IMG/VR virus record: IMGVR_UViG_3300033141_004453
Coordinates: 1 to 55,936 of that record
DNA from: a virus
Length of the DNA: 55,936 nucleotides
Direction: 5' to 3' (one strand)
The translations under genes were made by a program, and so were the position numbers. Below, in pieces: positions 1-55,936 of this stretch; position 1 is the stretch's first letter; the number at the start of each line of letters is the position of its first letter. The notes beneath the pieces were generated by a model that saw only the letters and a program-made list of their open reading frames with translations, was not told where the DNA came from and searched no databases.

Positions 1-111
1 CTCAAATGTCTTTTTCTCTTCATTGAATTCCTGTGGCATAGGGTTAACACTTTCCAGTGCCTTATACACTCTAACAAGTTTTTCGTCAGGAATATCTATT
101 GTTATTCTCAT
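1..111 (-). CDS. Small hypothetical protein, cut by window edge
   Basis: The first 37 codons of a minus-strand gene start at ATG 111, preceded by a good ribosome binding site (GGAGGAGC). The N-terminus (MRITIDIPDEKLVRVYKAL) has a short beta strand followed by an amphipathic helix. The family is not recognised. If the window is circular, reading continues in frame at base 55936 for ten more codons (CDCFYCIQIA) to a TGA at 55904-55906. That gives a 47-residue protein whose C-terminus has three Cys. It lies downstream of the zinc-ribbon gene at 2474-2996 and the fibre-like gene. Confidence 0.6.
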   Translation of the reverse strand, partial: MRITIDIPDEKLVRVYKALESVNPMPQEFNEEKKTFE

Positions 112-155
112 TGCTCCTCCTTTTAGGTTTATTTATTTGTGCTCTTAACATTTTC

Positions 156-1982
156 TCATAAACTTTCTCCTAATTTATTTGAAACATAATTAAAACAAAT
201 TCCATGCAATTCAACGGTATCTGATATTGTGTCCTGTGCGTCGGCAGACAACCTTGTTAATCTAAACATAATGCTTACGTCTGTTGGACTTGGAGCGTTA
301 ATTCCAGTAATATCTGTGACGACAATTCCATTAGCAGTTGCAGATGCGGCATCAACAACAGTCAGGGTTTCTTCTGCTCCCTGCGTTGTGTCTTCATCTT
401 CAGCCAACCACCTGTATTCTAATTGCCACTTTACATTTCCTGTTGAGGCTGAACTCCAGCCGATTCTTATTGTTACTCCTTCTGTTCTGTCCATATCATA
501 GGGCGGGGCTGTTCTCCAGCTGACACTTTCCTGATTTGCCTCAACTCCTTCATTGCTAAACTGCCATGCTGCAGTTTCCAGATTTCCATGAGAAACTTCT
601 GTTGCTGGCTTTGCACCAGGTGCTTTAATCCCTGCTGTATCTATCCATAAATCCCTTAAAACTCTCGCTGTCCCGACGAGGGTTAATTCTCCATTACTTG
701 AAAATGTAGCATAGTTTGTTGTTCCACCAAACTCGCTTGTCCCAAAAAATTCTGTTAATCTTGAATTAATATCTCCGCCGACTTGAAAATAAGTAAAGGT
801 TCCGTTATTGTTTGTTCCCTGGAATTTGATTGTATGTGTACCAGATAATGTCTTCCTACTCCAGCCAAATATTAGATTGTTATATACTGCAAGCATTTCG
901 CTGTCAGAACCATCTCCACCAACATAGAAATCACCTCCAGTATTATTTCCAATTCTCAAATATCCCGTCCCATTTGCCTCCAAAATAACATCCCCATTCG
1001 CACTTATAGGGTCAAGATATAGTATAGAACTTGAAGTATAAAGTTTGATGTATCCTTTGTTTGATGAATCAATGTAGAAATCCATATAAGTGTTGCCTTC
1101 TGCCGCTCTTCTCCAAAGTCTTAATTTCTTTCCGTTTTCATCATCTCCTACATCACTTTCTGCAAATAATTCAATGTCTGCTTCGGCGTTTGGCATTAGG
1201 TTAAGAGTTGAGCCGTCCCAGTCAAGCAGTGTCATTACTGTTGAATGAGCATTTAGAGTATCTGATATTAAGTAATTAGATACTGATACATAAGATGAAT
1301 ACATATAGTTTACCCCTACGATATTGTTTGAGTTTAGGTCCAAATCTGCATCTTCAATTTCAATAAAATCAGGAGTTCCTTGAGTCCAACTTATTCTCCC
1401 AGTAGTGCTTGACAAACCAATGTATGCCCCACTTTCCACATTCATTCTATAACTATGCAAATTCAGGTTTGTACTAAAACTTATTTCATTCTCATTTCCA
1501 TCCCAAGAAAACAAGGAAGTTCCGTCTGCGGCATTATAATTATCCGACTTAATACTTCCAGCCTCAACATCAACCCAATTTGTCAAACTATTTGCATCTT
1601 GTCCATTCCAATCATTATATACATAAATAGGATTTCCAGATTCTCCATAAACATAATCCGTATATAATAATGTAGAATGAATCTCTTGAATATATCCATA
1701 ATCAAATCTATGGTCTGCTTGACCAAGCGTTGTCTGCAAATCTGTTGCAGGATAAATATATGATGCAGGAGCCAACTTAACATTAACACCAGAACTTATT
1801 TCAATATTCCCAGCTCCATCCCAAGAAAATAAGTTAGTGCCATCATTTGCATTGTAGGTATCTGTATTAAGTGCTTCTACTGTTATTATGTTGTCCGTTG
1901 TTGCTCCTGCATCTGTAACCTGTTGAAGAGAAGGTAATTCCTTCAAACTATTCAAAATTGAATCAAATTTCACCTTAACCAT
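156..1982 (-). CDS. Fibre-like virion protein with repeats
   Basis: This is a 608-residue protein. The ATG at 1982 directly follows the stop of the upstream gene and has GGGAG just upstream; an ATG at 2003 is less likely. The N-terminal half carries degenerate repeats of the type YNANDGTNLFSWDG (near residues 45, 155 and 240), typical of elongated phage fibre shafts rich in Asn, Gly, Ser and Thr. The last ~110 residues form a beta-rich module with several Asp/Thr stretches, resembling a tip or carbohydrate-binding domain. No catalytic motif is seen. Its place between the portal cluster and the prohead protease, away from the tail genes, means it could be a head fibre rather than a tail fibre. 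The fibre-like class is fairly secure; the exact role is inferred. Confidence 0.6.
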   Translation of the reverse strand: MVKVKFDSILNSLKELPSLQQVTDAGATTDNIITVEALNTDTYNANDGTNLFSWDGAGNIEISSGVNVKLAPASYIYPATDLQTTLGQADHRFDYGYIQEIHSTLLYTDYVYGESGNPIYVYNDWNGQDANSLTNWVDVEAGSIKSDNYNAADGTSLFSWDGNENEISFSTNLNLHSYRMNVESGAYIGLSSTTGRISWTQGTPDFIEIEDADLDLNSNNIVGVNYMYSSYVSVSNYLISDTLNAHSTVMTLLDWDGSTLNLMPNAEADIELFAESDVGDDENGKKLRLWRRAAEGNTYMDFYIDSSNKGYIKLYTSSSILYLDPISANGDVILEANGTGYLRIGNNTGGDFYVGGDGSDSEMLAVYNNLIFGWSRKTLSGTHTIKFQGTNNNGTFTYFQVGGDINSRLTEFFGTSEFGGTTNYATFSSNGELTLVGTARVLRDLWIDTAGIKAPGAKPATEVSHGNLETAAWQFSNEGVEANQESVSWRTAPPYDMDRTEGVTIRIGWSSASTGNVKWQLEYRWLAEDEDTTQGAEETLTVVDAASATANGIVVTDITGINAPSPTDVSIMFRLTRLSADAQDTISDTVELHGICFNYVSNKLGESL

Positions 1983-1983
1983 T

Positions 1984-2262
1984 TTATACCCAACTCCCAA
2001 CATTAATTAATTGATTGTTAGAGTAAGTTAAAACCCTTACGAAACTTCCTGTAGAGTAGTGTTTTACAATACTACCAATTTCACTACCTGTAGAAATGCC
2101 TGTTGCTGTTCCTGATGTAATGTATATAAGTTCTGTTGCATAATTGTAGCCAGCATCTAAAGGTTGTTCTCCAAAAGTAAAAGTTCCACTTACAGCAACT
2201 GCTCCTTCAGGTGTTATATGCATCATTTTTTGGTCAGGACTACCAATAATTTGTTCCGGCAT
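1984..2262 (-). CDS. Hypothetical small virion-associated protein
   Basis: A 92-residue protein starting at ATG 2262, behind AGGAGTG. A longer frame starting at 2277 would overlap the upstream stop. It is rich in Gly, Thr and Ser with a predicted all-beta character (segments such as GAVAVSGTFTFGEQ and GTATGISTGSEIG). It resembles small capsid-surface or fibre-base proteins in composition only. It sits directly before the fibre-like gene, with only one base between its stop and that ATG, so the two are probably translated together and may be structural partners. Confidence 0.5.
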   Translation of the reverse strand: MPEQIIGSPDQKMMHITPEGAVAVSGTFTFGEQPLDAGYNYATELIYITSGTATGISTGSEIGSIVKHYSTGSFVRVLTYSNNQLINVGSWV

Positions 2263-2263
2263 T

Positions 2264-2464
2264 TTACACTCCTTCACTATTCAAAATTTTTAATTCAGCC
2301 AATATCAACCATAATAAATAATTTGTTACAGTTAAATCGCCGTAATTAAAAGATGTTGGCTTTTTAAGGTTTGGATTTTTTATTTGACTACTTAACAACA
2401 TCATATCATCCATAAACTGTTGTAAGTTAATATTCTTCCTTTCTACTTTCTTTTTTCTTACCAT
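2264..2464 (-). CDS. Hypothetical 66-residue protein
   Basis: A short basic N-terminus (MVRKKKVERKN) is followed by mostly helical sequence ending in LLWLILAELKIL, which could be an amphipathic helix used for assembly. The gene ends within the ribosome binding region of the next gene, indicating translational coupling in the head operon. The family is not recognised. Its position between zinc-ribbon proteins and the fibre gene suggests a minor structural or assembly role, which is inference. Confidence 0.45.
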   Translation of the reverse strand: MVRKKKVERKNINLQQFMDDMMLLSSQIKNPNLKKPTSFNYGDLTVTNYLLWLILAELKILNSEGV

Positions 2465-2473
2465 TTCTTTTCT

Positions 2474-2800
2474 TTAACTCCCTTTTTCATTAATTTCAAT
2501 AAATTCAAAATGTTGCCTTTTTCTTGATGTACTAGCATTATTACCTCTAACAGTAGCATCAAATTTTCTTTCACCTTCAATAAATGCCCTTGTTCCCCAT
2601 AAGGCATCACCAACTCCCTGCATCATTGCCATTTGTTTACTTACTCCACCACTACCTGTAAAATCCTCCCATTTTCCAACAACCTTTACATCCTCATTAT
2701 CTAACGTGTTGTTTCTACTATGACATTGATGTACAAAATCTAAAGTAAATCTATCAACATTAAACCTTTGCTGACATCTTGGACATATTTTAGTTACCAT
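2474..2800 (-). CDS. Zinc-ribbon head-operon protein
   Basis: This 108-residue protein begins with a CPRC pair (MVTKICPRCQQRF). Further on are an isolated HQCH segment and a Gly-rich middle region, and the C-terminus is basic. The CxxC pair and Cys/His positions suggest one metal site close to the N-terminus. It is the second of two consecutive small zinc-binding proteins directly after portal-MuF. Small zinc-binding proteins after the portal are common in phage head operons, so a packaging or head-completion role is possible but not shown. Confidence 0.55.
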   Translation of the reverse strand: MVTKICPRCQQRFNVDRFTLDFVHQCHSRNNTLDNEDVKVVGKWEDFTGSGGVSKQMAMMQGVGDALWGTRAFIEGERKFDATVRGNNASTSRKRQHFEFIEINEKGS

Positions 2801-2996
2801 CTTTTACAACCTCAAAACCATTAGAAATAACTGGGCCACTAACCTTATTCTTATCCTCTCTTAATTTCCTTAACCTATCTGATATCTCCTTGTTCATACT
2901 GTCATTCCATAATTTCATACACTCTCCACAAATCCATACACCTCCTAATAATATAAATGCTTCTTTCCCACACTCACATTTTGGTCTTTGTTTCAT
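2790..2996 (-). CDS. Small zinc-ribbon protein
   Basis: A 68-residue protein starting at ATG 2996 (GGAG six bases upstream), whose start codon overlaps the portal-MuF stop. It carries CEC (Cys-x-Cys) and CGEC pairs about 20 residues apart (KCECGKEAF then WICGECMK), a compact four-Cys zinc ribbon, followed by a charged helix. It overlaps the next gene by 11 bases. Such ribbons bind nucleic acid or partner proteins; the function here is unknown. Confidence 0.6.
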   Translation of the reverse strand: MKQRPKCECGKEAFILLGGVWICGECMKLWNDSMNKEISDRLRKLREDKNKVSGPVISNGFEVVKDGN

Positions 2997-4981
2997 TTTA
3001 ACTCCGTTACAGGTACAACTGTACATCTACACATAGTATGAAGAGGAATATCAGGATGGTCATCTATAGGAAATATCTGTCCATTCAAACTTTCACATTG
3101 TGGACAAGTTCTTTCACCAATAGATGCAACCCATCTAATGTGTTTAATACCTTCATCTTTATAATGTCTAATAGCACCTTCATTAGCAACTCTTGTTACT
3201 TCACTTCTCGCTATCAATATACTTCTTATTTCCTTTGGTTTTATAATCTTTGGATTTCCTTTTTCATCTCTTAAAATTTTACCATTTTCAACAGCTAACA
3301 AATCTTTTGGACTTACTTTCTGAGAAATTTCCTTTTCAATATCCTTTATACTCCCTCCTTTCTTTATATTCCTATCTAAAATCTTCTTCAACTCTAATAT
3401 CTGGTTTTTAGATAATTTTCCTGCTAATTCTTCGGTTAGAGATTGAGCCGCCAACTTTTCAAACTTATCTTCCCTTATAAATTCAGATATTTTTTTAATG
3501 TAGTCCTTATAGTTAAATCCCAACCACTCTTCAATTGTATTATAGTTTTCAATCCCTTCGTAACAATGCGGACAAACATCATCTAACTCATGTAGTTGAA
3601 ATGAAGGACTTATGAATTGAGTTTGTGAAACTTGAGGCGTTTGTGGAGGTGTTTCATTTTGTCCTGGAACAATAGGTTGTGGTCTTTCTTCTTCTTTTTT
3701 TCTTTCCTCCTCCTCATTTTGCATCATTTGATTGTACTCATCTTCATTATAATCCAACATCTTAACTATATCTGCTTCAACTAATTTTGATAATGCACTA
3801 GAAGTTGTTGGTAGTTTTAAGATTTCCACTAACTTTGCCAACCTCTCATATTTTTCTGATGTTGATGGTCTTCCCCATTGAAATTCCACATGTACACTCA
3901 ATCCATTAGATTCCAATATCCTTCTAAATATATTTGTTTCAATCACCTTTTCTAACTCTGCTTGTATGGATTGTACTCTTCTCTCAAAAGCATCCATTTG
4001 CACTTTAGCCAATCCTTCTGGAACTTTGGCTTCTCCCATCAATACCGCAGGAACCTGAAAAATGTAAATTAGCATTTGCATATCAAACTCTAAAACTGCA
4101 TTGAACTTATCACCTATCTCCCCGAAATTTAATGCCTTAATATCAGTCAATCCATCAACAACCCATTCATGCTTATTATTCAACCACTCTAAATCCTTTC
4201 CATAAGAGGAAAAACTTTCTGGTGCAGGTTTATAATACTTTCCACCAAACACACCTCCTAATTTGATAACATAAGGTGAGTTGGCCTTCCTATTCATTAA
4301 CATATGCAAATCCTTTTGATTTTGAAGTAAGTTGTTGATGGTAACAAGCGCAGGATAAGCCACACCTAATCCATAAACCATATCACCAATTTTGTTAAAT
4401 CCTACATGGGCTATTTGATATGGTTTGAAGGAAATAACTTTCTCTCTATCAAAATTTTTAAATCCACCTTTATATTGATTATAACTCTCAACAACACCTA
4501 ATTTATCTCTTTTAATATACATATAATTAGCATTCAAAACCTTCATACCCTTTATACTCTCATTCTTTCCTCCTCCCAATTCTAAAAATCCATTTCCTTT
4601 CAATAGTGCTTCTTTTGTCCATTGCCTTAATAATGTATCAAAATTAACATCTTGCATGAAATCCTCAATAATCTTTTTTGCTCTCTCATCACTACATTCT
4701 ACATAAAATCCAGGACCAACAACAAAATCTACATACTTATCAATCACAGCAGTTAGAAATCCAAATTTCTTATAAAGCCCTTCAACTACACTAAAATCAA
4801 AAGGATGTTCCTCACCTAATTCTACTGGATACTTAATATCTTTTTTCTCCACCTCTCCTTTAAAACTTTCTGTAATATTATTCACACCTTTTATACTATC
4901 ATTTAAAATTAAAGGAGCATACTCTGTAGTATTTATAGATTCCGTAGTAGAATGACTTTTAAAAAAATCTTTTATACCCAT
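2993..4981 (-). CDS. Portal protein fused to MuF-type head protein
   Basis: This 662-residue protein combines two virion functions. Residues ~50-420 match an HK97/SPP1-type portal, the dodecameric ring at the capsid vertex for DNA entry: an N-terminal wing, the segment around IFQVPAVLMGEAK and the long helix before residue 400. A Pro/Gln-rich linker (~425-465) leads to a MuF-type domain (~490-662) with SEVTRVANEG, CPQC, an LNG turn and the closing HTMCRC signature. Portal and MuF are usually separate genes. The track-style start at 4987 is TTG; ATG 4981 is preferred. There is no clear ribosome binding site, but a TATA-like element lies ~40 bases upstream. Portal and MuF assignments are secure from motifs and operon position. 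Confidence 0.88.
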   Translation of the reverse strand: MGIKDFFKSHSTTESINTTEYAPLILNDSIKGVNNITESFKGEVEKKDIKYPVELGEEHPFDFSVVEGLYKKFGFLTAVIDKYVDFVVGPGFYVECSDERAKKIIEDFMQDVNFDTLLRQWTKEALLKGNGFLELGGGKNESIKGMKVLNANYMYIKRDKLGVVESYNQYKGGFKNFDREKVISFKPYQIAHVGFNKIGDMVYGLGVAYPALVTINNLLQNQKDLHMLMNRKANSPYVIKLGGVFGGKYYKPAPESFSSYGKDLEWLNNKHEWVVDGLTDIKALNFGEIGDKFNAVLEFDMQMLIYIFQVPAVLMGEAKVPEGLAKVQMDAFERRVQSIQAELEKVIETNIFRRILESNGLSVHVEFQWGRPSTSEKYERLAKLVEILKLPTTSSALSKLVEADIVKMLDYNEDEYNQMMQNEEEERKKEEERPQPIVPGQNETPPQTPQVSQTQFISPSFQLHELDDVCPHCYEGIENYNTIEEWLGFNYKDYIKKISEFIREDKFEKLAAQSLTEELAGKLSKNQILELKKILDRNIKKGGSIKDIEKEISQKVSPKDLLAVENGKILRDEKGNPKIIKPKEIRSILIARSEVTRVANEGAIRHYKDEGIKHIRWVASIGERTCPQCESLNGQIFPIDDHPDIPLHTMCRCTVVPVTELK

Positions 4982-5016
4982 ATTCAAAAAAACAAAACAA
5001 ATTTTAAAATACTATT

Positions 5017-5038
5017 GATTTAAATTATATAGTTTAAT
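5017..5038 (-). promoter_or_regulatory. TATA-like dyad promoter of portal operon
   Basis: A near-palindrome, TTAAATTATATAGTTTAA (5020-5037), lies about 40 bases upstream of the portal ATG. The same element recurs upstream of several other genes in this window. If it acts as an archaeal TATA box, transcription would start near 5003 with a leader of about 20 bases. Confidence 0.55.
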
Positions 5039-5048
5039 CTTTTTTCCT

Positions 5049-6368
5049 TTAAAACCCATCTATAAATGGTGTATAAACTTCCTCTCTACTCCCTTTTAAA
5101 TACCAACAAGCAAGAGCAAGAGCATCTGGATAATCATCATATCTTCCTTCAGGGTGGTGGATTTTTAGATTTCCACTACTACCAATCTCATATCTCAAAT
5201 CCAATAACTGAAACACTAATTTTTTATGGTCTGGAAATTTTAATTTTTGATTCATCAACTTTTTAAGGTTTGAGTATATATCCTCCTTAGTTTGTACAGT
5301 GAAACGAATTCCTTCAACCCTTTCCTCAGATAATGTTTCTTTTAACCAATCTTCTGGTCCTTCACCTTGTCCTGTCTTATCAATATACACTTTTTCAAAA
5401 TTATACTTTTCATCCAATACCTTAACCTTCCCCACAATTTCTCTTGGTCTGTTCTTCTCATAATAATCTATAAAATTCACTCTAACCTCATCTTTGTTTG
5501 TTATTTCTAACACTATAAACACACTTTCATCTTGTCCCATCCCAGCAACATCAACCCCTAAAATATAAGTTGAATCTGGATGAACAGAACCTATTGGGAT
5601 AGTATTATCAATACACTTCTCAACCAACTCCCTCTCAAAATAACAATCTCTGTCTGAAACAAAATTTCCATAAATCTCTGCTTGTACATACAAACTATTC
5701 TCTCCAAACTCTCTTATATCTTTCTCAATCTCTCTTATTCCTTCTTCTGAAAGGTAAGGATTATCCTTATAGTTGTAGTGAAAACATCCATAATCCTCAT
5801 CACCATTTTGTCCTCTAACCCATTTGTCCCAAACATCTCCCTTCCCCCATGGGGTTGTTGTCTCCCATGTCGGTGCTCCTTTATCATAAGTGAGTGGTTT
5901 GATAGCATTATCTGCACCCCTCTTAATAAACGCACTTTCATCCTTAAACACCCTATCATATGCCACACCCCTAATACTATTTGGATTATCCGCAGAACCA
6001 AAGTCTATAAAACTTCCATTCTTCCATATAATTTTTGGGTATGGAGAATGAACTACTTTCTCTATATCATCATAAACCTTTGCTCTTTCAACCAATTCTA
6101 TAATTTTATCAAACACAATCAAAGTTTGTTTGTAAGTAGGGGCTATTAAAATTTGTGTGGGGTAGATTTTCAAAACTGCCCCTCTAATCAACTCGCCCGC
6201 AATCATTTGGGACTTCCCACTCCTCCTTCCACAAACAATGATTTTGTGTTTGTGTTTTGACCGAAGAACTTCTGCTTGCTTCTTATGGGGTTTTTGATTT
6301 AGATATGCTATTTGAAAAAGTACAGGGTCAAAGAAATCTTTTTCACTAACCTTAATACCATTCTCCAT
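5049..6368 (-). CDS. terL: Terminase large subunit (TerL)
   Basis: The DNA-packaging motor ATPase/nuclease, 439 residues. Walker A is GRRSGKS (residues ~47-53) and the acidic Walker B-like element is VFKDES. The C-terminal RNase H-fold nuclease shows GVDVAG, then YIDKTGQG and a final Asp-rich DDYPDALA, the expected acidic triad. ATG 6368 has GGTGA five bases upstream; an in-frame ATG at 6380 also exists. The gene overlaps the HNH gene and lies just before portal-MuF, the standard HK97-type order. It acts at the portal vertex, translocating and cutting concatemeric DNA. Confidence 0.95.
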   Translation of the reverse strand: MENGIKVSEKDFFDPVLFQIAYLNQKPHKKQAEVLRSKHKHKIIVCGRRSGKSQMIAGELIRGAVLKIYPTQILIAPTYKQTLIVFDKIIELVERAKVYDDIEKVVHSPYPKIIWKNGSFIDFGSADNPNSIRGVAYDRVFKDESAFIKRGADNAIKPLTYDKGAPTWETTTPWGKGDVWDKWVRGQNGDEDYGCFHYNYKDNPYLSEEGIREIEKDIREFGENSLYVQAEIYGNFVSDRDCYFERELVEKCIDNTIPIGSVHPDSTYILGVDVAGMGQDESVFIVLEITNKDEVRVNFIDYYEKNRPREIVGKVKVLDEKYNFEKVYIDKTGQGEGPEDWLKETLSEERVEGIRFTVQTKEDIYSNLKKLMNQKLKFPDHKKLVFQLLDLRYEIGSSGNLKIHHPEGRYDDYPDALALACWYLKGSREEVYTPFIDGF

Positions 6369-6609
6369 ACTCTTCACCATCGTAATCCAACTCCGTTCCT
6401 TTCTCTATTTCTCTATCCTCATGGCATTGTTTACATAAGACCACAACATCACTCTCCTTCTCCTTCCCTAAACAATCATAATTCAGGTGGTGAACTTGTG
6501 TGGCCTTACCTCCACAATCTTCACATTCATAATTTGCACTTTCCAAAAATTCCTTCCTCTTTTCTTTCCATTCCTCACTACTTAAATATGCCTTATACTC
6601 ACTATTCAT
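6352..6609 (-). CDS. HNH endonuclease next to terminase
   Basis: An 85-residue HNH nuclease. Its features are CEDCGG, the VHHLNY core with the catalytic His pair, Asp-rich residues (ESDVVVLC) and a closing CKQCHED, giving the two CxxC zinc pairs of the HNH fold. HNH proteins beside the terminase are required for DNA cutting during packaging in several HK97-like phages, so a packaging role is likelier than a homing role. It overlaps both neighbours. Confidence 0.88.
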   Translation of the reverse strand: MNSEYKAYLSSEEWKEKRKEFLESANYECEDCGGKATQVHHLNYDCLGKEKESDVVVLCKQCHEDREIEKGTELDYDGEEYGEWY

Positions 6610-7006
6610 CTTTCACAACTATCCCTCCCTCTTCTAACTCTTTCTTTTTTGCCTCTTTCAATCTCTCTATAACCCTGTCAACTGTTGTGTCAATATTCAG
6701 ATTCACATTTTGTTGAACTGGTGGATACAAATACTTCATAAACTCTAAAATTCTATTCATCATTGTGTTTAAGTCTCTAATCCTTTCTCTCTTCTCCTTC
6801 ACCTTATTTCCTTTCTCTACTTTTTCCTCTTCTCTTAAAATCTTCCTTAAATGAACTAATATATCCTCTAACTCTCTAACACATCTTTCTTTTGTCCATA
6901 ATCTCTTCTTTGGAACTCCAGCTATCCTCCTCCTATACTCATCATCTTGCTCTCTTGTTCTATACTTTCCTCCAAATCCATAGTCCTTAATTCCAGACCA
7001 TCCCAT
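6602..7006 (-). CDS. Candidate small terminase subunit
   Basis: A 134-residue charged, mainly helical protein. It starts at ATG 7006; a TTG six bases earlier is less likely. The N-terminus has Gly/aromatic character (GWSGIKDYGFGGKYR). The middle holds a coiled-coil-like helix (RELEDILVHLRKILREEEK) and a second helix near residues 75-125. Its size, helical content and position directly before HNH-TerL fit a TerS that recognises DNA and feeds TerL. No sequence motif proves this, so the call rests on context. Confidence 0.5.
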   Translation of the reverse strand: MGWSGIKDYGFGGKYRTREQDDEYRRRIAGVPKKRLWTKERCVRELEDILVHLRKILREEEKVEKGNKVKEKRERIRDLNTMMNRILEFMKYLYPPVQQNVNLNIDTTVDRVIERLKEAKKKELEEGGIVVKDE

Positions 7007-7041
7007 ATTCAAAAATAATTAAATAAATTAATTTCTATTTT

Positions 7042-7524
7042 CTACTTTTCCTCCTTTTTCTTACTCTTTTCCTTCCTGTTTTTTACCCATTCCTCATAAT
7101 CCTTCATAGGCATAAACACACTTACATAATGTCCTCTTAACTTACATCTCCATTTCAATGTGTGGCCAATAACAACTTGCGTCCTTACTCCTTCAATCAC
7201 TTTGTCCTGCATATCTTCGGCATCCTCAACTAACTCAAACCTATCTATGTCACCATACTCTTCAAAATTACCAAAATCCAATTCTTCCACATCTTTCTCT
7301 CTTACATATCCAAACTTCCTTTCACTTTCCTTCTGTACTTTCTCCAACTTGTCCATAAAGTCCAATCTTGCACATCTCTCATCAAAAGGTCTATGAGCCT
7401 TCACAAACTCTTGTGATACCTCTGCAATCTTCTTATTAAAAATATCCTTTGCAGTCACTTCACCTAACTCTTGCATACTTTGTTTTTCTTCTTTTGATAA
7501 TGTCCTCACAATTCCTAAATCCAT
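7042..7524 (-). CDS. Hypothetical protein, 160 residues
   Basis: A charged protein with a strong ribosome binding site (GGTGAAAGGAGG) upstream of ATG 7524. The N-terminal half is helical. Residues ~115-150 look beta-rich (TQVVIGHTLKWRCKLRGHYVS) with His and Cys that could bind metal, and the tail is Lys/Glu. The family is not recognised. It lies between a coiled-coil protein and the candidate TerS in the early packaging part of the operon. Confidence 0.5.
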   Translation of the reverse strand: MDLGIVRTLSKEEKQSMQELGEVTAKDIFNKKIAEVSQEFVKAHRPFDERCARLDFMDKLEKVQKESERKFGYVREKDVEELDFGNFEEYGDIDRFELVEDAEDMQDKVIEGVRTQVVIGHTLKWRCKLRGHYVSVFMPMKDYEEWVKNRKEKSKKKEEK

Positions 7525-7548
7525 CTTTTCTTTTACCTCCTTTCACCT

Positions 7549-7836
7549 TTATGTTACTCCTGGTGGTGTTGGTTTATTCTTTATATCAACACCTTCAATC
7601 AATTGCTTCTTAAGGTTTTCAATCTTCCTCTTCTGCAACTTAATTTCATTTTCCAATTCTGCTTTTTGAGCCTTATAAACCCTCACCTTCTCCAAATAAT
7701 TCATCTTTAGACCTTTATTCAACATCAAATCATTATACTCCTGCAACCACTCCAAATGTTCTAATTCCTCTTCACATCTTTTAATTCCTTTTTCTGTAAA
7801 TTTTCTCTCACTTTCATTTAACTGCCTCTTTGTCAT
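7549..7836 (-). CDS. Coiled-coil protein
   Basis: About 95 residues from ATG 7836 (GGAGG nine bases upstream); in-frame ATGs also exist at 7842 and 7860. Almost the whole chain is predicted as an antiparallel coiled coil (ESERKFTEKGIKRCEEELEH then KAELENEIKLQKRKIENLKK) with a short Pro-rich end. It overlaps the preceding ribbon-helix-helix gene. Function unknown. Confidence 0.5.
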   Translation of the reverse strand: MTKRQLNESERKFTEKGIKRCEEELEHLEWLQEYNDLMLNKGLKMNYLEKVRVYKAQKAELENEIKLQKRKIENLKKQLIEGVDIKNKPTPPGVT

Positions 7837-7993
7837 CCTCATAATCCTCCTTTTCTTCAAATTTCAATCTATCAATCATCTCCCAATACTCATCCAACTT
7901 GTCTTGCACAAACCTACTTAACTTAAAACTCTTTCTTTGGTCCTTTAATCTTTCCTTTTGGTCTTTCCGTAGATTAATTGTCGTAATTACCAT
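7814..7993 (-). CDS. Ribbon-helix-helix-like regulator
   Basis: A 59-residue protein. It starts with a strand-like ITTINLRKDQ followed by two helices (QKERLKDQRKS and KLSRFVQDKLDEY), matching the size and order of a CopG/Arc-type ribbon-helix-helix DNA-binding protein. The Lys/Arg/Thr pattern on the first strand fits major-groove contact. A perfect 22-bp palindrome about 40 bases upstream could serve as promoter and/or operator. The 3' end overlaps the coiled-coil gene. Autoregulation is inference. Confidence 0.55.
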   Translation of the reverse strand: MVITTINLRKDQKERLKDQRKSFKLSRFVQDKLDEYWEMIDRLKFEEKEDYEDDKEAVK

Positions 7994-8030
7994 TAAATAA
8001 ACAAATAATTATTTATTTAAAAATATTTTG

Positions 8031-8052
8031 TATTAAATTATATAATTTAATA
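8031..8052 (-). promoter_or_regulatory. Perfect 22-bp palindromic promoter element
   Basis: The longest copy of the recurrent dyad; its core is TTAAATTATATAATTTAA and it extends symmetrically for 22 bp. It is centred ~48 bases upstream of the ribbon-helix-helix gene start and ends beside the ERCC4 gene stop. It is a TATA-like promoter candidate, and its symmetry also suits a dimeric repressor. Confidence 0.55.
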
Positions 8053-8053
8053 C

Positions 8054-8563
8054 CTACTCCTCCTCCCCTTCATCATCCTCCAATTCCTCTTCCAATTCCT
8101 CCACATCATCATCCTCATCATCCTCAACCTCTTTCCTCTTTTCCTTCTCTTCTTCAATCTTTTCCTTCCATCTCTCAAAAATCCTCTTCATAATATACCC
8201 TACTTGAATATCATCATCTACCATACATACACTCACTCCTTTCACTACCAAACTTGCTAACATCCCTAAAATAGAGTGGATATGGATATTTGAATTTCTA
8301 TCCTCTAACTTCCCACTTATCAACACGTAAATGTGAGGATATAAAAACTCCATACTCTCTATCTGCTCTTTTAACCTCCCATCAATAATACTACTACAAA
8401 AATCATCAATTGTTTTCCTCTCAACAATAACACCTTCAACACCCTCACACAAATAATCTCCTTCACTCAATCTCCTTTTCTTTACCTTCACATCCAATAA
8501 CTCCAACACCTCCTTCATAAACTCAGGTTCTCTATCATCCATGATGATTTTGATTCCTTCCAT
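8054..8563 (-). CDS. ERCC4 (XPF/Hef-type) structure-specific nuclease
   Basis: A 169-residue ERCC4-fold nuclease. It has the N-terminal acidic DDRE, then GDYL and the diagnostic VERKTIDDF (the ERK-x3-D signature), with downstream helix SSIIDGRLKEQI. Cellular XPF/Hef/Mus81 proteins add a helicase or HhH2 region. Here the nuclease domain stands alone with a highly acidic tail (runs of D and E from ~140). It probably processes branched or flap intermediates during replication or recombination. It has no HhH domain, so DNA targeting may come from a partner. Confidence 0.87.
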   Translation of the reverse strand: MEGIKIIMDDREPEFMKEVLELLDVKVKKRRLSEGDYLCEGVEGVIVERKTIDDFCSSIIDGRLKEQIESMEFLYPHIYVLISGKLEDRNSNIHIHSILGMLASLVVKGVSVCMVDDDIQVGYIMKRIFERWKEKIEEEKEKRKEVEDDEDDDVEELEEELEDDEGEEE

Positions 8564-8622
8564 CCTTCTATTATTAACATTCTTTCATTTAAATTATTTA
8601 TGTTTCTATCACTCACAATTCC

Positions 8623-9024
8623 TTATAAATCTTTCCACTTCCTTTCCCTTACCCATTCCTCTGCCCTTGTCATACTTTTCTGCATTCCTTTTATTGCCAT
8701 CCTACAAACTCTCTTATAATACTCACATTCTTCCTTTGACTTCAAAACAAAATAATCACTACCCCTAACAATAACAAACACCTTATTCTCATGTCTCAAC
8801 ATCCTTATAATCCTTTGTATAACATCCCACCAATAACACCTTTCATAAACACTTAAACTTTCTGGCTTACATCCCATAACCTCACTAAAAATTGAGTAGG
8901 GGTTGGTAGCATTCTCTTCTCCAATATGGGATTTGAAGTGAGTAATTATTTTCTCTCTAATCTCTTCAAGATGCTTCTTTTCCTTTCCCTTACCTTTCTT
9001 CTTCCTTAATACTTCCTGCTTCAT
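8623..9024 (-). CDS. Putative winged-helix DNA-binding protein
   Basis: A 133-residue basic protein. After a Lys-rich N-terminus, residues ~35-110 show helix-helix-helix-wing spacing (YSIFSEVMG, WWDVIQRIIRMLRHEN, then strands KVFVIVRGSDYFVLK), typical of a winged helix. It overlaps the 3' end of the SANT-like gene. It could regulate transcription or take part in replication initiation; the sequence does not decide. Confidence 0.5.
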   Translation of the reverse strand: MKQEVLRKKKGKGKEKKHLEEIREKIITHFKSHIGEENATNPYSIFSEVMGCKPESLSVYERCYWWDVIQRIIRMLRHENKVFVIVRGSDYFVLKSKEECEYYKRVCRMAIKGMQKSMTRAEEWVRERKWKDL

Positions 9025-9382
9025 TTTTTATCTTACCTTCTCCTCCCAATTCTGATGAAGTAATTCCATACCTATTTTTATAATAATACAAACTTTTTGT
9101 AATTGAATCCCAATCTCGTCCATATTTCATAGCCCAATTTTCCTTTTCCTCCTTACTACCAGAACTCAATATCTTCAATCCCTCAACAATTTCCTCCCTA
9201 CTCCACCCTATACTAGCTCTCCTCCTTCTTCTAACTCTCTCTTCACCATTATTTATTGGGTCTTTGTCCATCAACTTAATAATTTGTTGTAATCTAAACA
9301 CTACCTTACTTAACTGCTCTATACTTACTTCATCTGGGAAGTCTATCTCATAATTCTCAAACTCACTTATCTGAATCTTCAT
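8990..9382 (-). CDS. SANT/Myb-like DNA-binding protein
   Basis: A 130-residue protein starting at ATG 9382, behind GGAGGTC. An Arg-rich patch (RVRRRRRAS) precedes a Myb/SANT-like tri-helix with spaced Trp/Tyr residues (GWSREEIVEGLK, ENWAMKYGRDWDSI, then SLYYYKNRYG). Such domains bind DNA and occur in viral regulators and small terminases. It lies in a run of small DNA-binding proteins that probably control early genes. A terminase-related role is an alternative. Confidence 0.5.
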   Translation of the reverse strand: MKIQISEFENYEIDFPDEVSIEQLSKVVFRLQQIIKLMDKDPINNGEERVRRRRRASIGWSREEIVEGLKILSSGSKEEKENWAMKYGRDWDSITKSLYYYKNRYGITSSELGGEGKIKNEAGSIKEEER

Positions 9383-9509
9383 CTTTTCCTGACCTCCTTT
9401 CAAATGTTGATTGACAACAACTACAAATCCACTTTCCCTCTACTGATTGACTTTCTACAAACCATGTTTTTCTCTTACATAACCAACACCATTTCTTCTC
9501 ATATTTCAT
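9363..9509 (-). CDS. Small zinc-ribbon protein, 48 residues
   Basis: It starts at ATG 9507-9509 with GGAGGAATAAG directly upstream. It contains CWLC and CSCC pairs ~18 residues apart (WCWLCKRK then WICSCCQS), a minimal zinc ribbon, with a basic C-terminus. The start overlaps the previous stop in an ATGA arrangement, and the 3' end overlaps the SANT-like gene start, so translation is coupled on both sides. Function unknown. Confidence 0.55.
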   Translation of the reverse strand: MKYEKKWCWLCKRKTWFVESQSVEGKWICSCCQSTFERRSGKDEDSDK

Positions 9510-9670
9510 CTTATTCCTCCACACCTTACATTCCTTATAAAACCCCCTAAATTCCTGTATTTTTCGGTTTTAACCATAGTTTTTTCTCTTTCCAATATAA
9601 ATTTACCCCTATCCAAAAAACTACTAAATTTGCCTATGTTTTGCTTGTTTTTACCTATTCTTGCTTCCAT
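9506..9670 (-). CDS. Hypothetical basic 54-residue protein
   Basis: An open frame between two coupled genes: its ATG follows the metalloprotease stop with no gap, and its TGA overlaps the zinc-ribbon ATG. The product is strongly basic (MEARIGKNKQNIGKF, ending in VRCGGIR) with no recognised fold. The tight spacing supports it as a real gene. Confidence 0.4.
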   Translation of the reverse strand: MEARIGKNKQNIGKFSSFLDRGKFILEREKTMVKTEKYRNLGGFIRNVRCGGIR

Positions 9671-10084
9671 TTAAATAAACCCCCAGTTTAGTTGTGCAGT
9701 TTCTGGATAATCCTTCTTAATATACTCCTTCACTCTTTTATCAATTCTCTTCAATCCCCTATTAACCGCCATCTGTGTTCTGATTGCTATATACCTCTTA
9801 CTTCTAACCCTAATCTTTCTTTTAATTGGAATCTTATAAGCCTTCAGAATCTTAAAACTAAACATTTCGGCCAAATACTCCTGCAAATACATAGGCCTAA
9901 CTTTTGAGAATAACTTATGCCCTATTTCGTGGAGTCCTACCTGTAATCTCTCAGCATTAATAGGTTTTGAAATATACGCCTTATTCTCTGACACTGAATA
10001 TCTTCCAGTATTTGACTTAAAAAAATACTCAAAATTAACTTTATTTTCTTTTGCAACTTTCTCAAAAATTTCTACATACTTCAT
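9671..10084 (-). CDS. HEIGH zinc metallopeptidase-like protein
   Basis: A 137-residue protein with LHEIGHKLF (~residues 52-60), the HExxH zinc-binding and catalytic signature, followed ~12 residues later by an acidic helix (YLAEMFSFK) that could supply the third ligand. This arrangement resembles ImmA/IrrE-like (M78) peptidases, which cleave repressors, but the chain is short. The C-terminal half is strongly basic and may bind nucleic acid. A regulatory protease acting on viral or host repressors is the likeliest role. Confidence 0.6.
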   Translation of the reverse strand: MKYVEIFEKVAKENKVNFEYFFKSNTGRYSVSENKAYISKPINAERLQVGLHEIGHKLFSKVRPMYLQEYLAEMFSFKILKAYKIPIKRKIRVRSKRYIAIRTQMAVNRGLKRIDKRVKEYIKKDYPETAQLNWGFI

Positions 10085-10242
10085 TTTCTCTTAATCTCCA
10101 CTCTCAAAACATTTATTTCCTCCCTAATCTCACTCAAATGGTCCCAGAGTATATTAATCTCCTCTCTTAACTCCCTAAACCTTACATCTACTACTTCACT
10201 AATCACATGCCTTAATTGTCTCTCATTAATAATCTTACTCAT
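10081..10242 (-). CDS. Coiled-coil 53-residue protein
   Basis: ATG 10242 to TGA 10081 overlaps the stop region of the zinc-ribbon gene upstream and forms an ATGA overlap with the metallopeptidase start. The chain is almost one continuous heptad-like helix (VVDVRFRELREEINILWDHL and on to LRVEIKRK). It may be an oligomerisation partner; function unknown. Confidence 0.45.
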   Translation of the reverse strand: MSKIINERQLRHVISEVVDVRFRELREEINILWDHLSEIREEINVLRVEIKRK

Positions 10243-10528
10243 CTTCCTTTACCTCCTTTATAATATCTTCACATTTTCTACATACCCATTCTCCTTCTAC
10301 CATATCCAAATCTTCCTCATCAAACTCCCTCTTACAAATCCAACATTTCCTTTTCTCATTTTCCTCATTCACCACACCTTCCCAAAACATATCCCCTCTA
10401 TCTTTTATCACTCCTATAAACACCCTACACATCCTATCACTAATCTTATCAGGGTTAGTTAAAGCCTCTAATTCTTCTTTCGTTACTAACATTCCCAACA
10501 ACATCTTTCCTTTTTTCTTATCTTCCAT
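10235..10528 (-). CDS. Zinc-ribbon protein, 97 residues
   Basis: It starts at ATG 10528 just after the upstream stop, with GAGG nearby. The C-terminal half carries CWICKREF and WVCRKCED, two CxxC pairs 22 residues apart, a classical zinc ribbon. The N-terminal half is charged and helical. It is one of several ribbon proteins next to the candidate origin, possibly transcription or replication modulators. Confidence 0.55.
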   Translation of the reverse strand: MEDKKKGKMLLGMLVTKEELEALTNPDKISDRMCRVFIGVIKDRGDMFWEGVVNEENEKRKCWICKREFDEEDLDMVEGEWVCRKCEDIIKEVKEDE

Positions 10529-10530
10529 TT

Positions 10531-10773
10531 TCAATCCTCATCAAACAACAAATCACAATCCACACACTCACAAACCCAACCTTCATAACCTACACTTCTT
10601 GTATAACATTTAGTTCCACATTTTGGGCAGATGTAACCCCAACCTTTCTCATCACTAAACCTCTCAAGAACATCTACCTCTCCATCACCACCTTCACTAA
10701 CACAAATAGGTGTTTCCAAATCTCTATTCACTTTCTTTACCATTTTCTCAAACTCACTTATTTTCTTTTGCAT
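10531..10773 (-). CDS. Zinc-ribbon protein, 80 residues
   Basis: Residues ~48-75 hold ICPKCGTKCY and VCECVDCD, a six-Cys cluster that can form a zinc ribbon; the N-terminal helix is charged and the tail acidic. A purine-rich ribosome binding site (AAGGAAAG) precedes ATG 10773. It is the first gene after the AT-rich intergenic region, so it may be led by the promoter-like element at 10870-10885. Confidence 0.55.
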   Translation of the reverse strand: MQKKISEFEKMVKKVNRDLETPICVSEGGDGEVDVLERFSDEKGWGYICPKCGTKCYTRSVGYEGWVCECVDCDLLFDED

Positions 10774-11188
10774 TTTTACTTCCTTTCCTTTTTATTTAAT
10801 TAAATAATTAAAAAATCCTATATTTAAATAATTTATTATAATAAAACATATAGATTGTAAAATATATAATTAAATTATATAATTATATAATCCTCCCCTA
10901 CCTATATACTCTAACATATATGTTAAGCGACTAAAAAATCAATATATTACTTATATTACTTTTTACAATATATATATGATAAATATTTATACATATATTT
11001 TTAATATTTCTATATAGTATAAAAAAAGTAATATAAGTAATATATTTTACCTATGATTATTTAAATAAACCCCCCTTATTTTCCGGTTTTTTACACAAAA
11101 AAAATCAAGCAAAAAATCAACTTAAAAACCTCAAAAAAACAGGAGAAAATATAAATAAGTATTTAAATAAAATTAGTCAAATTTTCCA
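10774..11188. other. AT-rich 415-bp intergenic region, candidate origin
   Basis: There is no coding frame. The stretch holds one copy of the recurrent TATA-like dyad (10870-10885), a perfect 14-bp palindrome TAACATATATGTTA (10912-10925), long runs of A and T and a perfect 24-bp inverted repeat (see its own entry). It lies just downstream of the SF3 replicative helicase gene. High AT content, dyads and helicase linkage are typical of viral replication origins, but function is not shown. Confidence 0.45.
10941..11046. repeat. Perfect 24-bp inverted repeat, 58-bp spacer
   Basis: The left arm 10941-10964 (starts AATATATTACTTATA) and the right arm 11023-11046 are exact reverse complements over 24 bases. 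The spacer is almost pure A/T. It may form a cruciform or hairpin, or serve as paired binding sites for an initiator. Confidence 0.85.
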
Positions 11189-12484
11189 TCAAATATCAAA
11201 GAAATCAGGTTGGTTAAATTTCAAATTCACCCAATAACTAACACCTTTTTCATTCATCTCCCTCAAATACTCACAATGTTTCTTCAACTCCTTTCCAAAC
11301 TTCCATATCTCATAAAGAGGGGATTTATTATTAATCAAACAATACTCACCATACCTTTCAAATAACTCCGCCTTACTTATCTTCTCCCCAATCTTCTCCC
11401 TACAACAATCCCTTACAAATGCATAAACAGGATTTTCTTTCTTCATAATGTCCCTTATTTGCTTCCAATCTTTTTTATAACTAAACTTTCCATTCCTCAA
11501 TAACCTCTTTAAACCTACTAAACTCCAATTCAAAATGCCAGATTTTTCATCTTCATCATTCACAATCTCTCTCCATATCTCTTTTTTTGTGTGTGAACTA
11601 CCATCATCAAACCTATTATCAAACTCCAAAATAATCCATCTATCAAAATATGCCTCATCACTATCATCTACACTTATGTAGGGGATTTTATTGGCCGCAA
11701 AAGTTAGTTTTGCGAAATTCCTAAACTTAAAACTATTTCCAAATTTAATCTCTCCATCAATCAAACTATCTCCTGTAAGTTCCTTAAAAACATTCACATC
11801 ACTAATGGCTTTTTCACTTAACTCATCACTAATGTTTGCATATTTGTTGTATAGTGTTGCTACTTGCCATTTACCCTCTGCCAATCTCTGCAAACTCTTA
11901 TTTGCACAATTTTCTTCCCCAATAAACCCCATAAGTATGTTTATGAATTGAGTTTTTCCTGTGTTTTTTGGTCCTTTACATACCATCGCTTTTTTGATGG
12001 GATATCTCCTATAAAGGTTGTAGCCGAACCATTCTTGCGCCACCCGAATATCATCTTCATACAACACTTCATTTAAAAATATTAGGAATTTGGGACAATT
12101 CTTCTTCCTATCAAATGCTACATCAATCTTACTCATAAATCTCCAATCTTTCTTATGAGGAGTAAGTTTCAAATTCTTAATATCTAACACCCCATTTTTA
12201 ACACAAATCAAATTCACTGGACAATTCCATAATCTTTCTCTTTCAATATATGTTTTTCTTGCTATTTTATTAACTACTTCATTAACAAAATGTGTAGAAC
12301 AAAATTCACCCATATGTTTTTCTGCCTCAATTTTAATAATCTCCTTCCCCTTTTCTTCATAAACCCCATCTAAATAAACATACATTTCATCTTTCTTTTC
12401 ACCATGAATTGTTTTAAAATTATATTTTGTGATTAGTTTATCAGCAAATTTCTGAACAATCTCACTCCAATTTTTCTTTTCCAT
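11189..12484 (-). CDS. SF3 helicase (D5/P4-type), primase domain absent
   Basis: A 431-residue replicative helicase. Residues ~85-165 match the D5-N region (VKNGVLDIKNLKL) before the AAA+ core. Walker A is GPKNTGKT (171-178), Walker B is YANISDEL, motif C is LTFAANKIP and the arginine finger is FDRW. Poxvirus D5 and P4-type proteins carry an N-terminal primase; here the first ~80 residues are too short for one, and a separate primase is encoded at 23.8 kb. A C-terminal winged helix is plausible (YGEYCLINNKSPLYEIWKF). It is divergent to the plus-strand replication operon and next to the origin candidate. Confidence 0.9.
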   Translation of the reverse strand: MEKKNWSEIVQKFADKLITKYNFKTIHGEKKDEMYVYLDGVYEEKGKEIIKIEAEKHMGEFCSTHFVNEVVNKIARKTYIERERLWNCPVNLICVKNGVLDIKNLKLTPHKKDWRFMSKIDVAFDRKKNCPKFLIFLNEVLYEDDIRVAQEWFGYNLYRRYPIKKAMVCKGPKNTGKTQFINILMGFIGEENCANKSLQRLAEGKWQVATLYNKYANISDELSEKAISDVNVFKELTGDSLIDGEIKFGNSFKFRNFAKLTFAANKIPYISVDDSDEAYFDRWIILEFDNRFDDGSSHTKKEIWREIVNDEDEKSGILNWSLVGLKRLLRNGKFSYKKDWKQIRDIMKKENPVYAFVRDCCREKIGEKISKAELFERYGEYCLINNKSPLYEIWKFGKELKKHCEYLREMNEKGVSYWVNLKFNQPDFFDI

Positions 12485-12605
12485 ATGCCTCTTTATAAAA
12501 TAGATTTTAAATTGAAATTATATTAAGTATATAAATATTTATTTAATTAAAACATATATATCAAACAATATAAATATTTAAATATTTAAGGTATTTTTAT
12601 GCAAT
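12485..12605. promoter_or_regulatory. Divergent promoter region between the two arms
   Basis: 121 bases of nearly pure A/T separate the minus-strand helicase from the plus-strand AbrB-like gene. TATA-like runs occur for both directions (AAATTATATTAAG near 12514, ATAAATATTTAAATATTTAAGG near 12572). This is the only head-to-head gene junction in the window, so it probably starts both early transcription arms. The flanking AbrB-like regulator may act here. Confidence 0.55.
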
Positions 12606-12824
12606 ATGGTTGAAAAAAAGAGAACAAAAATAGTTAGTGTTGGAACAGGTCATTACCTTCTCATCCCGAAAAAATATGTAGATGTTTATGAAATGATGGA
12701 TTTTATGGAAGATTATGAATATGAGGTAGATGTTAAGGATGAAGGAGCTTTAATAATTTATAGGAGAGTAAGAAAACCAACAAATGATAGTGGTGATAAA
12801 AAAGAGGAAGATGATAATAAATAA
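12606..12824 (+). CDS. SpoVT/AbrB-like DNA-binding regulator
   Basis: A 72-residue protein. VSVGTGHYLLIPKKYVDVYEM fits in two parts: the AbrB-type strand VGTGHYLLIP, then a short helix, then YEVDVKDEGALIIYRR as the second swapped-hairpin strand pair. Such dimers bind AT-rich promoters. The tail is acidic. As the first plus-strand gene beside the divergent promoter, it may control both arms. Confidence 0.65.
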   Translation: MVEKKRTKIVSVGTGHYLLIPKKYVDVYEMMDFMEDYEYEVDVKDEGALIIYRRVRKPTNDSGDKKEEDDNK

Positions 12825-12857
12825 TATCATTCAAAATAATGAAAGGAGGTATGGTAA

Positions 12858-13982
12858 ATGATTGATATTGAGAGTTATATAAATAAATATTCAGAAAAAT
12901 TAGGGTTTAGTGTAGATGAGGTTAGAAAGGATTATGAAGAATTGTTAACAGAGGAAAAGGAAATCCACACAACTTTAACAGAGGAAGAACAAAAGACAAG
13001 GGCATTACAAAGATTGTCAGTGAAGTATAAGAGATTGTTAAGAAGTCCTGCAATTGGATTTGAAGGTATAGTTATGGGATTAGGTGATGTTGTGGATACT
13101 GTGGCAAGAATTAGAGAAAATGCCATAAAAATGTTTAAAGAAAATCCACAACAAGCAATTGCCAATGGATTAACAGATGATGAAGGAAATCCTTTAGACA
13201 CACGAGAAACATTTTCATCAGGAAAACCAAATCCATCTTATGGAAAACCATTGCCAGAACACAATTACTTACGAAATATTTTTGGTGTTTGCAATAGAAT
13301 AGGAGAGTCAGAACCTAAATTCTTTACAATGACCATCAATGGTGAAGTGGCTAAAACCAAAGATATTCCTTTATTCACTCCAGTTAAGTTTAGAGCAAAT
13401 GATAAGAGTGAGGAATCAAGTTCAACTTTCACATTAACACACTCAGTATTTACAAAATTTGAGAAAAGTGATATAAATCTTCCCAGTATAAGAGAGATTG
13501 TAAGTAAGTTTATAGGAATAACTAACCTTGCAGATTTACAACAATACCACACACAACACAAAGATGATTATAATAGAATAGTAGCTATAGAAGGTGATGT
13601 AAGTATGTTATTTCTAGAGCCAACAGCCACAGGAAGTAGAAGAATGATTATAGAAGATGGAAGTAAGTTATTAGAGGATTTAGAATCTCCTGGTATAACA
13701 TGTTGGATTCCAGCAGAAATGGATATTGATTTTTCTGAAGGAAGTAAGGTTATTGTTGTCGGGAGAACAACTCAAGGACTAAAGAGAGATGATAATGGAC
13801 AACAAACAGAAGAATTGGGGGATGTTATGTTGAATGTTTATGGAATCTACTGTTATCCTGAGTTCAAAATTAATCCTCCTATTAAAGAGATAACACAAGA
13901 AAATATTCCAGAAAATGTTGTGGAAGAAACTCCAAAAGTAGATACACCACAAGAAACTAAACCAGAAAAAGATAGTTGGTAA
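12858..13982 (+). CDS. RPA-like single-stranded DNA-binding protein candidate
   Basis: A 374-residue protein behind a strong GGAGGTATGG site. The N-terminus (~1-90) is helical. The middle and C-terminal part has beta-rich segments in OB-fold-like order (NRIVAIEGDVSMLF, GITCWIPAEMDIDFSEGSKV and VMLNVYGIYCYPEF). It ends in a flexible acidic tail finishing EKDSW, similar to SSB/RPA protein-interaction tips. It directly precedes the Sak4-like ATPase with one base between them, which supports a replication/recombination SSB. The OB-fold call is by eye. Confidence 0.6.
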   Translation: MIDIESYINKYSEKLGFSVDEVRKDYEELLTEEKEIHTTLTEEEQKTRALQRLSVKYKRLLRSPAIGFEGIVMGLGDVVDTVARIRENAIKMFKENPQQAIANGLTDDEGNPLDTRETFSSGKPNPSYGKPLPEHNYLRNIFGVCNRIGESEPKFFTMTINGEVAKTKDIPLFTPVKFRANDKSEESSSTFTLTHSVFTKFEKSDINLPSIREIVSKFIGITNLADLQQYHTQHKDDYNRIVAIEGDVSMLFLEPTATGSRRMIIEDGSKLLEDLESPGITCWIPAEMDIDFSEGSKVIVVGRTTQGLKRDDNGQQTEELGDVMLNVYGIYCYPEFKINPPIKEITQENIPENVVEETPKVDTPQETKPEKDSW

Positions 13983-13983
13983 A

Positions 13984-14766
13984 ATGAGTTGGGATGATTT
14001 AAAATCAAATAGCACAAAAAAACAAATAGTTGAACAAGTAGAAGATGTAAATATTGATTTTAAATCACTTCAAGAAATAGAGAAAAAACGAGGATACAAA
14101 ATAGGAATTTATGGAGATTTTGCCACAGGAAAAACTCATTTTGCACTAACTGCACCCGAACCTATTTTTATTATTGATACAGAAATGGGGGCAGCCCCCC
14201 TTTCTTTTAATTTTTTAAACAAGGATATTAAGGTATTAGATGTAGCAGAAAAAGATGGAGTGGAGAGTTATAAAAAAGTTGTAAAAGCAATTGAATTCAT
14301 AAGTGAGCAAGAGAAGATAGGAAGTGTGGTGATTGATAGTGTTAGTGATGTATGGGAATTTTGTCAGGAGTATGCAAAGGTAAAAATTTTCAATCTAAAA
14401 CCTTTAGATAGATTGAAACAACAATGGGATTGGGGTGTAATCAACAAATTATACTTGAAAATAATTTTAAAATTGTTGAAGTTAGATTGTAATTTGATTT
14501 TAACTGCAAGAGAGAATGAAATATATGCTAGTCCAGGACAACCTACAAATATGGTTAAACCAAAATGGCAAAAGAATACAGGTTTTTGGGTTGATTTTGT
14601 ATTGCATATGGGTAAAAGTCTAAACAAAAACAATGATGTAAACTTTTATATGGATATAGAGAAATCAAGACCCATAAGGAACATGATGGGAAAGAGATAT
14701 GAAAATATTGATTTTAATAAATTAATTGAAGAAATTGAAAAAAATAAAAATGATATTAAAAACTGA
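13984..14766 (+). CDS. Sak4-like RecA-fold recombinase ATPase
   Basis: A 260-residue RecA-fold ATPase. Walker A is GDFATGKT (44-51), followed by strand IFIIDTEMG, Walker B is VVIDSVSDVWE, and a later polar sensor is LILTAREN. It lacks RecA/RadA N-terminal and DNA-loop extensions, and its size matches the phage Sak4 or AAA_24 families used for single-strand annealing and recombination. Coupling to the RPA-like gene and location in the replication operon agree. A helicase-loader-like ATPase is the main alternative. Confidence 0.75.
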   Translation: MSWDDLKSNSTKKQIVEQVEDVNIDFKSLQEIEKKRGYKIGIYGDFATGKTHFALTAPEPIFIIDTEMGAAPLSFNFLNKDIKVLDVAEKDGVESYKKVVKAIEFISEQEKIGSVVIDSVSDVWEFCQEYAKVKIFNLKPLDRLKQQWDWGVINKLYLKIILKLLKLDCNLILTARENEIYASPGQPTNMVKPKWQKNTGFWVDFVLHMGKSLNKNNDVNFYMDIEKSRPIRNMMGKRYENIDFNKLIEEIEKNKNDIKN

Positions 14767-15181
14767 GATTGAATTTGATGCTGCACATAGATTAGTTGGT
14801 TACCAAGGAAAGTGCTCACAACTTCATGGTCATAGATGGAAAGTAGAAATAAAGGTTTATGGAAATGATGAAGACCTTGATGATATAGGAATTATGTGGG
14901 ATTTTACAAATAGGAAGTATATAAAAGATATGTTTGACCATAAAGTCATACTTTCTAATCATCCTGATAATTTAGAATTGATTGAGGGAATTAAAAAGAT
15001 ATGTGGTAAGGATAGTGTTTGTATTATGGAACAGAACCCCACTGCTGAAAATTTATGCATTAAAATTTTGGAAGAATTAGTAGAAGGGAATAATAAATTA
15101 TTTTATAAAGTAAAAGTTTATGAGTCACCTGTTTCATATTGTGAAATAGATAATTTTGGTGGTATTGAAAATGAAGATTAA
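14750..15181 (+). CDS. queD: QueD, 6-carboxytetrahydropterin synthase
   Basis: A 143-residue T-fold enzyme starting at ATG 14750, inside the end of the previous gene. Zinc ligands His13 (FDAAHR) and His26/His28 (LHGHRW), catalytic Cys22, the acidic FDHKV loop and the PTAEN motif are all present. QueD converts 7,8-dihydroneopterin triphosphate to 6-carboxy-5,6,7,8-tetrahydropterin, the second step to 7-deazaguanines. Its stop overlaps the QueE start, and FolE (step one) and DpdA lie in the same operon, which assigns it to viral DNA modification. Confidence 0.93.
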   Translation: MILKTEIEFDAAHRLVGYQGKCSQLHGHRWKVEIKVYGNDEDLDDIGIMWDFTNRKYIKDMFDHKVILSNHPDNLELIEGIKKICGKDSVCIMEQNPTAENLCIKILEELVEGNNKLFYKVKVYESPVSYCEIDNFGGIENED

Positions 15182-15830
15182 TGAAATATTTAGAAGTATT
15201 CAAGGAGAAAGTAGTTATGTTGGACTACCTTGTATATTCATAAGACTAACTGGTTGTAATTTGAGATGTAAGTATTGTGATACAACTTACGCCTATAATG
15301 AAGGGAAAGAGACGAGTGTGATAAAAATAGTAGAAGAAGTGACGAAGTTGTATAGAGAGGGAGATATTATTGAGATTACTGGTGGTGAACCACTACTCCA
15401 AAAAGAAGAGTTAAAAAATTTAATAGATGAGTTAGCATTAATATCTTCTACAATTTTAATTGAGACAAATGGAAGTATTGTGCTTCCAAAGAATGAAAGT
15501 TCAGATAACACGTGGGATTATGTAACCTGGATTATGGACTGGAAATTGGGTTCAAGTGAAGAGAGTGAAAAGATGGAAAGTATTAATTTAGATAGATTAA
15601 ATACAACTGATGAATTAAAGTTTGTGATTGGAAATAGTAGAGATTATGATGAGATGATAAGAGTATTAAAAAAATATAGACCTAATTGCAAGATTTTGGT
15701 ATCTACAGTTTGGGATAATGAAAATTTAAGGAAGGAAGTTGTGAGTAGGATGTTAAAGGATAATTTAAAGGCAAGATTTCAAGTTCAACTACATAAAATA
15801 GTTTGGGATAAAAATAAGAGGGGAGTATGA
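15171..15830 (+). CDS. queE: QueE, 7-carboxy-7-deazaguanine synthase
   Basis: A 219-residue radical-SAM enzyme. The 4Fe-4S motif is Cys29-x3-Cys33-x2-Cys36 (TGCNLRCKYCD), followed by the GGEP SAM-binding motif (ITGGEPLLQ) and the conserved N-terminal FRSIQGES. QueE ring-contracts 6-carboxytetrahydropterin to 7-carboxy-7-deazaguanine (CDG). The start at 15171 overlaps QueD by 11 bases. No QueC gene exists in the window, so QueE is the last recognisable synthesis step the virus encodes. Confidence 0.93.
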   Translation: MKINEIFRSIQGESSYVGLPCIFIRLTGCNLRCKYCDTTYAYNEGKETSVIKIVEEVTKLYREGDIIEITGGEPLLQKEELKNLIDELALISSTILIETNGSIVLPKNESSDNTWDYVTWIMDWKLGSSEESEKMESINLDRLNTTDELKFVIGNSRDYDEMIRVLKKYRPNCKILVSTVWDNENLRKEVVSRMLKDNLKARFQVQLHKIVWDKNKRGV

Positions 15831-16228
15831 AAAAAGAAAAAATTAGTTGGGAGAAATTTAATGAAGGAATAAACATATTAACAAAAAAAATTAAAAAATC
15901 AAAATTCAAAGCAAATGTAATTTTGGCTTTACCAAGAGGTGGCTTACCTATTGCAACTGCTCTTGCTCACAAACTAGGAATAGAGAGGATTGAAATTAAT
16001 GTAGAAGTATTAGATAACTCTGCAATATTTGATAAAACAATCAATACATCAAATGTTTTAATTGTTGATGATGTAAGTGATACAGGAACTACTATTTTAA
16101 AAAATTATCCTTCAAAACATGTATGTAAGATAGCAACACTACACTACAAACCAACATCAAGAGTTAGACCTGATTTTTTTGCTTACATAACAAATAATTG
16201 GATTCAATATCCTTGGGAGGTAAAATGA
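15827..16228 (+). CDS. Purine-type phosphoribosyltransferase
   Basis: A 133-residue type I PRTase. The PRPP-binding signature is VLIVDDVSDTGTT (~residues 75-87), and the earlier LALPRGGLPIA is the pyrophosphate loop. The size and the aromatic C-terminal WIQYPWEVK resemble xanthine/guanine (Gpt/Hpt-like) enzymes. It sits between QueE and PCNA, overlapping both neighbours by 4 bases. One idea is salvage of the guanine released when DpdA exchanges bases; this is inference. Confidence 0.8.
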   Translation: MKKEKISWEKFNEGINILTKKIKKSKFKANVILALPRGGLPIATALAHKLGIERIEINVEVLDNSAIFDKTINTSNVLIVDDVSDTGTTILKNYPSKHVCKIATLHYKPTSRVRPDFFAYITNNWIQYPWEVK

Positions 16229-16938
16229 TTAAGATAGCAAGCAAATTGCCACAATTCAAATTACTTATGAATATAATAAAAGATGTAAATACAGAAACAG
16301 ATTTTATTTTTTCAGCTAATGAACTACTTGTAAAAGTTATCAATTCTAGTTCTACTTCTATTGTTAGTGTTGTTTTGAATAAAAGTGGATTTGAAATTTA
16401 TCAAGTTGAGGAAGAACAAATTTTTACATTAAATACTGAATTAGTTTGTAAGATTTTAAGTAAGTTTGATAAAGAAGTTTGTATTGATTTTGAAGATGAG
16501 TGTATTAAATTTTATAATGGAAGGAAAGAGTATATGTTGAATTATTTTGTTGGAAAGAAAGATGAAAGACCATTACCTACAATTGACTACCAATCAAAAT
16601 GGATTGTAAAAAGTCAAGAATTAATTGATAAATTAAAAAGAATGAGTGATTTTGGTTATCTATGTTGTTTGGAGTATAAAGAAGGTAGATTTCTAATTAA
16701 GATAAAGTCAGATATAGTTAAGGGACAAGAAGAGTTTACAAATTGTAACAAAATAGAGAGTAGAGATGTTGCTGGATGGTATGATTTGAGTTATTTTGAA
16801 TGTTTATTTGGTTTATCAGATATCTTTGAAGAAGTAAAGTTAGGATTTGGTGATGAACAACCTTGTATTATCAAAAATAAAAATAGTTGGTTGGATTTTT
16901 GTTGGTTATTAGCACCAAGAGTGAGGGAAGATGAATGA
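16225..16938 (+). CDS. pcn: PCNA sliding clamp
   Basis: A 237-residue clamp with GGGAGGT directly before ATG 16225; an upstream in-frame ATG at 16198 lies inside the PRTase. It has a two-domain beta pattern and the typical archaeal ending (WLLAPRV near the C-terminus). PCNA encircles DNA and holds the polymerase, so it pairs with the family B polymerase 4 kb downstream. A virus-encoded clamp suggests a largely self-sufficient replisome. It overlaps FolE by 8 bases. Confidence 0.85.
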   Translation: MIKIASKLPQFKLLMNIIKDVNTETDFIFSANELLVKVINSSSTSIVSVVLNKSGFEIYQVEEEQIFTLNTELVCKILSKFDKEVCIDFEDECIKFYNGRKEYMLNYFVGKKDERPLPTIDYQSKWIVKSQELIDKLKRMSDFGYLCCLEYKEGRFLIKIKSDIVKGQEEFTNCNKIESRDVAGWYDLSYFECLFGLSDIFEEVKLGFGDEQPCIIKNKNSWLDFCWLLAPRVREDE

Positions 16939-17515
16939 CAAAAAAATAGAAAGTTTATGGAAAGAGATTTTAGAGTTAATTGGAGAAGATACAGAAAGAG
17001 AAGGAATAAAAGCAACTCCAAAAAGAATAGCAAGAATGTATAAAAATATTTTTTATGGATACAATAAAAAATTAGTTGTTATGAATGAAGAAGAAAGAAG
17101 TAAGAATAATGAGAAAGATATTATTCCAATCACAATATTCAAGAATGAAAATAAAGAGATGCTTATAAGAGATACTGTATTTACATCATTTTGTGAGCAT
17201 CACATTGTTCCGTTCTCAGGAAAAGCCTGGGTAGGAATAATACCAGATAAAAAATTGTTAGGTATGAATAAAATAGATAAGATTGTAAAATATTTTGCAG
17301 CAAGATTACAAATACAAGAAAGAATGACACAACAAATTGCAGACTGGATTTGGGAGAATATTGAACCATTAGGAATTATTGTTATTATTAGAGCAGACCA
17401 TTTCTGCGCAAGGTTACAGAATGACAATGGATGGTTTACTACCTCTGCTATAAAAGGAGTATTTAAGAAAAATGAACCAAAAAACGAATTTTTAAAATTA
17501 ATGGAGTTAAAATGA
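16931..17515 (+). CDS. folE: FolE, GTP cyclohydrolase I
   Basis: A 194-residue type I enzyme. N-terminal EDTEREGIKATPKRIARMY is the family signature. Zinc ligands Cys88 (CEHH, with His90/His91) and Cys159 (ADHFC) are present, as is QERMTQQIAD. It opens GTP to 7,8-dihydroneopterin triphosphate, the first step to tetrahydropterins and 7-deazaguanine. With QueD and QueE it completes the GTP-to-CDG route. It overlaps its neighbours by 4-8 bases, part of one transcript. Confidence 0.95.
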   Translation: MNDKKIESLWKEILELIGEDTEREGIKATPKRIARMYKNIFYGYNKKLVVMNEEERSKNNEKDIIPITIFKNENKEMLIRDTVFTSFCEHHIVPFSGKAWVGIIPDKKLLGMNKIDKIVKYFAARLQIQERMTQQIADWIWENIEPLGIIVIIRADHFCARLQNDNGWFTTSAIKGVFKKNEPKNEFLKLMELK

Positions 17516-17859
17516 ATATGATATGGATAACAACAAGTTTTGAAGGATTTCATAAATATCCAAATGCGCCAAAAGAAGTTGAGTTCTTAAAAAATAAACA
17601 CAGACATATTTTCTACATAAAGGTCTGGATAGAAGTATTTCATAATGATAGAGATATAGAATTTATTTTGTTTAAAAGATTTGTTGATACAATTATAAAA
17701 GATAGTAATTTTGATTTTGAGAGTTGTGAGATGATTAGTGATGATTTATATACCCTAATAAATGAAAAATATCCAAACAGAGAAATTTGGATTGAAGTTA
17801 GTGAAGATAAAGAAAACGGTTCATTTAAAAAATATGTGAAAGGAGGTGATATGAAATGA
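17512..17859 (+). CDS. QueD/PTPS-like T-fold protein without catalytic Cys
   Basis: A 115-residue protein. FEGFH (His14) and HRH (His30, His32) line up with the QueD zinc ligands His13, His26 and His28 encoded next door. SCEMISDDLYTLI and REIWIEVSE follow the QueD PTAEN helix and last strand. The position of the catalytic Cys, four before the first HxH His, is Leu26, so the usual chemistry is unlikely. It is coupled to FolE by a 4-base overlap. It may be a QueD-derived enzyme acting on a pterin or deazaguanine, or a partner subunit. The fold call is by eye. Confidence 0.5.
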   Translation: MNMIWITTSFEGFHKYPNAPKEVEFLKNKHRHIFYIKVWIEVFHNDRDIEFILFKRFVDTIIKDSNFDFESCEMISDDLYTLINEKYPNREIWIEVSEDKENGSFKKYVKGGDMK

Positions 17860-18089
17860 AAAATCCATGTAAAAAAGGAAGTAGAGCATTTGATATTTTT
17901 GAAAGTTTAATGACAGAAAAAACAATTCCTGAAGTGATAGATGAAATAGTAATGAAAAGAGAAACAGAAAAAAGAAGTAATATAGTTAATCAAGTAAATA
18001 CAATAATCAGAGAGCTTAAAAAAGGTAGATGGGAAGGATTAACATTAACTGAAAACAATGGCAGATATAAAATAACTGAGGTCAATTGA
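17856..18089 (+). CDS. Small HTH-like protein in modification operon
   Basis: A 77-residue protein starting behind AAAGGAGGTGAT, one of the strongest ribosome binding sites in the window. Helical segments (AFDIFESLMTEKTIPEVIDEI, cut as two helices, then NQVNTIIRELKKG) and a closing beta pair (LTLTENNGRYKIT) resemble a winged-helix arrangement, such as a DNA-sequence reader. It may guide the modification enzymes or regulate the operon. Its family is not recognised. Confidence 0.5.
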   Translation: MKNPCKKGSRAFDIFESLMTEKTIPEVIDEIVMKRETEKRSNIVNQVNTIIRELKKGRWEGLTLTENNGRYKITEVN

Positions 18090-18542
18090 ATGAAGTTAAC
18101 AAAGAGAGTTTGTAAATCATCAAATTTTTGGATTGGAAGAGAAGTAGAAGGTAGATTTAAAGGGCTAAGAACATTGTTTGTTAAAGGTAATCAAAATACA
18201 GACCAAATCAAAAATTTGATAGCTCAAGAATCTCCAAATATGTTATATTTTGGTGCAGGTAATCAAAGTAAAGTAACAGATTTTAATGTAATAAGAAATT
18301 TTTTAGAGAAACTACCTGTAACTTTGGAGATTTCAGAAAAAAGATTAAAGACACTTCCAGAAAATATTATTAAACATAAGAACTTACATTTAGTTATCAC
18401 ATTTAAAAATAAATATTTAACAAAATTAAAACCTACTGATAGTATTAAAGTAGAAGATAATAGTAGTGTTTATGTATCAACTTTAGAATGTATGTATAAA
18501 ACAAATAAAAAAACAGATTATAAGGAGGATAAAGAAATATGA
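18090..18542 (+). CDS. Unassigned modification-operon protein
   Basis: A 150-residue protein with alternating beta-alpha pattern (RTLFVKG, NMLYFGAG, VTLEISE, LHLVITF), as in half of a TIM barrel. The order and spacing recall the middle of QueE-type radical-SAM enzymes, but there is no CxxxCxxC motif. It starts directly at the previous stop and overlaps the glycosyltransferase by 4 bases. It may be a degenerate QueE-like partner or a new protein; both are weak inferences. Confidence 0.45.
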   Translation: MKLTKRVCKSSNFWIGREVEGRFKGLRTLFVKGNQNTDQIKNLIAQESPNMLYFGAGNQSKVTDFNVIRNFLEKLPVTLEISEKRLKTLPENIIKHKNLHLVITFKNKYLTKLKPTDSIKVEDNSSVYVSTLECMYKTNKKTDYKEDKEI

Positions 18543-19711
18543 AAACAATTTGGTACTTTCCATTAGAAATTGTAAAAAGTAGATATACTAAACAGTTATG
18601 TAACTACTGGATACCGGATGGTATAAATAAATGTAAACAACATAATGATAAATTTGAGATAATAAAAGGCCAAAGTATTGATACTAATATTAAAGTAGGT
18701 CAGGTCTTGGATGCGACAGGACGAGGTATTTATAGTTTAACACAAGTTTCTAATTTTTTAAAAAAAATTAGAGCAGGCGATGTAAAAGATGGTGATGTTC
18801 TATATATACAGGATTTTTGGACACCAGGAATTGAAGCGATATTTTATGCTGTTGATTTGTACAATATAAAATTACATATCTACTCAATGGTTCATGCCCA
18901 AAGTGTTGATAAATATGATTTTACATATCCAATGAGAAAATGGATGAGACCTATTGAACTGGGCTATGATAAAGCACATCAATATGGTGGATTATTTGTT
19001 GCTTCAAGTATTCATAAGAAACAACTACGCAGTGCAGGATTTACTTCACCTATTCATGTTGTTAGTTTGCCTTTTGGTATTGATGAAGTTAAAGAACGTA
19101 TTAAAAATATTCATAGAAATACAGAAAAAGCAATCATATTTTCATCAAGACTTGATAAAGAAAAAAATCCAGAGTTTATGCTTAAAGTTGCAAAAAAATT
19201 TCTTGATAAATATAAGGATTGGAAATTTTATGTTACAACTTCAGGAAAGGAAATCAGAAGTAATCAAAAAGGTATAATCAAAAAAATAAGAAATTTTTCT
19301 AAAAAAAATAAAAGATTTATAATCAAAGAAGGTATTTCAAAAAATGAATATTACAAACTTCTTTGTAAATGTAAGATACAACTTAATACCTCATTACAAG
19401 ATTATGTTAGTTGGACTGTAATTGAGGCAAGTATTTGTGAATGTGATTTATGTTATCCAAATTTTAGAAGTTTTCCTGAATTTATGCCAAAAGATAGAAT
19501 GTATAGACCCTGGAATGTTTCTGATGTGTTAAGAACAATAAAAGATTGTATAGATAATCCAAAACAACACAAATGGATAGCAGAGATTTCAGATTATGGA
19601 AGATTGAAGGAATGTAAAATCATATGTAATGGTAGTAAAAAAGAAATAAATATATGGAAAGAAAAAAATAGATTTATAAAGAAAAAATGCAATTTAAAAT
19701 CCCAAAATTAA
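18539..19711 (+). CDS. GT-B glycosyltransferase beside DpdA
   Basis: A 390-residue protein. The N-terminal half has IWYFPLE, DGDVLYIQDFWTPG and HAQSVDKYDFTYPM. The C-terminal half matches a GT4-like nucleotide-sugar domain with IIFSSRLDKEKNPEFMLK, ISKNEYYKLLCKCKI and a family-typical VIEASICE acceptor/nucleotide helix. Its 3' end overlaps DpdA by 25 bases, the largest overlap in the operon and a hint that both act together. A natural hypothesis is glycosylation of the deazaguanine base in DNA. Surface glycosylation is the alternative, since six other glycosyltransferases lie downstream. Confidence 0.72.
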   Translation: MKTIWYFPLEIVKSRYTKQLCNYWIPDGINKCKQHNDKFEIIKGQSIDTNIKVGQVLDATGRGIYSLTQVSNFLKKIRAGDVKDGDVLYIQDFWTPGIEAIFYAVDLYNIKLHIYSMVHAQSVDKYDFTYPMRKWMRPIELGYDKAHQYGGLFVASSIHKKQLRSAGFTSPIHVVSLPFGIDEVKERIKNIHRNTEKAIIFSSRLDKEKNPEFMLKVAKKFLDKYKDWKFYVTTSGKEIRSNQKGIIKKIRNFSKKNKRFIIKEGISKNEYYKLLCKCKIQLNTSLQDYVSWTVIEASICECDLCYPNFRSFPEFMPKDRMYRPWNVSDVLRTIKDCIDNPKQHKWIAEISDYGRLKECKIICNGSKKEINIWKEKNRFIKKKCNLKSQN

Positions 19712-20832
19712 AAAGTAGAAATATTCCTGTATGTAGTATAAGTATAGTAACTTCAGATACAAGTTGGTGGAGAAAATCATCACCATTTGTTTATCCAAAC
19801 TTGTTAGTGAATCTCATGGACTGTAATAAAAAAGAGCAGATAGATAAGATAAAAGAAGATACAGATAAGGACCTATTTTTATTAACAGATAGTGGTGGAT
19901 TTCAAGTTGGAGCAGGAACATGCTCATTAGACTGGAAAGAATCATTGTTAAGACAAATAAAAATTGGTGCAAGTAAAATATTTTCATTTGATACTCCAAC
20001 TATTAAAAAAAGGTCCACAACTACATTAGTTAATTTTACTTATATGGATAATGAAGAAGCATTTCATGTTATAGAAGAGAATTTAAAAGTTGCATTAAAA
20101 CAATCAGAGTTTTTAAAAACAAACTATCCTAATGAATTTGAAAAATTTTGTTACATTTTACATGGAAAATCTATGGAACAAATTGATTTTAACTTTACTT
20201 TATTTGATAAATACTTAGGAAGTATAGAAAACTATTCAAAATATTTTCCAGGAGGTATTGTTTATGGACTAAAGCAAGATGATTTGTTATATATGACAAT
20301 AGCAGCAAGACACGCATATGAAAATTTTATCAAAAAAGGAATTTATGTCCATTTTTTAGGTATGGGAAGTCCATTTAGAATGATATGTTTAATTAGAAAT
20401 AAAATAACAACATTTGATTCTTCAAGAGCCTTACAAGGAGTAAGAGCAAACCAGTTTGTTAATCCGTTTAATATATCTAACTTTATCCAATTTAAATCAG
20501 ATTGTAGTCAATTTACTAGAAATTTCTGTATGTGTCCAGCATGTTACAATATAAACTATGAAACCTTATTAAAACAAAAAGATATTCAAAAAATCAGACA
20601 AGCACTTGTAAATCATAATGTTTGGTGGTACACAATGATAAATATTTTTTTAGATGCTTTGTCAGAAAAAGAATATACTAAAATGGTATTAAAAAATCTC
20701 AAAGTAAGTAAAGAAACAATAAGAAGCCTTGAATTTTGTGACTATGCCGACCAAGTAGGATTTGATACTGCTTATAAAAAATATAAACACTATCTTAAAA
20801 AAGATGAAACTAAACAGAAAAAAATATTCTAA
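19687..20832 (+). CDS. dpdA: DpdA-type DNA guanine transglycosylase
   Basis: A 381-residue member of the TGT superfamily. The first catalytic Asp lies in TDSGGFQ (68-73 region), followed by FSFDTPT; the second is in TFDSSRALQG (~242); the zinc site is CMCPAC (280-285) with His in VNHNVWW. In viruses the family exchanges guanine in DNA for a 7-deazaguanine base. Its position with FolE, QueD and QueE in one operon supports a DNA rather than tRNA target. Without a viral QueC its substrate may be CDG or host-made preQ0. Confidence 0.87.
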   Translation: MQFKIPKLKSRNIPVCSISIVTSDTSWWRKSSPFVYPNLLVNLMDCNKKEQIDKIKEDTDKDLFLLTDSGGFQVGAGTCSLDWKESLLRQIKIGASKIFSFDTPTIKKRSTTTLVNFTYMDNEEAFHVIEENLKVALKQSEFLKTNYPNEFEKFCYILHGKSMEQIDFNFTLFDKYLGSIENYSKYFPGGIVYGLKQDDLLYMTIAARHAYENFIKKGIYVHFLGMGSPFRMICLIRNKITTFDSSRALQGVRANQFVNPFNISNFIQFKSDCSQFTRNFCMCPACYNINYETLLKQKDIQKIRQALVNHNVWWYTMINIFLDALSEKEYTKMVLKNLKVSKETIRSLEFCDYADQVGFDTAYKKYKHYLKKDETKQKKIF

Positions 20833-20841
20833 ATCATATAC

Positions 20842-23094
20842 ATGATAAAAGTAGAAAATAAAGGAAGTGATATATTTGAATTTGGTAGGCAAGGAAATGT
20901 TCCATACATCAAGAAACACAAATTTCAACCATATTTCTTCTATGAAGACACTACAGGCAATTTCAAAACTATAGATGGAAAGAATGCTACAAAACTTGTC
21001 TTAAAAAATCCAAAAGAAGTGCCAGTAGTAAGAGAACAATATAACAAGACATATGAAAGTGATATTGTTTATACAAATAGATTCATCATTGATAATTATA
21101 AAATTATAAAACAAGACAAAATAAGAATTTGTTATATAGATATTGAAATAGCAAGAACAAAGAATGGTTATGAATCAGCAGTAAAAGCTACAAATCCTAT
21201 ATTATGTATTGGGACTTATGATAATTTTGATAAAGAATACAAAACTTTTTGCATAAACAAAACTCATAGAGAAGAAAAAGAAATGATGAAAGATTTTATC
21301 AAATGGTTTGTTAAGAAAGACCCAGATTTAGTTGTTGCTTGGAATGGAGATAATTTTGATTTTCCCTTCCTTATAAATCGTATGAAGAACTTAGGATTAA
21401 ATCCCAATTTATTAGCACGACAAAGTAGTGAGTTTAGAGGTGAAGTTAAAATTGTTGGTGATAGAAATTTTATTAAGATAGAGGGAAGAGTAATGTTTGA
21501 TTTAATGTACGCTTATAGAAAAATGATAAGTGGTGAAGGAAGAGAAAGTTGGAGTTTAGATTATATATGTAAGTATGAAGGTGTTGGTCAAAAAGAGAAG
21601 TATAAAGGTGAATTAGATGATTTATTTAAGAATAATTTAGAGAAATTTATATCATATAATAAAAGAGATGTTGAACTACTAGTGTTGTTAGATGAAAAAT
21701 TACATATAGTTGATTTTTTTGATAGTGTTAGGAGGATGTGTTTTTGTCAGTTTGAGGATGTATTTATGAATAGTAAGATTGCAGATTGTCTTTGTCTAAA
21801 GAAAGCAAAGGAGTTAAATGTTGTACTACCAAGTTGCAAGAGAAATAAAAGAGAAAATATAAAAGGTGGATTTGTTCAAGATAGTGTTCCAAAATTATAT
21901 AAAAATGTAGTTTGTATGGATATGAAATCTTTGTATCCTTCAATAATGATTGGATTTAACACTTCATATGAAACAATACTTGAAAAGAAGGAAAAAAATT
22001 GTATAGATGTTTATGGAAAGTATTTTTATAAAAGAGAAAGAGGAATTATTCCATCTATTGTTAAACCTCTTTTAACAAAAAGAAACGAAATAAAGAAAAT
22101 CATGAAAAATATAGATAGAAATAGTAAGGAATTTAAATCACTTTACATGGAACAATATACTTTAAAAGTTATAGCAAATAGTTTTTATGGTGTTATGGGA
22201 TTTCCTTTGTTTAGATTGTTTAAAAGTGATGTTGCTAATTCAATTACCTTTATTGCAAGACAAATTATTATGGAAGTTAGTAAGTGGTTTAAAGAAAAAG
22301 GATTGAAAGTTATTTATGGCGACACAGATAGTGTATTTATTGAAATGGGAAATCTAACTAAAAATGATTTTGTAAAATTAAATCATGAAATCAATAATTA
22401 TTTTAAAGATTACTTCAAAAAATTTGGAGTTAGTGATGAGAACAATATCTTTCAGTTAGAGTTTGAAAAAGTGTTTAAAAGTATTTTTTTTAAGAAGAAA
22501 ACTGATGGAAAAGGAGCTAAAAAAAGATATGCAGGAAGAGTAATTTGGGAGAATGGAAAAGAAGTGGAAAAATTTATTACTGTTGGATTTGAAAGTAAAA
22601 GGTCTGATACATCAACAATTGGAAGAAAGTTTATAAGTGATGTTTTGAAAATGATTTGTTATGGTAGTAAAAAAAAGGAGATTGATAAATTTATAAGTGA
22701 ATTTAAAAAAGAACTAAAGAAACAAGCTATTGAAGATATTGCTATACCTATTGGAATTTCAAAACCTTTAGAGAATTATAAAAATGTTATTCATATCAGA
22801 GCCGCAAGAAATGCTAATAGATTACATAATGCACAGATACAATCTGGAGATAAAATTAAATATGTTTACATAATACATAAAGATATGAATGTTATAGCAT
22901 TTAAGAGTAGTAGTTGGATGTGGGATGGATATAAAATAGACTGGAAAATGATGGAAAAGAGAATTGTTGATATGAAAATTCAACCAATTTATGAAAGTTT
23001 AGGATGGAACTATCCTTGGGAAATATTTATGCCAACAAAAAAGAAAAAACAGATTAAATTTGAAGAGCAAATGAAACAAAAGTCGTTATGGTAG
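20842..23094 (+). CDS. polB: Family B DNA polymerase
   Basis: A 750-residue replicative polymerase. Exonuclease motifs are ExoI with DIE (~99), ExoII NGDNFDF (~168) and ExoIII YNKRD (~272). Polymerase motif A is DMKSLYPS (~360), motif B is KVIANSFYG and motif C is YGDTDS (~491-496), followed by the KKRY thumb motif. All key acidic residues are intact. The last residues QKSLW resemble a shortened PCNA-binding box, fitting the viral PCNA. It starts 10 bases after DpdA and overlaps the nuclease gene. Confidence 0.95.
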   Translation: MIKVENKGSDIFEFGRQGNVPYIKKHKFQPYFFYEDTTGNFKTIDGKNATKLVLKNPKEVPVVREQYNKTYESDIVYTNRFIIDNYKIIKQDKIRICYIDIEIARTKNGYESAVKATNPILCIGTYDNFDKEYKTFCINKTHREEKEMMKDFIKWFVKKDPDLVVAWNGDNFDFPFLINRMKNLGLNPNLLARQSSEFRGEVKIVGDRNFIKIEGRVMFDLMYAYRKMISGEGRESWSLDYICKYEGVGQKEKYKGELDDLFKNNLEKFISYNKRDVELLVLLDEKLHIVDFFDSVRRMCFCQFEDVFMNSKIADCLCLKKAKELNVVLPSCKRNKRENIKGGFVQDSVPKLYKNVVCMDMKSLYPSIMIGFNTSYETILEKKEKNCIDVYGKYFYKRERGIIPSIVKPLLTKRNEIKKIMKNIDRNSKEFKSLYMEQYTLKVIANSFYGVMGFPLFRLFKSDVANSITFIARQIIMEVSKWFKEKGLKVIYGDTDSVFIEMGNLTKNDFVKLNHEINNYFKDYFKKFGVSDENNIFQLEFEKVFKSIFFKKKTDGKGAKKRYAGRVIWENGKEVEKFITVGFESKRSDTSTIGRKFISDVLKMICYGSKKKEIDKFISEFKKELKKQAIEDIAIPIGISKPLENYKNVIHIRAARNANRLHNAQIQSGDKIKYVYIIHKDMNVIAFKSSSWMWDGYKIDWKMMEKRIVDMKIQPIYESLGWNYPWEIFMPTKKKKQIKFEEQMKQKSLW

Positions 23095-23774
23095 ATAATT
23101 TATGGTTGAGCAAAACCAGTATACTAACATATTTAAGATGCCCTTATAAATGGAAACTTCAGTTTATTGATAAGAAAGAGGTAGAAAAACCACCTTCAAT
23201 GGAGAGAGGAATTCACATCCATAAGTGTATAGAAAACTTTTATCAAAATTTGAATATAGAGAATGATGAAATTAAAAATTGTGATGTTCCAGAGAAATTT
23301 TTAAAATTTGAAAATAAAAGGTTAAGAGCTTGTAAGAAGAAAAAGGATTTTATGAAATATTTTAAACCTCTCTATCAAGAGTTAAAGTTGATTGATGAAA
23401 AGGAGAAAATAAAAGGAATTGTGGACGCTATATTCATAAATCCGGAGAATGATGAGTATATTGTGATAGATTGGAAGTCAGGAAAATCAAGATTTAGTGA
23501 GTTAAGTAAGTATAGGTTGGAATTGTCAATTTATAAAATGTTGGTAGATAGTAGTGGAATATTGGACAAACCAGTAAGATATTGGGGGATAGTGTTTGTT
23601 GATGAAGGAAGATTATTTTTTGAAAAAGTGAAAAAGAGAAGTATGAGAAACACCCAAAAAGTTTTAGCAAGTGTTAGAGAAAAAATACAAAAAGGGGAAT
23701 TTGAATGTAAAGTGGGGATATTATGTAAATGGTGTCCGTATATTAAATATTGTAGGGAGTTTAAAGATGTTTAA
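23088..23774 (+). CDS. Cas4/RecB-like Fe-S nuclease
   Basis: A 228-residue PD-(D/E)xK nuclease. Cys18 in YLRCPYKW and three C-terminal Cys in LCKWCPYIKYC form the four-Cys 4Fe-4S site of Cas4/AddB-like enzymes. The catalytic core is GIVDAIF followed by VIDWKSGK. Cas4-like viral nucleases make or trim single-strand ends in recombination. It lies between polymerase and primase, so replication-linked end processing is likely; it is not part of a CRISPR locus here. Confidence 0.87.
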   Translation: MVDNLWLSKTSILTYLRCPYKWKLQFIDKKEVEKPPSMERGIHIHKCIENFYQNLNIENDEIKNCDVPEKFLKFENKRLRACKKKKDFMKYFKPLYQELKLIDEKEKIKGIVDAIFINPENDEYIVIDWKSGKSRFSELSKYRLELSIYKMLVDSSGILDKPVRYWGIVFVDEGRLFFEKVKKRSMRNTQKVLASVREKIQKGEFECKVGILCKWCPYIKYCREFKDV

Positions 23775-24738
23775 TACTTTTCCAAGAGAAGTAGGACCAC
23801 CAAGAAAAATTGTGAATAATTTAAAAGAATGGTTGGATTTTGTAAATATGCATAATGGTAAAAAGAAGGCAATATATACATCAATATATATGTTTGAAAA
23901 TATCTTTACAAACTCTCCAAAAAGACCTGATTATGAGTCAGCAGTTGTAGATAAGTTGTTTTTTGATTTTGATGATAAGATTTGTAATGCGTGGGAGGAA
24001 TGTAATAAACTTCACCAGGAGTGTTTGAATTTAAATCTAAAACACATGATAATTATGAGTGGGAGAGGATATCATCTGTATATTTTCTGTAAGGAAGAAA
24101 AATTAGATAACAAAAAAGAAGCAATAAGAGGAGGACAATTATTTTTTGTAAATAAATTGAACTTAACTACAGATATGCAAATTATTGGTAATGTTGCTCA
24201 GATGGCAAGAGTTCCGAACACATACCACTTAAAAGCAAGGAGATTTTGTATTCCGCTAACACAAACTCAATTTGAAAAGGGAGATAGATATGTAAAAAAT
24301 TTAGCACTAAAACAAAATTTTGTTTGTGGTTATATTGGTGATAGATTGTTTGAATTAAGGAAATTTGATAAAGAAAATGATTCAGAGGAGATTAGATTAA
24401 GTGTAGACATACCCTTAGACTTAAATACAAAGGATTTAACAAAGGATTTTCCTAATTGTATATTAGATTTAATTAAAAAAAGAAAATTAGGATGGAAAGA
24501 GAGGTATATAGTAATTTTGTTTATGAAAGAATCTGGTTACACAATTCAAGAATGTTATGATGTTTTGAAGAAATATCTAACACCTCAAAAATTACATCAT
24601 TGTATTGCAGAAGAAAAACAACTCCAATATCTATATAAGAGAGATGATTTAGTTTTTCCAACATGTGAAGATTTACAAAGAAAAGGATATTGTAAAAAAA
24701 AGTGTAGTAGATTTGGAAAATTAATATACAAACAATAA
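23767..24738 (+). CDS. Compact PriS-PriL-like fused primase
   Basis: A 323-residue archaeo-eukaryotic primase starting at ATG 23767, inside the nuclease stop. Catalytic Asp67 and Asp69 are in KLFFDFDD, the SxH motif is SGRGYHLYIF (98-107), and ARVPNTYHLKARRF is the nucleotide-binding arm of PriS. The C-terminal ~90 residues (from FPNC to TCEDLQRKGYCKKKC) carry four Cys in PriL-like 4Fe-4S spacing. Cellular PriS and PriL are separate; this is a minimal fusion. It supplies primers for the separate SF3 helicase and polymerase. Confidence 0.82.
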   Translation: MFNTFPREVGPPRKIVNNLKEWLDFVNMHNGKKKAIYTSIYMFENIFTNSPKRPDYESAVVDKLFFDFDDKICNAWEECNKLHQECLNLNLKHMIIMSGRGYHLYIFCKEEKLDNKKEAIRGGQLFFVNKLNLTTDMQIIGNVAQMARVPNTYHLKARRFCIPLTQTQFEKGDRYVKNLALKQNFVCGYIGDRLFELRKFDKENDSEEIRLSVDIPLDLNTKDLTKDFPNCILDLIKKRKLGWKERYIVILFMKESGYTIQECYDVLKKYLTPQKLHHCIAEEKQLQYLYKRDDLVFPTCEDLQRKGYCKKKCSRFGKLIYKQ

Positions 24739-24756
24739 AATATTTAAATGATGAAT

Positions 24757-24778
24757 ATTTAATTATATAAAATAAAAA
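24757..24778 (+). promoter_or_regulatory. TATA-like promoter of small-gene cassette
   Basis: AATATTTAATTATATAAAA just after the primase gene is a TATA-like element ~34 bases before ATG 24801, in the only gap of the early plus-strand operon. It probably restarts transcription for the accessory genes. Confidence 0.45.
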
Positions 24779-24800
24779 TATATTTAAAAGTTTGTTGAAG

Positions 24801-25085
24801 ATGGAAATTAAAACTTTGAAAGATATAAGAAATGAATTAACTATACAAGATGATGAAGACAGTTTCGTGGAATATTTAAGACAAGAAGCAATCAAATGGA
24901 TAAAAGAACTAAAAACTTATGAACTATCACCAAAAATAAAATCTCCAAAGAATAGGAATATAATATTTGTAAATGATAAGTATTGTTTTGATGACAAAAA
25001 TTTTATTCAAGCAAGAGATTTATTAGTTGATTGGATTAAACACTTCTTTAATATAAATGAAGAGGATTTAGAAAATGAAAACTGA
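24801..25085 (+). CDS. Hypothetical protein, 94 residues
   Basis: It starts at ATG 24801; an in-frame TTG nine bases upstream is less likely. The N-terminal half is helical and acidic (RNELTIQDDEDSFVEYLRQE) and the C-terminal half basic then helical (DLLVDWIKHFF). The family is not recognised. It is the first gene of the small-gene cassette and overlaps the next by 11 bases. Confidence 0.5.
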   Translation: MEIKTLKDIRNELTIQDDEDSFVEYLRQEAIKWIKELKTYELSPKIKSPKNRNIIFVNDKYCFDDKNFIQARDLLVDWIKHFFNINEEDLENEN

Positions 25086-25242
25086 AAGACAGATAAGAGA
25101 AATGTTGAAAACCATTGAAGAATCTAAAGTTAAATGTTATGGCGGTGAGATTGATACAGAATTAGGGGAGATTTTAGCAATTAAAAATACTCTCAAATGG
25201 GTCTTGGAAGATGATAAGGAGGAGGAAAAGGAAGATGAATAA
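25075..25242 (+). CDS. Hypothetical 55-residue protein
   Basis: The start ATGAAAACTGAAA is shared with three other genes of this cassette. The protein is helical and acidic (MKTERQIREMLKTIEESK, ending in EDDKEEEKEDE). It overlaps both neighbours, which supports real translation. Function unknown. Confidence 0.5.
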   Translation: MKTERQIREMLKTIEESKVKCYGGEIDTELGEILAIKNTLKWVLEDDKEEEKEDE

Positions 25243-25534
25243 AATAATCACATTAGACTTAATGTTAACAGGATTTGGATTTATATTATCTTTATTTTTG
25301 ATAATCTATTCAACACTTTTAGATAAATTAATTTTGCTTTTGATTGGAATTTTTATAGCTATACCTTCCATAGTCCACACAATAGATGGAATGACACGAA
25401 GATGCGCTTTTAGGAATATCCAGTTCGTGGAGCCAGTCGCTTTACCGCTCTGCACACGTCGGCAAAAAACTCGTGGTTTGCAAGGAGTAACCTCGCGAGG
25501 AAACGAGACCTTGCAACCCGAGACCTATATTTAA
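25235..25534 (+). CDS. Small membrane protein running into GC-rich island
   Basis: It starts at ATG 25235 behind GGAGGAGG. Residues ~8-50 form two strongly hydrophobic segments (MLTGFGFILSLFLIIYS and LILLLIGIFIAIPSI). From about residue 55 on, codon and base composition change abruptly: the frame passes through the GC-rich hairpin island. The C-terminus is therefore probably not the ancestral one, and a short two-helix membrane protein was extended or truncated by an insertion. It may act at the host envelope. Confidence 0.5.
   Translation: MNKIITLDLMLTGFGFILSLFLIIYSTLLDKLILLLIGIFIAIPSIVHTIDGMTRRCAFRNIQFVEPVALPLCTRRQKTRGLQGVTSRGNETLQPETYI
25395..25526. other. GC-rich structured island with tRNA-like 5' half
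   Basis: About 130 bases of clearly higher GC in an AT-rich genome. A long stem pairs 25470-25485 (CTCGTGGTTTGCAAGG) with 25509-25522 (CCTTGCAACCCGAG), with two bulged T. The loop holds a second small stem, and another hairpin (TCCA-GTTCG-TGGA) lies at ~25419-25431. Read on the minus strand, 25463 downward resembles the first ~45 bases of a class II tRNA (GCCGACG acceptor, TG, AGAGCGGTAAA D-loop), but no matching 3' half follows. It could be a structured RNA, a tRNA remnant or a recombination target. Confidence 0.55.
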
Positions 25535-25557
25535 AAGTAAATTTCCAAAAGACCAAG

Positions 25558-25902
25558 ATGAAAACTGAAAAAATAAAAAAGCTAATTGAGAAGTTAGAGA
25601 AGAAGATGGGAGAATTTGGAGATAGTAGTATGTACGTTATTGATAGGCCAGACTGGGAGCAATTCAAACAAGACCTAAACTCAATCCTGGAAGATACAGA
25701 AAAGAAGTTACATGATACAAAACTTGAAGAAGAATTCAATAAAAAAATTAATGATATTAAACAGAAAATTGATAATATAAGAGATTTAACTCTTGATTTA
25801 AAAAGTAAAGTTGAATACAAGCATTTAGGAAGTGTAGAACATTTTAAATTTATTTTAAGCGAATGTAAAGAAATAGACAAAATCTTCAAAGAGGAAGAAT
25901 GA
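25558..25902 (+). CDS. Coiled-coil protein, 114 residues
   Basis: It begins ATGAAAACTGAAA like three neighbours. The chain is highly helical (KIKKLIEKLEKKMGEF, DTEKKLHDTKLEEEF and a long heptad-like region to ~100) and acidic at the end. It is the first gene after the GC-rich island. Unknown function; possibly a protein-binding inhibitor, by composition only. Confidence 0.5.
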   Translation: MKTEKIKKLIEKLEKKMGEFGDSSMYVIDRPDWEQFKQDLNSILEDTEKKLHDTKLEEEFNKKINDIKQKIDNIRDLTLDLKSKVEYKHLGSVEHFKFILSECKEIDKIFKEEE

Positions 25903-26159
25903 AAACTGAAACTAAATTAGCAAGAGAGAATATAGAGCAATTTGAAATAGAAGCTCAAACAGGAAGTATGCCACTTAACAAAAGAAATTGTCAAGAACAT
26001 AAACAAGCCTGCCAGAGATTTTTGAAGTTTTTAGAAAACTTTTATAGGAATTGTAAAAAAGAGAAAACAATATTTGAAATACATGATAGGAAAGATATTG
26101 AAGAAAAAATCCAAGACCTCAAAACTGCAATTAAATTGTATAAGGATGAAGGAATATGA
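25899..26159 (+). CDS. Hypothetical helical protein, 86 residues
   Basis: It starts with ATGAAAACTGAAA at a 4-base overlap with the previous gene. Helical and charged, with two Cys near the middle (NCQEHKQACQRF). Not recognised; a member of the accessory cassette. Confidence 0.5.
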   Translation: MKTETKLARENIEQFEIEAQTGSMPLNKRNCQEHKQACQRFLKFLENFYRNCKKEKTIFEIHDRKDIEEKIQDLKTAIKLYKDEGI

Positions 26160-26461
26160 AAATAAAAACTTTAAGTGATAAAAGAATATTAGTAGATGAA
26201 TATTTTGCACATTATACAGAAGAAGATGTCAAACAATTCATCAAAGAGATTTTAGATGAGATTGAAAGAAGAAAAAAACACCATATGAAACATTTTGATA
26301 GGTATATAAGAGAAACAGAAAAATATGTAGATGATGAAAAGCAAGTTGAATATTCAGAAAATCAAGCAATAAAAGAAATGAATATTAATGATGAATTAAA
26401 TGAATTAGAAGAATTTATTAAACGAAAAGCAGGCAAGGAGCTAGTAGATGATGAAAACTAA
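26156..26461 (+). CDS. Hypothetical helical protein, 101 residues
   Basis: A 4-base overlap start. A short beta start (IKTLSDKRILVDEYF) is followed by two long charged helices, with HHMKHF as a His cluster. Not recognised. It overlaps the next gene by 14 bases. Confidence 0.5.
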   Translation: MKIKTLSDKRILVDEYFAHYTEEDVKQFIKEILDEIERRKKHHMKHFDRYIRETEKYVDDEKQVEYSENQAIKEMNINDELNELEEFIKRKAGKELVDDEN

Positions 26462-26783
26462 AAAACCACAACCTTTGGATTTAGAAGAAACAGCAAATAG
26501 AATTTTAAAAGAATTATCAGTTATAAGTTGTATTGGAGATAGCAAGGGGATTCAATACTCAATTAAGTCAAACATAATCTTTTTTGTTAAGCAACGCCTC
26601 AAATCAGCCTGTGAGTTTTATTTGAGATATAAGGATAAGCCAGAATTGTTAGAAAAAGAAAATCATAAATTATGGGTAAAAATATCTAATGAGAATAGAA
26701 TAACAACAGGAAAAATAACTGACCAATACAACGAATGGCTATTCAAACTTGCATTTAAAGATGTTTTGAAGGAGGAAAAATGA
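26448..26783 (+). CDS. Hypothetical protein, 111 residues
   Basis: It starts at ATG 26448 or 26451 (ATGAAAACTAAA, close to the shared cassette start). Mixed helical content with a central SCIGDSKGIQYSIKSN segment and a Lys/Glu-rich end. Not recognised. Overlaps both neighbours. Confidence 0.5.
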   Translation: MMKTKKPQPLDLEETANRILKELSVISCIGDSKGIQYSIKSNIIFFVKQRLKSACEFYLRYKDKPELLEKENHKLWVKISNENRITTGKITDQYNEWLFKLAFKDVLKEEK

Positions 26784-27181
26784 TTAAGATAAAACAAACA
26801 AATTACAATACGAGCATAAGGAAAGTTATAGAGCATACTATAATAATAGGAAAAAATAGAATTTGGATAGATACTTCAAAATTAACCCCTGAAGATGAGG
26901 GATTTATAGCTATAATTATGGATGAAATGGTGGAGGGAAAAAGCACAGAGGGTTTGATAGAATCATTAGTGAATGTAAATGGCAACTGGTTAAATTACAC
27001 TATGACAAGAACAAAAACAAAAAAGCAAGCAATAAAAAATCATATGAAAATTGTAAATGGAATTAAAAAAGAAGGAAAGAAATTTTTAGAAAAATATAGA
27101 GGCAATGTCTATAAGGAAGGAGATTTATTTTTTGATGTTGAAGAATTAAATAATGTATGGAAAAATGACAATCCAAACTAA
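26780..27181 (+). CDS. Hypothetical protein, 133 residues
   Basis: AAGGAGG precedes ATG 26780. An N-terminal beta region (HTIIIGKNRIWIDTS) leads into helices and a Lys-rich segment (TRTKTKKQAIKNHMK), ending in beta (EGDLFFDVEE). The alpha/beta pattern suggests a globular fold, but the family is not recognised. Confidence 0.5.
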   Translation: MIKIKQTNYNTSIRKVIEHTIIIGKNRIWIDTSKLTPEDEGFIAIIMDEMVEGKSTEGLIESLVNVNGNWLNYTMTRTKTKKQAIKNHMKIVNGIKKEGKKFLEKYRGNVYKEGDLFFDVEELNNVWKNDNPN

Positions 27182-27446
27182 AAAACTAATCTCAAATTTG
27201 AAGAAAGAGATTGAGAAAAGGAAGAAAAAATATAGTTGGAATAGAAAAGGTATGACGAGTTTAGAAAAAGCACAAATTAGAAAGGAGATTAAATTAAAAC
27301 AAGTTCAACTCCAATTCGCAGAAGATTTGATAGAAGCAAGAATAAAAGACATAGAGCAAGATAAAGTAATCCCAAATTTTGTTAAAGCCCATCTTAAAAT
27401 TAAATTAAAGGAGTTAGAAAAAGAATGTCAGAAATATCAGAACTAA
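27165..27446 (+). CDS. Coiled-coil protein, 93 residues
   Basis: The ATG 27165 (MTIQTKKLISNLKKEIEKR) is more plausible than a frame start at 27153. Almost fully helical and basic (KAQIRKEIKLKQVQLQFAED). It overlaps the previous and the next gene. Not recognised. Confidence 0.5.
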   Translation: MTIQTKKLISNLKKEIEKRKKKYSWNRKGMTSLEKAQIRKEIKLKQVQLQFAEDLIEARIKDIEQDKVIPNFVKAHLKIKLKELEKECQKYQN

Positions 27447-27625
27447 AGAAGTTAAATACAATAAAAGTTTATTTAGACCAAATCAAAAATTGGGAATTTG
27501 AATATAAAGGAAAAATCTATAAATTAAATGTAAAGGAAGTGTTAAGACTCTTGGAATTAGTAAAAGGTGAGAGGTTAGAAGTAAAAGACGAGGAAGCAGA
27601 AAATCCTTTTATTATTGAAAAATGA
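27425..27625 (+). CDS. Hypothetical protein, 66 residues
   Basis: Helix, then a beta hairpin (WEFEYKGKIYKLNV), then helix (KEVLRLLELVKGERLE). A compact alpha/beta chain that overlaps the upstream gene by 22 bases. Not recognised. Confidence 0.5.
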   Translation: MSEISELKKLNTIKVYLDQIKNWEFEYKGKIYKLNVKEVLRLLELVKGERLEVKDEEAENPFIIEK

Positions 27626-27711
27626 TACCCGAGTGGTTATATATTATTGGTTGTATTTGTGGTTGGATAAGTATAATTTGGATTATCATAAAGAGAATAT
27701 GTGAGAAGTAA
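27622..27711 (+). CDS. Single-span membrane peptide, 29 residues
   Basis: ATGA overlap with the previous stop. The product MIPEWLYIIGCICGWISI continues into more Ile and ends in a basic KRICEK tail, one clear transmembrane helix. Similar in style to the small protein at 28304-28411. A short T-tract (CCCTTTTTT) follows. Confidence 0.45.
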   Translation: MIPEWLYIIGCICGWISIIWIIIKRICEK

Positions 27712-27730
27712 ATAACCCTTTTTTGACAAA

Positions 27731-27928
27731 ATGAAAAAAATAAAAACAAAAAAAGATAAAGAGCAAGAAGTTAGAGATATACGAAAAAGATTAATTGAAG
27801 CTATAAAAAAAGACTTAATTAAAAAGAAACCTTGCCCAAATGAACATCCAATCTTATCTGCTTGTTATGAACAAGTTATAGAAGAATTAAATAAAATCCT
27901 AAATAAGGCAATAAAAGATGAAAACTGA
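27731..27928 (+). CDS. Hypothetical protein, 65 residues
   Basis: Basic N-terminus (MKKIKTKKDKEQEV), then helices with a central CPNEHPILSACY segment in which two Cys and a His could bind metal. Overlaps the next gene. Not recognised. Confidence 0.5.
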   Translation: MKKIKTKKDKEQEVRDIRKRLIEAIKKDLIKKKPCPNEHPILSACYEQVIEELNKILNKAIKDEN

Positions 27929-28142
27929 AAAATCAGCCGCAGAACTTGAAATGGAGGAATTACTGAAAAAATGCGAGAACATAATTAATCATAATTATCT
28001 GACAATAGAAGATGCAAATAAAATCATAAAAGCTGGATATAAGTTATTGATGAAATGCGAGGAATTGAGATTATCAAGAGATAGATGGAGAGAGAAATAT
28101 AAGGAAATTAAATTAATTAAATTAAAAAGGGAGGAAAAATGA
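27918..28142 (+). CDS. Hypothetical helical protein, 74 residues
   Basis: It starts with the shared ATGAAAACTGAAA. Helical, acidic then basic (ELEMEELLKKCENIINH to the end). Its TGA overlaps the ATG of the rubredoxin-like gene. Not recognised. Confidence 0.5.
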   Translation: MKTEKSAAELEMEELLKKCENIINHNYLTIEDANKIIKAGYKLLMKCEELRLSRDRWREKYKEIKLIKLKREEK

Positions 28143-28294
28143 AAGGACTTGGAAGAATGGGCGGACCTTTTGCAGCAGGACCTAATGGAAATTGTGTATG
28201 CCCTAAATGTGGATACAAAAAACAACACCAGATTGGAGTTCCGTGCTATCAAATGAAATGCCCAAAGTGTGGTTCTCAAATGACAAGAGCGTAA
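28139..28294 (+). CDS. Rubredoxin-like zinc/iron four-Cys protein
   Basis: A 51-residue protein behind GGGAGGAA. It shows MGGPFAAGPNGNCVCPKCG, then VPCYQMKCPKCGSQM, i.e. CVCPKC and C-x4-CPKC pairs as in small archaeal metal proteins that accompany DUF5320-type genes. It looks host-derived and is one of the few readily recognised small proteins in this cassette. A redox or metal-binding role is likely; its use to the virus is unknown. Confidence 0.6.
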   Translation: MKGLGRMGGPFAAGPNGNCVCPKCGYKKQHQIGVPCYQMKCPKCGSQMTRA

Positions 28295-28303
28295 TTAAAT
28301 AAA

Positions 28304-28411
28304 ATGAAAGTAAGTGAACTAATAGGTTATATAATTGTTGGATGGATTTGTGGAGTTGGAATTTTGTTTTTTATGTGGCTGACAAAAATCCTAATACAAT
28401 CCATATTCTAA
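28304..28411 (+). CDS. Single-span membrane peptide, 35 residues
   Basis: MKVSELIGYIIVGWICGVG continues through FFMW into a short basic end, one transmembrane helix with an IIGxxCGW-like pattern similar to the 29-residue peptide at 27622. Probably a paralogue; function unknown. Confidence 0.45.
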   Translation: MKVSELIGYIIVGWICGVGILFFMWLTKILIQSIF

Positions 28412-28415
28412 CAAA

Positions 28416-28447
28416 AAATTTAAATACCTGTTAAATTATATAATTAA
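28416..28447 (+). promoter_or_regulatory. TATA-like promoter of glycan island
   Basis: TTTAAATA at ~28419-28426 and TTAAATTATATAATTAA at 28431-28447 precede the first glycan-island gene, whose GGAG lies at 28451. This gap marks the start of a new transcription unit. Confidence 0.5.
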
Positions 28448-28463
28448 AAAGGAGTAGAAAGAT

Positions 28464-28760
28464 ATGAATGCTATAGATGAAAGAAGTTTTAATTTTAGAA
28501 AATCACCTTCCCTACAACATAAAGTTAGGGTCATAGTAGGAACACAAGAAAATCCAATATCATATGGAGTAACAATACCTGATTTTATTGCCAAACAATT
28601 TTCTGGCTGTTTGTTGAGAATTTATACATCTGGTACATCAATTATAATGGAAAGTGGTTGTAAGCTCACACCACATGATATAAATCTTGATAAGAAATTT
28701 TGTTTTGATGGAATGAGATTATATTCAGATACTAATGGTGATATAAAATGGATAAAATAA
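28464..28760 (+). CDS. AbrB-like protein at head of glycan island
   Basis: A 98-residue protein. VRVIVGTQENPISYGVTIPD and the following FSGCLLRIYTSGTSIIMES resemble the strand-helix-strand of swapped-hairpin (AbrB) regulators. A ribosome binding site (AGGAG) precedes. It overlaps the first glycosyltransferase by 13 bases and may be a regulator of the island; a structural role is possible. Confidence 0.45.
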   Translation: MNAIDERSFNFRKSPSLQHKVRVIVGTQENPISYGVTIPDFIAKQFSGCLLRIYTSGTSIIMESGCKLTPHDINLDKKFCFDGMRLYSDTNGDIKWIK

Positions 28761-29926
28761 AATTGTTATGGTTAAGTGATAGTCCTTTTACTTGTACAGG
28801 TTATGCAACAATTTCTCGTAATATTCTTAATAGACTTCAAGATATGGGATATGATTGTTATTATCAGGCTCATAATTTTTTTGGCCAAGATGTTCATAAT
28901 GCGAAATTTGGTGATGGAGAGGAGTTGAAATTTATAACATTGGGAACAGGTGTAAAACCTTATAGTGAAGATTTACTAGTTCCAAGAATTAGAGATTTGA
29001 AACCAGATATTTTTGGTGTACTGCTTGACACGTTCATGCTCTACCCGTGGTATATGAATTATGATTATGCTCCTGCCAAAACCTTATTTTACTTTCCATC
29101 TGACGGCGAAGGTGGTCTTCCTCTTAATTGCGAAAATATTTTAAGGAAGTGTAATTATCCAGTAGCTATGAGTAAATTTGCCCAGAACCAAGTTAAAACA
29201 AGTTACAATCTAAACACATCCTATATCCCACATGCTGTTGATACTTCTATTTTTTATCCTCTATCGTATAAAGAAAAGGAACGAATAAAAGAATCTTGGG
29301 GATTGAAGGGTAAGTTTATTGTTGGTAGTGTGTTTAGAAATCAAGGAAGAAAAATGGCAGATAGATTATTGAAAACATTTGCCATTTTTGCTAAAAAGCA
29401 TGAAGATGCTGTCCTATTTTTACACACTGATTTATTTGATAATGCCGCAGTTTTTGACTTAAGAGTACTTGTTTATAGATTGGGGATTATGAATAGAGTT
29501 GTATTTAGTGGAATGAGATTTTTTAGAGGTTTTGATTACAAAAAAATGAATGATGTGTATAATTTAATGGATGTGTTCTTTTTATCTACTTCAGGTGAAG
29601 GATTTGGAATACCAACTATAGAAGCAATGAGTTGTGGTATTCCATGTGTTGTGACAGATTACACTACAACAAAAGAATTATTAATAGATGATGGAAAATG
29701 TGGTGAAGCAGTACCAATAGTAAGTGAATTAACAGGAAGTTGGACAGTTGAAAGAGGAATTATGGATATTAACAAAGGTGTTGAAGCACTAGAAAAGTTG
29801 TATAATGATGAAAAATTAAGAAAGGAATATGGATTAAGAGGAAGAGAAAAGGTGTTGAAAAAATATGATTGGAATGTTGTAATTAAAGACTGGGACAAAT
29901 TATTAAGGAGGATTGTCAATGAGTAA
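28748..29926 (+). CDS. Family 4 glycosyltransferase
   Basis: A 392-residue GT-B enzyme. The N-terminus DSPFTCTGYATISRNI binds the acceptor, IPHAVDTSIFYP is the linker region, and the donor domain has GSVFRNQGRKMADRLL and FLSTSGEGFGIPTIEAMSCG, the E-x7-E nucleotide-sugar motif of GT4. It transfers a sugar from a nucleotide donor. It precedes a radical-SAM gene whose start overlaps its stop. Confidence 0.88.
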   Translation: MDKIKLLWLSDSPFTCTGYATISRNILNRLQDMGYDCYYQAHNFFGQDVHNAKFGDGEELKFITLGTGVKPYSEDLLVPRIRDLKPDIFGVLLDTFMLYPWYMNYDYAPAKTLFYFPSDGEGGLPLNCENILRKCNYPVAMSKFAQNQVKTSYNLNTSYIPHAVDTSIFYPLSYKEKERIKESWGLKGKFIVGSVFRNQGRKMADRLLKTFAIFAKKHEDAVLFLHTDLFDNAAVFDLRVLVYRLGIMNRVVFSGMRFFRGFDYKKMNDVYNLMDVFFLSTSGEGFGIPTIEAMSCGIPCVVTDYTTTKELLIDDGKCGEAVPIVSELTGSWTVERGIMDINKGVEALEKLYNDEKLRKEYGLRGREKVLKKYDWNVVIKDWDKLLRRIVNE

Positions 29927-31145
29927 GGTATTTTTAGTTAGTCCATCGGAAAAAGGAATTTTAGAAGATGCAGGAGATAGACCACCATTAGGTATAGCAT
30001 ATATTGGAGGATATTTAAGAGAAAATGGACATGATGTTAGGTTGTATGATATGAACCACATACATATTGATGAATTGGTGTTGGATGTTAAGGAAGAGAA
30101 GCCAGATGTTGTAGGTGTATCTCTATATACTTCTCCACTTTATTATAATGGGATGAATTTAGGTAAGGTTATAAAACAAGTTAATCCAGAAGTAAAGTTA
30201 GTCGCAGGCGGATATCATTCTACAGTTATGCCTGAGAGTACATTCCCTATTTTTAATCAAGTTGTTTTAGGTGAAGGAGAATATGCAATGGAAAAGATAG
30301 CAAGAGGAGATGAAAGTGAGATTGTTGTCGGTTCACTAGTAGATTTAGTATCACTACCAAAACCAGCAAGGGATTTACTACCAATGGAGAAGTATAACAT
30401 GATGCAAAAAGGTAAGAGAACAGCTACTGCTCTCACTTCAAGAGGTTGTCCTAATGCTTGTGCTTTTTGTGGAAATCTACCTTATAATAAGAAAGTTAGA
30501 TTTACACCTATTAACAAAATTACAAGTGAATTAGAAGAGTTGGTAGATTTAGGATATGAAGGAATTTATTTTTATGATGAGTTATTCACTGCTAATAAAG
30601 AAAGAGTAAAAAAACTAACAGATAGAATAAAAGGAATGGGATTAAGTTATAGAATTGCAACAAGAGCGGATAAGTTAGATAAGGATATTGCAAAATGGCT
30701 TGGTGATAGTGGATGTGAGATAGTAAGTTTAGGTATTGAGAGTGGTAATGATTATATATTAAGAAAGGTACGAAAGAGAATGACAACATCTCAAAATAAA
30801 GATGCTGTAAGGATGTTAGCAGAAGAAGGAATAGATGTAAAGGGGTTTTTCATAATAGGTCTGCCTGGCGAAAGTTATGAAACAGCAAGACAAACAATTG
30901 AGTTTGCAGAAGAATTAAAAAAAGAAGGTCTTACATTTGCTGATTTCTATCCACTTGTACCTTTTCCTGGAAGTCCTATTTTTAATAATCCTAAAAATTT
31001 CGGAATAAAAATCATTGACAAAAATTGGGGCAATTATTGTCAAGCAGGAGTTAGTGAAATTAAATCTGTAGTAGAAACAGAATACTTAAAAGCAAATGAA
31101 ATTAAATCATTAGTAGAGGAAGCAAAAAGTAGATGGAAAAGTTAG
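29919..31145 (+). CDS. B12-binding-type radical-SAM enzyme
   Basis: A 408-residue protein behind AAGGAGGATTGTC. The N-terminal ~130 residues form a cobalamin-binding-like Rossmann domain (PPLGIAYIGGYL, DVVGVSLYTS, LVAGGYHSTV). The core has SRGCPNACAFCG (Cys-x3-Cys-x2-Cys), then YFYDELF and a TIM-barrel end with FIIGLPGES. Members of this class methylate or rearrange carbon skeletons. In this setting a C-methylated or otherwise unusual sugar is a reasonable idea, not proven. Confidence 0.85.
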   Translation: MSKVFLVSPSEKGILEDAGDRPPLGIAYIGGYLRENGHDVRLYDMNHIHIDELVLDVKEEKPDVVGVSLYTSPLYYNGMNLGKVIKQVNPEVKLVAGGYHSTVMPESTFPIFNQVVLGEGEYAMEKIARGDESEIVVGSLVDLVSLPKPARDLLPMEKYNMMQKGKRTATALTSRGCPNACAFCGNLPYNKKVRFTPINKITSELEELVDLGYEGIYFYDELFTANKERVKKLTDRIKGMGLSYRIATRADKLDKDIAKWLGDSGCEIVSLGIESGNDYILRKVRKRMTTSQNKDAVRMLAEEGIDVKGFFIIGLPGESYETARQTIEFAEELKKEGLTFADFYPLVPFPGSPIFNNPKNFGIKIIDKNWGNYCQAGVSEIKSVVETEYLKANEIKSLVEEAKSRWKS

Positions 31146-32437
31146 TTGTAGTTATTATGGGACAAGATTGTGAGAAGTTTATAGGTATGTGTTTTGAAAG
31201 TGTTAAGAGTGCAGATGCTATTGTTTACTGTGATGGAGGAAGTACTGATAATACATTAAAAATTTTAAAACAAAAAAATTTTGAATTTGTTGAAATTGGT
31301 AAAGAAAACAATCATAACTTACTAATCATAAAAAACAAATATGACCAAAAGGATGTAAGAATGAATGGAAAACAAAGAAATTTTTATTTAAAATATTTAA
31401 AGGAGAATTATAAGGGCTGGTGGGCATTATGTTTAGATGCAGATGAAGTAGTAGAAGATTTATCTAAAATTAAATTTTTCATAAGTGTTCTTCCAAAGCA
31501 AAATCATGATATTTTATTTAGTGTGAAAATGAGACATTTTATAGGAAATTTAGGGCATGAAGATGCAACACAATCAATTCATTTTGTTCCACATAGATTA
31601 TTCAAAGTAAGAGATGACTTGGTTTATGATGAAGTAGAGCATCCAATTCTTTGGTTGAAAGATAAAGAAAAAACAAAAAATGCAAATGTTCAACCTACAG
31701 TAATTTGGCACCTTGCCTACCTTTCTGGAATGTGGGATATAAAAAAGAAATACAAAAACCATTTAATGAAATCAAATATACACACAAGAGAATTTTTGAT
31801 TAGTTGGAGAAATGCACACTTATTTGGACAATATCCAAGAAAACCTATAAACCCACTTGAAATTCCTGAAATAATTTTAAACAATTTTGGAATTGAAAAA
31901 GAAGAATTATACTGGAATCCAAGAATGCAAATAGAAACAAAACATTTTTTGATGGCAAAACAATGGACATCTAATTTACCAACAACAGCAAAAATATTAG
32001 ATGTAGGTTGTGGCGTAGGACATTATGGATATGTTTTAAAATCTTACTTAGGGTTGTATGAATATATAGGAATTGATAAAAGTAAATGGATAATTGAAAA
32101 TACACCATATAAAGATTTAGATATGAGATATATGGACATAACAAAAGGAATTGCTCTTCCTGATAGTGATTATGATTTGGTATTATGTATAGATGTATTA
32201 GAGCACCTTGAAGAAAAAGATTTAGATAAAACATTACAAATTATGTCTTTATTAGGAAAGAAATTTATCTTCTCAATTTGTTATGAAAATGACCCAAATT
32301 GGCCATTAGACCCTACACATAAAATAAAAGAAAGTAAAGAATGGTGGATTAACAAATTATTAAAGTATTTTGAAATTAAAGATGCACCAAGAAATTGGTT
32401 ATATTCAAATCAAATTTTGATAGGAGAGAAGAAATGA
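31133..32437 (+). CDS. GT2 glycosyltransferase-methyltransferase fusion
   Basis: A 434-residue two-domain enzyme. Residues 1-240 match GT2 (VVIMGQDCEKFIG, YCDGGSTDNT and CLDADEVVED, the DxD-like metal site). Residues ~280-434 form a class I SAM methyltransferase (ILDVGCGVGHYG, YIGIDKS and LVLCIDVLEHLEE). It may add and then O-methylate a sugar, typical for capping steps that end chain growth. The fusion is intact in one frame. Confidence 0.88.
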   Translation: MEKLVVVIMGQDCEKFIGMCFESVKSADAIVYCDGGSTDNTLKILKQKNFEFVEIGKENNHNLLIIKNKYDQKDVRMNGKQRNFYLKYLKENYKGWWALCLDADEVVEDLSKIKFFISVLPKQNHDILFSVKMRHFIGNLGHEDATQSIHFVPHRLFKVRDDLVYDEVEHPILWLKDKEKTKNANVQPTVIWHLAYLSGMWDIKKKYKNHLMKSNIHTREFLISWRNAHLFGQYPRKPINPLEIPEIILNNFGIEKEELYWNPRMQIETKHFLMAKQWTSNLPTTAKILDVGCGVGHYGYVLKSYLGLYEYIGIDKSKWIIENTPYKDLDMRYMDITKGIALPDSDYDLVLCIDVLEHLEEKDLDKTLQIMSLLGKKFIFSICYENDPNWPLDPTHKIKESKEWWINKLLKYFEIKDAPRNWLYSNQILIGEKK

Positions 32438-32586
32438 CAAGAGAAGATAATCCAAAAGCGGGTATTACAAAAAGAGAAATAAAAAAAGGGTCAACTGGAA
32501 TAATTTTGGAAGAGAAATATTTATCAGTGGAAGGAGAAAATTTATCAAAAGTTAAAAAAGTATTTGAGGAGGAATGGGAAAAATGA
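32434..32586 (+). CDS. Hypothetical 50-residue protein
   Basis: It starts at ATG 32434 behind GGAGAG; a frame start at 32395 lies inside the previous gene. Charged, with a beta part (GSTGIILEEKYLSVEG) and an acidic helical end. It ends as ATGA on the next gene. Unknown. Confidence 0.45.
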   Translation: MTREDNPKAGITKREIKKGSTGIILEEKYLSVEGENLSKVKKVFEEEWEK

Positions 32587-33281
32587 AATTAGCAGTTGGC
32601 TTAATCATAAAAAATGGAGAACAATTTGTTGATAAATGGATAAAATCAGCAGAAAGAATTGCTGATATATTTTTAATAGTAGATAATGGTTTAAAAGAGG
32701 GAGAAAGGAAGAGGCTTATGAATCATTCAAAAACAAAACAATACTTAATCCAAAAAAACATGGGAAGGAATCAAAGTAGAGACTATCAGAAAATTCTAGA
32801 GATGGCAAGGGAAGAAAATTGTGATTGGGTTTGGAATTTAGATATTGATGAATATGTTCCTGAAATTGATATCAACCAATTCAGATTTTACTTACTTAAT
32901 TGTGAAGATGAAAGTATTGGATTTCCATTATTTGAAATGAGGAATGATGACAAACACTACATAGCGGTAAAAGATACAGATGGAAAGTATAAACATGCAA
33001 GATTGTGCCATAAATGTTACAAAGTTTTGTCACATCTTGAATTTGATAGAAGAGATATACACGGAAAATCAATTCCTCATAACTGCAAAACAGGAAAAGC
33101 AATAAATGTCCTTATACAACATTTTGGCCATTATACAAAAGAATTAAGAGAAGAAAAAAGGAAACAATATGAAGGAACAAGTTTCAAGGACTTAAATGAA
33201 CAAAATGCTCCTTGGTTAGAAGAGGATGAAGACAAAATTATAATAAAAAGATGGGAGGATAGAGAATGGGAAAGAAAATAG
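32583..33281 (+). CDS. GT2-like glycosyltransferase
   Basis: A 232-residue protein. VGLIIKNGEQFVDKWIKS, FLIVDNGLKEG and WNLDIDEYVPE (the DxD metal motif) match the GT2 beta-glycosyltransferase A fold, while a His/Cys-rich region (ARLCHKCYKVL) follows. The start is 32583 (ATGA coupling); 32574 is possible with a closer GGAGG. It is smaller than full GT2 enzymes and has no membrane helix. Confidence 0.78.
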   Translation: MKLAVGLIIKNGEQFVDKWIKSAERIADIFLIVDNGLKEGERKRLMNHSKTKQYLIQKNMGRNQSRDYQKILEMAREENCDWVWNLDIDEYVPEIDINQFRFYLLNCEDESIGFPLFEMRNDDKHYIAVKDTDGKYKHARLCHKCYKVLSHLEFDRRDIHGKSIPHNCKTGKAINVLIQHFGHYTKELREEKRKQYEGTSFKDLNEQNAPWLEEDEDKIIIKRWEDREWERK

Positions 33282-34228
33282 TAGCATATATAAGAGGTGG
33301 ATTAGGAGATGTTTGGCCTGCTGTTTCAGCTATAAAATCAATAATGGACAGAGAGAAAATAAACAAACAGTATGTTTTTGTTTTAAGTGATAGTGTGTAT
33401 TATTTTAGAGATTATTCACAACAACTTTCAGAATACTCTATACAAATGCTTCATAAGCTAACCAATAACATAATAACAATCCCTCCTTGTTTAAATGATA
33501 ATTTTTGGTTAAGAAAGAATGGAAAAATTTTTGATGATACAACAAGTGAACTGTCACAAGAGGAAGCAGATAAATACATAAATGAATTTATGTTCTGGAG
33601 GCCAAACAAATTAAAAAACTTTGTAAGTAGATTTATAGATAAAAATACAATCTTTATTGATGCTTTATTTACTGAATGTATTGTAGTTTTAAAAGAGGGT
33701 AAGTTTGAAAGGATTGGAAATGAAAGAGCTGTTTTTGAGTTCAATCCTCCACAATTTGAAAAATCTATTTTGGATGGAATACTTGAGATAAGTTCATTAG
33801 TAATACATGTAAGAAAAAAGAATGAAGGTGATAGTTATAGAGAAAGTAGTGAATTCTATAACAAAATCATAAAATGGTGTAATGAAAATAACATAATGCC
33901 GATACTTATAGGAACAGATAAAGATAGATATGAAGGAAAGGCATATGATTTAAGAGGTAGTAATATCTTAAGTTTTGAAGGAATGGCTTATTTGATTGAT
34001 AAATGTAAAATTATGTTAGGCAACGATAGTGGATTTTCTGCAATCAAATTATATCAACAGCAAAAAGATAAATTGTTGATTATGAACTATCCAAGATGGG
34101 AAAGGAACAGCTGGTATTTTAGGCCATTTAACGGAAGTGAGAATGTAAAGAATTGTTTGTTACTGAATGCTAATGAAGATAATTTCATAAAGATAACTAA
34201 AACAATCAAAGAGTTTTATGGAAGATAA
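33266..34228 (+). CDS. GT9/heptosyltransferase-like protein
   Basis: A 320-residue GT-B-like protein. The N-terminal YIRGGLGDVWPAVSAIKSI is the GT9 acceptor loop, while YDLRGSNILSFEGMAYLI and KIMLGNDSGFSAIKL form the donor-site helix. GT9 enzymes transfer heptose or related sugars. It lies between a GT2 and a radical-SAM gene and overlaps both, which supports a common pathway. Confidence 0.72.
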   Translation: MGKKIVAYIRGGLGDVWPAVSAIKSIMDREKINKQYVFVLSDSVYYFRDYSQQLSEYSIQMLHKLTNNIITIPPCLNDNFWLRKNGKIFDDTTSELSQEEADKYINEFMFWRPNKLKNFVSRFIDKNTIFIDALFTECIVVLKEGKFERIGNERAVFEFNPPQFEKSILDGILEISSLVIHVRKKNEGDSYRESSEFYNKIIKWCNENNIMPILIGTDKDRYEGKAYDLRGSNILSFEGMAYLIDKCKIMLGNDSGFSAIKLYQQQKDKLLIMNYPRWERNSWYFRPFNGSENVKNCLLLNANEDNFIKITKTIKEFYGR

Positions 34229-35330
34229 AAGACAGATGGACGGAACAAAAGCCCTATGGCATATGGATAGAATTATCCAACATTATGATAGAGGTGAAAG
34301 GATTCCCCCTGTTCATATTGATTGGGGGCTAACTAAAATTTGTAATATTGATTGTATTTATTGTTATGGTAAGTATCAAAGTTCTGCTATTGGTCAACAT
34401 GGGATTAATGCTATATTTCAAAAAGATGCACTATTAAGTGCTCTTAGAGAAGCAGGAAAAGAAGGAGTAAGAAGTGTAGCATTTATAGGTGATGGTGAGC
34501 CAACTTGTAATCCTGCTTGGAAAGAAGCAATGTATGTTGGAAAAAATAGTGGTTTAGATTTAGCAATATCCACGAATGGAGTGTTAGTTGATAATGATGA
34601 AGCAAGACGAGCAATTTTGGATAATGCAACTTGGATGAGATTTTGTTTATCTGCTGGAACAAGAGAGGGTTACAAAAAAATTCACAGAAGAGATAAATTT
34701 GATGTTGTTGTGAAAAATATTGAACAGTTAGTTAATATGAGAGATAGATACAATTATAAAACAGATATTGGGTTACAATCTGTTTTTGTTCCTACTTTAA
34801 TGGCAGAGGAGATGGTTAAAGAAAGTGAATTAGCAAGAAAAATAGGTGTTGATTATTTTGTAATTAAACAATGTTCATTACCTGATGAAGGACAATCTGG
34901 AATGATGCAGTTTGATTTAAAAGATTATGATAAACCACATATAATTGATACACTAAAAAAATGTGAGGAGATGTCCAATGATAGAACAAAAATTGTTGTA
35001 AAGTGGCAGGCTATAAAAGGAAAAGGTAAGAAGAATTATTCTGGATGTTTAGCAGTTCCTCTAATTAGTGAAATAAGTGGAAATGGTGATTGGTATCCTG
35101 GCGGTTGTATGTTTGGTAATAAGATGTATGATAATTTAAAATTTGGAAACCTACACGAAAAAGGGTTTTCAGAAATTCTAAATTCAGAGAGGTATTGGAG
35201 TATCATACGACAGATGAAAGATTATGATGTTAGAAATAGTCCTGCATGTAGGGGTGCTTGCAGATTAGACCCTGTGAATCAGTTTGTATATAAGTATTTA
35301 AATAAACCAAAAGGTATTAATTTTATATAA
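34218..35330 (+). CDS. SPASM-type radical-SAM enzyme
   Basis: A 370-residue enzyme. The Fe-S motif CNIDCIYCYG (Cys-x3-Cys-x2-Cys) is followed by FIGDGEP. The C-terminal ~90 residues carry several Cys (GGCMFGN, ACRGACRLD) and FGNLHEKGFSEIL, the SPASM-like auxiliary cluster. Such enzymes modify peptides or sugars. Here it directly precedes the transketolase pair (stop and start overlap by one base), suggesting a sugar-precursor step. Confidence 0.85.
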   Translation: MEDKRQMDGTKALWHMDRIIQHYDRGERIPPVHIDWGLTKICNIDCIYCYGKYQSSAIGQHGINAIFQKDALLSALREAGKEGVRSVAFIGDGEPTCNPAWKEAMYVGKNSGLDLAISTNGVLVDNDEARRAILDNATWMRFCLSAGTREGYKKIHRRDKFDVVVKNIEQLVNMRDRYNYKTDIGLQSVFVPTLMAEEMVKESELARKIGVDYFVIKQCSLPDEGQSGMMQFDLKDYDKPHIIDTLKKCEEMSNDRTKIVVKWQAIKGKGKKNYSGCLAVPLISEISGNGDWYPGGCMFGNKMYDNLKFGNLHEKGFSEILNSERYWSIIRQMKDYDVRNSPACRGACRLDPVNQFVYKYLNKPKGINFI

Positions 35331-36058
35331 TGTTAAATAAAGACCTAAGAAGAAGAATAATTGAGGAAGGATATAAAAGAAAACACGGACACTATGGTAG
35401 TAGTATGAGTTGTGTAGATGTTGTAAAATTTTTGTATGATAGAGTATTAACTGATGATGATATCTTCATAATGTCAAAAGGACATGGTGCGCCTGCTCTA
35501 CATGCAGTCTTAGAATCAAAAGGAATAACTCCTCCGTGGACAATTCATAATGAATATGATGAAAAGAAAGGAATTAGTGCAACAACAGGAAGTTTAGGCC
35601 AAGGACTTTCAGTTGCATTAGGAAGAGCCTATGCAAAGCAACTGAAAGGAGATAAAGGAAAAGTGTATTGTTTAGTAGGTGATGGTGAATTGCAAGAAGG
35701 AATGGTTTGGGAATGTTTGAATATAGCAAGTAAATTTAATATTCATAATTTAATAACATTAGTGGATTATAATAAATATCAAGCGATATCTTCAGTTAAA
35801 GAAATAATGAATGAAGACCATAGAACTATAAAAAGGAAGTTAGAAGCATTTGGATGTTATGTAACACAATTGGATGGGCATAGCAATGAAAGTTTAGAAG
35901 AATTACTACAACTTCCAGCAGAAATGTTAAATGGAGTTATACTACATACACAAAAAGGAAAAGGAATTCCTGTTTTAGAAAAAAATCCATCGTTCCATGT
36001 ATACTACTTTCACGAACACCCTGAAGATATGAAGGAGGCACTGGAGTATTTAAAATGA
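35330..36058 (+). CDS. Transketolase-like, N-terminal (pyrophosphate) subunit
   Basis: A 242-residue thiamine diphosphate-binding subunit. The signature GDGELQEGMVWE is followed by a DYNKYQ segment for Mg/TPP, and GSLGQGLSVALG and MSKGHGAPALH are transketolase features. The second half (36333) is a separate gene with a membrane protein in between. Together they would transfer two-carbon units to a sugar. Such split pairs occur in unusual-sugar pathways of archaea and bacteria. Confidence 0.87.
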   Translation: MLNKDLRRRIIEEGYKRKHGHYGSSMSCVDVVKFLYDRVLTDDDIFIMSKGHGAPALHAVLESKGITPPWTIHNEYDEKKGISATTGSLGQGLSVALGRAYAKQLKGDKGKVYCLVGDGELQEGMVWECLNIASKFNIHNLITLVDYNKYQAISSVKEIMNEDHRTIKRKLEAFGCYVTQLDGHSNESLEELLQLPAEMLNGVILHTQKGKGIPVLEKNPSFHVYYFHEHPEDMKEALEYLK

Positions 36059-36336
36059 TATTAGAAACAATTTTTTTGTGGATTGGAGGATTGTTATGTA
36101 TGGGATTAGTTGTTGTAGGTTTAATGTGGGTTGTTTCTTGGATTTATAATCATACAATTTATCATTGGATAGAAGCAAAAAGTATTGTTTATGCTTTGTT
36201 TAGTAGAATACTTGAAAAGAAAAATAACACAAATTATAAACAATTACAATTGAAGGAAGGAACTGAATGGTATACGAGATTTAAAAATAAACGTTATTTA
36301 TGGAAAGTAATTAAAGTAGAGGATATTAAAAAATGA
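36055..36336 (+). CDS. Single-span membrane protein between transketolase halves
   Basis: A 93-residue protein with a long hydrophobic N-terminus (IFLWIGGLLCMGLVVVGLMW and beyond, ~residues 5-33) and a charged cytoplasmic part. It overlaps both transketolase genes by 4 bases. It might tether the enzyme to the membrane or be an insert; the function is unknown. Confidence 0.6.
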   Translation: MILETIFLWIGGLLCMGLVVVGLMWVVSWIYNHTIYHWIEAKSIVYALFSRILEKKNNTNYKQLQLKEGTEWYTRFKNKRYLWKVIKVEDIKK

Positions 36337-36803
36337 GATATAGTTTTGGAGTTCAGTTAGCAGAAGAAATGAAGAGAGACCCAAAAATTCATCTACTTGT
36401 GGCTGACATAGGATTTGGAGTATTTGATACAATTAAGGAAAAATATCCTAATAGATTACATAATGCAGGAATAGCAGAACAAGCAGTAGTTGGAATGGCT
36501 TCTGGAATGGCTATGGAAGGGTTAATTCCTGTTGTATATACCATTACTCCTTTTTTATTAGAAAGGCCTTATGAATCAATTAAACTTAATGTAATGCAAC
36601 AGAAACAAAATGTCAAACTTGTTTCATATGGTGATTATCCTGATTTAGGACCTACTCATATAACTTCAGATTTAGAGGGTTTATGTAAGTGTCTAAAAAT
36701 TCCATTACTCAAACCTAACTCTGCTGAAGAAACTATTCAAATGACAAGAGATATGTTCAAACATAAATATCCTGTATTTATGTATTTATCAAAAGCAAAA
36801 TGA
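36333..36803 (+). CDS. Transketolase-like, pyrimidine-binding subunit
   Basis: A 156-residue second subunit. GIAEQAVVGMASGMA carries the catalytic Glu that activates thiamine diphosphate, and VADIGFG and YPVFMYLS fit the central domain. It lacks the third C-terminal domain of usual transketolases (~130 residues), as do some two-gene systems. With 35330-36058 it forms the full TPP site at the subunit interface. Confidence 0.82.
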   Translation: MRYSFGVQLAEEMKRDPKIHLLVADIGFGVFDTIKEKYPNRLHNAGIAEQAVVGMASGMAMEGLIPVVYTITPFLLERPYESIKLNVMQQKQNVKLVSYGDYPDLGPTHITSDLEGLCKCLKIPLLKPNSAEETIQMTRDMFKHKYPVFMYLSKAK

Positions 36804-37333
36804 AAGAACATATAAGTAAAGGTGATAAAGAGGCATTAAACAAAATTATACAAACATATAACATCAAATCTGTTTTTGAAATTGGAACTTGGGAAGGTGC
36901 AACTTCTTTATTTTTTTGGAACAATCCCATTGTAAAAAGAGTTAAAACAATTGACATTCATAAAGAGATGGGAATTGATTATATACATAATATCCACAAA
37001 CTACAAAACAAGGAATTTTATGGCAAATACATAAAAAATACCGGTGTTGAATTTGAATTTTGCGATAGTATGAAATACAATCCTAAAGATGGAGAACAAT
37101 ATGATATGGTATTTATTGATGGAAATCATAATTATAATTATGTTAAAAATGACACTGAATTGGCATTTAAACTAAATCCAAAACTAATTGTTTGGCATGA
37201 TTACAATTCAGAAGGAAATGAAGATGTTCTAATTTTTGTAACAGAATTACAAAAACAATTGAAAAAAATCAAAGTATGTGATAATAGTAATATAGCATTT
37301 TTGGAGGTGAGAACTAATGATAAAAATTCCTAA
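36800..37333 (+). CDS. Class I SAM-dependent methyltransferase
   Basis: A 177-residue protein. VFEIGTWEGATSLFF is motif I (SAM binding), KTIDIHK is motif II, and MVFIDGNHNYNYVKND matches the Methyltransf_24 acceptor/metal loop. It overlaps the radical-SAM gene downstream. Probably methylates a sugar hydroxyl; the substrate cannot be read from sequence. Confidence 0.78.
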   Translation: MKEHISKGDKEALNKIIQTYNIKSVFEIGTWEGATSLFFWNNPIVKRVKTIDIHKEMGIDYIHNIHKLQNKEFYGKYIKNTGVEFEFCDSMKYNPKDGEQYDMVFIDGNHNYNYVKNDTELAFKLNPKLIVWHDYNSEGNEDVLIFVTELQKQLKKIKVCDNSNIAFLEVRTNDKNS

Positions 37334-38168
37334 AGAATATAATTATGCAGAAGCATACTTTACTTTGAGATGTAATTTTAACTGTGATTATTGTATAAAC
37401 GATAAGGATGGCATCAAGAGAAATAGGAATGAATTAACACCTAAACAATGGGCTGAAGGACTAAACAAAATTGATTTTGGTAATGTTAGTTTAACAATTG
37501 GTGGAGGAGAACCAACAATTAGAGGTAAGGATTTTTATGAATTGTTAGATTTAATAAAACCAGAAACAAAAATTGACTTACTTACAAATTTAAGTTTTGA
37601 TGTAGATGAATTCATAAGGCGAGTAAAGCCATCAAGATTTACAACACCAACCAAACCTTTCTACCACCCTATAAGAGTGAGTTATCATGTAAATAATACT
37701 GACCAGGATACAACTATTGAAAAAGCCAAAAAATTACAAGAGAATGGATTTGGAATTGGAATCTTTGGTTTATCACATCCTTACTACATTAATAACAATA
37801 TGGAAATGGCCTGGAAATGTAATAGAGCTGGTGTTCCTTTCTACACAAAAGATTTTTTAGGCGAGGTAGATGGAAGAATGTATGGATTTTTTAAATATCC
37901 AAAAGGATTAGATGGCATAGTTAAAAATGCGATTTGCAGAACAAGAGAATTATTAATTGGACCAGAAGGAAATATTTATAGGTGCCATAGAGATTTGTAT
38001 CATGCTGAAAATCCTATTGGAAACATCACAAAAGATTTCACAATTGAGTATAGATTTAGAGGATGTAAGAATTATGGGTTATGTAATCCTTGTGATGTTA
38101 AACTTAAAACTAATAAATTTTTAAGGGAGGTAGAATGTCAAGTAGAGATAAAACAAACTATGCAATAA
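37317..38168 (+). CDS. Radical-SAM enzyme with C-terminal Cys cluster
   Basis: A 283-residue enzyme. TLRCNFNCDYCIND is the Cys-x3-Cys-x2-Cys motif, GGGEPTI the SAM motif, and the C-terminal YRCHRDLY and NYGLCNPCDV supply extra Cys for an auxiliary cluster. Two SPASM-type genes and one B12-type gene in 8 kb is unusual for a virus. It overlaps the epimerase gene by 34 bases. Confidence 0.83.
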   Translation: MIKIPKEYNYAEAYFTLRCNFNCDYCINDKDGIKRNRNELTPKQWAEGLNKIDFGNVSLTIGGGEPTIRGKDFYELLDLIKPETKIDLLTNLSFDVDEFIRRVKPSRFTTPTKPFYHPIRVSYHVNNTDQDTTIEKAKKLQENGFGIGIFGLSHPYYINNNMEMAWKCNRAGVPFYTKDFLGEVDGRMYGFFKYPKGLDGIVKNAICRTRELLIGPEGNIYRCHRDLYHAENPIGNITKDFTIEYRFRGCKNYGLCNPCDVKLKTNKFLREVECQVEIKQTMQ

Positions 38169-39031
38169 CAGGAAACAAAGGTTTAATTGGAACATACTTG
38201 AAGGAAAGATTAGACAAAGAAGGATATAATTGTGTGTTACAAATAGATAAAAGAGAAGGTTTTGATATTATGGACTTAATGTTTAAAGATGTTCAACTAA
38301 CTGAAATCCCTGATATATTTTTTCATTTTGCTGCACAGTGTAAGATTAATGAGGCAATAGCACATCCTATCCTCCCTCATAAGAACAATGTTGATGGGAT
38401 ACTTTCAGTTTTAGAGTTTTGTAGAAAACATCAGATACCAAGGATAGTAACTGCTTCATCATCAAGAGTTCTAAGTCCAGAACGAAACCCTTATGTAGCA
38501 AGTAAAATCTACTTAGAAGAATTGGTTAAAGCATACACTGATTGTTATAATATGCAACACATCATCATAAGACCTTCAACAGTTTATGGCCCTATGAAAG
38601 ATGAAACTTCAAGATTAATGAGTAACTGGATAACATCTGCACTAAAAGGTGAAGATTTAAAGTTATATGGAGATAGAACAAAAACATTAGATTTCACTTA
38701 TATAGATGATTTTATTGATGGAGTTATGTTAACTTTGAGAGGAAGATGGAACAGGACATATAACATAAGTGGTGGTGAAGAAGTAAATTTATGGTGGCTT
38801 GCACATAATATCATTGAACAAGCTAATAGTAGTAGTAAAGTTGTGGAACTGCCTGCTGAAAAAGCACAACCACAACATGTAAGAGTGAAAACATCAAGAA
38901 TTAGAAAATTGGGATTTAAGCCAAAAGTAAGGATTGAAGATGGAGTCAAAAAGATGTTAGATTTTTATAGAACTCATCCAAAAGAATTGGAAGAATATGA
39001 AGATAAAGGAGCACAATTTTATGGAAGATAG
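38135..39031 (+). CDS. NAD-dependent sugar epimerase/dehydratase
   Basis: A 298-residue extended short-chain dehydrogenase. The NAD-binding TGNKGLIGTYL, HFAAQCKI, a Ser patch (VTASSSRVL) and catalytic YVASK are present, then IIRPSTVYGP and IDDFIDGVML for the nucleotide-sugar end. It converts a nucleotide sugar (epimerase, dehydratase or reductase) and starts behind GGGAGGTAG. Confidence 0.88.
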   Translation: MSSRDKTNYAITGNKGLIGTYLKERLDKEGYNCVLQIDKREGFDIMDLMFKDVQLTEIPDIFFHFAAQCKINEAIAHPILPHKNNVDGILSVLEFCRKHQIPRIVTASSSRVLSPERNPYVASKIYLEELVKAYTDCYNMQHIIIRPSTVYGPMKDETSRLMSNWITSALKGEDLKLYGDRTKTLDFTYIDDFIDGVMLTLRGRWNRTYNISGGEEVNLWWLAHNIIEQANSSSKVVELPAEKAQPQHVRVKTSRIRKLGFKPKVRIEDGVKKMLDFYRTHPKELEEYEDKGAQFYGR

Positions 39032-39860
39032 AATAACAATACATATAGCAACAAAAGATAGACACACAGAATTAATGCTCTTACTTCAAAGTTTAAGAGA
39101 ACAAACATTTCAAGATTTTGATATAATAATTTTAGATGATGCTTCTGGAACACCAATAACACAACCTTACTTCCTTTCAAATATGCTTAATCAACTAAAA
39201 TTAGAGAATCATAGATTGAAACTATTAAGAAACAATCAAAGTTTTGGTTGTTGCTATGCCAGGAATCAGTTAATTGATGAAGATAGGTTTGGTAATTCCT
39301 TTGTTTTAAGATTAGATGATGATGTTATTTTAGAAAAAGAGTATATAAAGAAATTGTTAGATGTGATAGATAAAGGATATGATATGGCAAGTGGTGTAAT
39401 TCCGAGTTTTGGATTACCACCAGTAAAAAGAAAAATTGAAGCAGTGGGGAGTATAATTAATGAACATAAATTTGATAAAGAAGGAAATTTAATTTTGAAT
39501 AATGATGATTGTGGATTTTGTTACCTATCTGAAGCTATACTCCCAACCCACCAATTCCGTACAAATTGTTTATACAAATCTGAAATACAAAAAAAAGTAA
39601 GGTATCCTAATAATCTCACATCGGTTGCTTTTAGAGAGGAAGGATTTTTTAGCATTGGGGCAATTTTAGAAGGTTATAAAATTGGTGTTTGTACAACAGC
39701 AGTTGCTTGGCATTTGAAGTGCCCAAGTGGAGGTAATAGAAGAGTTGACTATAGTGAATGTGTTAAAATAGATGATGAAATTTTTAGAAAGTGGCTAAAG
39801 AAAAAATTTATAGAAAAAGGAGATTTTTTAACTAAATACAACAATGAAGTATTAAAATGA
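39021..39860 (+). CDS. GT2 glycosyltransferase
   Basis: A 279-residue GT-A enzyme starting at ATG 39021, inside the epimerase stop. IHIATKDRHTELMLLLQSL, IIILDDASG and LRLDDDVIL (the DxD metal site) are the family marks. The C-terminal HLKCPSGGNRR may bind the acceptor. It overlaps the next gene by 4 bases. Confidence 0.88.
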   Translation: MEDRITIHIATKDRHTELMLLLQSLREQTFQDFDIIILDDASGTPITQPYFLSNMLNQLKLENHRLKLLRNNQSFGCCYARNQLIDEDRFGNSFVLRLDDDVILEKEYIKKLLDVIDKGYDMASGVIPSFGLPPVKRKIEAVGSIINEHKFDKEGNLILNNDDCGFCYLSEAILPTHQFRTNCLYKSEIQKKVRYPNNLTSVAFREEGFFSIGAILEGYKIGVCTTAVAWHLKCPSGGNRRVDYSECVKIDDEIFRKWLKKKFIEKGDFLTKYNNEVLK

Positions 39861-40993
39861 AACTTAATATAGTTGGCAGTCTTTTTGGAGTTACGGGCTA
39901 TGATATTCATACTAGAAATCTTTTTAATGCCCTCTATCAAATAATGCCACAAATAAAATTGGATGTTCCAAGACCACAAGGTTGGGAGTTGTTATGTAAT
40001 GATGCAGAGATAAATGCACTAACAAATAACTTTCCAATTGAAGATTGTATAACAATTGCTATTATGACTCCACCATTTTGGAAAATGGCTTTGGCAGACA
40101 ATCCTAAACATTTCGTAGGGTTTTTAGTTTGGGAAGGAGATGTTTGCCCTACTTATTGGCTTGAATACCTTACCAATAATAAAGTAGATATGATATTTGT
40201 CCCTTCTGAACATACTAAACAAGCAATTCTAAACACTATAAAAAGATATGAAAAAGGAAAAAATGAGTTAGAACTAACAGAAAAACAATTAGAAAGAATA
40301 AGAGATAAAATTAGAATAGTTCCACATGGTGTTGATTTAAATTTATTCAAACCTAAAAATAAATCACATGATAAATTTACTTTTATTTGTAATAAAGGAT
40401 GGCGTGGAGGGTTAGAAGATAGAGGTGGAGTAGGTTATGTTATTAAGGCATTTGCGGAAGAATTTAGGAAAGATGAGGATGTAGAATTAAACATAAAACT
40501 AAATCCTGCTTATATCAATCCTGACCAGATTAATGATGAAATCAAAAAACTCCAACTTCCTGAAGATAGACCGCAGATAAAAATTAATTGTGAAAACATC
40601 AATTATAAAGATATGTATAAGGTTTATGAAAATGGTGATTTATTTATTTGTGCAACAAGAGCAGAAGCATTTAACATTCCAGGATTAGAAGCAATGGCAT
40701 GTGGACTACCTACACTACAAACAAACTATGGAGGACAATTAGATTATATGAATGAAGGTAATAGTTGGAAGATAGAAGTAGAAAAAATGGAAAAGGCAAA
40801 AGAAGTGGCATATGAGGAAGTTCAATGGGCTATTCCAAGTTTTGAAGACTTAAAAAGAAAAATGAGGTGGTGTTTTGAAAATAAAGAAAAAGTAAAAGAA
40901 AAAGGAAAACAAGCATCAAAAGATGTTCAAGAATGGACATGGCATTACAGCGCAAAAAAAGCATTAAACTATCTTAATCAACTGCCTTTCTAA
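39857..40993 (+). CDS. Family 4 glycosyltransferase, end of plus arm
   Basis: A 378-residue GT-B enzyme. NIVGSLFGVTGYDIHTRNL is the N-terminal acceptor loop, VPHGVDLNLFKP the interdomain linker, and ICATRAEAFNIPGLEAMACG the donor motif with its paired Glu. It is the last plus-strand gene, and its final 20 bases overlap the minus-strand holin-like gene. Confidence 0.88.
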   Translation: MKLNIVGSLFGVTGYDIHTRNLFNALYQIMPQIKLDVPRPQGWELLCNDAEINALTNNFPIEDCITIAIMTPPFWKMALADNPKHFVGFLVWEGDVCPTYWLEYLTNNKVDMIFVPSEHTKQAILNTIKRYEKGKNELELTEKQLERIRDKIRIVPHGVDLNLFKPKNKSHDKFTFICNKGWRGGLEDRGGVGYVIKAFAEEFRKDEDVELNIKLNPAYINPDQINDEIKKLQLPEDRPQIKINCENINYKDMYKVYENGDLFICATRAEAFNIPGLEAMACGLPTLQTNYGGQLDYMNEGNSWKIEVEKMEKAKEVAYEEVQWAIPSFEDLKRKMRWCFENKEKVKEKGKQASKDVQEWTWHYSAKKALNYLNQLPF

Positions 40994-41144
40994 GTCCATA
41001 TCCTCCGAAAAACAAAGATAGTATTTGAACTATATTTGCTACTACTGTCTCACTATAAGTTATTTCAAATGTTTGTGCTAAAGCAATTAATGTGGCTAAC
41101 CCAAATCCCCAAATTGTTTTGGATTGATACCAACTTTTTTTCAT
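40974..41144 (-). CDS. Holin-like small membrane protein
   Basis: A 56-residue protein behind AAAGGAGGAAAAT. The start MKKSWYQSKTIWGFGLATL resembles the SKTVWG start of small phage holin-like proteins. Two hydrophobic segments flank ITYSETVVA, with a short charged end. It is the last minus-strand gene and probably forms membrane lesions for virus exit. Its 3' end overlaps the oppositely transcribed glycosyltransferase by 20 bases. Confidence 0.6.
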   Translation of the reverse strand: MKKSWYQSKTIWGFGLATLIALAQTFEITYSETVVANIVQILSLFFGGYGLRKAVD

Positions 41145-41218
41145 ATGATTTTCCTCCTTTCAACAAAACATTTTATTAATATTACAAATAATAGATATTA
41201 TATAAATTTATTGTTTTG

Positions 41219-41250
41219 AGAAAAAAAGAAAAAAAATAAAAAAAGAAAGT
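41219..41250 (-). terminator. T-rich terminator candidate after 41264 gene
   Basis: On the minus strand, a run of T broken only by single bases (from 41247 to 41219) directly follows the stop of the gene at 41264. Archaeal termination uses such oligo-T tracts without hairpins. Confidence 0.5.
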
Positions 41251-41263
41251 TTATTTGGAATTA

Positions 41264-41863
41264 CTAAAATTTAAAATCTCTTGTTGTTTTTTCTACTGAA
41301 ACCAAATTAAAGTCATCATATGTTTGAGTTTCAAAATCATATCCTTCTACTTCAGAATTCACTAAATAGTAAGCTGTTTCGGTGTTGTCTGGATAATCTA
41401 CATCAACCCACTTAACCCTTATAAGTTGACTAACAGAATAATCTCCATCATCTCTTGCTTCTCTATTCGCAACTGTTGCTTTGTACTCACCTTGGTCTCT
41501 TGTGTAAATGTTGATAAAATATGTTTCATCTAAATCTAATAATTCCAAAAGGTCCTCAAATGTTTCATTATCACCAGTAACATTGTTAAGCGCTAATTGA
41601 TTTGTAAATACTGTCTTTCCTATTTTCTTCTGGTCATTTTTACTCACATATGTTCCATAACAATCAACTTTATCACTTTCACATATCTTTGCTAAAATTT
41701 CGTCATAGTTTCCAACTTCTGGAATAACTATTTTTTCTGCAATCTCATCAGCTGTTGGGATTGTTGGTGTTACTGGTTTCATCCATGTGAAACTACCAAC
41801 TAACATAGCAATTAGTCCAATTACTAAAACATATTGGACCCATTCATTCATCTTTGCTTGCAT
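41264..41863 (-). CDS. Membrane-anchored extracellular protein
   Basis: A 199-residue protein from ATG 41863 (GGGGG upstream). An N-terminal transmembrane anchor (YVLVIGLIAMLVGSFTW, ~residues 10-27) is followed by a Thr/Pro linker and a polar, acidic outer domain with two Cys (~residues 60-70). It is encoded between two small membrane proteins, a possible exit or superinfection cassette. Not recognised. Confidence 0.55.
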   Translation of the reverse strand: MQAKMNEWVQYVLVIGLIAMLVGSFTWMKPVTPTIPTADEIAEKIVIPEVGNYDEILAKICESDKVDCYGTYVSKNDQKKIGKTVFTNQLALNNVTGDNETFEDLLELLDLDETYFINIYTRDQGEYKATVANREARDDGDYSVSQLIRVKWVDVDYPDNTETAYYLVNSEVEGYDFETQTYDDFNLVSVEKTTRDFKF

Positions 41864-41864
41864 T

Positions 41865-42035
41865 TTATGAAAACCCCCTTTCAATTAATAAAGTTATAAA
41901 TGATATTATACTATAACTAATATACCCACTAAAAAATGCAGAAAAGATTGCAATGTCTATATTATTTCCTGATTTCTTTAAAATCCATTTGGGATATTTG
42001 TATAAATATTCTTTGAATACTTTTGAGTATTCCAT
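41865..42035 (-). CDS. Small membrane protein, 56 residues
   Basis: ATG 42035 to TAA 41865. The amphipathic Lys/Tyr-rich N-terminus (VFKEYLYKYPKWILKKSG) is followed by one or two membrane segments (IAIFSAFFSGYISYSIISF). A TATA-like stretch (TTAAATATTTAATTATA) lies just upstream. It may be another holin-like or pore protein. Confidence 0.5.
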   Translation of the reverse strand: MEYSKVFKEYLYKYPKWILKKSGNNIDIAIFSAFFSGYISYSIISFITLLIERGFS

Positions 42036-42152
42036 AATATAATTAAATATTTAAGGTTTATAAATCTTTTGATTTTGAAGAATCTTATTAAACTTGTAAT
42101 TTATTCTGTTGTTTTTTGATTGTTATGCCAGTCCCCCTGTTTATAAAGCTGA

Positions 42153-43133
42153 CTAAAATACCATAGCAATTAAATCCCCCCATATATCTTCTGTTCCTGC
42201 ATCTGATGTAACTCTTACATAAAAAATATAAGTTCTTGAACTAGATATTTTCAATAACTTATTTACAGCATATCCTGCTTGCATATTATATGGTCCTTCA
42301 ACAGTAAATCCTTCCAAAAATGTGCTACCCAGTCCTGGAGATGTTTGATACAATTGTCCTCCTACATCTTCTCCTGTAGTACCTATATCTCCTCCTCCAG
42401 TAACGCTCACAAATATTACATTTCCACTTGATGCATACACAACAACAGACCCTACATTCTGATAACTAGTGGGAACATTACTTAAATCCCAACTTGTACA
42501 ATCACAATCCTTTATTCCTATACTGTCAGCATAAGTTTTATTTACAATATCAGTTCCAGCCGATGGAGATGAAGTAACTCGTCCTTTAGATACATAAATT
42601 TCAGTGTTAGTTCCACTTATCAAATCACCAAGTGAAACATTTCCATTAGACACCTTGAAATTAGATGAATTAAAACTCGCAATACCTTTATTTGTAGTAG
42701 AAGCATTCTCTCCTGATATTATAGAACCAGAAGTAATATCAATTCCTTCACCAGCAATTAGTGAACTAACTACCGCTCTTGGAAGGTTGGCAGGACAAAC
42801 AGCTAAATCTGATGAAGAGTATGTTACCGCCTCTTCATTTAATGCAATTCTAACTATTCCTTTATTTGTGGTAGAAGCATTTTCACCTACAATAACACTT
42901 CCATTACTAATATCAATTCCCTCCCCACCATAAATTCCATTTCCAATACCTTTAACAAAAAGTTGGGAAGATGTACCACTAATCCAACTACCTGTCACTA
43001 AATTATCATCTGTTGAAATACTATTTAACCTATCAACAATAGGATTTATACCACTAGCACCCATTGCACTTCCAACTATAGGTCCGGCAGGAAACATCAA
43101 TCCACTTTCATACCTACTAAACAATTGTGCCAT
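42153..43133 (-). CDS. Tail fibre protein
   Basis: A 326-residue protein. Two near-identical repeats (GEGIDISNGSVIVGENASTT and GEGIDITSGSIISGENASTT, each followed by NKGI, ~70-160) match a widespread phage tail-fibre shaft motif. The C-terminal ~110 residues are beta-rich and probably form the receptor-binding tip. A TATA-like dyad lies at ~47 bases upstream, giving it its own promoter candidate. Confidence 0.82.
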   Translation of the reverse strand: MAQLFSRYESGLMFPAGPIVGSAMGASGINPIVDRLNSISTDDNLVTGSWISGTSSQLFVKGIGNGIYGGEGIDISNGSVIVGENASTTNKGIVRIALNEEAVTYSSSDLAVCPANLPRAVVSSLIAGEGIDITSGSIISGENASTTNKGIASFNSSNFKVSNGNVSLGDLISGTNTEIYVSKGRVTSSPSAGTDIVNKTYADSIGIKDCDCTSWDLSNVPTSYQNVGSVVVYASSGNVIFVSVTGGGDIGTTGEDVGGQLYQTSPGLGSTFLEGFTVEGPYNMQAGYAVNKLLKISSSRTYIFYVRVTSDAGTEDIWGDLIAMVF

Positions 43134-43169
43134 ACTAATTTATAATGGGATTATTTTTTAATTTTATAG

Positions 43170-43190
43170 TTTTAAATTATATAATTTAAT
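43170..43190 (-). promoter_or_regulatory. Palindromic promoter of tail fibre gene
   Basis: TTAAATTATATAATTTAA at 43172-43189 is a perfect 18-bp palindrome within the last codons of the upstream gene, ~47 bases before the fibre ATG at 43133. Expected transcription start ~43154. Confidence 0.55.
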
Positions 43191-43539
43191 AATACTTATG
43201 TGTTATTTGTATTTGTAATTCTCTTTCACCTTCAAATTCAATACTACCTATAACCTCTCTTTGAAATAAATTGCCACCTGCTGATGCATTAAATAATCCA
43301 AATTCTCTTAAAGTAGTACCACTTATTTCCGATGAGGAAAAATCTGCAGTCCATGTTACATTACTCCCAACACTCAAATCTCTTGTTGTAATAATATTTC
43401 TATCTGTTTCATTATCTAATGTTGTATCTGATGTACTAAAAGCAGTATCTCCATCACCAATAGCAATATGTGTAGGGACTGTTCCTGAATTTCCCATAAT
43501 TACTGCTATGCTTTTAACACCATCTGTCGTTATTCCCAT
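43186..43539 (-). CDS. Tail/baseplate-associated protein
   Basis: A 117-residue beta-rich protein. THIAIGDGDTAFS and LREFGLFNASAGGNLFQREV are typical of phage proteins lying between baseplate and fibres. The start directly follows the preceding gene. It probably attaches fibres to the tail tip. Confidence 0.65.
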   Translation of the reverse strand: MGITTDGVKSIAVIMGNSGTVPTHIAIGDGDTAFSTSDTTLDNETDRNIITTRDLSVGSNVTWTADFSSSEISGTTLREFGLFNASAGGNLFQREVIGSIEFEGERELQIQITHKYY

Positions 43540-45672
43540 TAAAAATCTCCTCCTGATACATTTAGTTGTGAACCTGCATCTGAATAGGCTAATCTTGAAT
43601 TTGTATCATCTAACCTACCATGTTTAGATGAGTGAAAGATGAAATTACTACCAACACTTTTAGTCCAAACTTCATAATGAGTTTGAACTCCTACACTTCC
43701 TGTCACAGTTTCTAATCTTGAAATTGTTCCTTCTAACTGACTTGTTTCAAAATTTTTTGTCCTTAATATCTGGTCCTTCATCACATCAACAAAATCTGCA
43801 ATTTTTTTGTTAACTTTAATTACCAAAACATTATCACTCAAATTATTTGTTTTATTAAATTCATAATATGCACTTAAAATCGTATAAACTTGATTATTCA
43901 CATTATGAAATGGTATATCAATAATACATGTATTTCCAGGTGTAACATCTACTATTCCTCTAATCTGTAATGTTCCAGATAGTTTCGGGTCTTTATGTTC
44001 ATTCAAAAAAGTAGTAGCTCTACTATTAGCCAAAGGAAAATCTTTTATGTTTTTATCAGTTATAACTTTTGTTTTTGGTCCATAACTCCCAATACTTGCC
44101 ACATCCTCTACATATTTAAGAATTGGAGTACTTCTATCATAATCTACAATAATACTACCTCCATTTGAAGGTATGTTATCACCTGCCGCTGTTCCTGAAA
44201 CAAATATTATTTTCTTATCTGTAAAATCAACAACATACTTTAATCCTGATGTTGTTTCAGGAGAATTTAAACTTAAAATTCCTCCTTTTTCTTGAAGTAC
44301 ATCATCTACATAAACACTTGTGTTATGTGGTTTATCAGTTAATGTGAAAACACTTCCAGTACCATCAGCTATAAATTCATCCCTCGCTCCAGTCAAAATT
44401 CTGTCTCCATAGACCCAAACCTTATTAAAAATTTCATTATCATCTCTAACAAATTTTGCTTCAATTACATTCTTTTTACTAAATGGAATTAAAGATTGAA
44501 TTTGTTGTGATGTTAAAGCAATATCATAAAATCTAAAGTCATCTAAACTTCCTTCAAAAAAGCTTCCACTTGTAGTATTATAGTATGAACCTATTGCAGT
44601 TAATCCTCCAATATCTTTTCCAGTATAAGATACTTTTGAGTAGGCAGTTCCATCTAAATAAGGAGTGCAGGTAGAATCTGAATTATCAAAGACTAATGCT
44701 ATGTGATGCCATTTTCCATCATTTACATCACTTCTTGCTATTCCAGTATCCTTCCATGTGCCTGGTGCATCTAAGAATTCAATATTCCCACTTCCAGCAT
44801 ATCCTCTCCAAGCAATTACAAACCTCCCTGATTGAGTATCAAATAAATATTCTGCACTTGAGGGAGAATTAGTTGTTTTAATCCAAAAAGCAAAAGTATA
44901 GGATTTAGAGGTAGAGGTTAGACCTGTAATATCTATAGCATCATCTACTCCGTTGAATTCCAAGGCGGTATTTATCTTTCCTGAAACACTCATAGTATTG
45001 GTATTATTGACAGAAGTTCCATTTAGAAGTTCCATTTATATTTCCAGTAGAATCTATTACTGTTGTATCATCCGCATTATCATCAAATTTCCAATAGGCC
45101 TTTAATGATGATGGTAAACTGCCTTTTTCTACAAAATGAACATCTTTATCTGTATCAACATAAAAATAATAATTTGACAGTTTCGCTAATTCTACTAAAC
45201 TATCAAATATAGGTTTATGAGCAAATGTTACCCTTTCCAAAGTTACTCCTGTATTAGTATCAACATTGTTTGTTGTTACAATATTTTCAACATTTTGTTC
45301 TACAATAATCTTTGCTATTTCACCTACATCTCTATTTTTGAAAACTGTCGGTTGTACTGATACATCTTGAAGAACTGCTCCATAATCCCTACCAAACAAT
45401 CTAATTTCTTCTTTTTGTGACTTACCAACAAATTCAATGTTTTCTATAATCCCCCTAAAAATCTTTATTGTTGGTGGATTTGTATCAACTTCTGCATATA
45501 TTTGTACATCATCATTTAAATTAAATGTGTTACTATACTTTCCATCAACATTATTAAATGTTATTTCAAAATTAGAAACTGCATTAAAATCACCTATATT
45601 TCTTTCTACATTTATGTTTTTAGCATCGGTATATTCAACACTTTCAATCACTAATTTCGTATAAACTACCAT
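43539..45672 (-). pseudogene. Tail hub/LamG gene split by 13-bp duplication
   Basis: One long gene of ~707 codons is interrupted. The 5' frame (45672-45004) gives a tail hub-like domain (~1-185; FEITFNNVDGKYSNT, VQIYAEVDTNPPTIK, IRLFGRDYGAVLQ) that enters a LamG domain (LKAYWKFDDNADD). The 3' frame (45035-43539) continues LamG (INTALEFNGVDDAID, DGKWHHIALVFDN, SLDDFRFYDIALT) and a hub C-terminus. The 13-base unit AGAAGTTCCATTT occurs twice in tandem (45012-45024, 45025-45037). Removing one copy restores a single frame. It may be a slippage phase variant, an assembly error or a true split. Confidence 0.8.
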
Positions 45673-47337
45673 CTATCCTAAACTTATTTTTTTATTTAAT
45701 TCTCTTTGGAATGCATTAATCATATCTTCTGGGTCAACTCCTTGGACTTTATCAATGTTGAAAATATATGTATTGCCCATACCACCACTTTTTGTTCCAA
45801 TTAAAGTGTCATTAGGATTCATTTTTAAAAGCTGTCCATTAGGTCGTAGTATGAAATCATCAAGAACTCTTATTCCTGGTGCATCTGCATTTAGAACTAT
45901 TACATCATCTTTCCAATTTAGAACTATTACATCATCATTTTTTGTAGTAGGCGTTGTTCTAGTTGTTGTACTTGAAACATGTACTCTTGAACTTGATGAC
46001 CTACTTCTACTAGACCTTGATTTTTCAGGAGCATCATCAGCCAAACCAAATAAATCCAACACCCAATCAAATAAATCTTTAATCCAACCTACCAAATCCT
46101 CTACCCAACCTACAACAGTTTCTAATACACTTGCAAATCCTTTTAGAAAATCAGCAACAACTCTCAGAGCAGGCATTGCTACCTTTAATATAGAAGTCCC
46201 AATCTCTATGAAGTTAGTAGCAATTTTAAGTAATGGAGGAATTAAAGGAACTAATGCTTCAAGCAATTCAACAGTAACTTCAATTAAATCACCTATAAAT
46301 GGAAGAATAGCATCAACAGCCTCTAATATAGCTTCACCAATAGCCAATGCTAAATCTGTAAGAGGAGGAATAAGTTTTTCAATAGTTGGCATTAATCTTG
46401 CTATAAACATATCTGCCAATCTGATAGCTATTTCAATAACCCCTGTTATTAGAGGAACTAAGGATTTAAGAATTCTTGCAAAAGATTCACCTAATACTGG
46501 AAGTAAAGGTTTGATTGAAGGAAGCAAGTCTTTCAATAATGTATCAGCCAATTTGGAAATAACAGGTAAAACTGCTGCACCTATTTCTCTCTTCATTAAT
46601 GAAAGTGTATCCTTTAAATTAGAAAACTTACCTTCTACAGTTTCCGCCTGTTTAGCCATTAAATCTGCAAACCTTCCACCTTCTGTTGTTAAGTTAGTAA
46701 AAACATCCATAGTATCTTGAAATGTAACTTGTCCAGCTGATACCATTTCTTGAATTTCTGCTGTTGTTACACCAAACTTTTTGGCCAACTCTTCCATAAC
46801 AGGAATACCTGCAACAGCAAAATCTCTTAGTTCCCTTCCAGTAAGTTTTCCTTGTGCTCTAACTTGTCCTAAATTTAAAATCAATCTTTGCAGGCCTTCT
46901 TCTCCTAATCCTAAACCTGCTGCTACATCACCAACCTTTTTTAAAGCAGGAATAACTTCCTCACTTTCAAAACCTACAGCCATTAATTGTCTTGCTCCTC
47001 TCTCAACTCCTTGTAATGTGAAAGGAGTAGTTCTTGCAAATTCTGCTAAATCCTCTAACATTTTTTGTGCTTTTTCACCACTTCCTAACATTGTGGTAAA
47101 AGCTATTTGTGTTTGTTCAAAATCAGCGGCTGCTTTCAAAGAAGAAACACCAACTGCTGTCATTGCTGTTCCTAATGCTACCACTCCACCTACTGCTGCG
47201 CCAGTAGCTAATTTTGAAAACTTACCTAAAGTTGTTTCTGCTCTTCCAAAAGTACTACTGAATTTATCAATTGCTTGAATAGTAATTGCTACCGTAGCTC
47301 CACCGGCAATACCACCTAAAATATTTCCTAATGCCAT
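45673..47337 (-). CDS. Tape measure protein
   Basis: A 554-residue tail-length ruler. The N-terminus has Ala/Gly membrane-like segments (residues ~5-65), followed by AAADFEQTQIAFTTMLGSG and GRELRDFAVAGIPVMEEL, conserved in phage tape measures. The middle is a long helical hydrophobic-repeat region (LIPPLTDLALAIGEAILEAV and similar). Near ~485-502 the 9-residue unit DDVIVLNWK is tandemly repeated. By ~1.5 A per residue, a tail of ~80 nm is expected. Its ATG overlaps the frameshift product stop. Confidence 0.88.
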   Translation of the reverse strand: MALGNILGGIAGGATVAITIQAIDKFSSTFGRAETTLGKFSKLATGAAVGGVVALGTAMTAVGVSSLKAAADFEQTQIAFTTMLGSGEKAQKMLEDLAEFARTTPFTLQGVERGARQLMAVGFESEEVIPALKKVGDVAAGLGLGEEGLQRLILNLGQVRAQGKLTGRELRDFAVAGIPVMEELAKKFGVTTAEIQEMVSAGQVTFQDTMDVFTNLTTEGGRFADLMAKQAETVEGKFSNLKDTLSLMKREIGAAVLPVISKLADTLLKDLLPSIKPLLPVLGESFARILKSLVPLITGVIEIAIRLADMFIARLMPTIEKLIPPLTDLALAIGEAILEAVDAILPFIGDLIEVTVELLEALVPLIPPLLKIATNFIEIGTSILKVAMPALRVVADFLKGFASVLETVVGWVEDLVGWIKDLFDWVLDLFGLADDAPEKSRSSRSRSSSSRVHVSSTTTRTTPTTKNDDVIVLNWKDDVIVLNADAPGIRVLDDFILRPNGQLLKMNPNDTLIGTKSGGMGNTYIFNIDKVQGVDPEDMINAFQRELNKKISLG

Positions 47338-47523
47338 TATATTCTTTTTCTATTCATCCTCTTTAATTTTCTCTTCTTCATCTCTCTTTCCCTTACTTCC
47401 TTATTACTTTCCCTTATGAGTAAATTTATTTCAGCATAAGTAAGTTTTGGGATATCAAAAAAAGTGTAACCTTTTGAGTGAAGGAACCAAATAGTATCTA
47501 TTTCACTAATTAAGTTTTTTTTT
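47337..47523 (-). CDS. -1 frameshift extension of tail chaperone (gpT-like)
   Basis: This frame has no start of its own. It opens at the A9 run (47523-47515 minus strand) and encodes ~57 residues (IWFLHSKGYTFFDIPKLTYA, then a basic end) up to TAA 47339-47337, overlapping the tape-measure ATG. Its size and place match the lambda gpG-T arrangement. A -1 slip on A-AAA-AAA in the preceding gene would give a 181-residue fusion. Confidence 0.7.
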
Positions 47524-47881
47524 CTAAACTTTCAATAACTTTTGAAGTAATTGCTCCTTCTATTTCTTTTTGCGATTTTCCTGTAGAAACACTCATAATA
47601 GCCACTACTATTGCTCCTAAATAATTTGGTTTTAAATCCCTTACTTCTTCCTCTGTAAACTTAGGATTCACACAAAATTTTGTCACTATTTCTACATCTT
47701 GTTCTTTTGTAGTGTTACCATCAGCACCCAAACCAGCAAATAAATTTTGAATTTCACCTTTAACCATAGGTTTCACTACTATTTCTTCATCACTATTCAA
47801 TAGTTCCAACTTTACTTTTACAGGGATAAGGTTTCCATCCTTATCTCTCTGTAAAATTGCTTGTCCCTTATCAAGTATCAT
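47510..47881 (-). CDS. Tail assembly chaperone (gpG-like)
   Basis: A 123-residue protein between the major tail protein and the tape measure. KGEIQNLFAGLGADGNTT and KFTEEEVRDLKPNYLGAIVV are typical small acidic tail chaperone features. It ends KVIESLEKKT with the A9 slippery run in the last codons, two codons before TAA. See the frameshift extension entry. It coats the tape measure during tail assembly. Confidence 0.75.
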   Translation of the reverse strand: MILDKGQAILQRDKDGNLIPVKVKLELLNSDEEIVVKPMVKGEIQNLFAGLGADGNTTKEQDVEIVTKFCVNPKFTEEEVRDLKPNYLGAIVVAIMSVSTGKSQKEIEGAITSKVIESLEKKT

Positions 47882-47908
47882 CTTACTTATAAACCTCCTT
47901 TCAAATCA

Positions 47909-48880
47909 CTACCAAGCGTTATAATCTACAATACTATCATGTGCTGTGGCACTTACATGCTGTGGTACAATAGTTATTGTTTGGTCATGCACACCTTCAA
48001 CTGGTGATGGGGTTTCCATATCCACTAACTTACAACCACTCATAATTAAGAACAAACTTCCTGCAGTTCCTTTTACTTCTATCATAGAATTAAATGTTGA
48101 ACCTGCCATAAAATAACTGTCATATAATGTTTTTGCATTATCATTATCCATCCTTAGTGTAGCAGTTAACTCATAGTCCCTATTTTGAGGAATAAATTCT
48201 ACAGCTTGTCTACTTCCGTTTAAGTAATGTCCTGGTTCAAGATTGTTATTAATCCTAAAAGTCATTGTTACTGTGTTATCATATACTGTCCCTGATGGAA
48301 TGTGAAGTGTTGCTTCATTAAATTTATATGGAGATGTTGTTGATGGTGTAACTGTTGTAACTGCTCCAGATGAAAATGTCAAATTCTGAGCAACATAACC
48401 TACTTCACAACTTACTAAATCATCTTGTGAAAAGGTTATAGTGTAACTATCAATCATACACCCATTTAAAGTTCTTATGAAATTACTTCCTGCTATTCCA
48501 GTATTTTTACTATCTTCTAGAGTAAAAGATGTAAGTGATTGATTGGGGATATTATAAATTGAATCATCACTATTTGTTTCACTAAATACATGACTTCCTG
48601 CAGTTGCAGTTTCTGATATACTACCAATAGCCATCCCTAAAAATTTCCAATCTTGAGGGTAATATGTAAATGTTCCTGTAAAATCTAAAGGTCCATCTGC
48701 AAATGTATCAACATTTCTATCGGTTGAACCTTGATACCTAACTTGAATAACATTTGTTGCTTCGTCTATTGTATGGTCTTGTACTAACCCAATCCATTGT
48801 CTAGTTCCTGAAGTTGATGCATAAGTCCCACTTTCATAAATAAAAGCTAATTGATTTTGGTCTGAAAAATACTTACTCAT
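47909..48880 (-). CDS. Major tail tube protein
   Basis: A 323-residue beta-rich protein behind GGAGGTAG. Regions such as FTGTFTYYPQDWKFLGMAIG, DSYTITFSQDDLVSCEVGYV and NNLEPGHYLNGSRQAVEF are typical of phage tail tube (TTP-2-like) subunits. The C-terminus ends in a His-rich HVSATAHDSIVDYNAW. Its position before the chaperone and tape measure supports the call. Confidence 0.78.
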   Translation of the reverse strand: MSKYFSDQNQLAFIYESGTYASTSGTRQWIGLVQDHTIDEATNVIQVRYQGSTDRNVDTFADGPLDFTGTFTYYPQDWKFLGMAIGSISETATAGSHVFSETNSDDSIYNIPNQSLTSFTLEDSKNTGIAGSNFIRTLNGCMIDSYTITFSQDDLVSCEVGYVAQNLTFSSGAVTTVTPSTTSPYKFNEATLHIPSGTVYDNTVTMTFRINNNLEPGHYLNGSRQAVEFIPQNRDYELTATLRMDNDNAKTLYDSYFMAGSTFNSMIEVKGTAGSLFLIMSGCKLVDMETPSPVEGVHDQTITIVPQHVSATAHDSIVDYNAW

Positions 48881-48896
48881 CTCAATCTACCTCCTT

Positions 48897-49349
48897 TCAA
48901 TTACATATGAATAAATATGTTACCTCCATTACTTTACTTTTAACATTAGATTCTGAAACATTAACCACAGAACTAAGGTTAAAATCAAATAAATTTGCTC
49001 CTGCAATATTATCACCTGTGATTTGATTGTCTCTCAAATAATTATGAACTTCATCAAACAATTCATCTCTTTCCTTCACATTCCTTGCCCAAATTCTTAT
49101 TTCAATTGTTAATCTTAACAATGTTCCTTCACTTCCCATTCCTAATTTCCCTTCTTGTATTGTTCCACTATCAGTAACAGTTATTATAGGATATTTAACT
49201 GGTCTTTCGGGATATGAGGTTAAAACAAATCTTTCACCACTACCTCTACTAGCAGAGATAGGGTCTACAATATTAGAGTTAAGTTTATCCCTTATGAAAT
49301 TTACAGTATCCGCTACAAATGTAGATGACTCAACAGATGTTATGACCAT
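48897..49349 (-). CDS. Tail completion/terminator protein
   Basis: A 150-residue alpha/beta protein. VADTVNFIRDKLNSN and YPIITVTDSG, then LRLTIEIRIWARNVKERDEL, follow the pattern of the gpU-like tail completion family. Located between head-connector genes and the tail tube, it probably caps the tail tube for joining. Confidence 0.65.
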   Translation of the reverse strand: MVITSVESSTFVADTVNFIRDKLNSNIVDPISASRGSGERFVLTSYPERPVKYPIITVTDSGTIQEGKLGMGSEGTLLRLTIEIRIWARNVKERDELFDEVHNYLRDNQITGDNIAGANLFDFNLSSVVNVSESNVKSKVMEVTYLFICN

Positions 49350-49433
49350 TATTATTCCTCGCTTGGATTATTTGGACTTACTCGCTTGTAAGTCTATTAA
49401 TTTAAAATAAGAAAAATTTATAAATAATTAGAT

Positions 49434-49451
49434 TTAAATTATATAGTTTGT
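49434..49451 (-). promoter_or_regulatory. TATA-like dyad upstream of tail genes
   Basis: TTAAATTATATAGTTT is the recurrent element, ~90 bases upstream of the tail-completion ATG and overlapping the end of the zinc-ribbon gene. A promoter for the tail operon is plausible. Confidence 0.4.
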
Positions 49452-49452
49452 T

Positions 49453-49587
49453 TTATTTCTGTTTACTCTTTTTCAATCTTTTCTTTCTCCAATCATTATG
49501 ACACTTTGGACAAACTTTTGGGTCTTTTTTCTTTAGTTGAGTAAACCATTCCCAACCACAAAATTTACATTTATATTTTTTTCTCAT
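49453..49587 (-). CDS. Small zinc-ribbon protein, 44 residues
   Basis: ATG 49587 to TAA 49453. CKFCGWEWF and VCPKCHND give four ligands for a zinc ribbon with a Lys-rich end. It lies between connector and tail genes. Unknown; small ribbon proteins in this place are common in related viruses. Confidence 0.55.
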   Translation of the reverse strand: MRKKYKCKFCGWEWFTQLKKKDPKVCPKCHNDWRKKRLKKSKQK

Positions 49588-49635
49588 ATTAATTCCTTAG
49601 TCATATAAGGTTTTTTTGTTTATTTGTTTTTACTC

Positions 49636-49830
49636 TCAATCTACATTCCAATTATCTACTTCTATACTCTCTACATCACAAAATTCTGCTCCACCTTCTT
49701 CTAATCCTGTTTTTGTGTCATCCATGAATTCTTGTAGCAAAAAATCTTTCACTTTCCTTACATCTTCTTCATTACCTTTTGCTTTCACTTCAAAACTCAC
49801 TTTATATGTTTTTTCCATTTTTTTATTCAT
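49636..49830 (-). CDS. Hypothetical 64-residue protein
   Basis: It starts at ATG 49830 (ATG 49818 possible). One strand-helix-strand unit (TYKVSFEVKAKG, EEDVRKVKDFLLQEF, CDVESIEVDNWNV) suggests a ferredoxin-like or small regulatory fold. A TATA-like stretch (TATTATAATTTAATATATA) lies upstream at ~49870-49890. Not recognised. Confidence 0.5.
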   Translation of the reverse strand: MNKKMEKTYKVSFEVKAKGNEEDVRKVKDFLLQEFMDDTKTGLEEGGAEFCDVESIEVDNWNVD

Positions 49831-49966
49831 TTTATTTATAATTTATAAAATATAAGAATATTTAAATACTTTATTATAATTTAATATATATGTTAAAGCA
49901 TAGATGCTTCTCTCTTAATTTGAGGATTTTAAAGGATTATTTTCAAATCCAAAAATCCTCATTTTC

Positions 49967-50341
49967 TTATAGTTTCTCAATCTTTTTCTTTATAAACTCT
50001 TTTACTTTATTTCTATTTCTTTCTGCGCTATTCCTAAAATGCTTCCTTGGTAAAAGTTTAGAAGTTCCATACTCCAAGAATTTGGCATAACTTACATTGG
50101 TTTTAATAAGAGCAGTTAGAGGAGCAGGAAATATTGAAGAGATAGAATTCATAAATCTGCCAGTATCTACACTTCTTGGTTCCGCTCTATGACCTGCAAT
50201 ACTTTCAACAACTTCTCCTTCCATAAATAAACCAGCTTGTTTTACTGCATTTTGAGCCGCTTCTAATTTCTCTTTACTTGCTTTTTTCAAAAACGCTTGC
50301 ACATTAGATATTCCTTCAATCTTAATACTCACTCCATTCAT
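49967..50341 (-). CDS. HK97 gp10-like head-tail protein
   Basis: A 124-residue protein with the family's features: the central VDTGRFMNSISSIFP, NVSYAKFLEYGTSK and LPRKHFRNSAER. It binds at the neck as the tail attaches. It follows the head-closure gene with a 6-base gap. Confidence 0.87.
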   Translation of the reverse strand: MNGVSIKIEGISNVQAFLKKASKEKLEAAQNAVKQAGLFMEGEVVESIAGHRAEPRSVDTGRFMNSISSIFPAPLTALIKTNVSYAKFLEYGTSKLLPRKHFRNSAERNRNKVKEFIKKKIEKL

Positions 50342-50347
50342 CTTGTA

Positions 50348-50776
50348 TCACTCTCCTATGAAACTTCCATTAGTTAGATATCTTACATATATTTTTTTGT
50401 AAATAGGACTCCCATTTACATTCCAATATGTAACACCATCTATTATTTCATATTGCCTTGTAGGTGGGCTTCCTGTTGTTCCAATTTTTATAGGACCTAA
50501 ACCTGAAGTTTGAATGTCACCATTAACATAAATTTTCTTATCATCTAATGTTATTTTTCCTTGTTCCAATAATACACTATCATAACTTCCTCTTGTAGTA
50601 TCTATTGGTAAAATAACACCAGAACACCATAAATCATTACCTGATTGAGTTAAAGTGATATCATCATCATAATAACTTCCAGCTCCATAACTTACATTAT
50701 AATACTTAAATCTTATTTGTTCACCATATGAAAGAATTTGATTAACTTCTGCTCGTAGTTCGTTTACTAATGACAT
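50348..50776 (-). CDS. Head closure/connector protein
   Basis: A 142-residue beta-rich protein. YYNVSYGAGSYYDDDI, GVILPIDTTRGSYDSVLLEQ and YVNGDIQTSGLGPIK fit head-closure (gp16-type) connectors. Located between the adaptor and gp10-like genes, it seals the portal channel after packaging. Confidence 0.65.
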   Translation of the reverse strand: MSLVNELRAEVNQILSYGEQIRFKYYNVSYGAGSYYDDDITLTQSGNDLWCSGVILPIDTTRGSYDSVLLEQGKITLDDKKIYVNGDIQTSGLGPIKIGTTGSPPTRQYEIIDGVTYWNVNGSPIYKKIYVRYLTNGSFIGE

Positions 50777-50915
50777 TTTTTGCCTCCACTTTCCCTTCTT
50801 TTTTAGGAGTAATCAATTCATAATCCCCAGAATCTATAAGATGTTTTACATCTTTTTCCTCTACATCTACTATCATTCCATATGGTTGATGTTTTCCAAT
50901 ATATCTCAATTCCAT
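50742..50915 (-). CDS. Small connector-region protein, 57 residues
   Basis: ATG 50915 overlaps the adaptor gene stop (TAATG), and the 3' end overlaps the head-closure gene by 35 bases. LRYIGKHQPYGMIVDVEEKD and VKHLIDSGDYEL look like a small beta domain with a basic tail. It resembles the short proteins often between adaptor and closure genes. Role inferred only from context. Confidence 0.5.
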   Translation of the reverse strand: MELRYIGKHQPYGMIVDVEEKDVKHLIDSGDYELITPKKEGKVEAKNVISKRTTSRS

Positions 50916-51295
50916 TATCCTACTGCTTTATAATGGCTTATGCTCTGCCCCATGTAATTTAATTTCATTAAAGCATCTTCTCTCAACTTGTCTGATGTAG
51001 AAAGAGATGAGGATTGCCCTCCTTTACTAACACTTAAATCTCCTAATTTGAAACTACTAACATCAACACCTTGCATTTCCATCATCCTTAAGATAGATGA
51101 TGCAGATAAACTAATTATAGCAGGTTGATATACATCACTAACAGAAGTTCCAATATTTAGTCCAGTAAAATTTTCAGCAAAATTAATTTCTTGTTTTATC
51201 ATATTGTGTAGTGTAGCCCCACTTAAGTAAGACGGAACATTTTCTATCATGTTCAATAATACACTTCCAATTTCTTCTACACTTAAATTACTCAT
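50915..51295 (-). CDS. Head-tail adaptor protein
   Basis: A 126-residue mainly helical protein. VEEIGSVLLNMIENVPSYLS, DVYQPAIISLSASSILRMM and DALMKLNYMG resemble gp15-type adaptors that bind below the portal. Its size and place, just before closure and gp10 genes, agree. Confidence 0.65.
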   Translation of the reverse strand: MSNLSVEEIGSVLLNMIENVPSYLSGATLHNMIKQEINFAENFTGLNIGTSVSDVYQPAIISLSASSILRMMEMQGVDVSSFKLGDLSVSKGGQSSSLSTSDKLREDALMKLNYMGQSISHYKAVG

Positions 51296-51924
51296 CTTCT
51301 TTCCCTATATAATTTACCTAATTCTGAAGTTTTGAGTATCTTGTTGTAAATTCTAAAATTGCCAATATACCCATCAAAAAATCCAAGAGTTTCTGAAAAT
51401 CTTGCACCAATAGTAGTCTCTCCTCCAATAGTTTTATTTGCGGGTGCATCCAAAAGAGATGAGCACTGTTTGTCTATGAATACTTGTGTTTTTCCTTCTT
51501 TGTAAATTGTAACAGCTCCAAAATGCCATATATTATCAATGATGGTTAAGTCTAATTCATAATAATCTGTGCCGTCAAAATATTTTAATTTTTTTGCATT
51601 AATCAATATTAAAATTCTTCCACTCTCAATATCAATAAAATATCCTCCGTCTGTCGGTGATTTAAACCAGAATGTAAAGGTGAAATCCCCGCTAACTTGA
51701 GTATAAGAATCAATTACAATGTAACTTGAAGAGCCATTAAAAGAACAAACATCTTTCATATTGTAACTAATGCCTGCTCCTCCAGAAATATCATTAGCAG
51801 TTCCGTTATTGAAACTTGCATAATCTATTATTTCTGTTGTTCCTGACACTCTTAAATCATTTAGTTTCCAATGTCTAATTAACCTTCTATCTATATCTCT
51901 TGCCTTTCGCTGATAAAAAACCAT
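51292..51924 (-). CDS. LamG/concanavalin-like virion protein
   Basis: A 210-residue protein forming one LamG-like jelly roll: HWKLNDL, FNNGTANDISGG, FTFTFWFKSPTDGG, DNIWHFGAVTIYKEGKTQVF and FDGYIGNFRIYN. The domain binds sugars in other proteins. As a head-region gene it may decorate the capsid and bind glycans. A second LamG domain occurs in the split tail hub gene. Confidence 0.78.
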   Translation of the reverse strand: MVFYQRKARDIDRRLIRHWKLNDLRVSGTTEIIDYASFNNGTANDISGGAGISYNMKDVCSFNGSSSYIVIDSYTQVSGDFTFTFWFKSPTDGGYFIDIESGRILILINAKKLKYFDGTDYYELDLTIIDNIWHFGAVTIYKEGKTQVFIDKQCSSLLDAPANKTIGGETTIGARFSETLGFFDGYIGNFRIYNKILKTSELGKLYRERR

Positions 51925-52272
51925 TTACACACCTCTACCAGTTATTATTGCCGAAACATTAAATGTTCCTACATTAGAACCTATTGCTGATACCCTCATA
52001 TAAGGAAAGTGTGCATCATAGCTAAAAATATCTGTTTGGACTGATGTTCCAGATTCATATCTCTTACTATCAACTACCCACCAATAACTATTATTTGGAC
52101 TTGCTTCAATATTGACATATAATTGTGAACCCGCTCCTGTTCCACTTCCATTTGTTAATGCTGAAACAAACACAGTTTTCCTTGTTAATCTTGATGTATC
52201 ATATGAACTTCCATTTGTAGTTGTTTTGGCATTACTTAAACTCATTCCACTAAATATATCTGCTATAACCAT
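51925..52272 (-). CDS. Hypothetical virion protein
   Basis: A 115-residue Ser/Thr/Asn-rich beta protein (SRLTRKTVFVSALTNGSG, WWVVDSKRYESG, YMRVSAIGSNVGTF). Probably a minor capsid-surface protein, judged by composition and its position between capsid and connector genes. Not recognised. Confidence 0.5.
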   Translation of the reverse strand: MVIADIFSGMSLSNAKTTTNGSSYDTSRLTRKTVFVSALTNGSGTGAGSQLYVNIEASPNNSYWWVVDSKRYESGTSVQTDIFSYDAHFPYMRVSAIGSNVGTFNVSAIITGRGV

Positions 52273-52284
52273 TTTACCTTATAT

Positions 52285-52512
52285 TTATGCTACAGAACCA
52301 AGAGTAAGCCATGAACTACCACCTAAGAACATGTAAAACTTTCCGTTTGTACCATCCCAAGCTATACCAGATACTGGTGTTGAAGTTACAATTCCATCTG
52401 GATTGCCCACAACATTAGTAACTTTTCCAATATCTAAACCACTTGCGCCTAAACCTCTAGCCAAACCTTGAACTGTTCCTTGCACTGTACTTCCGGTTGT
52501 TGATACACTCAT
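52285..52512 (-). CDS. Small Gly-rich virion protein
   Basis: A 75-residue protein behind AAAGGAGG. GTVQGTVQGLARGLGASGLD and WDGTNGKFYMFLGG suggest an extended fibre or decoration protein; the last segment resembles the fibre-shaft repeats (WDG). It follows the terminator after the capsid gene. Confidence 0.5.
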   Translation of the reverse strand: MSVSTTGSTVQGTVQGLARGLGASGLDIGKVTNVVGNPDGIVTSTPVSGIAWDGTNGKFYMFLGGSSWLTLGSVA

Positions 52513-52565
52513 ATTTTTCTTCCTCCTTTCACCATTTTTGTTTATTTAGTTTAAACTATCTTTTT

Positions 52566-52596
52566 TTAATTAAAAAATAAAAAAAATAAAAAACAA
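52566..52596 (-). terminator. T-rich terminator candidate after capsid gene
   Basis: Minus-strand T runs (52593-52571) start ~12 bases after the major capsid stop. This would isolate the capsid operon from downstream connector genes, or attenuate read-through to favour capsid expression. Confidence 0.45.
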
Positions 52597-52605
52597 TCTT
52601 TTTCT

Positions 52606-53472
52606 TTACGAAGTAGTAATCTTCGCAATTGCATCTGCTCTTAGGTGTCTAACCTTTATCCTTTGAGTAATGTTTGCTGCACTCATATCATATACAGGCA
52701 TTTCAAAGTTTGCTACAGTAACTGGTCTTTTTTCCGCTATCATATAAGCGTGCATTTTATCAGTTACATAAGCGTATTTACTGTAAGTAGTTGATGGAGC
52801 CGCATTAGTAGAGAATTTTATAACATTCAATCCATAGATTGTTCCTAAAAATCCTCTTTCTAACATGTCTCTATTTCCAACTTTATTTGCCTCTACAAAA
52901 GTATCAATATTTCTTAAATCATTTAATACTTCCATACCAACAAATAATGTTGTAGGAGTATAGTCAGCGTCATCTAAATACTGCATAGCTCTGGTAATAT
53001 TTGCAATTGTAATTGCTGCACCACCTGTAACAGTGTTACTAGCATTATCAAGAGCATCGGACAAAATCAATCTTGTCTCATTCTCTGCAAATCTCTTACC
53101 CGCTATCCTAATATTGTGTTGAAGTAAATTCCATTTACTGTCTTCCATCATCTCTCTAGTAATTCTGATTCCAAGTCCATATTTCACAGGTTTCATATTA
53201 ACAGATGTGTAAGATGTTTGGTCAATTGGACTTTCAGCCCCTTCACCAACAACCCTAACTTTCATCTGGTTAACTGTTACCAAATCTACATCAATACTAC
53301 TACCTGGAATTTGATTAGGACCAAAGTATAAAGCCGCTTCACTTCTTGGGATTAGGTTTTTATCAACTTCCTCAATCAAGGTATCATAAATTTTCCTTGG
53401 AATTAGAAGTTGACCTTCTGTCCCTAAGTCAGTTTGCAATAATTCTTTTATGTATTTCATATCATTTACCAT
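52606..53472 (-). CDS. Major capsid protein, HK97 fold
   Basis: A 288-residue capsid protein from ATG 53472 (AAGGAT upstream). An E-loop region with TSVNMKPVKYGLGIRITREM, the spine-helix region (ETRLILSDALDNASN) and the P-domain/A-domain TLFVGMEVLNDLRNID and AYMIAEKRPVTVANF are typical of HK97-fold MCPs. The capsid is probably icosahedral, built on the portal and protease described here. Confidence 0.85.
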   Translation of the reverse strand: MVNDMKYIKELLQTDLGTEGQLLIPRKIYDTLIEEVDKNLIPRSEAALYFGPNQIPGSSIDVDLVTVNQMKVRVVGEGAESPIDQTSYTSVNMKPVKYGLGIRITREMMEDSKWNLLQHNIRIAGKRFAENETRLILSDALDNASNTVTGGAAITIANITRAMQYLDDADYTPTTLFVGMEVLNDLRNIDTFVEANKVGNRDMLERGFLGTIYGLNVIKFSTNAAPSTTYSKYAYVTDKMHAYMIAEKRPVTVANFEMPVYDMSAANITQRIKVRHLRADAIAKITTS

Positions 53473-53473
53473 C

Positions 53474-53917
53474 TTATCCTTGTATATCAACAACAACGAA
53501 ATCACTGTCACTACCTGTTGTCAATGCTCTACCAATTTTATTGATTGCAGGTGAATAACCTAATGCATGAGAGCCACAAAATATAACTTCATCATCATTA
53601 TTACAACCGACATGATGACCGGCCAAAACATTTGTGCCACTTACCTCTAAAAGGAATAATCCTCTTGTCGCAACTGATAATGGAGCACCTGATGAAGCAT
53701 CATGTAATGCTATACCTACAAAATTTCCACTTCCTGTTGTATGGAAGAATTCAATATCTGTAGTCGCAAAACTATCTGCACCTGAACTAACAACACCTGC
53801 AGCTCCTGATGCACCAACTAGTTGTCCACCACTAATCACTTCCTTTGCATATCCTGTAATAATCCTTGGAGTGCCACCATCAGCAAGGTTGACATATCCA
53901 TAAGGATTTACTGCCAT
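53474..53917 (-). CDS. DUF2190-like capsid decoration protein
   Basis: A 147-residue small beta-rich protein of Gly/Ala/Ser (VISGGQLVGASGAAGVVSSG, GNFVGIALHDASSG, VLAGHHVGCNN). Such proteins occur between protease and capsid genes and stabilise capsids. It is preceded by a strong GGAGG. Confidence 0.65.
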   Translation of the reverse strand: MAVNPYGYVNLADGGTPRIITGYAKEVISGGQLVGASGAAGVVSSGADSFATTDIEFFHTTGSGNFVGIALHDASSGAPLSVATRGLFLLEVSGTNVLAGHHVGCNNDDEVIFCGSHALGYSPAINKIGRALTTGSDSDFVVVDIQG

Positions 53918-53979
53918 TGAATCTTTTTCCTCCTTTCAATTTTTTTTGAATTTAGTTAAGTATAAATAAAACAAAAAAT

Positions 53980-54390
53980 CTATCTTATTAATCTCTTGAA
54001 GTTGTTTGATTTCTCATAATCTCTCCATATTTGAAAACCTCTACCTGTATCTGCTTTCTCTATAACTAAGTCTTGGTCAATTTCTGATACTTCTTCTGTG
54101 GTTTCTGTTGATACTTCACCTTTTGTTTCATCTGTTGTTTCTTCCTTTGGCTTCTCCTCTTCCGCAGATTCTTCTTTTGGTTCATCTGCTGGAGGGGTAG
54201 TCTCTTCACTTTCATTCACTTTCTTTGCTAAATTGTCAACTTTTTCAGTTAATGCTTTAATACTATTTGTAATCTCACTCATATCAACTTTTACTTCTGT
54301 CTTATGAACTTTCTCTTCAGTTACTTCTTCCTTTGGTTCTTCAACTTCTTGTTCTTTTTGTTCTTCTTGTTCTTTCTCCTCTTCAGCCAT
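53980..54390 (-). CDS. Scaffolding protein candidate
   Basis: A 136-residue protein with a very acidic Glu/Lys-rich composition and one coiled-coil (NSIKALTEKVDNLAKKVNES). Between prohead protease and capsid gene, this profile is usual for scaffold proteins, which direct capsid assembly and are then cleaved. The basic end (NNFKRLIR) could bind the capsid. Confidence 0.6.
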   Translation of the reverse strand: MAEEEKEQEEQKEQEVEEPKEEVTEEKVHKTEVKVDMSEITNSIKALTEKVDNLAKKVNESEETTPPADEPKEESAEEEKPKEETTDETKGEVSTETTEEVSEIDQDLVIEKADTGRGFQIWRDYEKSNNFKRLIR

Positions 54391-54416
54391 TTTTTTAACC
54401 TCCTTGATTTATTTAG

Positions 54417-55457
54417 TTAAACAAGTTTAATTATAACCTCCTCTTTTTCTACAACTATCTTTTTTGCACTCTCAGTTGATTTCTTAAAATTATCTGAATT
54501 AATACCAAATTTTTTAGCCGCTGAAATTATTTTCCTTTTTGCTTTTGCTCTCTCCTCAGGAGACTTAAATTTAGTTTGGTTAAATCTTGCCATGGCATTC
54601 CTTACATGAGCCGCATCAAAAATAGGCAAAGCACTTGAACTTGGCGGGTCTCTTGGTGCCGCATAAAACTGTGAAGGAGTCATCCCTCTCCTTTTTCTCT
54701 CAGCTTCCATTCCAGTTATCTGTGCCTCATCTACCCTCTCCATATTGTTTTTATCCTCTTCATCTTCTTCCATCTCTTTTTCCCCAGAAGAATCATCAAT
54801 ACTACTTTCTATCATCTCTTTTATTTGATATGAATTATCCATAGCAGAAGCCAAAGTGGCTCCTGGGTCACCTGGAACAGCAACAAAACTAATTTCTAAT
54901 CCTTCAATCCCAACTGCTGTCATTACTCCTTCATCTTTGTTCTCTACTAAATCTTGTACTCTTGCTCCTATACTAACATCTGTTATCCTACCATCATTAA
55001 TTCTTTCTTGTATTGCCTTATCCATAATCTGTGCTTCAAATTCAATTCTTTTTTCAGTAGGATTGTAAAATGCATCTCTAACAACACCAACAATATTCAT
55101 TGCTTCGTTTTTATGGTCTAAAAGAACTTTCTTTCCTTTAAATGTAGGAGCCGCTTTTTCTAATTCTTTTGCTATATACTTTACACCATTTCTTGTTGTA
55201 GTTTCATTAATAGCCACTCCCTTAATTAAAAAATCATCTCCTAAATTTACTGCTTCATCAATAGGTACATAATACTCTAAAATTCTCCAATCCTTAACCA
55301 TTTCTCTTGGTGCTCTACCTCCATGTAGTTTTTTCCATTGTGCCGTAGCAACAGCATAAGCATCACTTTTTGTAAAAGGTTTGCCAGTACGAGGATTAGT
55401 TTTACCTTTCATACTTGCCCATATTTTGGACACCATATCATCAAATTTTTTTGGCAT
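54417..55457 (-). CDS. Prohead protease
   Basis: A 346-residue protein. The N-terminal WASMKGKTNPRTGKPFTKSD and the C-terminal ARFNQTKFKSPEERAKAKRK are small helical modules often found with archaeal-virus proteases. The core has KVLLDHKNEAMNIVGVV (catalytic His), ITDVSIGA (catalytic Ser) and GLEISFVAVPGDPGA, as in HK97-like S78/U35 proteases. It cleaves capsid and scaffold during maturation. Confidence 0.85.
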   Translation of the reverse strand: MPKKFDDMVSKIWASMKGKTNPRTGKPFTKSDAYAVATAQWKKLHGGRAPREMVKDWRILEYYVPIDEAVNLGDDFLIKGVAINETTTRNGVKYIAKELEKAAPTFKGKKVLLDHKNEAMNIVGVVRDAFYNPTEKRIEFEAQIMDKAIQERINDGRITDVSIGARVQDLVENKDEGVMTAVGIEGLEISFVAVPGDPGATLASAMDNSYQIKEMIESSIDDSSGEKEMEEDEEDKNNMERVDEAQITGMEAERKRRGMTPSQFYAAPRDPPSSSALPIFDAAHVRNAMARFNQTKFKSPEERAKAKRKIISAAKKFGINSDNFKKSTESAKKIVVEKEEVIIKLV

Positions 55458-55498
55458 ACTCCTTTATCTAATAAAAAAAATCTTATTTAAAAAAATAT

Positions 55499-55518
55499 AG
55501 AATTAAATTATATAAATC
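55499..55518 (-). promoter_or_regulatory. TATA-like promoter of capsid operon
   Basis: TTAAATTATATAAAT (55503-55517) lies ~51 bases upstream of the protease ATG at 55457, the same spacing as other copies of the element. GGAG is ~5 bases before the ATG. Confidence 0.5.
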
Positions 55519-55525
55519 CACTTTT

Positions 55526-55681
55526 CTACTCTTTCTTATTTTCCTTCAATTTCTCTTGATTCCTTCTCATTAACTCGGATTTAATTGCCATTAAATCATT
55601 TTGCAACAAGTTCAATTTTTCCATAATGTCAAATCCAAGAGCCTTCAATTCTTTTTCTGTCAATTCTGTTATATTTGTCAT
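55526..55681 (-). CDS. Helical 51-residue protein
   Basis: ATG 55681 to TAG 55526. TELTEKELKALGFDIMEKL followed by NLLQNDLMAIKSELMRRNQ form a coiled-coil pair. It lies between a zinc-ribbon gene and the capsid operon. Not recognised. Confidence 0.45.
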   Translation of the reverse strand: MTNITELTEKELKALGFDIMEKLNLLQNDLMAIKSELMRRNQEKLKENKKE

Positions 55682-55696
55682 TTTATGTGTTTGGCA

Positions 55697-55897
55697 TTAT
55701 CTTTTGGAATTTTTATCTTTGCCATCTTTATCCTCCAATTTAGTTGTTAAGTTTCTCAAATTAAAAGCCCTTGTAGTATAACAAATCTTGCAGTTATATA
55801 AATCAAATCTTCTCCCGTTTAGTTCTTGTGTTCCTAAATATTCAAATGGGGTTCTTTCCCTGCAAGTGAAGCAATATCTTTTTATCCAGCCTATCAT
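55697..55897 (-). CDS. Zinc-ribbon protein (DUF5679-like)
   Basis: A 66-residue protein. YCFTCRERTPFE and YNCKICYTT give a CxxC...CxxC ribbon with a conserved Arg/Pro-rich middle, similar to small DUF5679-type archaeal proteins. The C-terminus is basic. It is next to the window end; its ATG is 6 bases after the TGA of the gene that crosses the junction. Confidence 0.55.
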   Translation of the reverse strand: MIGWIKRYCFTCRERTPFEYLGTQELNGRRFDLYNCKICYTTRAFNLRNLTTKLEDKDGKDKNSKR

Positions 55898-55936
55898 ATT
55901 AATTCAAGCAATTTGAATGCAATAAAAACAATCGCA

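Follow-up and report, generated by a model that had tools for sequence, protein, structure and literature searches.

What becomes of 7-carboxy-7-deazaguanine (CDG) in a virus that encodes its synthesis together with a DpdA-type transglycosylase, and in whose genome record QueC is missing? The question is raised by IMG/VR record IMGVR_UViG_3300033141_004453, a linear contig with 7-deazaguanine genes whose probable source is an archaeal virus; its 55,936 nucleotides, analysed in full, are referred to here as the window. Our analysis makes it moderately likely that this virus belongs to a QueC-free branch of viral 7-deazaguanine DNA modification, in which a QueD-fold protein acts on CDG, DpdA performs the insertion, and a glycosyltransferase decorates the base.

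A coupled operon without QueC

The operon runs QueD-QueE-phosphoribosyltransferase-PCNA-FolE-cassette-DpdA-PolB, the cassette consisting of the genes for the QueD-fold protein, a 77-aa ORF, o150 and the glycosyltransferase (Table 1). From the gene upstream of QueD, which ends at 14766, through DpdA, all junctions abut or overlap (4-25 nt), and a gap of 9 nt precedes PolB. These junctions and the profile matches bear out the claim of an earlier note on this DNA that FolE, QueD, QueE and DpdA are interleaved with PCNA and polymerase genes in one coupled operon. That note had left the QueD-fold ORF, o150, the glycosyltransferase and the phosphoribosyltransferase without assignment. PCNA is a replication gene standing among modification genes, and the phosphoribosyltransferase is seen again in related modules and in a QueC-bearing relative.

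Table 1. Genes of the modification operon, with their positions in the window and the matches that identify them (E-values).
Feature	Coordinates	Strand	Evidence
QueD (6-carboxy-tetrahydropterin synthase)	14750..15181	+	Pfam PTPS 2.5e-24; TIGR03367 4.4e-21
QueE (CDG synthase)	15171..15830	+	phrog_2076 4e-40; TIGR04349 6e-55
Phosphoribosyltransferase (xanthine/guanine PRT-like)	15827..16228	+	Pfam Pribosyltran 2.7e-13; PRK09177 7e-14
PCNA sliding clamp, archaeal type	16225..16938	+	PCNA_N 9e-6; PRK01115 5e-16
FolE (GTP cyclohydrolase I)	16931..17515	+	Pfam 2e-49
QueD-fold (T-fold) protein	17512..17859	+	phrog_17812 7.5e-27
77-aa ORF within cassette	17856..18089	+	phrog_17463 2e-4
o150 (150-aa ORF), small conserved module protein	18090..18542	+	family alignment A3
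GT-B glycosyltransferase	18539..19711	+	Pfam Glycos_transf_1 3.4e-6
DpdA-type DNA-guanine transglycosylase (putative), 381 aa	19687..20832	+	arcTGT TIGR00432 2.4e-6; tgt_general TIGR00449 2e-4
Family B DNA polymerase (PolB), the operon's next gene	20842..23094	+	Pfam DNA_pol_B 1.8e-56

The FolE, QueD and QueE families convert GTP to CDG by established chemistry. In the window, the QueD residues H13, C22, H26, H28 and D63-H64, read from the sequence, are present, and the CxxxCxxC motif of QueE is intact (Cys 31/35/38); a TTG at 15165 is an alternative start for the latter gene. The three enzymes would carry GTP as far as CDG, with no conversion of CDG to preQ0. Profile searches of the whole linear contig found neither QueC (PF06508) nor QueF (PF14489), in agreement with the earlier statement that the window has no QueC. 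A portion of the genome outside the contig might hold QueC; this concern appears minor, because in a relative described below QueC sits within the same operon.

The transglycosylase is too divergent in sequence to be detected by Pfam TGT, a miss that is uninformative because the known DpdA of phage 9g likewise escapes that profile. Both of its NCBIfam matches lie below the curated cut-offs. The protein retains the TGT motifs D68-SGGFQ, D102 and HFLGxG, the zinc set C281/C283/C286/H310 (CxCxxC...H), and D244 (FDSS), the presumed nucleophile. On these motifs and sub-cut-off matches we assign it to the DpdA type, and its substrate would be DNA rather than RNA.

Exchange of QueC for a four-gene cassette

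A capsid protein scan of IMG/VR gave 52 relatives, one of which, G023 (IMGVR_UViG_3300017971_003303, a 62,886-bp contig), has an MCP 82% identical to that of the window virus and the operon QueD-QueE-PRT-PCNA-FolE-QueC-(213 aa)-DpdA-PolB. The genes common to the two operons are about 35-64% identical, and the DpdA orthologues 47-48%. With 212 bits for TIGR00364 (cut-off 150), the QueC of G023 is a canonical one; together with the 213-aa ORF it occupies the place of the four cassette genes between FolE and DpdA; in the 54.5 kb examined of G023, the QueD-fold gene, o150 and the glycosyltransferase are absent. The search also covered 17 larger capsid relatives, most of them short fragments below 30 kb, in which absence of the module is uninformative, and single-protein IMG/VR scans with the DpdA, PolB and glycosyltransferase of the window gave no close relatives. 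Profiles seeded from the window recover DpdA, o150, the QueD-fold protein, the glycosyltransferase, FolE, the phosphoribosyltransferase and QueE together in IMG/VR loci, whose counts are not independent, as most come from one phage lineage (69/92 have a common DNA polymerase).

In the phage records compared, the QueD-fold family and QueC are mutually exclusive. Canonical QueC occurs in none of 12 phage records with the QueD-fold family, one of which has a partial match (25.8 bits), and in all 13 records that carry QueE or TGT but not that family, one of these matches being partial (Fisher 2e-7, or 3e-6 counting the partial hit); it is important to note that the controls were chosen by hand among QueE and TGT matches, and that in some of them QueC was already visible in the annotation. 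Two QueC-like matches were examined and rejected as canonical QueC: that of Xanthomonas phage X1 is an NAD synthase, and the partial one, in record D479, lies beside a nicotinamide phosphoribosyltransferase. Weak PF06508 matches also occur in two IMG/VR records (G006 and G014).

Together with G023, this distribution indicates a cassette swap, and at the level of gene content the missing QueC is explained by exchange for the QueD-fold, 77-aa, o150 and glycosyltransferase genes. The earlier note had offered three explanations, of which the action of an unassigned operon gene on CDG or CDG-DNA is now the best supported; direct insertion of CDG by DpdA is possible, and preQ0 supply by a host QueC is disfavoured. 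A clean swap within one viral lineage accounts for the missing step and opens the fate of CDG to a direct test: two close relatives have orthologous DpdA, and the one with QueC should differ in its DNA base from the one with the new cassette.

Cassette proteins and the fate of CDG

The AlphaFold2 model of the QueD-fold protein (pLDDT 93) finds its best PDB matches in QueD/PTPS (Foldseek 5e-4, Z 12.1), and its profile gave only weak, unrelated matches against PDB sequences. Family alignments show that the zinc triad H14/H30/H32 and E98 are kept and that the catalytic Cys and Asp-His of QueD are missing (alignments A1, A4), whereas the real QueD of the window has them; the protein should therefore bind a similar ligand and perform different chemistry. 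It is the likeliest CDG-acting enzyme of the operon. Its family, phrog_17812, was found in 27 phage records and adjoins QueE, QueD or FolE, without QueC, in phiST, ACP17, X1, RHph_I1_18, BUCT-ZZ01 and Phosso. Cui et al. 2023 reportedly described dCDG and dDG and predicted a CDG decarboxylase, DpdL. The window protein probably belongs to the DpdL family, and its gene stands in for QueC in CDG-making viruses, as would be expected of DpdL. Two contigs that carry the QueD-fold gene and were binned as archaeal, L099 (Nitrosarchaeum bin) and L101 (Euryarchaeota bin), were discarded as clues to the host, since both read bacteriophage-like.

The o150 protein occurs in 13 phage records, all of which also have the QueD-fold gene and the glycosyltransferase. 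Its AlphaFold2 model (pLDDT 86) resembles QueE of three species with Z 5.0-6.0 over about 120 residues, a score tied by unrelated STAS domains; the radical SAM motif CxxxCxxC is not present (alignment A3). This weak resemblance is a structural lead, and profile comparison with QueE (hhalign, just 5%) does not support homology. Against PDB sequences, the o150 profile gave only weak, unrelated matches, and the glycosyltransferase and DpdA profiles none.

The window glycosyltransferase scores 27.1 bits for Glycos_transf_1 (cut-off 26.4). Its family is present in 20 of 50,697 phage records, every one with a 7-deazaguanine pathway; 16 have the QueD-fold gene, which it usually adjoins, and the other four, one group, have Gat-QueC, as in PhiXhv-16, where a PIG-L deacetylase and Gat-QueC belong to the same run of genes as the glycosyltransferase. 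Because of this strict co-occurrence, we propose that it decorates the modified base, and the linkage suggests a glycosylated 7-deazaguanine. The same co-occurrence and neighbourhoods argue against a less probable but serious reading, that the glycosyltransferase and o150 are passengers of the module that act on a protein or glycan and not on DNA; this would fit the further glycosyltransferases and sugar genes of the window at 28-41 kb, the sugar-metabolism genes of related loci, and the fact that 7-deazaguanine offers no evident sugar acceptor.

In the pathway that we favour, the QueD-fold zinc protein would convert CDG to 7-deazaguanine, most likely by removing the carboxylate, the reaction reportedly predicted for DpdL. 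DpdA would then swap guanine in DNA for the modified base after replication, which fits because of the operon shared with PCNA and PolB, and the phosphoribosyltransferase may, speculatively, recycle the guanine set free. The glycosyltransferase with o150 probably adds a sugar, before or after insertion, and the result would be viral DNA resisting host restriction or other nucleases. Loss of the carboxylate, which would remove the simplest acceptor, counts against this explanation. Tentatively, and with low confidence, the QueD-fold protein may free C7 so that the glycosyltransferase and o150 attach the sugar there, possibly as a C-glycoside.

An acceptor would be simplest to name if DpdA inserted CDG itself, giving dCDG, with the QueD-fold protein just carrying or protecting CDG and the glycosyltransferase perhaps esterifying its carboxylate. 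The encoded synthesis does stop at CDG, and CDG has been considered as a DNA base for the QueC-less Mycobacterium phage Bipper (PMC6884629); we nevertheless hold this unlikely, as the QueD-fold gene takes the place of QueC in unrelated phages and its product has a conserved putative zinc site, which points to a further catalytic step beyond CDG. It is improbable that host QueC makes preQ0 for insertion while the cassette genes work elsewhere. Viruses with DpdA only, such as HRTV-29, are thought to depend on host preQ0 (PMC8651126), and archaeal control genomes have QueC, yet a virus fed by host preQ0 could do without FolE, QueD and QueE genes of its own, G023 has its own QueC in the same operon, and across lineages the loss of QueC coincides with the gain of the QueD-fold gene. 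Hardly credible is a role in boosting 7-deazaguanine for tRNA (archaeosine): although among NCBIfam profiles the transglycosylase matches the archaeal TGT best, archaeosine needs preQ0 and QueC is missing, the Pfam search found no PUA domain, and the genes share an operon with PCNA and PolB.

Comparison with known systems

The dDG and dCDG pathway with DpdL is reportedly, like that of the window, QueC-less and has a predicted CDG decarboxylase. The gene set of the Cellulophaga phiST type also resembles the window pathway, but phiST has neither the glycosyltransferase nor o150, and its protein that looks DpdA-like by eye is shorter. The apparent novelty is the linked glycosyltransferase, which with o150 is newly tied to 7-deazaguanine DNA modification. 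A literature search whose reach excluded most subscription journals turned up nothing on DNA that contains glycosylated 7-deazaguanine, and we found no earlier description of the glycosyltransferase/o150 cassette or of its exchange with QueC; for these, the suggestion of a new variant appears to hold. It does not hold for QueC-less viruses as such, already noted in 2019 with Bipper (PMC6884629). FolE, QueD, QueE and DpdA occur together in phage 9g, CAjan and HVTV-1 (Hutinet et al. 2019, PMC6884629), as they do here; unlike those systems, the window has no QueC and has the QueD-fold protein, o150 and the glycosyltransferase.

If the proposal is correct, a sugar-bearing guanine would join the known DNA hypermodifications, and such an unusual base could protect virus DNA against host nucleases. 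The chemistry would then be shared by large bacterial phages such as PA5oct, ACP17 and BUCT-ZZ01, and cultured phages in which the modification can be examined include the PA5oct/Paride group, ACP17, X1, Phosso and BUCT-ZZ01. Pseudomonas PA5oct, Acidovorax ACP17, Xanthomonas X1, Sinorhizobium Phosso and Synechococcus BUCT-ZZ01 combine the QueD-fold protein, the glycosyltransferase family and QueE without canonical QueC, as in the window, and BUCT-ZZ01 and PA5oct also have the phosphoribosyltransferase. They differ in being bacterial phages, in their DpdA, larger and different where recognised, and in o150, which among them turned up in ACP17 and the PA5oct group and in no other.

The 7-deazaguanine operon

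The window (55,936 bases, one linear record in IMG/VR) carries on its + strand a module in which the ends of neighbouring genes overlap or abut, in the order QueD, QueE, phosphoribosyltransferase (PRT), PCNA, FolE, 115-aa ORF, 77-aa ORF, o150 (a 150-aa ORF), GT-B glycosyltransferase (GT) and TGT-like protein, with PolB starting 9 nt later. The FolE, QueD, QueE and DpdA assignments of the earlier note are borne out, as is its claim of coupling with PCNA and polymerase genes. The TGT-like protein gives weak NCBIfam matches only (arcTGT, 2.4e-6); on these and the conserved motifs DSGGFQ, FDTP, HFLGMG, FDSS and CxCxxC...HN, its assignment as a putative DpdA holds, and the DpdA of phage 9g likewise gives no Pfam TGT match. 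A search of the whole record found neither QueC nor QueF, which agrees with the QueC absence previously claimed. The archaeal-type PCNA, PolB and D5-like helicase point to a tailed virus of archaea.

Coordinates of the operon features and of related observations
Locus	Coordinates	Feature
Window	14,750-20,832 (+)	Module
Window	17512-17859 (+)	115-aa ORF
Window	18090-18542 (+)	o150
Window	18539-19711	GT
Window	19687-20832	DpdA
Window	28748-40993	Glycosyltransferases, B12-radical SAM, other radical SAM, NAD epimerase; separates replication from structural genes; largely kept in relative G023
Window	35330-36058, 36333-36803	Two-part transketolase within this block
L170 (G023)	8905-9546	213-aa ORF between QueC and DpdA
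L115 (Xanthomonas phage PhiXhv-16)	6856-10090 (record 106855-110089)	Window-GT homologue adjoining PIG-L type GlcNAc deacetylase and Gat-QueC
L015 (224-kb IMG/VR contig, large virus)	1-13270	Nearest QueD-fold homologue of the window protein (72% identity), adjoined by GT; two proteins DpdA-like by eye; QueC not found
L001 (phage phiST)	12792-13571	Short protein, DpdA-like by eye (HFLGAG)
L009 (Vibrio phage Bakedbeans)	11182-12363	QueD-fold domain with N-terminal extension
L011 (Chryseobacterium phage MA9V-3)	11434-12318	QueD-fold domain with N-terminal extension
L012 (Faecalibacterium phage Roos)	13195-13866	QueD-fold gene near membrane protein resembling YhhQ-type queuosine-precursor transporter (by eye); QueC, QueD not found

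Cassette exchange and exclusion of QueC

A search with the window capsid returned 52 relatives. One of them, IMGVR_UViG_3300017971_003303 (G023; 62,886 bases, capsid 82% identical), has the same operon, with identities of 52% for QueD, 53% for PRT, 64% for FolE, 60% for PolB and 47% for DpdA (over the shorter protein). In place of the 115-aa ORF, 77-aa ORF, o150 and GT, it carries a canonical QueC (212 bits to TIGR00364) and a 213-aa ORF that weakly matches sulfotransferases and may act on the QueC-derived base. The 115-aa family is found nowhere in the G023 record, and neither o150 nor a GT of the window family in the 54.5 kb examined. Since QueC sits at the cassette position in G023, its absence from the window reflects neither an incomplete record nor faulty annotation; one cassette is exchanged for another at 7-carboxy-7-deazaguanine (CDG), the branch point of the pathway.

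The 115-aa ORF belongs to phrog_17812 (7.5e-27), a QueD-fold family present in 27 records of the phage collection and directly adjoining FolE, QueD or QueE in Cellulophaga phiST, Acidovorax ACP17, Xanthomonas X1, Rhizobium RHph_I1_18, Synechococcus BUCT-ZZ01 and Sinorhizobium Phosso. Whole-record searches found canonical QueC in none of 12 phage records with this family: the match in Xanthomonas X1 was rejected as an NAD synthase, and that in D479 is partial (25.8 bits against a cut-off of 150). Two of 21 IMG/VR records carrying the family gave weak QueC matches. All 13 comparison records, 11 bearing QueE and two bearing a TGT-like protein, have QueC, one as a partial match only, and lack the QueD-fold gene. 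For this exclusion, Fisher's exact test returns 2e-7; treating D479 as a QueC carrier raises the value to 3e-6. Because the comparison records were chosen by hand and some of the phages are related to one another, these values indicate strength rather than exact probability.

The QueD-fold protein and its cassette

The AlphaFold2 model of the 115-aa ORF is a T-fold (pLDDT 93), closest among solved structures to E. coli QueD and Pyrococcus PTPS (Foldseek 5e-4; Z 12.1). Its family keeps invariant His 14, 30 and 32, counterparts of the QueD zinc ligands, and Glu98, but lacks the Cys and Asp-His pair of QueD, with R47, E50 and S71-C72-E73 invariant instead; therefore the protein should hold a guanine-like ligand near zinc, yet perform other chemistry. 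In an alignment of phage QueD proteins (L001, L002, L006, L014, L046, L065, L084), many lack the first zinc His and read FRQW or YRQW where the window reads AHRL, in gene sets that still make CDG.

Window-seeded profiles run on 92 loci around the QueD-fold gene (IMG/VR and phage), many ending at contig ends, recovered GT in 82, o150 in 72, DpdA in 70, FolE in 68, QueE in 46 and PRT in 35; as a single lineage accounts for most of these loci, the counts show conservation, not independent gains. Independent evidence for linkage is the phage collection, where 16 of the 20 GT-bearing records (among 50,697) have the QueD-fold gene, and all 13 with o150 have both. The other four (PhiXhv-12, -15, -16 and Ep032) form one related group: Gat-QueC lies near GT in Ep032, and the row of GT, PIG-L deacetylase and Gat-QueC in PhiXhv-16, which was read in detail, suggests an amino-sugar-bearing 7-deazaguanine. 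Other module loci contain genes of kinds usual in sugar metabolism (epimerase, DegT-type, Zn-ADH and Gfo/Idh). In QueD-fold phages that lack GT, namely phiST and the 8 loci of one cluster, there is a short protein of 259-290 aa, DpdA-like by eye (HFLGAG) and possibly a separate DpdA subfamily. The o150 model is fairly confident (pLDDT 86), and its top structural matches include QueE proteins from three species, with Z 5.0-6.0 across about 120 residues; unrelated STAS domains score equally and a profile comparison gave no support, so the predicted resemblance to QueE is a lead only.

Proposed pathway and alternatives

Enzymes of the FolE, QueD and QueE families make CDG, and those of the DpdA type replace guanine in DNA (PMC6884629). 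In the window virus, the QueD-fold protein would convert CDG, most likely by decarboxylation; DpdA would insert the product, PRT would recycle guanine and GT would add a sugar. The earlier note had offered three routes beyond CDG. Action of an unassigned operon gene on CDG is the best supported, by the replacement of QueC in comparison with G023 and by the exclusion across phages; supply of preQ0 by a host QueC is disfavoured, while insertion of CDG itself by DpdA is possible.

Cui et al. (2023; NAR 51:9214, cited in PMC13329287) are reported to have detected both dDG and dCDG in the DNA of viruses and to have predicted DpdL as the enzyme that decarboxylates CDG. The distribution of the QueD-fold family among phages fits this prediction, and DpdL is a candidate identity for phrog_17812. 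A glycosylated 7-deazaguanine, if true, would lift the system beyond a variant of known 7-deazaguanine modification.
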